From positions 1 to 23,322 of IMG/VR virus record IMGVR_UViG_3300048028_000126: a stretch of 23,322 bases of DNA. The stretch is one strand, 5' to 3'. Positions 1-23,322 of the stretch are shown here, one piece after another (the first letter of the stretch is position 1; each line of letters begins with the position of its first letter). The translations under genes and the position numbers were made by a program. Origin of the DNA: a virus. The notes below the pieces were generated by a model that was given only the letters and a program-made list of their open reading frames with translations, was not told the DNA's origin and made no database searches.

Positions 1-412
1 GTCCAGGCGCGATGTCAGAGACCGTACGCACGTCTCCCCAGTGTCCACCGACACCACCACCCATCACAGATAACCATCTTAGTTCGGATGAATGCTCAAT
101 GAGTCCTTCTAGAGTATCTGGTACATATGTGAGGAAACATGAGATGGGTAGTCCCTTCGATTTACCTTCATCGGAAGGAGCATTAGACAGTACGGGTGAA
201 GCAAACATAAACCACTTCTTAGAAACATACTCATAGAGTCGTCGTGCAAGTACTTCATCTAGTTGTCCTTTGTACATCGACCATGCTGTTGATGCTCTAG
301 CATATGCATCTTGTGGTGACTGTTCACTCTCAATCATATAAAAATCTTTTAACATACCTACTGCATAGTCAGTAAGCAAGTTATCTCGATCATAATCAAT
401 TTCTACTGTCAT
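1..412 (-). CDS. nrdA: Ribonucleotide reductase large (alpha) subunit, N-terminal part, cut by window edge
   Basis: I translated this by hand; it runs off the left edge, so only the first 137 residues are present. It starts at an ATG (410-412) preceded by TTGGAT. The visible protein contains FASPVLSNA, then GLPISCFLTYVPDT, then a glycine-rich segment GGGVGGHW followed by DVR, which is the order seen in the N-terminal half of the alpha subunit of ribonucleotide reductase. The Cys in PISCF matches the conserved redox Cys at the first strand of the catalytic barrel. The enzyme reduces ribonucleotides to deoxyribonucleotides for phage DNA synthesis in the cytoplasm. The catalytic Cys and C-terminal Cys pair lie outside the window. 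It is the last gene read here, 17 bases after the hypothetical gene at 430-879. Class I is most likely; class cannot be proven from this part. Confidence 0.9.
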   Translation of the reverse strand, partial: MTVEIDYDRDNLLTDYAVGMLKDFYMIESEQSPQDAYARASTAWSMYKGQLDEVLARRLYEYVSKKWFMFASPVLSNAPSDEGKSKGLPISCFLTYVPDTLEGLIEHSSELRWLSVMGGGVGGHWGDVRTVSDIAPG

Positions 413-429
413 AGTTTATCCAATTTGGA

Positions 430-879
430 TTACCTCATTGAGAGGTAGCCGCTTTCAAGTATTTTTGGCGCGATTGCCGTGTAGTCGCTAATTTTTTTTA
501 AGTAGTAGATATTGTCTGCTGCCTTTGACCACATACCGCTTTGTGGTTCTTTATCTATTACCTTGTACCACCTCTGTAACCATTCCTCCGCTGAATTTGG
601 GTCTTTTCTAATATTATGATAGACCCACTTACTATACTGCTCCTGTGTTACTATAGACACGTCTAGATGAACCCCCCTATCACGACAATGTACCTTTGCT
701 CTACTCCACCTACTTCCCATTGTGGAGTCTATGGCTTCAGATACAACTATAACGTATACTGTGCCTGCTTTGTATGAACAATACCGTATATTATACTCGC
801 TTAGAGTGGTCTTGTCAATAGTAGACATTGCAGAATATACATCTGAATTGGGTTTCAGGTTGTTAAGTAGCGCCGACAC
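430..879 (-). CDS. Hypothetical protein, 149 aa
   Basis: I do not recognise this gene. The start is a GTG at 877-879 with AAGGGTTA just upstream, the Shine-Dalgarno overlapping the end of the preceding gene, so the two are probably translated together. The product is soluble-looking, with no signal peptide or membrane segment. The first half is rich in beta-type sequence (GTVYVIVVSEAID) and the second half carries several Trp residues (WVYHNI, WLQRWYKV, GMWSKA). It sits between a small unknown gene and nrdA, so a role in early metabolism or nucleotide supply is possible, but that is only position-based inference. Confidence 0.6.
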   Translation of the reverse strand: MSALLNNLKPNSDVYSAMSTIDKTTLSEYNIRYCSYKAGTVYVIVVSEAIDSTMGSRWSRAKVHCRDRGVHLDVSIVTQEQYSKWVYHNIRKDPNSAEEWLQRWYKVIDKEPQSGMWSKAADNIYYLKKISDYTAIAPKILESGYLSMR

Positions 880-887
880 ACTAACCC

Positions 888-1223
888 TTATTTACTATAA
901 TCATAAAATGGTTCGTCTGTCTGGTACTCATAGTCCTCAATAAGCATTGCCTTACCTGTGGTCCAGAACCTTTGACACCTATCTAAGATGTAGTCCTCTT
1001 GCTCTTTAGTGTCAAGAAAGCCTTCCCATAAGAGATGATTATCAAACGGGGCAGTGTGGTTTTTTACTAGGAATCTGTCGACGGGGAGACTGTCTCCCTC
1101 ATAACCCTTCATCGCCACGAAGATAACGTGGTCTGGGTCGTAGGCACCAAGAATAGATTCAATATCTTCATTTGTTGTTTCTAAAATGACGATTTTGAAA
1201 TCGACACAGTCAATCAGTCTCAT
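888..1223 (-). CDS. Hypothetical protein, 111 aa
   Basis: Unrecognised small protein. It starts with ATG at 1221-1223, preceded by AAGGAAT at good spacing, and is the first gene after the sigma70-like promoter at 1250-1278, so it probably opens an operon that continues through the 149-aa gene into nrdA. The N-terminal half alternates hydrophobic strands and helices (FKIVILETT, HVIFVAMKG) in the manner of a small alpha/beta fold; the C-terminal part is acidic and rich in Tyr (EDYEYQTDEPFYDY). No catalytic motif is visible. Confidence 0.6.
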   Translation of the reverse strand: MRLIDCVDFKIVILETTNEDIESILGAYDPDHVIFVAMKGYEGDSLPVDRFLVKNHTAPFDNHLLWEGFLDTKEQEDYILDRCQRFWTTGKAMLIEDYEYQTDEPFYDYSK

Positions 1224-1249
1224 ACTATATTCCTTAATTCTTGTGTAGA

Positions 1250-1278
1250 ATTATATAGTATTTTGACTAGTCTGTAAA
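1250..1278 (-). promoter_or_regulatory. Sigma70-type (early) promoter
   Basis: On the minus strand TTTACA (1273-1278) and TATAAT (1250-1255) are separated by 17 bp. It lies in the 63-bp gap before the 111-aa gene at 888-1223 and would drive the operon leading into nrdA. Confidence 0.7.
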
Positions 1279-1286
1279 GAGGGAAA

Positions 1287-1472
1287 TTAAGATTTTTTTT
1301 GAAAGTTTTGTGGAAAAATTCTACGTAAAACTGCTTCAGCATCCTTGCGTCTTTTTTTACGGTCATGCTTTTTTCGGACAATCACAGTTTGGTCTAGATT
1401 ATCTCCAGTACCAACAACGTCTTGCGTCGTTGTCATCTCAAACTGTTTCATAAATTCTTCGTAAGTCTTCAT
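1287..1472 (-). CDS. Small basic protein with T4 capsid-targeting-like N-terminus, 61 aa
   Basis: The N-terminus MKTYEEFMKQFE is the closest match in the window to the T4 internal-protein leader MKTYQEFIAE, which directs proteins into the prohead and is then removed by the gp21 protease. The rest is short and strongly basic (KKHDRKKRRKDAEAVLRR), as expected for a DNA-associated internal head protein. The ATG overlaps the TGA of the upstream 197-aa gene (ATGA), so translation is coupled. No enzyme domain. Known: in T4 this type of leader marks internal proteins IPI to IPIII and Alt. Inferred: this is a small internal head protein, injected or bound to packaged DNA. Confidence 0.7.
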   Translation of the reverse strand: MKTYEEFMKQFEMTTTQDVVGTGDNLDQTVIVRKKHDRKKRRKDAEAVLRRIFPQNFQKKS

Positions 1473-2062
1473 TTTGATATCTCATTAGCAGAAAATAGAA
1501 TACGTTTACCCGTCCGTAGATGGGTACCTTCGAAAATTGAGATACCTAAAATATCATATATTAGATTATTTTCATAGATGCGGACTTGATCATCTTTACG
1601 AATTAAAGATTCTCCGGTGTCTACTAGAGACTCATTGCGCATACGGTACATACCCTGGCCTAAGTTTCCATCTTCTAGGACATACCATTTAGAATCTTCC
1701 ATAAGAACGTCCATGATGTCGATGCCTGTCGCTTCGTGTATCCTTTCTAACTGACCGTCTGAAAGCTCACCGTGTTCTTTGATCAATGCAAGTGCGGCAC
1801 CATACCGTGCAACCACAGATGATCCACCCGGCGCTTTGGCCATAATCTTCTTTAGATTAAATACTAGACGATGAAACGAGGTATAGTTATCACGGTATGC
1901 ATCACGGTTCGCCATCTTATCCATATCAAAATCCGGTTTTTTCTTACCCTCGTTATCGATGATCCCTGCTTTGAATGCACCCGTGTCCTCGAACTTAGTA
2001 ACGAGTAGTTTCAGAAAACGAATTGTATAGACCACATCTGCGGCTGACTTTAGGATGCCCAT
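1469..2062 (-). CDS. Conserved T4-like phage hypothetical protein, 197 aa
   Basis: Starts MGILKSAADVVYTIRFLKLLV, with ATG at 2060-2062 inside the last codons of the preceding gene (13-bp overlap). The general look is that of hypothetical proteins carried by marine T4-like phages, but I cannot name a function. Residues about 60-120 are mostly helical; residues about 125-190 look beta-rich (KWYVLEDGNL, MYRMRNES, DDQVRIYEN). No signal peptide, transmembrane segment or catalytic motif. It lies in a tightly overlapping block with the 122-aa gene and a tagged internal-protein-like gene, so a structural or assembly role is a reasonable guess. A virion role is inference from neighbours only. Confidence 0.65.
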   Translation of the reverse strand: MGILKSAADVVYTIRFLKLLVTKFEDTGAFKAGIIDNEGKKKPDFDMDKMANRDAYRDNYTSFHRLVFNLKKIMAKAPGGSSVVARYGAALALIKEHGELSDGQLERIHEATGIDIMDVLMEDSKWYVLEDGNLGQGMYRMRNESLVDTGESLIRKDDQVRIYENNLIYDILGISIFEGTHLRTGKRILFSANEISK

Positions 2063-2418
2063 CTTATTTCTCTCAATTTAGCTATTACGTATTTATCCAT
2101 TTTGATGCCTGTAATGTCATCATTTTTTATTGCATTCAAAAATACAAGAAATGGTTTGATAGTTGGCCACTGTTCTAAGGGTATTTTCAACGCCAACATC
2201 TCTACCCCTGCCTCATAACCGAACACGTTGAAGATGACAATGAGGTGATTCAAAATCAATCTTTCCGCAAGATCACCGTTCTGGTGGTATCGATTCACCA
2301 ATCTCTTCACATACTTGAACCTCTTCAGATCGTCAAAGAATTCTTCCCCGTCGATATGTGTGGGGTTGTAGTAATGTTTTGCAGCATAGACTACGATATT
2401 TTTACTATTCAACTTCAT
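2050..2418 (-). CDS. Conserved T4-like marine phage protein, 122 aa
   Basis: The sequence follows a pattern I associate with a small family common in marine T4-like phages: an N-terminal YAAKHYYNP, then EEFFDDLKRFKYVKRL, then ERLILNHLIVIFNVFG, then a helical C-terminus. The function is not known to me. The start ATG (2416-2418) overlaps the end of the glycosyltransferase-like gene by 14 bases, and its own end overlaps the next gene by 13, so all three are probably translated from one message. Predicted all-helical and soluble; the hydrophobic stretch NHLIVIFNVFG looks like a buried helix rather than a membrane segment. Confidence 0.7.
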   Translation of the reverse strand: MKLNSKNIVVYAAKHYYNPTHIDGEEFFDDLKRFKYVKRLVNRYHQNGDLAERLILNHLIVIFNVFGYEAGVEMLALKIPLEQWPTIKPFLVFLNAIKNDDITGIKMDKYVIAKLREIRWAS

Positions 2419-3358
2419 AATATGGATCTTTGAATCTCCTTAACCTGTATCCGCTTGGATACATTTCAATCTTATTTAGGTGGTCAATAAGATCTGCTAT
2501 CCAGTATAGGTCAAGGTTACCATTCCGTGTTGTACTGTCAGCATCTTGCATATACAGATAGGAGTACTTGGGCCTCTCGTCCCGCACTTGCATATCCAGA
2601 ACCCCATCATATGAGAGTTTCTTTAACTTGTAGTACTGTAGAACATCCTCACCTATCCTGTGGTCGGGGTCAAATCTAGTATGCTGTGCACCCTTACGTG
2701 AGTAAAACACCAGTCTATTCAGAGTGTTCATCATATCGCCATAGTCCACAGTATATTCCTCCAAAACCTTTCGGTTCGACAACCACTCTCTTGCGATGTC
2801 TTCGGGAATACCGTCTCTCATCATTTTACGTATTTCATATTCACTGACTTTAGGAATATAGGTATTACCAGTTCTTTTATTTAAATCATGGGTCCAGTGA
2901 GCAGTATGTTTTACGGGTATAAAGAAATATTCTTTCTTCACGCTCCTGCTATCTACCTGTTTTGAAAACAGATCAAAGAACTCGTCTTGAGGAGTCTGGA
3001 CTGAGAGTTGATTTGCGAGACATATGATGTCTGGGGGAGAGTCGCCTAGCGCAACTGTGCGGTAAAGGTTTCTACCGTAGGGAGTGATATAATCGTCACC
3101 GTCGACTTGGATCATATACTCGTTGTCGCTTTCTAGGAACTTATCGAGTAGTGAGTTTTTACCTGTCGATGGTGTGCCGTCTGATTCGGTTATATGATGT
3201 TCTATATCGTTAGACGCGCAAAAATCCGCAGCCTGTTCAACATACTCTGAATTCAGAGAGTTGATTATGACCACGGTCTCATTTGGTTTTAGGGTATTGA
3301 ATTGACGGTGTAACGTTCTTAGATTACCACTGGTCAATACATAATATTTAAAAGACAT
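2405..3358 (-). CDS. Glycosyltransferase-like protein (GT-A fold), 317 aa
   Basis: The N-terminal 100 residues resemble a nucleotide-sugar binding GT-A domain: a strand (YYVLTSGN), a second strand with polar ends (ETVVIINSLNS), and the acidic metal-binding motif VDGDDYITP with D86-G87-D88-D89 serving as the DxD element that binds Mn2+ and the sugar nucleotide. Before it lies TGKNSLLDKFL, in the position where GT2 family members align the donor. The remainder (about 120-317) is less conserved and charged. Such enzymes in T4-like phages may decorate virion proteins, DNA or host surface glycans; which applies here cannot be told. ATG start, weak SD ATAGGT, 4 bases after the 70-aa gene. Confidence 0.65.
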   Translation of the reverse strand: MSFKYYVLTSGNLRTLHRQFNTLKPNETVVIINSLNSEYVEQAADFCASNDIEHHITESDGTPSTGKNSLLDKFLESDNEYMIQVDGDDYITPYGRNLYRTVALGDSPPDIICLANQLSVQTPQDEFFDLFSKQVDSRSVKKEYFFIPVKHTAHWTHDLNKRTGNTYIPKVSEYEIRKMMRDGIPEDIAREWLSNRKVLEEYTVDYGDMMNTLNRLVFYSRKGAQHTRFDPDHRIGEDVLQYYKLKKLSYDGVLDMQVRDERPKYSYLYMQDADSTTRNGNLDLYWIADLIDHLNKIEMYPSGYRLRRFKDPYYEVE

Positions 3359-3362
3359 GGAC

Positions 3363-3575
3363 CTATCCGCGATAGATCCCCGCTTCTTTCAATTTAGCAA
3401 CTAGGACATCTTTCTTACGACGCTTATCTAATCTAACGCCGTGAAGTTTACCTAACCTATCTAATTCTGATTTAGTCATATCTTCGATCAGACGAAGATC
3501 CATGCAGTGCCTTTCAGTAACTACTCGATTTGGCGGATCTTGACGAAAAAGATTTAGAATATAATCGACCAACAT
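3363..3575 (-). CDS. Small SAP/Rho-N-like protein, 70 aa
   Basis: The C-terminal half, MTKSELDRLGKLHGVRLDKRRKKD followed by VLVAKLKEAG, has the helix-loop-helix layout of SAP or Rho N-terminal-like nucleic-acid-binding domains (a helix beginning T-K-S-E-L, a loop with Arg/Lys, then a helix that ends L-K-x-A-G). The first 35 residues are unlike this family. It is encoded between the acidic protein and the glycosyltransferase with short gaps. The basic domain suggests binding to nucleic acid, or a role as a small head-associated protein; both are inference. The quoted motif is split in two only for length. Confidence 0.55.
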   Translation of the reverse strand: MLVDYILNLFRQDPPNRVVTERHCMDLRLIEDMTKSELDRLGKLHGVRLDKRRKKDVLVAKLKEAGIYRG

Positions 3576-3594
3576 AATAATATAACCTATTCAA

Positions 3595-4488
3595 TTACTT
3601 GACTGGTGTTTTATCACCATTCGATAAATTATCTGCACCGCTACGAGCAGGGGATTGTTTCATGTCCTTACCACCCGCTTTGAAAGTCTTATTATGACTA
3701 TCTTCTTCGTTGTCTTCGATTTTCTTCTCAGACTTCTTATGCATCGCAATGACTTTCTTGTCATGTTCGGATGAATGATCATCATGCTTTTCACCAGCAA
3801 GTGCACCCTTCTTAGGGTCAGCCGCTTCAGCGAATGCGGACCACATCTCTTCAAATGCAGAACGGAACTCTACACTTTCAATTTTAGAGATTTCTGCTTT
3901 CTTATCAGCAGTCTTAGGGTTCTTTTTGATATCAGAATCGCCATCTGCTTCTGGTTCTGCTTCTGGTTCTTCTTCAGAGTCATCATCTTTCTTTTTAGGT
4001 GGGAAAGGTTTCTTCTTGTCCTTTGGTTCTTCTTCGGACTCTTCTTCGTCTTTCTCTACTTCTTCTTTCTTCGCTGGTTTCTTACCACCATCGATCGCGT
4101 CATCCGTTGCGGCACGCTTCTTGTGTAGATATTCATCAGAAGAATCTACATCACCATCATTGTCGATGTCCTTGTCCTTACGATCAGCGAACTTCTTATC
4201 ATTTGCTTTATCGTCTACCGGATCAAGTTTCTTCTCAGACACTTCTTCGAGTTCTACTTCTTCGAAAAGCTTACCCATCTGTTTAGCACTAACCGTTTTG
4301 AAATCACCAAATTCGTTAGTTAATTTGAAAGATAACTTACCTTTATCTTGGTTCATCTGGACAGTATATCGTTTACCGTCCTTACCTTGAATTCCGCCTT
4401 TATCTCTGATCTTGGCTTCATCCACAGTTTTTTCTCCGGAGACCATTCCCAAATACGCCTCCATAATTTTATTGATATCTGACATCAT
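3595..4488 (-). CDS. Highly charged acidic protein with EF-hand-like calcium loop, 297 aa
   Basis: Start ATG at 4486-4488 (a second ATG follows directly) after GGAG. Residues about 30-75 form a small domain (GKDGKRYTVQMNQ, then AKQMGKLF). Residues 107-118 read D-I-D-N-D-G-D-V-D-S-S-D, the DxDxDG pattern of an EF-hand or dockerin calcium loop, followed by EYLHKKR; I associate the NDGDVDSSDEYLH stretch with marine T4-like phage virion or prohead-core-like proteins. Residues about 130-190 are low-complexity Glu/Asp/Lys/Pro. It contains several L-x-E or similar sites (ELEEV) of the kind the prohead protease uses. Likely a scaffold-like or internal head component; not proven. It does not start with the MKTF-type leader of its neighbours but with DINKIMEAYL. 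Confidence 0.65.
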   Translation of the reverse strand: MMSDINKIMEAYLGMVSGEKTVDEAKIRDKGGIQGKDGKRYTVQMNQDKGKLSFKLTNEFGDFKTVSAKQMGKLFEEVELEEVSEKKLDPVDDKANDKKFADRKDKDIDNDGDVDSSDEYLHKKRAATDDAIDGGKKPAKKEEVEKDEEESEEEPKDKKKPFPPKKKDDDSEEEPEAEPEADGDSDIKKNPKTADKKAEISKIESVEFRSAFEEMWSAFAEAADPKKGALAGEKHDDHSSEHDKKVIAMHKKSEKKIEDNEEDSHNKTFKAGGKDMKQSPARSGADNLSNGDKTPVK

Positions 4489-4502
4489 TAGTCTCCGTTA
4501 GT

Positions 4503-4811
4503 TTACGCGTCAAAAAACATTTTGACGACTACACCAGCAAAGACGGTCGCAGATAATGTAATAATATATTGCATTACTTTAACGGTCTTTCCTTGCTCTT
4601 GGACCGAATCTTCTATATCATCCATACGCATGGAAAATCTATTCATTCGTTCAAAGTGTTGTGAGTTTGCCTTCTCAATGTTTATAAGTTTTTCTTCAGC
4701 ACGAGCTAGATCGATCATTGCATCGGAAAGTTTGTCTATCTTATCCTCGATTCTTGCGAGGCGTTGTTCTTCACGTTGCACATGCTCTTGTAATATGGTA
4801 GTATCTGCCAT
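4503..4811 (-). CDS. Coiled-coil protein with C-terminal membrane anchor, 102 aa
   Basis: Residues about 5-75 form a long amphipathic coiled coil (heptads in QREEQRLARIEDKIDKLSD and similar), followed by one hydrophobic segment at about 81-98 (YIITLSATVFAGVVVKMFF) that should span a membrane, with a very short tail. The layout recalls XhlA-like lysis-associated proteins and other tail-anchored phage proteins, but no family motif is clear enough for a name. A late promoter lies about 107 bases upstream (4918-4925), so expression is probably late and would fit lysis or assembly at the inner membrane. Confidence 0.65.
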   Translation of the reverse strand: MADTTILQEHVQREEQRLARIEDKIDKLSDAMIDLARAEEKLINIEKANSQHFERMNRFSMRMDDIEDSVQEQGKTVKVMQYIITLSATVFAGVVVKMFFDA

Positions 4812-4917
4812 TTTCGATTAGCCCATTAAGTGTTAATTATATAAGTCGTATTTGATATAATTAATATAATTTAATGTAATTATTCTCTGTTGACTTATTA
4901 GTTAAGGTTACGTTGCT

Positions 4918-4925
4918 TATTTATA
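4918..4925 (-). promoter_or_regulatory. T4-type late promoter TATAAATA
   Basis: An exact TATAAATA on the minus strand in the 122-bp gap between genes at 4934 and 4811. In T4 this element alone, at -10, is read by host RNA polymerase with the late sigma factor gp55 and gp33. It would drive the coiled-coil protein and the acidic protein genes. The rest of the gap is AT-rich without a clear sigma70 -35. Confidence 0.7.
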
Positions 4926-4933
4926 CGAATCAA

Positions 4934-5251
4934 TTACCAAGCTTTGCACGACCAGTATCGGGCTTTCCACTTCGGGCCAGGGTCAGAACAATTATGTCTG
5001 GCTCTGAAACTTTTTCGACGAGCAGGGTTGTCTCTTTTTATTTCCATGTTTGGATCACCAAACGAAACCTTGACAACATTACCATTCTCGCCTGTAGTAT
5101 ATACGTAGAACTTTTTAGAACCACCACGTACAGGTTTATTCAAAGTAACCTTCTTACCTTGATACTCTGCTTCGGTCAGTTCTAACTCTTCATCTAGAGA
5201 CTTACACGCCTCACAACATCTTTCTTCTACATACTGTTTAAACTTTTTCAT
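4934..5251 (-). CDS. Tagged head-associated conserved phage protein, 105 aa
   Basis: Leader MKKFKQYVEER matches the capsid-targeting pattern and ends in x-E. After a short acidic linker with CCEAC, the main domain runs KVTLNKPVRGGSKKFYVY, then VVKVSFGDPNMEIKRD, and closes with RARHNCSDPGPKWKARYW-SCKAW. This C-terminal RARHNC...WKARYWSC block is one I recognise from many T4-like marine phage structural or head proteins; its function is not known to me, though the conserved Cys and His could bind metal. The ATG overlaps the preceding TGA (ATGA), so it is translationally coupled to the 399-aa tagged protein. Likely packaged or head-associated. Confidence 0.75.
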   Translation of the reverse strand: MKKFKQYVEERCCEACKSLDEELELTEAEYQGKKVTLNKPVRGGSKKFYVYTTGENGNVVKVSFGDPNMEIKRDNPARRKSFRARHNCSDPGPKWKARYWSCKAW

Positions 5252-6447
5252 TTTGCAAGCAATGCCTTTGCTTTGGCGCGATCGTGGAAAGCAAATGTAT
5301 AAGACTTACCATCTTTTTCGTCCTTGACCACATAACCAGATTTGGTCATCTTAGTGATCTTGCCCATTCTCTTATCGCCATTCTTAGGTTCGTAGAAATC
5401 AACATCTCTTCCAACGTTGATTGAGTTCTTTGTCTCTGCGCCCATGCCTTTAGTTGCAAGTATACGGTAGTTTTCATCAATCAATTCGACTCTTTCTTCA
5501 AGTTCAACAAATTCCTTCATGAACTGATTACTTTGAATCTCTGCGCCTTTACTCTTTACTGCTTTTTGAATTGCACCATTACTAAGTTTGCTTGCATCAC
5601 CACGAGTTCCTACAGATAATTTTCCTACAAATTTATTTGATCTTGAAGGAGCCTCTGAATCCGTGACAAGACCCCCTAGAGATTTAACTGCACTTCTTAC
5701 CGCCATTTTATCGGTATTCCAATCTTGCTTTAGGCTGCCAATTTCAGATGGTTTTGCATTATTTGGTACTGTATCGCCGTAGTCGAACTTAATATTAGTT
5801 ACTGACTGAACTGATTCCTCTAACCCTTCACGCATAAGTTTACCACCTTTCACTCTGAATCCGTTATCTTTTAGGATTTTAGTAATAGTGGTCCTCTTTA
5901 CCAAGTCGTCCATATCCTTGAGCAACTTAGTCAAACCCATGAATGCTTTATCCTGTACACTTAAAGAGGAATTCATAAACATAACACGTGCGAATGCAGC
6001 GGCCTTCTCGAACTCAATACCCTTTTTCTTATGTTTCAAGAGTTCATTAGATATCTTTTCAAAATCTGCGGCTTCGTCAAGTTCGACCGACTCATTAGTA
6101 CCTAAAATCTTATATGATTTGATACTCGCAGCCATATTACCTAGCGCAAGAGTCGCGTCCTTACCATTACGACTGTATAGATGGTACTTACCTTTACCAT
6201 CAATGGTCATATTAATCTTGTCGACATTGTACTTTGCACTACGGGATGTACTCTTTACAGTGAAAACTCGCTTCTGACTAGAACTAATAGAAGAACCGAA
6301 ATCAATCTCAATTCGCATTCCCTTCTTTAACTTCTCAAAGTCAGACCGTGATACTGTTGCCTCTGTTAGACCAAGCTGTACCGACTCTTCGACAGACTCA
6401 AGCGCAGCAGTGACCTTACCTTCTCTTAATTCTTGAAACGTTTTCAC
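5248..6447 (-). CDS. Large tagged putative internal head protein, 399 aa
   Basis: Starts at GTG (6445-6447) after a strong GAGGAAG. Leader MKTFQELREG resembles the T4 capsid-targeting sequence. The protein then has several acidic breakpoints that look like prohead-protease sites (LGLTEA, VELDEA, LEE, ELEER), dividing it into modules: about 30-110 beta-rich with SSSQKRVFTVKS; about 125-205 helical; about 215-300 with an alternating pattern; and about 330-399 a small beta domain (RDVDFYEPKNGDKRMGKI) resembling KOW/SH3-like folds. Lysine-rich. No catalytic motif is visible. It may be a polyprotein-like core protein cut during head maturation. Function otherwise unknown. Confidence 0.65.
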   Translation of the reverse strand: MKTFQELREGKVTAALESVEESVQLGLTEATVSRSDFEKLKKGMRIEIDFGSSISSSQKRVFTVKSTSRSAKYNVDKINMTIDGKGKYHLYSRNGKDATLALGNMAASIKSYKILGTNESVELDEAADFEKISNELLKHKKKGIEFEKAAAFARVMFMNSSLSVQDKAFMGLTKLLKDMDDLVKRTTITKILKDNGFRVKGGKLMREGLEESVQSVTNIKFDYGDTVPNNAKPSEIGSLKQDWNTDKMAVRSAVKSLGGLVTDSEAPSRSNKFVGKLSVGTRGDASKLSNGAIQKAVKSKGAEIQSNQFMKEFVELEERVELIDENYRILATKGMGAETKNSINVGRDVDFYEPKNGDKRMGKITKMTKSGYVVKDEKDGKSYTFAFHDRAKAKALLAK

Positions 6448-6448
6448 T

Positions 6449-6631
6449 TTAACTTCCTCTGGATGCGCCTCGAAATACCTTAGACGGAGCGCGGTTTGTA
6501 TTATTTAATTTGAGACTGGGGCCTTGCGACCCCGCCATGTTAAACTTATTATTTTCAGAACTAGTAGACTGCAACCTTTCTCGTTTCTCTTGAGACATCT
6601 TTTTGTTGCGTGGTTTCTTAGTCTTACTCAT
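6449..6631 (-). CDS. Small basic hypothetical protein, 60 aa
   Basis: Basic, low-complexity, Ser/Asn/Lys/Arg-rich protein (SKTKKPRNKKMSQEKRERL) with a C-terminus PSKVFRGASRGS. No family recognised. The SD for the next gene (GAGGAAG) lies in its last codons, and it ends just before that gene's GTG start, so it sits inside a coupled string. Predicted disordered; a nucleic-acid-associated internal protein is possible from charge alone. Confidence 0.5.
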   Translation of the reverse strand: MSKTKKPRNKKMSQEKRERLQSTSSENNKFNMAGSQGPSLKLNNTNRAPSKVFRGASRGS

Positions 6632-6640
6632 ATTTATTCC

Positions 6641-6763
6641 TTATTTTACTTTGTCCTGTCGTCGACGATCTCGGGCCATTCGCAACCAGTCTTTTGATGC
6701 ACGAGCGGAAAGACGGTCTTGTGCAGACCGCCTTGCTTCTCTTATTTCAGTAAACCTTTTCAT
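6641..6763 (-). CDS. Very small tagged basic protein, 40 aa
   Basis: Found by reading the gap by hand. The translated product begins MKRFTEIREARR, again the M-x-x-F-x-x-I-x-E leader pattern of its neighbours, and the rest is Arg-rich (SKDWLRMARDRRRQDKVK). It starts at 6763, three bases downstream of the beta-propeller gene's stop, and ends ten bases before the 60-aa gene. Its presence in the tagged run supports it being real despite the length. If the leader is removed at RE, about 31 strongly basic residues would remain, similar in size and charge to small internal head peptides. Confidence 0.6.
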   Translation of the reverse strand: MKRFTEIREARRSAQDRLSARASKDWLRMARDRRRQDKVK

Positions 6764-6766
6764 TTT

Positions 6767-8509
6767 TTATGTAGCATTGACAATGCTGCTTGCATCGAAA
6801 ATTACCACGGAAGATTCTCCATTATGATTACCCGAACCCCACCATAGTTCATTGTTTACTGGGTTAAGTGCAATAGAAGAAGAACCATCTTCTCCAGTAA
6901 TACTACCACCGCCCCGGCCTCCATTTGTAAGAATTATTGGGGCAACAGACCAATCAGTAGTATCGTAGAAGCTAATCATATCTATCTCATACTCAGGAGT
7001 ACCATACTCACCGGAACTTGGACTCCAAAGACCCAAATACTTACCGTACATTCTAGCACCATTATTATAGGTAGGAAAACCAGTATCTATTGCATCACCA
7101 GCTGGGATGATACCAGAGCTATTTAACCAATCAACACCTTTACCGATAACTTTAACTAAGTTTCCGGTACCTTTCTCAAATATTGATACGGCCGGATTAC
7201 CATAGCGAGTCATTAGCCAATAATCGCCAGCGATGACTGGTCTATAGTTAATATCTCCAGCAGCAACAGGGTAATTTGCTGTAGTAATAAGTGTAAGAGG
7301 ATTATTTACATCGTAGATATAAACTATTCGGTCACCCATTTGATCCCAAACATACAAGTATTCATCATCAGCATCCATATGTCTTCCCCAATAATCCCTA
7401 GTGTCAACAACGTGAGAAGGCCTGTCATATTTTACAGGACCTGCTTGGAGATTATCCAAATCGAAAGAGTATAGAACGTTTTCTTCACCGAAAGCACCAG
7501 TGGTCTTTGATGTATATGCCTTACCACCACCCACTGCTACTGTCGCACCGATATATTGATTTACGCCTGGCCCACCATACTCTCTGATGGTGACAATATT
7601 ATTAATATCGGTCAAATCGTAGAATGAGATCACTCCTCCACTATTAGAACCAGAGTGCATAGCAGCGTAACCATTACCCACTATTAGAAGTTTTCTTGTA
7701 GAATCGTAGTGATGATTCTGGCCCCAATCCTGCCCGCCGTACTGTGGTGGGTTGAATAGTACTGGTGGAACATTTAGGTCGGTTGCGTCATAAATAAACA
7801 ACTCACCCTGATTACTACTTCTTCCGTTAGAGACAAAGATATAATCTTCGTGGATCGATATTCCCGCACCAATTTTTTGTGCATCTCCACTGGCTTCTAT
7901 ACTTCTAAGATAAGTGGGTGCTGAAGCAATTATCGGTGGTGCAGGCGGTACATCGGTCATTAGAACATCGTCAATTGAGAATGTACCGTAACCAGCAGCA
8001 GAAGCAAACTGAATCATTAGAGTATCGTTCCAAGTACCGAGCGTTGCTCCAATGTCAACTGTCATCGATACCGACTGAGGAGAGTTTGTATAATCTCCAG
8101 CAGGAATGGTTTGTTCTGCTAGTGAAGTCACCATTGAAGGTGTGAATCCGTATTCAGTATTACCCTTCACAACACGTACAGTTAAATCACTGGTAGCATT
8201 TAAAACTTTTAGTGATACAACATATGAAGAGTTAAGTTGAATAGATGGTTCGGACACTTTCTGGAACATCCAGCCGTCCGTACCAAATGCAGTCATTGGA
8301 GCACTTGAATTATCAATATTCCATGTTAATTCAGTTGCGTTTCTTGTATTCGGGAGATTACTGCCGATAGTATTCCAAGTGGTAGAACCATCGTTAGTGT
8401 TCTCAGGCATGTATTGCACTGGTCCTACGTATGGTGGGTTGTCTGCGTCTACACCGGCAATTACTTGACCGGCATTAAACACCGCACCCGCTAAAATTTG
8501 ATTTGCCAT
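6767..8509 (-). CDS. Beta-propeller adhesin-like protein, 580 aa
   Basis: Residues about 40-188 look like a jelly-roll carbohydrate-binding or lectin-like domain ending in FSIDDVLM. Residues about 195-580 show seven repeats of a strand ending in a V-x-[FI]-[YF]-[DE]-like motif at about 238 (LFIYDATDLN), 295 (ISFYDLTDIN), 347 (LYSFDLDN), 398 (VYIYDVNN), 442 (VSIFEKGT), 513 (ISFYDTTDW) and 568 (VVIFDASS), about 45-70 residues apart: a seven-bladed propeller. No signal peptide or leader tag. SD AAAGGAC. Probably a virion surface or fibre/decorating protein that binds a host glycan. Its place among head-protein genes, not tail-fibre genes, is odd. Enzymatic activity is not excluded. Confidence 0.7.
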   Translation of the reverse strand: MANQILAGAVFNAGQVIAGVDADNPPYVGPVQYMPENTNDGSTTWNTIGSNLPNTRNATELTWNIDNSSAPMTAFGTDGWMFQKVSEPSIQLNSSYVVSLKVLNATSDLTVRVVKGNTEYGFTPSMVTSLAEQTIPAGDYTNSPQSVSMTVDIGATLGTWNDTLMIQFASAAGYGTFSIDDVLMTDVPPAPPIIASAPTYLRSIEASGDAQKIGAGISIHEDYIFVSNGRSSNQGELFIYDATDLNVPPVLFNPPQYGGQDWGQNHHYDSTRKLLIVGNGYAAMHSGSNSGGVISFYDLTDINNIVTIREYGGPGVNQYIGATVAVGGGKAYTSKTTGAFGEENVLYSFDLDNLQAGPVKYDRPSHVVDTRDYWGRHMDADDEYLYVWDQMGDRIVYIYDVNNPLTLITTANYPVAAGDINYRPVIAGDYWLMTRYGNPAVSIFEKGTGNLVKVIGKGVDWLNSSGIIPAGDAIDTGFPTYNNGARMYGKYLGLWSPSSGEYGTPEYEIDMISFYDTTDWSVAPIILTNGGRGGGSITGEDGSSSIALNPVNNELWWGSGNHNGESSVVIFDASSIVNAT

Positions 8510-8531
8510 TTTTTTAAAAGTCCTTTAAGTT

Positions 8532-8804
8532 TTATGCTAAGTCTTTGTCATGGTTTAGTCCGCCTTTCTTCTTCTTGACGATGAAAGCGTTAACCCTTGC
8601 CATTCCCCATTGTTGTGGTGTGGTGCCTGGGCGGTGACCCGTTTTCCATGCAGCAACCCCTCTATTATATACTTTACGCAAAGTGTCCGATGATATACCA
8701 GACTTCTTTGCTTTCGCCGCGATACCATCTGGACCTTCATCAAGGTCTAGGGTATCATACATTCCATATCTCTTTTCACTGAGATACTGTTTAAAATTTA
8801 TCAT
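8532..8804 (-). CDS. Tagged small conserved phage protein (DUF5824-like), 90 aa
   Basis: Leader MINFKQYLSEKRYG ends in L-S-E, a good prohead protease site. The mature part contains SGISSDTLRKVYNRG, then AAWKTGHRPGTTPQQWG and MARVNAFI, a compact helical domain that recurs in phage proteins, often at the end of larger ones; I recall it as DUF5824 but cannot confirm the number. Function unknown. The ATG overlaps the TGA of the large tagged nucleotidyltransferase (ATGA), with GGAGAT as SD, so the two are co-translated and probably co-packaged. Confidence 0.7.
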   Translation of the reverse strand: MINFKQYLSEKRYGMYDTLDLDEGPDGIAAKAKKSGISSDTLRKVYNRGVAAWKTGHRPGTTPQQWGMARVNAFIVKKKKGGLNHDKDLA

Positions 8805-10495
8805 GCTAAATCTCCGATCATTTGCGCAAGTGCTTTGCGATCCATGTCCAGTCCAAATTTACGAATTGCATTCGCGGCATGGAATTCATGAGACCTTCCG
8901 TCACCGGACTTCTTCAATTCTTTTTTGATATATTGTGCAACTTTAGTGTATTTATTCTTATTAACAGTCTTGGCTCCGATCTTATGCATTAAATCAGTTA
9001 CCCAGTTTTCTAGTATATCATTTTCTTCTGCAACACAATTAGGGACCATCTTATTCCCTTTCTTCTTCATACCAACTTCTTTGTAACCATCCCAACAATC
9101 TTCATCGTACATGTCTTTAAATGACTTGGTGTACTTGGATGGTTTAGTCTTAGCGGTCTTATCTCCAGGCGCTGGTTTGTATGCAGACTCATCATCGTCT
9201 GCCTTCTTACCATGTTTCTTGAAGTGTGCATCACGTTTGACCTTGGTCGACTTTTCTAGTCCCTTATGGTAACGCGATGGTTGAGTACCTTCACGATCCT
9301 TTATATCTGGGTCCTGTGACTCGTACTTGATTTCAGGACTCGATGTCTTGAAGTCTTTCTTACGCATGATAGTTTTGTTCACTACTTCGAACTCACCGTT
9401 CTTATAGTTCACCACAACAGGGAGATTTAGATCGGACTGCATATCTTTCAATACTGCTTCCGCATCTCCGTGTTTCTTTACGTCTTTGCCCTTATTCTTT
9501 GCGATCTTCTTAAACAACCGTTGGAGTTCTGTGACCTTGATAGCAGGGTCATTTCTCTTATCGTTCATACGGTCTGCGAAGTGTCGTGTAAATTCGATGT
9601 CAATGTTGAACTTCTTCAACAAACGGTCACCGAACTTTTCTAAATCATTGAGCTGTCCTTGGGTCACGTCTTCGGAGATCAACTCCACAGACTCTAACCA
9701 CTTTCGCATTTTCTTACCATCGTTAGTTTCAACGATGACATAGTTTGCACCTAGGATGGATACAGTAGCAATCTCATCACTTTCTTTGATCACTACTGTA
9801 TCACCAACCCCAAACAGTTCGCCCGAAACATATTGTTCACGGGTTTCTGATACTGTTTCTAGTTCTAAGTGATTACGGAATTCGTTGGCCTCCTTCAGAC
9901 CCATACCCGTACGCACGTCATTGAATAATTTACGTGTGTCTGGGTTAGACATTGATTTAGGAACCCCCTGTGAGAATGCAACAAAATCATTCTTTGATGC
10001 ATTCTCTCGTTGCTTAGAGGCAGACATACCTTCAACTCCAACAGAATCCGGATCTCTCTTACCTGCGGATACTATATTGATAGATTTGAAATTATAAAAA
10101 CCATGTCTTGCTTTAGTACCATTGTATTTCTTCAATAGTACTTCGAATTCTGTAATTCTGTCGTCACCGACAACCATAGTTACTGACTTGTAACCTTGGT
10201 CATACAGTGCGACCATGGCGTTGATAGCGGTCTTTACCGACTTATCCACCATGATATTCCGTGCATGTTTCGGAAACATCTTACGAGTGTGTTTGATTTT
10301 ATCGGAGTACGATAGCGGATTCTTCTTTGCGTCCTGTGATTGTGACACAAATACTTTATAGTCTGATTTCCCAGACTTCATCGCTAGTGTATCCATTACC
10401 TTGCCGTGGCCAACCGTAGGTGGATTCATACGACCAAACGTGAAATATACTTCGCGTTCCTCTTCAACAAGGTATTGACTGAAATTTTTAATCAC
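8801..10495 (-). CDS. Capsid-tagged cytidylyltransferase/NMNAT-like multidomain protein, 564 aa
   Basis: Starts with GTG (10493-10495) overlapping the previous TGA. After the leader IKNFSQYLVEE comes a nucleotidyltransferase fold: FTFGRMNPPTVGHGK (T27-V-G-H30 is the HxGH-type signature), VVGDD at about 108-112, and GMSASKQREN at 156-165 replacing the usual ISxTxxR. Such domains transfer a nucleotide to NMN, sugar phosphates or lipids. Residues about 295-385 hold a second domain with ITRHFADRMNDKR-type start (read FTRHFADRMNDKRN) and NLPVVVNYKNGEF, seen in phage proteins and vaguely RelE-like. Residues about 455-490 have DCWDGYKEVGMKKKGNKMVP, a phage Cys/Gly/Lys module. The last 70 are helical. 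Substrate unknown; NAD-related or RNA-capping activity is speculation. Confidence 0.7.
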   Translation of the reverse strand: MIKNFSQYLVEEEREVYFTFGRMNPPTVGHGKVMDTLAMKSGKSDYKVFVSQSQDAKKNPLSYSDKIKHTRKMFPKHARNIMVDKSVKTAINAMVALYDQGYKSVTMVVGDDRITEFEVLLKKYNGTKARHGFYNFKSINIVSAGKRDPDSVGVEGMSASKQRENASKNDFVAFSQGVPKSMSNPDTRKLFNDVRTGMGLKEANEFRNHLELETVSETREQYVSGELFGVGDTVVIKESDEIATVSILGANYVIVETNDGKKMRKWLESVELISEDVTQGQLNDLEKFGDRLLKKFNIDIEFTRHFADRMNDKRNDPAIKVTELQRLFKKIAKNKGKDVKKHGDAEAVLKDMQSDLNLPVVVNYKNGEFEVVNKTIMRKKDFKTSSPEIKYESQDPDIKDREGTQPSRYHKGLEKSTKVKRDAHFKKHGKKADDDESAYKPAPGDKTAKTKPSKYTKSFKDMYDEDCWDGYKEVGMKKKGNKMVPNCVAEENDILENWVTDLMHKIGAKTVNKNKYTKVAQYIKKELKKSGDGRSHEFHAANAIRKFGLDMDRKALAQMIGDLA

Positions 10496-10869
10496 TTCTT
10501 ATCGCCGCCTTTATTCTTACCTCTTTTGCGTTCGAGTTCCTGTTTACGAACTACCTTTACAAGTTTTTTTGCTTGGCGATCTATACGTGATTGTAGTGCG
10601 GGTCTGTCTAGTCTTTTCTCGATTTCTTTCTTACGAGCAATTGACATCTCCCCTTTGTCTTGACCCTTAGTCAATTTTGATACCATTGCATTACGTGCTT
10701 GTCTACGCGCACGTTTCTTTAGCGTGTCCATATTCGCGACCTTTCTTTCGGACCGCTTACGTGCAATGGCTATTTTTGCTTTATTCTTTTTCATTCGCAT
10801 CGCTAGTTTACGACGCTGTGTCATATCGAGAACCTCTGACACAAATTGTTTAAATGACAACATAGTCAT
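10492..10869 (-). CDS. Tagged highly basic internal-head-like protein, 125 aa
   Basis: Two ATGs are possible, MTM; AGAGGA precedes the first at 5-6 bases. Leader LSFKQFVSEV ends in V-S-E. The mature part is about 110 residues with over one third Lys/Arg, in helical repeats such as RRKLAMRMKKNKAKIAIARK and ALQSRIDRQAKKLVKVV. Similar very basic proteins occur beside the nucleotidyltransferase in marine T4-like phages; function not known to me, but binding to packaged DNA fits the charge. It overlaps the next gene by GTGA. Confidence 0.7.
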   Translation of the reverse strand: MTMLSFKQFVSEVLDMTQRRKLAMRMKKNKAKIAIARKRSERKVANMDTLKKRARRQARNAMVSKLTKGQDKGEMSIARKKEIEKRLDRPALQSRIDRQAKKLVKVVRKQELERKRGKNKGGDKK

Positions 10870-10895
10870 CTATTCCTCTATTGGTTTATTCCATA

Positions 10896-12116
10896 TTATC
10901 TACGGGCTGAATCCCAACCCTTTAATATATCGGATGAAAAGTTGTTGTATGAAAATTCCATACGGTCAACCAATTTCACCGCGTCACCACCAAGCGTATC
11001 AATTGCAACGTATCCTTCCTCACCAGTCACTTTGTAACCATTAGAAGTTTTCACGAAAGTATCAATCGATTTAAGTTTGTCCAAACTATTTATAAGTTTT
11101 AATTTGACCAATACAATCATTTTTTGCAATTCAAACATTTTTACTAGGTTTGCTTTGTTCGTAGCAGAGAAAAACTCCATCTCATCCTTCATCTTAGCAA
11201 TCCAAGTGTCTTTACCACGTTGAGATTTCTTACTTGCAATCTCTTTTGTGTAGTAAGCTTGTCTATTACTTATCAGTCCAGTAACATGCTTTCTTGAGTC
11301 TGGGAGTAAGGCTCCTGCACGAACAAACGAGTTGTTGTAAGTCTCAATCGCCTGTGCAAGGTTCTGGTTATCTTCTAGCGCCTTCAGTGTTGTAGCAGAT
11401 GTCTGTTTGAATAGACGACCGATTTGTGTCAGTAGATCATTGACTGATTTGGTTTCGCGTTCACTCATCGTCGCATTGGTCACGTCGGTCAACATCGCAT
11501 CTTGTGACCATACGTTTACAGAATTGCGAAACTTCGATACGTCCACACCATATGTTGCTCGCATAGACTCAAATGTATCACCAGTGTATGTTGTGTGCCA
11601 TACGATACCGATCTTAGCAGCACGTACTTCTTTCGCTTGGTCATAGGGTACCGCATATGCAATGGTGTTTGGATGAAACACACTGTACTTCTGACCATCG
11701 ATGGTCTTGGTAGTCACATCGCCACTACCAAACAAAAAGTCACCTTGTATGACGCCCTTGATTCCTAGGGATGGTAAATACTTGAGTGCGTCTTTCAACT
11801 TAGAGTTCAGATCACCTGACGTATCCGCGTCGATGTCTGCGTCGGTCTTGTAGACCTTTGGGTTCTTGTTGAAAATACCTTTCTTGGCAACGAAGAACTT
11901 ACCGTCAATAGGGTCTTCTCCACAAAAGATTGCGGGCGCACCGTCCCATTTGACAGATACATTGCCCGCACCCTTTCCCGCTAACATGTCTCGCAAACCA
12001 CGTAACGCATTGATAGCTTCACGCGTACCAGAAACTCCACCGTACAGGACCTTGTCCTCGATGTGAGTCATGTGGGTGTTCTTCTGTTCCGTTATGAAGT
12101 TTGCGAAGTTTTCCAT
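10896..12116 (-). CDS. Capsid-tagged KWDG ligase/nucleotidyltransferase-like protein (DUF6267-like), 406 aa
   Basis: Leader MENFANFITEQ ends in I-T-E. The core begins THMTHIEDKVLYGGVSGTRE, then VSVKWDGAPAIFCG: K56-W57-D58-G59 fits motif I (KxDG) of the covalent nucleotidyltransferases (ATP/NAD DNA ligases, RNA ligases, capping enzymes), where the Lys takes AMP or GMP. FFVAKKGIFNKNP follows, and GVIQGDFLFG at 121-130 fits motif III/IIIa. Later motifs (IV, V) are hard to place; about 240-406 is helical. I recall this family as DUF6267, common in T4-like phages without known activity. An RNA or DNA repair ligase delivered with the genome is the obvious hypothesis. ATG at 12116 overlaps the previous stop. 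Confidence 0.7.
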   Translation of the reverse strand: MENFANFITEQKNTHMTHIEDKVLYGGVSGTREAINALRGLRDMLAGKGAGNVSVKWDGAPAIFCGEDPIDGKFFVAKKGIFNKNPKVYKTDADIDADTSGDLNSKLKDALKYLPSLGIKGVIQGDFLFGSGDVTTKTIDGQKYSVFHPNTIAYAVPYDQAKEVRAAKIGIVWHTTYTGDTFESMRATYGVDVSKFRNSVNVWSQDAMLTDVTNATMSERETKSVNDLLTQIGRLFKQTSATTLKALEDNQNLAQAIETYNNSFVRAGALLPDSRKHVTGLISNRQAYYTKEIASKKSQRGKDTWIAKMKDEMEFFSATNKANLVKMFELQKMIVLVKLKLINSLDKLKSIDTFVKTSNGYKVTGEEGYVAIDTLGGDAVKLVDRMEFSYNNFSSDILKGWDSARR

Positions 12117-13402
12117 TATGTACTCAATGAATTATATTTGACTGCTAAATTAAAAAATTGTCCCAGTTTCTTTTGGCCCGCGTTACCCGCTTTATTAGTT
12201 CGTATGGACATCTCCATAGTCACATTATCATCTTTCGACTTTAGTTCAATGAACCAATTCTGTTTTGATGTAGTAGATGGGTATGCACGAACAAACTTTA
12301 CCATAGGCAAAAAGACGCCTAGTTCATCATTCGAAGTGATCTCTTCAAAACCGTCCTTTACTGCTTTAATAACCTTAGTAGGAACATCGGGTGCGTCTCT
12401 TAATATTTCTGTCCGGATATAGTCTAAAGTCTTATCTTTATCCGTATTGAAGAGGTCGATGACAGCCTTACGGCATGTCTCCAAGTGTTTGTCGTACAGT
12501 TCCTCATATTTGGTACTGTCATCACGATTCAACTTTACTAGTAGTCCAGAAGTAACTCGTTTCTTGGATTTGTCATATGCACCACTAGGTGGCATACCTT
12601 GTATCTTAGAATAGACATCGGTGTGCAGTTGTCTGCGAAGGACACTTACATTACGTTGTTTCTTGAAGGACGTGAAGATAGGATTGACGTAGGTGTTGAG
12701 TTTAGGTTCTTTGGTCTTCTTACCACCCGCTTTGAGCGATACTCCCAACATTGCACCATCGGTAAACTCAATAAAGATATCGCCGGGATGGTTCTTAGGG
12801 ACACCCGTAGGTTTTGCACGATATCCCCAATAGACCTGTTTGATTGATTTGTTCTTGTTTTCTTCTTGCAGATACTTGTAGACACCCATCGCGTTCAACA
12901 TCTTCTCAGTGAACTTGGAAGATTCAGACGCCTTCTGGATGGTATCGATTGCCGCTTGAGCATCGGACGGTTGAACACAGGTTAGAGTTTTAGGGTCCTG
13001 TTTCAATAGGTGATCATAGAAATCTTGTACACTGGTCGTCATCGTGTAACCCGTTTCCCACGCGATGGCAGGGAACAGTTCTGTAATAGATGCGTTTAGA
13101 GTGGTCTCACCGATACCACCGGACTTAGGTTTTACCAGAATAACTACTTTGGTATCGAAACCAGAATCAATGAATATAGGGTCAACTGACTGCCCAGACT
13201 TCTCACGAACTTCTGCCTTGACACCCGCTTGGTTTAGATCACGAGCGATCTCATCCCTGTCCGTGAGACGGTCTTCTGACCGAACAACAAATACTGTGGT
13301 CTTACTGTTTTCGGATTTTTTCTCAACAGGAAGGTCCCCGAATACGTCCGGAAAATCGGACACACCGACCTCTTCTGATAAGAAGGCTTTAAAAGTTTTC
13401 AT
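12116..13402 (-). CDS. Capsid-tagged putative nuclease-like protein, 428 aa
   Basis: Leader MKTFKAFLSEE is a near-exact capsid-targeting sequence with the L-S-E cut site. The next 20-130 residues form an alpha/beta domain (TTVFVVRSEDRL, FDTKVVILVKP). The central NHPGDIFIEFTDG (D208, E212) followed by LGVSLKAGGKK (K224) has the strand-turn-strand form of a PD-(D/E)XK nuclease core, with S-L-K where E-x-K is usual; then LNTYVNPI. This assignment is tentative. The gene is the first after the early promoter at 13432-13462 and the late promoter at 13449-13456. A virion-borne nuclease could attack host DNA on entry; alternative: an inactive structural relative. Confidence 0.6.
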   Translation of the reverse strand: MKTFKAFLSEEVGVSDFPDVFGDLPVEKKSENSKTTVFVVRSEDRLTDRDEIARDLNQAGVKAEVREKSGQSVDPIFIDSGFDTKVVILVKPKSGGIGETTLNASITELFPAIAWETGYTMTTSVQDFYDHLLKQDPKTLTCVQPSDAQAAIDTIQKASESSKFTEKMLNAMGVYKYLQEENKNKSIKQVYWGYRAKPTGVPKNHPGDIFIEFTDGAMLGVSLKAGGKKTKEPKLNTYVNPIFTSFKKQRNVSVLRRQLHTDVYSKIQGMPPSGAYDKSKKRVTSGLLVKLNRDDSTKYEELYDKHLETCRKAVIDLFNTDKDKTLDYIRTEILRDAPDVPTKVIKAVKDGFEEITSNDELGVFLPMVKFVRAYPSTTSKQNWFIELKSKDDNVTMEMSIRTNKAGNAGQKKLGQFFNLAVKYNSLST

Positions 13403-13431
13403 ATCAATTCCCTAGTAATTAAGATATGGTT

Positions 13432-13462
13432 AGTATACTTTTATTCTATTTATATGTCAAGG
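13432..13462 (-). promoter_or_regulatory. Sigma70-like promoter (19-bp spacer)
   Basis: Minus strand TTGACA (13457-13462) and TATACT (13432-13437), spacer 19 bp, longer than the optimum. It would drive the tagged nuclease-like gene at 13402. The exact late element TATAAATA lies within its spacer. Confidence 0.5.
13449..13456 (-). promoter_or_regulatory. T4-type late promoter TATAAATA
   Basis: Exact TATAAATA on the minus strand, 47 bases before the ATG of the capsid-tagged nuclease-like gene and directly next to the TTGACA at 13457-13462. It overlaps the exonuclease stop codon. It would start the late operon of tagged proteins running left. Confidence 0.75.
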
Positions 13463-14127
13463 GAATTGTGAGAATTTTCTTCATTATATTGAGCGATAGT
13501 TTCACGTAGAGGACGAACCCAGTTGTCACGGTGTTCGATAAACACCTGTGGTTCATGATTGTCTACGGATATGATAGTGACAAGTTGTGTGATGGGACGA
13601 CCTGTGCGTTCTTCCCACATAATTGCATAGGCAGATTCTTGCATGAAATAGTTCTTGATCCAATCAAGACGTTTTGGTTTCATAGATGTTTTAAAATCGA
13701 TGATAGATAACTGACCGTCAAACTCAGCAACACAATCCACACGCCCAGCGACACCCAGATGGTTGGAGTAGAGTGGTGCTTCCTGTGCATATACTCTGCC
13801 AATACGATCATCAAGAATGGGTTTAAGATCAAGAAAAGAATTAATAATATCTGGAGTATATCCATTTTGGTAGCTCTCATTGTTGTCGATATATTTTTCA
13901 ACTATTTCATGGACACGGGTTCCACGTCCAGATGCACGAGTTGAAATTCGGTTTGCTTCTTCTACACCGACACGAGCACGCCACTTCGCAATAGAATCAC
14001 GAGAGAGAATAGAAAGTACGGTAGTGATTGAAGGTAAGTTCACACCTTCGGGTGTTTTGTATTTACGACCTTGGTCCGTAGTCACGGCGGTCATCTCGCT
14101 CAAGTTCACAGGAACATGTTCAAACAT
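13450..14127 (-). CDS. Cas4/RecB-like PD-(D/E)XK exonuclease, 225 aa
   Basis: I place the start at the ATG at 14125-14127 (GGAT upstream) rather than the TTG four codons earlier. Motifs in order: GRGTRVHEIVEKYI with H73; AQEAPLY with E116; GVAGRVDCVAEF with D131; and LSIIDFKTSMKP with D144 and K146. This is the H-x-x-E/D-...-(D/E)xK order of the Cas4/RecB-nuclease (PDDEXK_1) family; a QxxxY-like helix follows at about 160 (MQESAYAI). These are metal-dependent DNA exonucleases; the phage version likely serves recombination, repair or host DNA breakdown. It has its own strong sigma70 promoter (14155-14183), so expression is probably early. No Cys cluster for Fe-S binding, unlike true Cas4. Confidence 0.8.
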   Translation of the reverse strand: MFEHVPVNLSEMTAVTTDQGRKYKTPEGVNLPSITTVLSILSRDSIAKWRARVGVEEANRISTRASGRGTRVHEIVEKYIDNNESYQNGYTPDIINSFLDLKPILDDRIGRVYAQEAPLYSNHLGVAGRVDCVAEFDGQLSIIDFKTSMKPKRLDWIKNYFMQESAYAIMWEERTGRPITQLVTIISVDNHEPQVFIEHRDNWVRPLRETIAQYNEENSHNSLDI

Positions 14128-14154
14128 AATATAATCCAATCAATTTAATAGTAT

Positions 14155-14183
14155 ATTATACGTTATTAAAACGTATCTGTCAA
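14155..14183 (-). promoter_or_regulatory. Sigma70 promoter, consensus
   Basis: Minus strand TTGACA (14178-14183), 17-bp spacer, TATAAT (14155-14160), both hexamers perfect. It lies 28 bases before the exonuclease start codon, in a 70-bp gap. Confidence 0.85.
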
Positions 14184-14197
14184 GTATATTTGTTAAT

Positions 14198-14329
14198 TTA
14201 TTTTAATGGGTTAGAGTCATTTTTTTCTAACTCACGTCGTTCCTTTTCTAAAAGGATATAAGAGACTAAGCTAGTTACAACAACTACTATACCTACTATC
14301 ATAAAGAAACATTTTATAAACGTTAACAT
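14198..14329 (-). CDS. Small single-span membrane protein, 43 aa
   Basis: Read by hand. ATG at 14327-14329 with AGAGGT five bases upstream, ending at TAA 14198-14200. The product begins MLTFIKCFFMIVGIVVVV and continues TSLVSYILLEKERRELEKND: one transmembrane helix of about 22 residues and a short charged tail. Function unknown. The ribosome binding site lies just after the large structured RNA at 14352-14515 (22 bases from the end of its closing stem), so the RNA could be a leader of this gene or an independent RNA followed by it. Microproteins like this in phages may act on host membrane complexes. Confidence 0.6.
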   Translation of the reverse strand: MLTFIKCFFMIVGIVVVVTSLVSYILLEKERRELEKNDSNPLK

Positions 14330-14351
14330 AATTTACCTCTGGTGATAAGAA

Positions 14352-14515
14352 TCCCCACAAGTACAGGGCTCCGAAGGGTACTTTATGTGTCGGTGAACCG
14401 TAACTAACTGCTTGGCATTTTCACATGCACGTTTTGAGAGATCGCAGTTTTAAGTTAGTGCGCGATGGTTGGCGCATTGTTCATCTCGTGTACCGAGCCC
14501 TGTACTGTGTGGGGA
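14352..14515 (-). ncRNA. Structured RNA element of 164 nt closed by a 20-bp stem, next to tRNA-Ala
   Basis: Arms 14352-14371 and 14495-14515 pair as 12 bp plus 8 bp with one bulged base. Inside, nested pairs are: 14377-14381/14490-14494 (GGTAC/GTACC), 14394-14398/14479-14483 (TGAAC/GTTCA), 14403-14409/14453-14459 (ACTAACT/AGTTAGT), and hairpins 14415-14418/14425-14428 and 14460-14463/14472-14475. A competing helix 14406-14411/14444-14449 (AACTGC/GCAGTT) excludes the ACTAACT helix. On the minus strand the element begins three bases after the tRNA-Ala CCA and ends 22 bases before the 43-aa ORF. No long ORF inside. It is probably cotranscribed with the tRNA and cut off by tRNA processing. I do not recognise the class. 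Strand is inferred from neighbours. Confidence 0.65.
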
Positions 14516-14518
14516 AAC

Positions 14519-14594
14519 TGGTGGAGTTAGAGGGAATCGAACCCACGACCTTCTGGATGCAAACCAGACGCTCTCCCTACTGAGCTATAACCCC
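14519..14594 (-). tRNA. tRNA-Ala(UGC)
   Basis: Complete cloverleaf: acceptor GGGGTTA/TAACTCC including the G3:U70 wobble pair that marks alanine tRNAs, D stem GCTC/GAGC, anticodon loop TTTGCAT (anticodon UGC), TTCGA in the T loop, discriminator A and encoded CCA. One T-stem U-U mismatch. A late promoter lies 17 bases upstream (14611-14618); the structured RNA follows directly. Confidence 0.92.
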
Positions 14595-14610
14595 TAAATC
14601 TTACCTTCCT

Positions 14611-14618
14611 TATTTATA
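14611..14618 (-). promoter_or_regulatory. T4-type late promoter TATAAATA between two tRNA genes
   Basis: Exact TATAAATA on the minus strand, between tRNA-Gly and tRNA-Ala. It would start RNA about 10 bases before tRNA-Ala and so also produce the structured RNA late in infection. AT-rich surroundings make a chance match possible. Confidence 0.55.
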
Positions 14619-14631
14619 TATCTATCTAATT

Positions 14632-14707
14632 TGGAGCGGATAGTCGGGTTCGAACCGACGACCTCGACGTTGGCAACGTTGTGCTCTACCAGCTGAGCTA
14701 TATCCGC
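14632..14707 (-). tRNA. tRNA-Gly(GCC)
   Basis: Acceptor GCGGATA/TATCCGC pairs perfectly; D stem GCTC/GAGC; anticodon loop TTGCCAA gives GCC; T arm GTCGG TTCGAAC CCGAC; discriminator U and encoded CCA. The anticodon stem has one A-C mismatch (CAACG/CGTCG). It lies 8 bases after the peroxidase gene stop, so it is transcribed with it. Confidence 0.92.
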
Positions 14708-14715
14708 AGTTTTCA

Positions 14716-16131
14716 TTAATCGCATCCTAATTCGGAACGTGAGTCATCATCATTATTAGTGACACACAGACCACTTGGTAGCTCTGTCGGTACATATCGC
14801 ATCAACTCAGGATCGTATAGACTTGTCTCTAAGAATGTAACTAGGTTAGAGATTTCCTCTTCAGTCAAGTCAAGTGGTGTGAATCGATAGTCTAGGTCAC
14901 TAACCTCTACATCTGGGTTTTGAGGAGTTGCCGCAACTTTATATCGTACGACCTCTTCTACACTAGTAAATGATGCGCCATGGCCAAATACAGTAGTATC
15001 TATAAGGTTGTAAAGTGGCGGTACTTTGAACGCATACTTCTCCATATCGTCACCCGTAAATCCGGATCGACCTTCTCTTACACCATCCGGCACTTCACCA
15101 ATAATGTCGTCCCACATGTCTAGGTCATGGAATCCAAGTGTCATGAATACTTCGGTTGCCATAGAACCAACGGGTGATGACAGGGCGGGTCCATTATGAC
15201 AACCAGCGCAGTTACCTTTACCAAAGAACACTTTTGCACCTTCAACTTCTTCTATTGTCAGTGCATCTTCATTACCGCGTAAGAATTCTTGGAATGGTGC
15301 GCGGTTTGCAAGGATAGTCCTCTCGTATGCGGCAATCGCGAGTGCGGCAGCTTCTAACATATCGTGCGGTTGCGATGTGCCATATGCCGCTTCGAACATC
15401 ATCTGATACTTCTCATTGGTGGTAAGTATAGAACCTTCTTCCACATTCATTCGGTGAACGCCTAGACCCGCGACTGCCTGTGTCTCAAGACCAGACAACC
15501 CTCTTAGGTTGGCTTCCTTCGGAGTACCTTCCGTGAAGTGACGATCTGGGTCAATACCTATGTTCACAATACCACCAACTTCATTACCGAACTGACCATT
15601 CCAAAGCATAACTTCTTGGTAGGCAGTATTCAGTACTGTAGGTGATGTTACTGGTTGCACATCAGCATCTTCTGGATTAATTCCTTCAGCAAGCATACGA
15701 TGATTGAATCCGATACCACCTTCACCGATACCCTGACGAATACCAGACTTGAATCCATTCTGACCATTGTGGCAAGATGCACATGACCATGTATTCTCCA
15801 AGTCTGTCTTATTAGTTTCGGTAGATGTGATTCCCGTCTCATGATAAATGAACTTGCCCAACTCCACCTTTTCGGCAGTGATTGGGTTACTGGGGTCTTG
15901 GGGGATGTTTAGGAAGTCGTCACTCTCAGGTAGCAGGTATCCTTCATAAGAACCTGTAGGTGACGTGGTTCCCATAATTTCTTTAAGTTCTCCGATAGAG
16001 ACTTCAAGTGCTGTCGGTTCTGGTGCGGGTAGAGGTGCCACCGCCACTGGCTCTGGTGCGGAATCCGAAGTGCCACCCGAACAGGCGCTAAGGACGGTCG
16101 TGCATAATACTACAGATAGTAGGTTTTTCAT
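14716..16131 (-). CDS. Di-haem cytochrome c peroxidase / MauG-family lipoprotein, 471 aa
   Basis: I start at the ATG at 16129-16131 (SD AGAGG), not the TTG six codons earlier. MKNLLSVVLCTTVLSAC is a lipoprotein signal with the lipid-bearing Cys at residue 17, then a Pro/Ala linker. The body follows the bacterial CCP/MauG plan: KVELGKFIYHETG, first haem site CASCH (117-121), PTVLNTAY, second haem site CAGCH (308-312), and FKVPPLYNL then FGHGASFTSVEEVVRYK near the end. These enzymes reduce H2O2 to water, or oxidise protein substrates, in the periplasm, taking electrons from small cytochromes c. Length is normal for the family. Haem must be attached by the host Ccm system. It is headed by its own sigma70 promoter and followed by tRNA-Gly. 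Phage-borne copies are unusual. Confidence 0.9.
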   Translation of the reverse strand: MKNLLSVVLCTTVLSACSGGTSDSAPEPVAVAPLPAPEPTALEVSIGELKEIMGTTSPTGSYEGYLLPESDDFLNIPQDPSNPITAEKVELGKFIYHETGITSTETNKTDLENTWSCASCHNGQNGFKSGIRQGIGEGGIGFNHRMLAEGINPEDADVQPVTSPTVLNTAYQEVMLWNGQFGNEVGGIVNIGIDPDRHFTEGTPKEANLRGLSGLETQAVAGLGVHRMNVEEGSILTTNEKYQMMFEAAYGTSQPHDMLEAAALAIAAYERTILANRAPFQEFLRGNEDALTIEEVEGAKVFFGKGNCAGCHNGPALSSPVGSMATEVFMTLGFHDLDMWDDIIGEVPDGVREGRSGFTGDDMEKYAFKVPPLYNLIDTTVFGHGASFTSVEEVVRYKVAATPQNPDVEVSDLDYRFTPLDLTEEEISNLVTFLETSLYDPELMRYVPTELPSGLCVTNNDDDSRSELGCD

Positions 16132-16173
16132 AATATAAGAGCCTCTCAAATACTCTTTTCAATTTAGAAAGGA

Positions 16174-16203
16174 ATTATACTATAAGATATGAGGACTTGT
16201 CAA
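16174..16203 (-). promoter_or_regulatory. Sigma70 promoter before the peroxidase
   Basis: Minus strand TTGACA (16198-16203) and TATAAT (16174-16179), spacer 18 bp; both hexamers perfect. It lies 42 bases before the peroxidase ATG. Confidence 0.85.
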
Positions 16204-16213
16204 GGGTAAATGG

Positions 16214-16900
16214 TTATTTATTTTTAACTCGTTTGGTCGCCTGCTTCTCTGCATCAATCCACTTCTGTGCCTTCTTAGAGACAGGTTTGTCAGTGAACTT
16301 CTTAGCATCACGGAATGCAGTTAGAGTTTCTTTCTCGTAGTCTTTACCTTCAGAGTTATCTACAACCAAGAAGTTAGGTTTACCAAACATACGTTGGAAC
16401 TTACCGATATTGCGTTGTACTGCTTTCCAATACTCAGTAACACCTTTCTCGCCTAGGGTACGAGCACGTTTTGCATCACGGCTGATAGCAGTATCAAGGT
16501 CTGTGTTTACGAAAATCATTGCGACATCGTAACCCATGGCCTTTACTTTCTTTGCCTGTTCAGCAATTTTATCTGGGTCTTTACCAGTACCATCTACTAC
16601 GAGACCAAGACGACCTTTCAGATAACGCTCTTCCCTTTTCCCTGTAAGCTTCTTTGCCTTACCACGGAGTTCTTGTCCTTTCGGAGAGAAGATGTTGTCC
16701 GGAGTCATATCCATATCAACCTTCTTCATAGCAGCTTCGAATGCGTCATCTGAGTTGACAACCTTGTAACCCATAGAAGTCAGACCTGTCTTACCGACGA
16801 TGAATGACTTACCAGAACCTGGCCCACCCGCAAGAAAGATTGCCTTGAAGATTGCTGGATCGTTTACGCCTTCGTCTAAGAATGTTTTAAAAGATTTCAT
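16214..16900 (-). CDS. Capsid-tagged P-loop kinase (polynucleotide kinase / zeta-toxin-like), 228 aa
   Basis: The open frame extends further, but the ATG at 16898-16900 gives MKSFKTFLDEG, the leader seen on its partners, so I choose it; the late promoter at 16932-16939 supports this. Next comes a kinase: FLAGGPGSGKSF (Walker A, residues 25-32), VVNSDDAFE (D51-D52, substrate end), LVVDGTGKDPDKI, and the Arg-rich lid NTDLDTAISRDAKRART. This is the layout of phage P-loop kinases related to polynucleotide kinase and zeta toxins, which phosphorylate RNA/DNA ends or UDP-sugars. Lys-rich C-terminus. With the KWDG ligase-like protein it could form an end-healing and sealing pair delivered by the virion; that is inference. 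Confidence 0.8.
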   Translation of the reverse strand: MKSFKTFLDEGVNDPAIFKAIFLAGGPGSGKSFIVGKTGLTSMGYKVVNSDDAFEAAMKKVDMDMTPDNIFSPKGQELRGKAKKLTGKREERYLKGRLGLVVDGTGKDPDKIAEQAKKVKAMGYDVAMIFVNTDLDTAISRDAKRARTLGEKGVTEYWKAVQRNIGKFQRMFGKPNFLVVDNSEGKDYEKETLTAFRDAKKFTDKPVSKKAQKWIDAEKQATKRVKNK

Positions 16901-16931
16901 TGTAATAGTATCTGTTGATGGTAGTTGTATG

Positions 16932-16939
16932 TATTTATA
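16932..16939 (-). promoter_or_regulatory. T4-type late promoter TATAAATA before the tagged kinase
   Basis: Exact TATAAATA on the minus strand, 31 bases before the kinase ATG. It directly follows a run of seven T (16941-16947, minus strand) that adjoins the tRNA-Ser CCA and may help end the tRNA transcript. Confidence 0.75.
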
Positions 16940-16947
16940 CAAAAAAA

Positions 16948-17038
16948 TGGCCGAGGGATAGGGATTCGAACCCTAGATACGCTATTAACGTATGCCAGTT
17001 TTCAAGACTGGTGCATTCAACCGCTCTGCCATCCCTCG
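16948..17038 (-). tRNA. tRNA-Ser(UGA)
   Basis: Class II tRNA of 91 nt: acceptor CGAGGGA/TCCCTCG, anticodon loop CTTGAAA (anticodon UGA), long variable arm with ATACG/CGTAT, T arm with TTCGAAT, discriminator G and encoded CCA. Seven T residues follow the CCA. Last gene of the tRNA run started at about 19390. Confidence 0.92.
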
Positions 17039-17055
17039 TTAATTTTTATACTTTC

Positions 17056-17132
<77 letters not shown>

Positions 17133-17142
17133 GTAGAAAAGT

Positions 17143-17217
17143 TGGCTGGGGTGGAAGGATTCGAACCTACGAATGACGGGATCAAAACCCGTTGCCTTAC
17201 CACTTGGCGACACCCCA
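17143..17217 (-). tRNA. tRNA-Gln(UUG)
   Basis: Acceptor TGGGGTG/CACCCCA (U1-A72, usual for glutamine), anticodon loop TTTTGAT (anticodon UUG), T loop TTCGAAT, discriminator G, encoded CCA. It lies 10 bases from tRNA-Arg. Confidence 0.92.
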
Positions 17218-17242
17218 AACCTGTTTGCTCTACTGGGCACCA

Positions 17243-17272
17243 CTCATTCAGTTATTTGTAAAGGGGAATGAG
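17243..17272 (-). other. Stem-loop between tRNA-Pro and tRNA-Gln
   Basis: CTCATTC (17243-17249) pairs with GAATGAG (17266-17272), 7 bp with a 16-base loop, in the 67-base spacer between two tRNA genes. It could be a processing spacer or a small RNA; there is no T run after it that would make it a terminator. Confidence 0.35.
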
Positions 17273-17284
17273 ACCCTTATTCTT

Positions 17285-17361
17285 TGGTCGGGAATGTAGG
17301 ATTTGAACCTACGACCCTTCGCTCCCAAAGCGAATGCGCTACCAGACTGCGCTAATCCCCG
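17285..17361 (-). tRNA. tRNA-Pro(UGG)
   Basis: Acceptor CGGGGAT/ATTCCCG with the C1-G72 pair usual for proline, anticodon stem TTCGC/GCGAA, loop TTTGGGA (anticodon UGG), T arm GTAGG TTCAAAT CCTAC, discriminator A and encoded CCA. The 79 bases upstream to tRNA-Tyr hold no ORF or clear hairpin. Confidence 0.92.
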
Positions 17362-17440
17362 TAATAAAGGAGCAGTTTTCCACTTACTCAGGTGACGGGC
17401 GTAACGACCAGTGCAAGTTTAAAGTCATTCCGAGACTAAA

Positions 17441-17524
17441 TGGTGGGGAGAGGTGGATTCGAACCACCGAAGCTTTCGCGTCAGATTTACAGTCTGATCC
17501 CTTTGGCCGCTCGGGAACCTCCCC
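17441..17524 (-). tRNA. tRNA-Tyr(GUA)
   Basis: Class II tRNA: acceptor GGGGAGG/TCTCCCC, anticodon stem TCAGA/TCTGA with loop CTGTAAA (anticodon GUA), long variable arm with CGAAAGCTTCG, T arm GGTGG TTCGAAT CCACC, discriminator A, encoded CCA. Confidence 0.92.
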
Positions 17525-17529
17525 GATAT

Positions 17530-17742
17530 TTAGCCGAGGATAATCTCCTCTCTTTTCTTCTTAGCGGGTTGACGAATACCAAGATAAGTTTCGAGAATCT
17601 CGATCTCCTTGTCCTTACGCTTCTGCCACTGTTGCTCAGTTCGAGCAACCCCTTTCTTGTTGTTCTTCTCAAAGAACTTTGACTCTGTGAGTCTCTCTAG
17701 TGCGCCTTCACGGCGACGGCGATCTTCTGCCTTACCTCTCAT
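17530..17742 (-). CDS. Small charged hypothetical protein, 70 aa
   Basis: Sits between tRNA-Asp and tRNA-Tyr with AAAGGAT eight bases before the ATG (17740-17742). The product is hydrophilic and strongly basic/acidic (RGKAEDRRRREGALERL, EQQWQKRKDKEIEILETYLG), predicted helical, without a recognised domain. The protein-coding gene inside a tRNA run is supported by the RBS and by the fit of the frame to the gap. Function unknown. Confidence 0.55.
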   Translation of the reverse strand: MRGKAEDRRRREGALERLTESKFFEKNNKKGVARTEQQWQKRKDKEIEILETYLGIRQPAKKKREEIILG

Positions 17743-17763
17743 AAACTATCCTTTTTATAAAGT

Positions 17764-17840
17764 TGGCGGAGCGGACGGGACTCGAACCCGCGACCCCCGG
17801 CGTGACAGGCCGGTATTCTAACCAACTGAACTACCGCTCC
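17764..17840 (-). tRNA. tRNA-Asp(GUC)
   Basis: Acceptor GGAGCGG/CCGCTCC, anticodon stem CCGGC/GCCGG, loop CTGTCAC (anticodon GUC), T arm GCGGG TTCGAGT CCCGT, discriminator G as usual for aspartate, encoded CCA. It starts six bases after the lipoprotein gene. Confidence 0.93.
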
Positions 17841-17845
17841 AATAA

Positions 17846-18223
17846 TTATGGTTTCAATCCTTTTTTACCTTGGTGGTATCTTCCCCAGATACAGTGAGCA
17901 ACTTCATGCCCAATCAACTCTGGTTCCCATTGCCACTCAGGGTCTTTAATATAAATTGTACACTCACCCGTTGACGGAATCCATAGAGCAAACGCACTCA
18001 CCGAATCCCACTTTACACCTAACTTTTTCTTACGAACATGATCGTACTCAGCTTGGTTCTTCAACAAAATAAAATTAACCTTTGGGCTTAGATTCTCATA
18101 TTCCTTTACAAGGAACTTAAAGTCATCTGCACCATAGCGATATGTGTTAGTTACACCGCTTGAAGCACAACCGCCTAAAACTAAACTAACTATTATCGTG
18201 AACGTGTAACTGAATAAGCGCAT
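17846..18223 (-). CDS. Putative lipoprotein with HExxH zinc-peptidase motif, 125 aa
   Basis: MRLFSYTFTIIVSLVLGGC is a lipoprotein signal (lipobox LGGC, Cys 19). The mature part of about 106 residues ends with ELIGHEVAHCIWGRYHQ: H106-E107-x-x-H110 is the zinc-binding and catalytic motif of metallopeptidases, with H117 seven residues on as a possible third ligand. Conserved-looking strands (ALWIPSTGECTIYI) precede it. It would sit on the periplasmic face of a membrane and may cut a peptide bond of host or cell-wall origin; a structural, non-catalytic role remains possible. It begins 38 bases inside the DUF3310-like gene. Confidence 0.65.
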   Translation of the reverse strand: MRLFSYTFTIIVSLVLGGCASSGVTNTYRYGADDFKFLVKEYENLSPKVNFILLKNQAEYDHVRKKKLGVKWDSVSAFALWIPSTGECTIYIKDPEWQWEPELIGHEVAHCIWGRYHQGKKGLKP

Positions 18224-18560
18224 AATGCAAAACCTTCATTAAATCTTTACGCGCATCGTTATCGGTTCCTTTCTTACCGTAACGTTGCGCATACTTTAAA
18301 ACATTACCGATACAGAACCCTGTACCATGACCGCCGTCAACAATAAATTCAGTCGCCTGAAACTTGTCTTTGGCATAGTGCTGATTGTATGTGGCATCGA
18401 TATATTGCTTGAACTCATCAATCAACTTACCTTCACTAAACTTATAGTCCACAGTACTAATATCAGCAGCTTCTCGCATTGTTACACCATTCGAGTATCT
18501 CTCAAACTCTACCGTCTCATTAGTATAAGGTGGAGTGTGTGCATAAATCGTTTTACTCAT
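18186..18560 (-). CDS. DUF3310-like phage protein, 124 aa
   Basis: The C-terminal two thirds match the DUF3310 (SaV-like) pattern as I remember it: an HY at 61-62 (NQHYAKDKFQATEFI), then GFCIGNVLKYAQRYGKKG at 81-98 (the G-N-x-x-K-Y-x-x-R-Y motif), then a helix rich in Leu (ARKDLMKVLHYALIQL). These short proteins are widespread in phage early regions; a nucleotide-kinase-like name is often attached, but biochemistry is thin. The first 40 residues are unusual. SD GAGAAT. It lies in an early operon with the cupin, a membrane protein and the HEVAH lipoprotein. Confidence 0.65.
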   Translation of the reverse strand: MSKTIYAHTPPYTNETVEFERYSNGVTMREAADISTVDYKFSEGKLIDEFKQYIDATYNQHYAKDKFQATEFIVDGGHGTGFCIGNVLKYAQRYGKKGTDNDARKDLMKVLHYALIQLHVHDNS

Positions 18561-18561
18561 A

Positions 18562-18849
18562 TTACCATTCTCTCAATATAGTTGTGCCTAACATAAACAA
18601 GGAAACCGCATTTAGCATAATCAATGCGCGATCCTTCCAAATAACTGATACCCAAGTCCATAGTATGATGCCTACGAACCCGATTGTCAAGTCATACATG
18701 CGATAATCTGGTCCGGCAGATCGCATCGCCATTGAAATTAAAATCAAAATAGAAGCGACCCACTTGAGATACCAATCAAAGTTTTCAGGGTACCACGAAC
18801 GATCCGGCTTAGTTCGACCGTCTGCTCTTACTTGAGGATCTCCGTTCAT
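18562..18849 (-). CDS. Small multi-span membrane protein, 95 aa
   Basis: About 25 polar N-terminal residues are followed by three hydrophobic segments: WYLKWVASILILISMAM, LTIGFVGIILWTWVSVIW and ALIMLNAVSLFMLGTTIL. It resembles small membrane proteins of unknown role found in marine phages. The ATG overlaps the stop of the cupin gene (ATGA) and lies a few bases after GGGAGT, so it is co-translated with it. A role in host membrane or lysis timing is possible; no motif supports it. Confidence 0.6.
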   Translation of the reverse strand: MNGDPQVRADGRTKPDRSWYPENFDWYLKWVASILILISMAMRSAGPDYRMYDLTIGFVGIILWTWVSVIWKDRALIMLNAVSLFMLGTTILREW

Positions 18850-19199
18850 GACTTACTCCCTATGGTTCGACGGACGATGTCGTTGTGGTTAAACTCTGCC
18901 CAATATAACTCGAATGCAACTCCGTCTTTGAGACCTTCGAACTGGTGAATCTTGCCTGGCTTGACTTGAGTGAACTCTCCCGCACGTAGAATGGTCTCAT
19001 CGACAAGACCGTCTTGGTCATCTTGCCATACGCGCACGATCATCTCACCGGACTCTACGAAGAAACCGTTCCACTTATATTCATGGAGATGTTCGGAACA
19101 CTTGAAACCTTTCTTGTATTCGATACGATGAAACTCTAGAACGCCATTCGCATGAATGAGTTCTGTCTGTCCCCAAATCTTTCCTGCCTTCATAGTCAT
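18846..19199 (-). CDS. Cupin-domain protein, 117 aa
   Basis: A single small beta-barrel (cupin): CSEHLHEYKWNGFFVESGEM holds the first motif (H37, H39, G51), and PGKIHQFEGL the second (P81, H85). The spacing between the two motifs is typical of single-domain cupins. The His set could bind a metal. Cupins bind sugars, small acids or act in nucleotide-sugar isomerisation; the substrate is not evident. The gene is first after tRNA-Leu and has GAGAG before the ATG. Start at MTM or MK is uncertain by two codons. Confidence 0.75.
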   Translation of the reverse strand: MTMKAGKIWGQTELIHANGVLEFHRIEYKKGFKCSEHLHEYKWNGFFVESGEMIVRVWQDDQDGLVDETILRAGEFTQVKPGKIHQFEGLKDGVAFELYWAEFNHNDIVRRTIGSKS

Positions 19200-19225
19200 A
19201 CTACTCTCACTGGATCATAATAATT

Positions 19226-19310
19226 TGGTGCGAAAGGAGAGACTCGAACTCTCACGCCGTGAAGCACTGGTACCTAAAACCAGCGTGTCTACCAATTCCA
19301 CCACTCTCGC
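19226..19310 (-). tRNA. tRNA-Leu(UAG)
   Basis: Class II tRNA: acceptor GCGAGAG/CTTTCGC, anticodon stem CTGGT/ACCAG, loop TTTAGGT (anticodon UAG), variable arm TGCTTCACGGCGT, T arm GAGAG TTCGAGT CTCTC, discriminator A, encoded CCA. Four bases from tRNA-Asn. Confidence 0.92.
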
Positions 19311-19314
19311 ATAT

Positions 19315-19390
19315 TGGCTGGCAAGGCAGGGCTCGAACCTGCGACCAGATGATTAACAGTCATCGGCTCTACCAACTGAGCTACTTGCCA
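19315..19390 (-). tRNA. tRNA-Asn(GUU)
   Basis: Acceptor TGGCAAG/CTTGCCA, D stem GCTC/GAGC, anticodon stem GATGA/TCATC, loop CTGTTAA (anticodon GUU), T arm GCAGG TTCGAGC CCTGC, discriminator G, encoded CCA. First gene after the sigma70 promoter at 19404-19432. Confidence 0.93.
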
Positions 19391-19403
19391 AAATTATGTG
19401 CAT

Positions 19404-19432
19404 ATTATATCAAAAAATAAGAGGACTGTCAA
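19404..19432 (-). promoter_or_regulatory. Sigma70 promoter, consensus, before the tRNA-Asn operon
   Basis: Minus strand TTGACA (19427-19432), 17-bp spacer, TATAAT (19404-19409). It overlaps the last codons of the HELQH gene and lies 13 bases before tRNA-Asn; it should drive tRNA-Asn through at least the tRNA-Ser region. Confidence 0.85.
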
Positions 19433-19806
19433 GTGTCCAAATCGTCTAAATTGACAACCCCTTCATGGAGCCACTTCTCTTCTAAAGGGGTCAGTTTTTC
19501 GTTCTCATACTGACGCGCCTCTATTTCATCAGGATGATTATGATATCCCTTAATAAGATTGAGAAGGACATATCGCAAATAAAACATGACAACACCCCTC
19601 TTTTTTATTTGATAACAGTGTTGCAACTCATGTCGATATAATTTAACAAGAGATCGCCGTGTCATTAATTCTGATTGTGCTACTGACCCTGTAGCATACT
19701 TACGTGGACGCATGATCATATATGGCCATAACACTACACCACGAAAACGAGACCTCCAAGGAAATATAGACTCGCTCTCATTTTTGTACACAATTTTAAA
19801 CTTCAT
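19429..19806 (-). CDS. HExxH metallopeptidase-like protein, 125 aa
   Basis: VKLYRHELQHCYQ gives H59-E60-x-x-H63, the zinc-binding motif, and 30 residues later YHNHPDEIEARQYE offers E94 or E96 as third ligand, the gluzincin-like order HExxH...E. The intervening segment (GVVMFYLRYVLLNLIKG) is hydrophobic and may help membrane association. No signal peptide. It resembles small uncharacterised phage or bacterial proteins with a minimal metallopeptidase core. Whether it cuts peptides is unknown. The ATG overlaps the end of the 39-aa membrane protein by 11 bases. Not homologous by eye to the HEVAH lipoprotein beyond the motif. Confidence 0.65.
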   Translation of the reverse strand: MKFKIVYKNESESIFPWRSRFRGVVLWPYMIMRPRKYATGSVAQSELMTRRSLVKLYRHELQHCYQIKKRGVVMFYLRYVLLNLIKGYHNHPDEIEARQYENEKLTPLEEKWLHEGVVNLDDLDT

Positions 19807-19915
19807 CTTTACCCCACCGTCTTAGTGTCTCTTTATGTATAGTTTTGTGACAGTAGTACATCGTAATACCGCCAAATACCATAGGGCACAAAAAGACCGC
19901 AAGAATACCCAACAT
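19796..19915 (-). CDS. Small single-span membrane protein, 39 aa
   Basis: Read by hand from the gap between the 70-aa gene and the HELQH gene. MLGILAVFLCPMVFGGITMYYC is a transmembrane helix; the rest (HKTIHKETLRRWGKDEV) is basic. A TTG four codons upstream, overlapping the previous stop, is an alternative start because no good SD stands before the ATG. It overlaps the HELQH gene by 11 bases, so the two may be coupled. Confidence 0.5.
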   Translation of the reverse strand: MLGILAVFLCPMVFGGITMYYCHKTIHKETLRRWGKDEV

Positions 19916-19923
19916 TCCTACAC

Positions 19924-20136
19924 TCAAGCGTTTGCCCGTTCCACCATCTCTTCATGGGTGACTTTGCGTTTCGCTAATTCGTTACGGAACTTTTGTTTCA
20001 ACTTAGGTGTGCGGCATGATAAAAACTCATTCCACAACGATTCCGTCGAAAGGTTCTTTACATAGAAACGTGATGTCGTGACCTTTAATGTCATACGATC
20101 TTTCACGATACTATCTTCTTTGTACTTAATTGGCAT
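19924..20136 (-). CDS. Conserved small phage protein, 70 aa
   Basis: The sequence MPIKYKEDSIVKDRMTLKVT followed by SRFYVKNLSTESLW and KLKQKFRNELAKRKV fits a small family I recall from marine T4-like phages (a YK-x-D start, an F-Y-x-K-N strand and a C-terminal K-x-K-x-K-x-x-N-E-L helix). Function unknown. SD GAGGTAAC before the ATG is strong. It supports the T4-like marine phage assignment of the right half of the window. Confidence 0.65.
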   Translation of the reverse strand: MPIKYKEDSIVKDRMTLKVTTSRFYVKNLSTESLWNEFLSCRTPKLKQKFRNELAKRKVTHEEMVERANA

Positions 20137-20143
20137 TGTTACC

Positions 20144-20371
20144 TCACAGCTTTAATATAGGGACCACAACATTTTCACCCTGTGGTTCGTCTTCTTCTTT
20201 TCCACCGCACCAAGAACATTCTTCTCCTCGTGCGACATATATGTAACCGTCATGCATACAACTATGTGGCCACATCACGGTCTTTGCGTTTTCATAAAAA
20301 CACTCGTTAAAAGTGTCATCCCACTCTGAGTTACCTGTTTTAGAAATAGGCGACTCCGCAATCTCAATCAC
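20144..20371 (-). CDS. Small Cys-containing protein, 75 aa
   Basis: Starts with GTG (20369-20371) overlapping the stop of the membrane protein gene (GTGA). The C-terminal half has HSCMHDGYIYVARGEECSWCGGK: a C-x-x-C pair (ECSWCGG) and an H-x-C-x-H, which together could bind one zinc ion, though the number and spacing do not match a family I know. The rest is acidic. No function can be named. Confidence 0.55.
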   Translation of the reverse strand: MIEIAESPISKTGNSEWDDTFNECFYENAKTVMWPHSCMHDGYIYVARGEECSWCGGKEEDEPQGENVVVPILKL

Positions 20372-20703
20372 CCTTCGTTCTCCAGATCCCAGAGACTCCT
20401 TCGATCCTTAGGCAATATATTATCACGCTTGACCCACAAGTGTCCATTCTTCTCAGCATCGCTGAATATAGCAACGGTAATGAAGAATGCACCAAGCACT
20501 GCAAGGTGACCACCCACACTATAAATGCCATACTTCCACGTGTAACCTGCCCAGAAAGTGAACACTACTGACCACATCACTGACAAGTAAAACATGAGAA
20601 TAAACTGTACAAGTTCATTCGGAATGTGTCTCAGTGGATTGACCTTCAAATCAAAGAAAAATCTATAAAAATCATAAATTGCAAATCCGACACTCTTAAA
20701 CAT
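20368..20703 (-). CDS. Membrane protein with two or three spans, 111 aa
   Basis: Hydrophobic segments at about 30-55 (LVQFILMFYLSVMWSVVF) and 62-85 (VGGHLAVLGAFFITVAIF), with an amphipathic N-terminus (FAIYDFYRFFFDLKVNP) and a polar, charged tail. SD AGAGGAAT. It directly follows the cytochrome c gene in the tRNA-Glu operon, so a membrane partner of that cytochrome is possible; no haem or quinone motif is visible, and the link is only positional. Confidence 0.65.
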   Translation of the reverse strand: MFKSVGFAIYDFYRFFFDLKVNPLRHIPNELVQFILMFYLSVMWSVVFTFWAGYTWKYGIYSVGGHLAVLGAFFITVAIFSDAEKNGHLWVKRDNILPKDRRSLWDLENEG

Positions 20704-20726
20704 TTCACTATTCCTCTATAAATTGT

Positions 20727-21038
20727 CTACTTTGATGGTAGACCTTCCTGAACGAAAACACCAAGCGTACCGATCTGTCCTTCAGACAAAGCTTTTGCTT
20801 GACTCCACATAAGACCAGACAATGGGCCGCGAGTCTCACCATTCCTATATGATAAGAGAGCGTCGATAATATAATCAGCGTTCTTTCCTACTAATGCGGG
20901 AAACGAACCCATACCCTGACCTTCTGTTCCATGACAACCTGCACAAACCATCCATATACCACGAACATCTTCAAATCGATCTTCGTCTGCACATACTGGT
21001 GCGCTGATTAGTAACATTGATAATAATAAGTTTTTCAT
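20727..21038 (-). CDS. Periplasmic class I cytochrome c, 103 aa
   Basis: I start at the ATG at 21036-21038, which has AAAGGA at good spacing; an in-frame ATG 18 bases upstream is less likely. MKNLLLSMLLISAPVCA is a Sec signal with cleavage after residue 17. The mature part of about 86 residues has CAGCHGTEGQG at 32-42 (haem CxxCH at 32-36), and SGLMWSQAKALSEGQIG, where M77 is the likely sixth ligand and the helix is typical of c4/c553-type cytochromes. It carries electrons in the periplasm between membrane complexes and soluble enzymes such as the di-haem peroxidase at 14716-16131. Host haem lyase/Ccm is needed. It follows tRNA-Glu in one operon. Confidence 0.9.
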   Translation of the reverse strand: MKNLLLSMLLISAPVCADEDRFEDVRGIWMVCAGCHGTEGQGMGSFPALVGKNADYIIDALLSYRNGETRGPLSGLMWSQAKALSEGQIGTLGVFVQEGLPSK

Positions 21039-21057
21039 AACTATTCCTTTAGTCATA

Positions 21058-21132
21058 TGGTATCCCGTAGGGGACTCGAACCCCTGTTACCGCCGTGAAA
21101 GGGCGGTGTCCTAACCTCTAGACGAACGGGAC
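21058..21132 (-). tRNA. tRNA-Glu(UUC)
   Basis: Acceptor GTCCCGT/ACGGGAT with a G1-U72 wobble, anticodon stem CCGCC/GGCGG, loop CTTTCAC (anticodon UUC), T arm AGGGG TTCGAGT CCCCT, discriminator A, encoded CCA. First gene after the promoter at 21142-21170. Confidence 0.92.
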
Positions 21133-21141
21133 ATTTTGAGT

Positions 21142-21170
21142 ATTATAACAAAAGACAATGTCCCTGTCAA
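21142..21170 (-). promoter_or_regulatory. Sigma70 promoter, consensus, before tRNA-Glu and cytochrome c
   Basis: Minus strand TTGACA (21165-21170), 17-bp spacer, TATAAT (21142-21147). Both hexamers perfect. It begins just after the stop of the 85-aa gene and drives tRNA-Glu, cytochrome c and the following small genes. Confidence 0.88.
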
Positions 21171-21174
21171 TACC

Positions 21175-21432
21175 CTAGTTGATTTTTTCCACTAGGATTG
21201 TTACTTCTCCTAAATCGCCTCTAACTGTGATAGCCCAATCAAACACATCAACGTGCACTGTATTGTATTGGTAGTCTTTAGTCACTTCATCTGCAGCGCG
21301 GTCTATCGCCCGTTCCGCATCACCGTACACACAGATTAACCCACCTGTGTGGTCGTACAATATATATGCATTATTTACCTCTAGTTTTTCCGGAAACAAG
21401 CCTGTCGGAAGTGATGCATAATCGATTGACAT
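21175..21432 (-). CDS. Hypothetical protein, 85 aa
   Basis: Unrecognised. The ATG overlaps the stop of the SleB-like gene (TAATG), with AGAGGAAT upstream, so it is co-translated with the hydrolase. Beta-rich with acidic patches (NNAYILYDHTGGLICVYGD, YNTVHVDVFDWAITV). No signal peptide or membrane span, no catalytic motif. Position right after a lysis-type enzyme allows an accessory role, without evidence. Confidence 0.6.
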   Translation of the reverse strand: MSIDYASLPTGLFPEKLEVNNAYILYDHTGGLICVYGDAERAIDRAADEVTKDYQYNTVHVDVFDWAITVRGDLGEVTILVEKIN

Positions 21433-21953
21433 TAGTATTCCTCTTTATAGAAGATATGGTCTCCTATCCTACCAATCAATCTCATCCTTTCGTGGGAACT
21501 CCACTCAGGTTTTACATAATTAGCATGGTAGTGTGTAGACCCTTCTGTTATCCCATTGTACTTACGGAAGAAAATCATATCTCGGGCCACGTCCTTTGCA
21601 CGTAACCAAGAATATGTCTCTACTGGTTCGTCTGAGAGACCATCACAATACCAACTGAACTGACACATATTGCGTCTAGGTATTATAAGCCCTCTGTCGG
21701 TTCCCCATTGACTCAGTACTGCTTGTTTGACGACCCCACATATAGATGATGGATAACGTCGATCTTTCACACGATTGAGAGTAACATCCGCAACCGCATA
21801 TTGTCCGGCAAGACTTTCGCTCCTTGCTTCATGGTATATATTCAATGCCAGACATTCGACTTCTTCATTCATATCATCATCTTGTGCGTTGACATAGTTT
21901 ATATATCCAATTACAGATATTGACACGAGGAACGATAATATGCGCAATCTCAT
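21432..21953 (-). CDS. Secreted SleB-type cell-wall hydrolase (putative endolysin), 173 aa
   Basis: MRLRILSFLVSISVIGYINYVNA is a Sec-type signal or signal-anchor, then the hydrolase domain: ECLALNIYHEARSES (with the catalytic-type Glu in YHEAR), GQYAVADVTLNRV, YPSSICGVV, MCQFSWYCDG, and at the end STHYHANYVKPEW and HIFY. This motif order is the Hydrolase_2/SleB family, which cuts murein glycan or crosslinks. In a phage it is the probable endolysin; the N-terminal signal suggests export by Sec, as in SAR or signal-peptide endolysins, rather than dependence on a large-hole holin. Coupled on both sides by TAATG overlaps. Confidence 0.85.
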   Translation of the reverse strand: MRLRILSFLVSISVIGYINYVNAQDDDMNEEVECLALNIYHEARSESLAGQYAVADVTLNRVKDRRYPSSICGVVKQAVLSQWGTDRGLIIPRRNMCQFSWYCDGLSDEPVETYSWLRAKDVARDMIFFRKYNGITEGSTHYHANYVKPEWSSHERMRLIGRIGDHIFYKEEY

Positions 21954-22078
21954 TAGACTGTCTTACGCAGTAGTTTTAGAAGTTTTGCTAACTCTTTCTT
22001 TTGTTTAGGGCTGGGATTGGAACCCGACTTTGCGAGTAGTACGGCGTACTCTCTGGCAATGTTTGATTGATAACTCAT
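21953..22078 (-). CDS. Small basic hypothetical protein, 41 aa
   Basis: Read by hand. ATG at 22076-22078 overlaps the TGA of the 52-aa gene; the TAA at 21953-21955 overlaps the ATG of the SleB-like gene. The sequence starts MSYQSNIAREYAVLLAKSG and ends with a Lys/Leu helix KKELAKLLKLLRKTV. The perfect overlaps at both ends argue it is real. Function unknown; the helix is amphipathic and basic. Confidence 0.65.
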   Translation of the reverse strand: MSYQSNIAREYAVLLAKSGSNPSPKQKKELAKLLKLLRKTV

Positions 22079-22233
22079 TGTATACCCTCCACACTAAAGT
22101 AATCACAGACACATTTCATCGCCTCTATGAGTTCGCTCTCTTCCTGTGGACATAGGTATAGAATATTGTCAGACAATGTTTTGACCATCAATTGGTCAAT
22201 ACTATCATCATCTACTTCAAGTTGAACTAGCAT
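22075..22233 (-). CDS. Small acidic hypothetical protein, 52 aa
   Basis: Read by hand. ATG at 22231-22233 after GAGGTG, stop TGA at 22075-22077 overlapping the next ATG. The product starts MLVQLEVDDDSIDQLMVKTL and has Cys residues in LYLCPQEE and MKCVCDY. It is the first gene after the consensus promoter at 22269-22297. No family recognised. Confidence 0.65.
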   Translation of the reverse strand: MLVQLEVDDDSIDQLMVKTLSDNILYLCPQEESELIEAMKCVCDYFSVEGIQ

Positions 22234-22268
22234 AAAACACCTCAATAGTTATTAGTAACATGAGGTGA

Positions 22269-22297
22269 ATTATACCCTATTATATAGGGAGTGTCAA
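22269..22297 (-). promoter_or_regulatory. Sigma70 promoter, consensus, before the lysin cluster
   Basis: Minus strand TTGACA (22292-22297), 17-bp spacer, TATAAT (22269-22274), perfect hexamers. It drives the 52-aa, 41-aa, SleB-like and 85-aa genes. Confidence 0.88.
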
Positions 22298-22301
22298 GTG
22301 G

Positions 22302-23096
22302 TTATTGACTAATTTTAGCGATGATTTCGTGTAACTGGTTTGCGAACACTTTTTGTGTTCTTTCGCCTGGATGACCATGCTCTTTAATATTATTTAAAGA
22401 GATACCTATACTGTACATATCCTCACCGTGACCCATACCAATACGACTAGTCTTTTTCAGATTAGTTATAGATTGTGTCAACCACTCTTTGTAGTCTGGT
22501 ATAGATTCTATACGTTGTTCTTTATTTTGTATTTTGCCTGAAGCATCATCTGGACATTTATCTGACAATATAGAAATTATGTTAGACCAGTTTCGTTTAT
22601 GGAAAACTCCCTGAACTAGAATTATTCCTTTAGCCTCACATATAACCTCTAGAGCTTTCATTTTGCTGAGAGTATGCATGATGTCAGTCTTAGAGTCATA
22701 TGCCTCATCAAACATATATTTGTAAGCACGTCTCCATTCTTTATCATAGATAATTTCAGTACGAAGCTGTGAAAACTGCGTGACATCATTCTGACGACCA
22801 ATCTTCACCTCACGTTCCTCCGGCATATACTCTACAACTTCTTTGCGTTGCCATGCGGACCACATTACAACTACATGAGTGACCTCATCTTTGTGAGGGT
22901 GAGAATGCAAAAAGTCAGTAACTTCACGAAATATTTTATCGTTACATGCACCGCAAACACCACGGTTAGAATACTCGATACCAAGTTTCTTAGCAAGCAG
23001 GTGAGTAAAAGTATATTCCCAATGGGTAGGTGGAGAATCATTCCAACCTTTCAGTTCGTCTCCCCAGACGAAACTACATCCAGCTGTTACCAACAT
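22302..23096 (-). CDS. SGNH/GDSL-hydrolase-like protein, 264 aa
   Basis: MLVTAGCSFVWGDEL gives the block I motif G-x-S-F-x-x-G (Ser 8 in GCSF as possible nucleophile), SNRGVCGACND gives a block II/III-like Gly and Asn, HVVVMWSAWQRKE is a strand ending in W, and GHPGERTQKVFANQLHEII near the end has the H-P-x-x-x-x-Q pattern that stands where the catalytic D-x-x-H lies in the family. SGNH enzymes hydrolyse esters on polysaccharides or lipids. Similar proteins are common in marine T4-like phages, usually of unknown substrate. The ATG overlaps the iscU stop (TAATG), so the two are translated together. Confidence 0.6.
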   Translation of the reverse strand: MLVTAGCSFVWGDELKGWNDSPPTHWEYTFTHLLAKKLGIEYSNRGVCGACNDKIFREVTDFLHSHPHKDEVTHVVVMWSAWQRKEVVEYMPEEREVKIGRQNDVTQFSQLRTEIIYDKEWRRAYKYMFDEAYDSKTDIMHTLSKMKALEVICEAKGIILVQGVFHKRNWSNIISILSDKCPDDASGKIQNKEQRIESIPDYKEWLTQSITNLKKTSRIGMGHGEDMYSIGISLNNIKEHGHPGERTQKVFANQLHEIIAKISQ

Positions 23097-23322
23097 TAAT
23101 TCTTCTCTTTATAGTCTTTGATAGCAGCTTTGATCGCATCTTCTGCGAGTACACTGCAATGAATTTTTACGGGCGGAAGTGCGAGTTCTTTGGCTATGTC
23201 TGTATTACGGATATTCCCGGCGTCTTCAATATCTTTGCCTTTGACCCACTCTGTGAGTAGAGAACTAGAAGCAATAGCACTACCACAACCATAAGTTTTG
23301 AATTTAGCATCTTGAATAATTC
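23096..23322 (-). CDS. iscU: IscU Fe-S cluster scaffold, C-terminal part, cut by window edge
   Basis: Only the last 75 residues or so are inside the window; no stop until TAA at 23096-23098. The translation reads DAKFKTYGCGSAIASSS, then LLTEWVKGKDIEDAG, then LPPVKIHCSVLAEDAIKAAI and a Lys-rich end: these are the IscU hallmarks YGCGSAIASSS and the LPPVKxHCS segment that is bound by the chaperone HscA, with two of the three cluster-ligand Cys visible. IscU builds [2Fe-2S] clusters with IscS and passes them on. The close match to bacterial IscU, in a T4-like phage setting, makes this an auxiliary metabolic gene. Directly followed by the SGNH-like gene. Confidence 0.92.
   Translation of the reverse strand, partial: IIQDAKFKTYGCGSAIASSSLLTEWVKGKDIEDAGNIRNTDIAKELALPPVKIHCSVLAEDAIKAAIKDYKEKN

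Follow-up and report, generated by a model that had tools for sequence, protein, structure and literature searches.

A previously uncatalogued structured RNA family beside tRNA-Ala in uncultured marine-type T4-like phages

Background

What is the large structured element that directly follows a tRNA-Ala gene in an uncultured phage: an RNA in its own right, a trailer of the tRNA, or a leader of the genes behind it? We analyzed this question in a virus record from IMG/VR, 23,322 bases long (the window, meaning the whole stretch of DNA under study). An earlier note on this DNA had described a large structured RNA beside tRNA-Ala that it could place in no known class.

A structured RNA unmatched in Rfam

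The ~165-base RNA beside tRNA-Ala is a new, previously uncatalogued RNA family. Searching the window region with all models of Rfam 15 (cmscan, E ≤ 10) returned the tRNA and sub-threshold noise and left the RNA itself unmatched, with the tmRNA, 6S, RNase P, and riboswitch models likewise finding nothing there; ARAGORN identified no tmRNA in the window, and the RNA as it occurs in seven divergent relatives drew no Rfam 15 match either (E ≤ 5). Folding of the minus strand, which the earlier note had proposed, yielded a stable structure for positions 14340-14519, at -64.9 kcal/mol vs -40.3 ± 4.0 for shuffles (z = -6.2), with 0 of 200 shuffles folding as well. The negative Rfam search, the fold, and the strong co-variation described below uphold the note's description: no known family matched, and the 20-bp stem does co-vary.

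Members of the family are ~150-195 nt long, measured from the tRNA CCA to the putative terminator, and occur as 1 copy per genome in uncultured marine-type T4-like phages. In the window, the mature 3' end probably lies within the UUCUUAU after 14352. Features of the locus are collected in Table 1.

Table 1. Features of the RNA locus in the window, with the evidence or remarks attached to each
Feature	Position	Strand	Remarks
Late promoter motif, T4 type, TATAAATA	14611..14618	minus	Exact motif, 16 nt upstream of tRNA-Ala; putative unit start
tRNA-Ala (UGC)	14519..14594	minus	CCA encoded, G3:U70 identity pair; ARAGORN; Rfam RF00005, 69.7 bits
Structured RNA	14350..14518	minus	169 nt in model; fold z -6.2, covariance models R1/R2, Rfam negative
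P1 5' arm	14495..14515	minus	20 bp, bulged C14507; partner 14352-14371; double changes in 16/20 pairs, 96.7% of cells paired
P1b 5' strand GGUAC	14490..14494	minus	Partner 14377-14381; 3/5 pairs co-vary, 100% of cells paired
P2 5' strand UGAAC	14479..14483	minus	Partner 14394-14398; 5/5 pairs co-vary, 89.5% paired
P3 hairpin UGCGC...GCGCA	14459..14476	minus	G-C/G-U variation only, zero double changes
P4a 5' strand UAACU	14453..14457	minus	Partner 14401-14405; 4/5 pairs co-vary, 93% paired
P4b 5' strand CUGC	14444..14447	minus	Partner 14408-14411; 4/4 pairs co-vary, 86.5% paired
Conserved core GAUCUCUCAAAACGUGCAUGUGAAAAUGCC	14414..14443	minus	Largely single-stranded apart from P5
P5 GCAU/AUGC	14425-14428/14415-14418	minus	Inside core; invariant in 23 members
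P4b 3' strand GCAG	14408..14411	minus	Partner 14444-14447
P4a 3' strand AGUUA	14401..14405	minus	Partner 14453-14457
P2 3' strand GUUCA	14394..14398	minus	Partner 14479-14483
P1b 3' strand GUACC	14377..14381	minus	Partner 14490-14494
P1 3' arm GAGCCCUGUACUUGUGGGGA	14352..14371	minus	Followed by UUCUUAU, terminator-like end
43-aa ORF, predicted single-span membrane protein	14198..14329	minus	Downstream of RNA
TTGACA-17-TATAAT promoter	14155..14183	minus	Before exonuclease; separates exonuclease transcription from RNA
PD-(D/E)XK exonuclease gene (phrog_298)	13450..14127	minus	Syntenic marker downstream of RNA

Homologs in viral and cellular genomes

A blastn search against 50,697 phage records produced one match, in the T4-like phage C48C1 (Kyanoviridae, 156 kb), covering 40 nt at 95% identity, with tRNA-Ala, RNA, small ORF, and exonuclease following each other as in the window. 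The matching 40 nt are the internal core, and the flanking stems in C48C1 are almost completely different yet still pair. Core patterns together with exonuclease neighbors identified 56 instances in IMG/VR contigs, 31 of them distinct by flank. Covariance models built from two sequences (R1) and from 23 sequences (R2) recover the homologs; the score of the most divergent one is 29 bits (E = 0.0003). The C48C1 annotation (OQ984149.1) places a gene for a "hypothetical protein," CDS0083 (59600-59695), with its start inside the structured RNA (59507-59668); this is probably a spurious gene call.

Two sets of candidates were rejected. The BLAST match in Synechococcus phage ACG-2014f is a 19-nt chance match with neither core nor fold, and 64 extra loci on viral contigs, found with looser core patterns, were attributed to chance because they lacked both a covariance-model match and a tRNA directly upstream. 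The exact core pattern gave no hit in cellular genomes, and R2 was likewise without a hit in the 14 genomes that the peroxidase search had brought up. Across 274 genomes of one class, R2 returned three short (84-nt), hairpin-like matches on a single contig and nothing else; these three similar matches (G072 contig 110, 41986-42802) are probably an unrelated repeat.

Co-variation of the helices

The co-variation alignment comprised 23 distinct sequences with a mean identity of 70% and a minimum of 51%. In the structure of Table 1, 95.0% of cells were paired, 32 of 48 pairs had changes on both sides, and 181 cells carried double changes, counts that lean towards the structure because the alignments were fitted to it, so that the argument rests on slid and simulated controls. 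Structures slid by 1-3 columns left 31-51% of cells paired. Column shuffles never reached the paired-cell, double-change, or covariation measures, and the extra pair-type count was reached in 5 of 500. Tree-preserving simulations with independent columns and the observed number of changes gave 78% paired cells and 13 pairs (vs 95% and 32 in the data); none of 200 reached any of three measures (z 6.8-21.6), and the outcome was the same with 30 sequences including divergent ones. In a per-pair, phylogeny-aware test of covariation, 2 of 48 pairs reached E < 0.05, both in the structure; the number is this small because substitutions are few, and significance resides at the level of the ensemble. 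Under these ensemble controls, co-variation, which the earlier note had suggested testing, is strong in the 20-bp stem as well as in other helices. Helix cells contained 35 G-U vs about 3 A-C combinations, which points to selection on the minus-strand RNA and fixes the strand. Because evolution keeps the shape while the sequence changes, a genuine RNA gene is very probable; its transcript, shared with one tRNA-Ala, appears to be a late one.

The two arms seen earlier, forming 20 bp with a single bulge and separated by 123 bases, were found at 14515-14495 and 14371-14352 with a bulged C. Among the helices said to nest inside them, 14490-14494/14377-14381 (P1b) and 14479-14483/14394-14398 (P2) held and co-vary, but the 7-bp helix 14403-14409/14453-14459 turned out to be a register slip. 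P4a (14453-14457/14401-14405) and P4b (14444-14447/14408-14411, the helix that had appeared to exclude its neighbor) are compatible and can coexist; the apparent exclusion reflects the slip in P4, and the switch that was built on it therefore falls. Co-variation supports P1, P1b, P2, P4a, and P4b. P3 and P5 are plausible helices, with double changes absent from both; P3 is missing in some members (L024 and L106), and P5 is neither supported nor refuted because it never varies in 23 members. A conserved purine stretch (GAGA or AAGA) sits before the P2 5' strand. We also considered a pseudoknot of AGA(U/C) with (A/G)UCU between J1/2 and the core, which was suggestive by eye in some members and broken in others, and rejected it.

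A candidate late transcription unit

The motif TATAAATA occurs 5 times in the window, always on the gene strand, vs 1.6 expected, and tRNA-Ala is the only one of the window's 11 tRNAs to have it directly upstream. All distinct members examined carry a motif, TATAAATA in 27 and TATATATA in 3, ahead of the tRNA or tRNA pair that comes before the RNA, and in 49 of 54 homologs the distance from one of the two motifs to the tRNA downstream is ≤75 nt. In the five exceptions, the motif is farther upstream (n = 2), precedes a preceding tRNA (n = 2), or is absent from the stretch examined (L088). We interpret TATAAATA as the late promoter in the lineage of C48C1 and the window because tail, baseplate, head, and SSB genes are preceded by it, at a distance of 21-63 nt, in C48C1, whose annotation includes a late promoter regulator gene, and because the published cyanophage and T4 late promoter consensus is the same motif (PMC2984593).

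The tRNA occupies 14519-14594, and the RNA starts three bases after its CCA, as the earlier note had it. The note's further idea, that tRNA processing would release the RNA at its 5' end, is plausible given that the RNA follows CCA without a gap in most members and after 0-20 nt across the family. The 3' end of the RNA is formed by a GGGGA-like P1 arm, part of a long stem in all members, and of the 16 nt that follow, 5-13 are T, although this tract is only moderately U-rich in some members. From the position of the motif, the start after CCA, and the 3' end, the unit would read late promoter, tRNA-Ala, RNA, terminator. Upstream of the exonuclease, many homologs have TTGACA followed at 17 or 18 nt by a TATAAT-like hexamer. 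Judged from sequence, the picture would thus shift from an RNA in a tRNA island, as drawn when the late promoter was missed, to a late transcription unit of its own with one tRNA.

The conserved core and a proposed mode of action

The core, UCUCUCA...GCAU...AUGCC, is nearly invariant, with 92% mean identity in 30 diverse members vs overall means of 66-73% for unpaired and paired positions, and most of it is left unpaired in the ensemble computed for the window RNA. Its complementarity to E. coli 16S, 23S, and 5S rRNA, to phage tRNAs, and to the window's other genes did not exceed that of shuffled cores; the best duplex, with tRNA-Leu (1/60), is unremarkable because 15 targets would yield such a value by chance. 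As convincing complementarity is absent, protein binding or a tertiary core is favored.

We consider it reasonably likely (a probability of about 0.6) that the RNA is a free-standing late phage ncRNA acting in trans; tRNA 3' processing together with termination would set it free, and the core would be its binding site. The family, its structure and strand, the order of promoter and tRNA, the promoter before structural genes, and the variable helices around a fixed core were computed; from these we infer termination, processing, stability, protein binding, and a role in trans. The late promoter TATAAATA would drive a short transcript of tRNA-Ala(UGC) with the structured RNA as its 3' part, and tRNA 3' maturation would cut after CCA and free the RNA 5' end. 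P1 and the U-rich stretch may end transcription and protect the RNA from exonucleases at either end. The interior domain P2-P5 would then display the near-invariant core to a binding partner, most likely a protein, and binding there could give the RNA a function in trans during late infection, like that of other tRNA-neighboring phage ncRNAs.

The most serious alternative, although in our judgment an unlikely one, treats the RNA as an elaborate 3' trailer belonging to the late transcript of tRNA-Ala, in which P1 serves as terminator or exonuclease block and the interior is passive or related to processing, with no function in trans. Such a trailer would fit the P1 and U-rich tract that end every unit and the placement of the RNA always directly after a tRNA, but it would leave the interior core as the most conserved part, above P1. 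A terminator needs neither 150 nt, five helices, nor a conserved single-stranded core, and members tolerate inserts and a missing P3, whereas loss of the core was not seen among them.

The link to tRNA-Ala

A tRNA lies directly upstream in 54 of 55 flanks, and the last flank holds a shortened tRNA-Ala. Where the flank yielded a tRNA call (54 cases), the RNA follows Ala(UGC) 51 times and Asp(GUC) 3 times. Members carry 3-12 tRNAs (7-12 in nearly complete ones), and exonuclease relatives without the RNA carry 0-3. Two tRNA-Asp(GUC) members, L139 (896-1140) and L061, have a partial tandem duplication of the P1 5' arm.

Two members, L138 (13158-13231) and L140 (9256-9331), have differing tRNA-Ala(UGC) genes of 74 and 76 nt, both with G3:U70, between flanks that are identical over 900 bases upstream and 300 downstream; the 74-nt type also precedes the RNA in L029 and L089. 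This exchange of the tRNA between identical flanks argues that tRNA-Ala is required here, by the phage generally or by the RNA. The RNA might accordingly act on or with its own tRNA-Ala, as a chaperone, a charging or decay sensor, or T-box-like, with the pair as the functional unit. The prevalence of Ala(UGC), the retention of UGC and G3:U70 in the swap, and the Ala codon contained in the invariant GCAU speak for such a partnership, which we nevertheless rate as improbable: the tRNA-Asp-linked members have the same core, complementarity between core and tRNA-Ala is not in excess, and GCAU can be explained by P5 too. Pairing of the core GCA with the tRNA-Ala anticodon was rejected, as co-variation with the anticodon is absent, the tRNA-Asp-linked members keeping the same GCA.

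More speculatively, and with small odds, the locus may be a two-part late device, in which the phage tRNA-Ala(UGC) and the co-transcribed RNA cooperate and the RNA, by binding either a protein (from host or phage) or the tRNA itself, steers late translation or tRNA decay; the tRNA gene would then usually be exchangeable only for another Ala(UGC) gene.

Neighboring genes and a host lead

The earlier note had also allowed for a leader of the 43-aa membrane protein. Such a role, as riboswitch or attenuator in the 5' leader for this protein or for the exonuclease, would suit an RNA upstream of both genes in the same orientation, yet we hold it to be very improbable, since the RNA has a terminator-like stem with a U-rich tract, most members have a separate TTGACA-17-TATAAT before the exonuclease, and the late promoter lies upstream with a tRNA in between. 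Several relatives, moreover, lack a small ORF and have just a promoter ahead of the exonuclease. C48C1 has a similar ORF of 47 aa after the RNA, and the 43-aa ORF is probably a gene separate from the RNA. A DNA element or chance hairpin, which the long palindrome of P1 might bring to mind, is hardly credible against the double changes, the strand-specific use of G-U, the conserved loop core, and an R2 score of 180 bits on the minus vs 24 on the plus strand.

In L024 (2452-2510) and L106, the exonuclease start codon follows a TAATAT -10 box by ~6-8 nt, a spacing suggestive of a leaderless mRNA. The window encodes, directly upstream of the tRNA pair, a di-haem cytochrome c peroxidase (14716-16149, minus strand; PF03150, E = 4e-22), an unusual auxiliary metabolic gene with solved-structure relatives such as 3o5c and a place in no PHROG family; its counterpart in C48C1 (57990-59411) is 68% identical. 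The closest relatives are a gene of a Haliea MAG (78%) and Alteromonas and Glaciecola genes (about 50%), which hints at a host among marine gammaproteobacteria, to be taken as a lead only, because the Haliea contig may be of viral origin. Beside the tRNA cluster, positions 16214-16942 (minus strand) encode a Zeta-toxin/polynucleotide-kinase-like P-loop protein (PF06414, PF13671).

Comparison with known phage RNAs

GOLLD is likewise a structured ncRNA found beside tRNAs in phages and prophages, with a marine member downstream of tRNA-Met and an expression that increases during lysis (PMC12286853). It differs from the present RNA (150-195 nt) in often exceeding 800 nt and in having a conserved 3' half and other conserved sequence. 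ROOL, also phage-encoded and near tRNA islands, is an elaborate pseudoknotted nanocage RNA, whereas the present RNA is predicted to be a small junction RNA with one long closing stem. Neither the GOLLD nor the ROOL covariance model matched in the window region (E ≤ 10) or over the RNA of seven relatives (E ≤ 5).

The T4 species 1 and 2 RNAs (rnaC, 139 nt, and rnaD, 119 nt) are small stable RNAs of a T4-family phage, and rnaD begins 1 nt behind the final tRNA in its cluster, much as the present RNA lies directly 3' of a phage tRNA. They have other folds, are associated with tRNA-Arg rather than tRNA-Ala, and do not visibly share the core; R2, run unfiltered on T4 69500-73500, scored at best 8.2 bits (E = 1.1), outside rnaC and rnaD. 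Phage K and ICP1 produce unassigned, abundant ncRNAs, those of phage K near tRNA genes (PMC9241854, PMC7567579); these belong to other phages and were compared by description, and the ICP1 transcript, ~800 nt from a phage without tRNAs, is unlike the present RNA. As R2 does not match rnaC or rnaD and the GOLLD and ROOL models do not match here, we regard the family as new, of a kind that is known but functionally unexplained.

Structured RNAs by phage tRNAs, small and large (T4 species 1 and 2, GOLLD, ROOL), still await a function. The family described here is short, single-copy, and strongly co-varying, with a fixed core, a putative dedicated late promoter, and one linked tRNA. These traits make the question of function testable, as the size suits mutagenesis, probing, and pull-down, and the promoter would give the time of action.

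What the first reader, a model, noticed from the sequence alone, without database searches (positions are those of the whole stretch)
14716..21038. Phage-encoded cytochrome c and di-haem peroxidase pair
Both proteins are intact and carry export signals: a lipoprotein with CASCH and CAGCH (14716-16131) and a small CAGCH cytochrome (20727-21038). Each has its own unit led by a consensus sigma70 promoter, and each is grouped with a tRNA. Small cytochromes c are the normal electron donors of bacterial di-haem peroxidases, so the pair could give the infected cell peroxide removal, or an electron sink, independent of host expression. Periplasmic c-type cytochromes are uncommon phage cargo.
Basis: partly seen in the sequence, partly recalled or inferred. 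Interest (0 to 1): 0.82.

Follow-up and report, generated by a model that had tools for sequence, protein, structure and literature searches.

The report
Phage di-haem enzyme and cytochrome c
A family of large ocean bacteriophages carries, as a standing gene, an outer-membrane two-haem enzyme related to bacterial peroxidases, and some of them also carry a small electron-carrying cytochrome c; both genes look intact and functional, but they are not an obligatory enzyme-donor pair and the enzyme's active-site residues are unlike those of known peroxidases.

Summary
In detail: two intact, exported c-type cytochrome genes lie at the stated coordinates in a T4-like marine phage contig. Each follows a perfect sigma70 promoter and shares its unit with tRNA genes. 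The 'peroxidase' (471 aa lipoprotein) is a CCP_MauG superfamily member by sequence and predicted fold. It occurs at 60 IMG/VR loci and in a complete 156 kb phage genome, in a fixed slot between tRNA genes, under strong purifying selection. One Halieaceae chromosome carries a copy nested inside the phage clade, which points to phage-to-bacterium transfer. The small cytochrome c is accessory: of nine di-haem contigs over 60 kb only one has it, while about 100 other viral loci encode relatives, and none of 22 such records tested holds the di-haem gene. So the two are not a conserved pair. The whole enzyme family (48 of 48) has Arg227 where bacterial peroxidases, MauG and BthA have the catalytic Glu, and it lacks the Met ligand of the electron-entry haem, so a classical cytochrome c peroxidase reaction cannot be assumed. 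Peroxide removal at the cell envelope remains the likeliest role; several of these phages also carry a peroxiredoxin. No earlier report was found in the papers held.

The parts
14716..16131 (-). Di-haem c-type lipoprotein of the CCP_MauG superfamily (471 aa)
   Evidence: Pfam CCP_MauG; AF2 model pLDDT 88.6, Z about 30 to bacterial CCPs and MbnH; haem motifs invariant in 48 homologues
16174..16203 (-). Sigma70 promoter (TTGACA-18-TATAAT, 12/12) of the di-haem gene
   Evidence: a site of at least 10/12 lies upstream in 17 of 18 IMG/VR phage orthologues tested and 12/12 in Phage C48C1
14632..14707 (-). tRNA-Gly(GCC), 8 bases after the di-haem gene
   Evidence: tRNA-Ala and/or tRNA-Gly follow the gene in most relatives
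14519..14594 (-). tRNA-Ala(TGC)
20727..21038 (-). Class I mono-haem cytochrome c with cleavable signal peptide (103 aa; c5/c552-like)
21058..21132 (-). tRNA-Glu(TTC) upstream of the cytochrome gene, same transcription unit
21142..21170 (-). Sigma70 promoter (12/12, extended -10) of the tRNA-Glu/cytochrome unit
   Evidence: no such site within 200 bases upstream of the cytochrome in L044, L045
20368..20703 (-). Small membrane protein gene that follows the cytochrome; same neighbour in L044, L045 and, two genes on, in L157
   Evidence: no Pfam match

Best explanation
The di-haem lipoprotein is a standing auxiliary metabolic gene of a lineage of about 137-160 kb T4-like phages that probably infect marine Gammaproteobacteria. 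It is transcribed from a strong host-type promoter, exported, lipidated and loaded with haem by the host's Ccm system, and sits in the periplasm, probably anchored to the outer membrane. There it most likely uses and removes peroxide during infection, taking electrons from whatever periplasmic donors the host supplies. The small cytochrome c is a separate, accessory respiratory electron carrier present in some of these phages and in many other marine T4-like phages. It may feed the di-haem enzyme where both occur, but it mainly serves electron flow in the infected cell. Shown: gene integrity, homology, predicted fold, conservation, distribution, promoter sites, selection. Inferred: export and haem loading (from motifs), early expression, peroxide chemistry, electron donor, host, benefit to the phage.
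For: Superfamily and fold: Pfam CCP_MauG in 48/48 members; AF2 model pLDDT 88.6 and Z 28-30 to bacterial CCPs and MbnH over about 300 residues. Phage setting: gene between tRNA-Ser and tRNA-Ala/Gly across relatives; complete 156 kb relative C48C1; large contigs to 160 kb (most were reached through this gene). Selection: dN/dS about 0.05-0.13 for most pairs with usable pS. Promoter conservation. Peroxide theme: peroxiredoxin in C48C1, G413 and G007; in L157 and L158 a peroxiredoxin gene directly precedes the cytochrome gene; glutaredoxin-like genes flank the cytochrome in L049, L179, L201, L199. Outer-membrane anchored peroxidases exist (Neisseria BCCP, PMC10094543). Cytochrome independent of the enzyme.
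Against: No activity has been measured. The residue whose mutation impairs peroxide chemistry in BthA (E277Q; PMC6405878) is Arg in this family, and the Met ligand is absent, so the chemistry could differ. Peroxiredoxin was not found in six of the nine large contigs, so the peroxide theme is not universal. Bacterial homologues stand alone with no conserved neighbours that would reveal function.
Confidence: 0.45

Rival explanations
1. Dedicated pair: the phage cytochrome c is the specific electron donor of the phage di-haem peroxidase, giving a self-contained peroxide-reducing chain.
For: Both genes occur in the window, in its near-copy (L043 contig) and in the 160 kb contig G007. The cytochrome matches PDB cytochromes of the c4/c552/c554 kind, including 1cno, a cytochrome c552; from general knowledge the Pseudomonas nautica c552 is the donor of its CCP.
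Against: Only one of nine contigs over 60 kb with the enzyme has the cytochrome; no cytochrome contig outside this lineage has the enzyme. The genes are 4.6 kb apart in separate units. The enzyme lacks the Met ligand that gives the electron-entry haem of CCPs its high potential.
Confidence: 0.15
2. MauG/MbnH-like oxidase: the enzyme uses peroxide to modify a protein partner at the cell envelope (for example a receptor or a respiratory protein) rather than to remove peroxide.
For: NCBIfam's closest models are MauG-like families (His-Xaa-Ser-associated, MbnH, MauG), all below cut-off; MbnH (6e1c) is as close in fold as CCPs; Met ligand absent, invariant inter-haem Trp177.
Against: No candidate substrate gene is conserved next to it in phages or bacteria. 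The catalytic Glu shared by MauG and BthA is replaced.
Confidence: 0.25
3. Respiratory sink: enzyme and/or cytochrome let the infected cell dispose of electrons to peroxide or keep the terminal oxidases supplied when host protein synthesis stops.
For: The longer phage cytochromes share the membrane anchor and CxxxC segment of a cytochrome found in a Halieaceae genome; E. coli YhjA uses peroxide as respiratory substrate (cited in PMC6405878).
Against: Nothing here tests respiration; the cytochrome is absent from most large contigs that carry the enzyme.
Confidence: 0.2
4. Assembly chimera or prophage/bacterial contamination.
For: One bacterial genome carries a close relative (L057).
Against: Same slot in independent assemblies and in the complete circular genome C48C1; the bacterial copy nests inside the phage clade, and a tree keeping phage genes together without it is rejected (p-AU 2e-5); only 1 of 140 Halieaceae genomes has it.
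Confidence: 0.02

Closest known systems
Bacterial di-haem cytochrome c peroxidases (CcpA/BCCP; Pseudomonas, Shewanella, Neisseria)
   Same: Fold, two CxxCH haems, inter-haem Trp (177), distal Gln (218), periplasmic; Neisseria BCCP is also outer-membrane lipid-anchored.
   Different: Catalytic Glu replaced by Arg227; no distal His on the peroxidatic haem (Glu137 there); Met ligand absent; about 30-residue family-specific insertion (183-214) before the distal helix.
MauG / MbnH / BthA
   Same: Fold (Z 22-30), best NCBIfam models, no Met ligand, no distal His; the C-terminal cysteine pair recalls BthA's disulfide.
   Different: The Tyr ligand position aligns with Lys398 (Tyr397 is next to it); catalytic Glu absent; distal Pro replaced by Gly/Ala; no mau, mbn or partner gene seen.
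Uncharacterised CCP_MauG lipoproteins of Alteromonas, Porticoccaceae, Aquimarina, Saprospiraceae
   Same: About 50-56% (Gammaproteobacteria) and 40-48% (mostly Bacteroidota) identity, full length, same unusual residues: this is the family it belongs to.
   Different: Phage copies group together, with a conserved tRNA-flanked slot and sigma70 promoter.
Phage-carried electron carriers (cyanophage plastocyanin and ferredoxin; from general knowledge)
   Same: Host-type redox protein kept by marine T4-like phages.
   Different: Here covalently haem-bearing periplasmic proteins that need the host Ccm system.

Membership tests
CCP_MauG superfamily (PF03150) | Match above Pfam gathering score and the di-haem fold | tested here: met
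   79.8 bits against 25.6; 48/48 members; Z about 30 to CCPs
CCP_MauG superfamily (PF03150) | Two CxxCH haem-binding motifs | tested here: met
   C117/C120/H121 and C308/C311/H312 invariant in 48 sequences
Classical bacterial cytochrome c peroxidase | Distal catalytic Glu (with Gln and Pro) in the peroxidatic haem pocket | tested here: not met
   hhalign places R227 (48/48) at the Glu and G222 near the Pro; Gln218 kept in 47/48. Sequence mapping only; pocket geometry was not examined
Classical bacterial cytochrome c peroxidase | Met as distal ligand of the high-potential haem | tested here: not met
   Position aligns with K398 (46/48), next to Y397; the only conserved Met column is 175, beside the inter-haem Trp
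Classical bacterial cytochrome c peroxidase | Inter-haem Trp | tested here: met
   W177 invariant
Classical bacterial cytochrome c peroxidase | H2O2 reduction with a cytochrome c or cupredoxin donor | not testable with these tools
   needs an assay
MauG / MbnH | NCBIfam equivalog score | tested here: not met
   109, 106 and 82 bits against cut-offs 340, 363 and 444
MauG / MbnH | Tyr ligand of the six-coordinate haem | tested here: inconclusive
   Y397 (46/48) is one residue off the aligned Tyr; K398 sits on it
MauG / MbnH | Partner gene (mau or mbnP) nearby | tested here: inconclusive
   No shared neighbour among ten bacterial neighbours scanned or in C48C1; not every neighbour was scanned
Class I cytochrome c (c5/c552-like) | N-terminal CxxCH, C-terminal Met ligand, above Pfam cut-off | tested here: met
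   C32/C35/H36 and M77 invariant in 29 sequences; 24.0 bits against 21.3
Phage auxiliary metabolic gene | Host-type metabolic gene fixed in bona fide phage genomes | tested here: met
   C48C1 and large IMG/VR contigs; purifying selection

The most novel reading that the evidence does not exclude
Marine T4-like phages widely carry their own periplasmic c-type electron-transfer proteins: many carry a membrane-anchored or soluble cytochrome c5-like protein, and one lineage carries a di-haem outer-membrane enzyme with a new active-site chemistry (distal His-Arg instead of Glu, no Met ligand). Together these would take control of the respiratory and peroxide chemistry of the infected gammaproteobacterial envelope, the heterotroph counterpart of photosystem genes in cyanophages.
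Probability: 0.3. Interest if true: 0.85.

Novelty: new variant of a known kind. Interest (0 to 1): 0.6.

Why it matters
Phages that infect photosynthetic hosts are known to carry electron-transport genes; this would extend the idea to the respiratory envelope of marine heterotrophs. It provides about 60 viral loci of a two-haem enzyme and 105 of a cytochrome c, a clear case of a phage-type gene inside a bacterial chromosome, and an uncharacterised enzyme family whose conserved residues predict chemistry unlike that of the studied peroxidases.

Tried and rejected
Conserved-pair idea: tested by profile searches of whole viral records and rejected as a general rule. Guilt by association in bacteria: ten neighbours of bacterial homologues were unrelated to each other (BCAA transporter, P450, GMP synthase, SusD, histidine kinase, DsbD-like and others). 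Viral structure library BFVD: no match, so no predicted viral protein there shares the fold at that sensitivity. Literature: no report of a phage-encoded di-haem CCP_MauG protein or of these cytochromes among the papers held; subscription journals are missing, so this is not proof of priority. Reading Lys398 as the haem ligand: left open, since two bacterial members have Ile or Leu there and two have Phe at 397. Origin of the phage cytochrome: the best bacterial match among 321 sampled gammaproteobacterial genomes is a membrane-anchored cytochrome of the same Halieaceae genome that carries the phage-type di-haem gene; no tree was built.
Full report
Check of the observation. The larger product has a lipobox ending at Cys17 followed by Ser, and the motifs CASCH and CAGCH. 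The smaller has a signal peptide, CAGCH and the downstream Met-Trp typical of class I cytochromes c. The promoters are perfect 12/12 sigma70 sites. The di-haem gene is followed by tRNA-Gly and tRNA-Ala; the cytochrome is preceded by tRNA-Glu. The contig holds eleven tRNA genes and is a 23 kb virus record.

What the phage is. The best match among phage records is Phage C48C1, a complete circular 156 kb genome assigned to Kyanoviridae. It carries the di-haem gene (68% identity, annotated 'hypothetical protein') next to the same tRNA-Ala and exonuclease genes. It has no small cytochrome.

Distribution. IMG/VR holds 60 loci with the di-haem gene and 105 with a relative of the cytochrome. In the di-haem phages scanned the gene lies between tRNA-Ser (or its neighbours) and tRNA-Ala, tRNA-Gly or tRNA-Asp. 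Seventeen of eighteen IMG/VR phage orthologues tested, and C48C1, have a sigma70 site of at least 10/12 within 200 bases upstream; the exception is the divergent L038. Of nine di-haem contigs above 60 kb (G001, G003-G007, G413, G414, C48C1) only G007 (160 kb) also has the cytochrome. Twenty-two cytochrome-bearing records were searched for the di-haem gene and none had it; six of these are 61-146 kb. One of the 22, the record of L044, has a cytochrome of the window's own type and is only a 31 kb fragment. The two genes therefore have separate histories, and co-occurrence is limited to the window's close relatives and G007. Records can be fragments, so absence from short ones is weak evidence.

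Two cytochrome forms. The window type (103-106 aa, cleavable signal) occurs in L044, L045, L155-L161, L197 and L199. A longer type (143-149 aa) has an N-terminal membrane anchor and a conserved CxxxC segment, and lies beside ribonucleotide reductase and glutaredoxin-like genes in the T4-like contigs inspected. A Halieaceae genome carries a host protein of the same long layout. No catalogued phage record matched either form.

Origin and transfer. In trees of phage and bacterial di-haem proteins the phage sequences sit inside marine Gammaproteobacteria. A single phage origin is only weakly supported (83/60). One bacterial sequence, from an uncultured Halieaceae genome, lies well inside the phage clade; holding the phage sequences together without it is rejected (p-AU 2e-5). 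That copy sits on an 84 kb contig between alaS, lysC and tRNA-Ser on one side and a metF-like gene on the other (gene names read by eye). No other of 140 Halieaceae genomes has the gene at E below 1e-100. This is best read as phage-to-bacterium transfer and suggests that Halieaceae or relatives are hosts; a misassembled bacterial bin is not fully excluded.

Selection. Among phage orthologues dN/dS is about 0.05-0.13 for most pairs with usable synonymous divergence. For the cytochrome most usable pairs give 0.12-0.31; the window and L044 differ too little to say (0.89 from very few changes).

Fold and active site. The AlphaFold2 model (48 rows, pLDDT 88.6) matches bacterial cytochrome c peroxidases, MacA, MbnH and MauG with Z up to 30 and BthA with Z 22.7. 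Profile alignment to a MauG-like paralogue from a Porticoccaceae genome, which keeps the catalytic Glu in '-HEM-', puts His226 on its His and Arg227 on the Glu. Both residues are invariant in 48 sequences, phage and bacterial. Gln218 and the inter-haem Trp177 are kept. The distal-His position of reductively activated peroxidases holds Glu137 (Asp in three), so the peroxidatic haem may be open without activation. The Met or Tyr ligand position of the second haem holds Lys398 with Tyr397 beside it; neither is strictly invariant. According to PMC6405878 the Gln-Pro-Glu trio is shared by bacterial peroxidases, MauG and BthA, and E277Q impairs both activities of BthA. By that standard the family is a member of the superfamily but not a classical cytochrome c peroxidase nor a demonstrated MauG. 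A distal His-Arg pair recalls other haem peroxidases (general knowledge), so peroxide chemistry remains possible.

Function. Three facts favour a peroxide role: the superfamily, the outer-membrane lipoprotein form shared with the Neisseria peroxidase (PMC10094543), and peroxiredoxin genes in the same phages. C48C1, G413 and G007 carry one, and in L157 and L158 a peroxiredoxin gene directly precedes the cytochrome. G007 has peroxiredoxin, cytochrome and di-haem gene within 10 kb. Against it stand the altered active site and the lack of peroxiredoxin in the other six large contigs searched. Bacterial homologues give no help because the neighbours scanned are not conserved.

Verdict. The strongest new points are the fixed, selected di-haem gene of a marine phage lineage, the wide occurrence of phage-encoded cytochrome c, the non-canonical active site and the phage-type copy in a bacterial chromosome.

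Noticed in passing
L057:5839-7341 (CAJXWP010000006.1, Halieaceae): A phage-type di-haem gene in a bacterial chromosome 1.4 kb from tRNA-Ser(GCT), between lysC and a metF-like gene; apparent phage-to-bacterium transfer.
   Followed up: yes
L157:5351-5893; L158:6121-6663; OQ984149 48338-48931: Phage-encoded peroxiredoxins (Redoxin family), directly upstream of the cytochrome gene in L157 and L158.
   Followed up: partly
L049, L179, L201 (beside the cytochrome gene): Many viral loci encode a membrane-anchored cytochrome c with CxxxC, next to ribonucleotide reductase and glutaredoxin-like genes; absent from catalogued phage records.
   Followed up: partly
window 13400-23322: Five perfect 12/12 sigma70 promoter sites on the minus strand in 10 kb (22297, 21170, 19432, 16203, 14183), several heading tRNA-containing units.
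   Followed up: no
window 16214-16942 (-): AAA/Zeta-toxin-like kinase (PF13671, PF06414) immediately upstream of the di-haem gene.
   Followed up: no
window 18846-19199 (-): Cupin protein (PF07883; PHROG annotated cysteine dioxygenase).
   Followed up: no
window 21432-21953 (-): Exported cell wall hydrolase (PF07486), probable endolysin.
   Followed up: no
L156:8528-9145 and 11679-12185; L161:4331-4948 and 6789-7295: Cytochrome-bearing phages with a ClpP-like protease gene and an HD-domain protein resembling (p)ppGpp hydrolases (read by eye, not searched).
   Followed up: no
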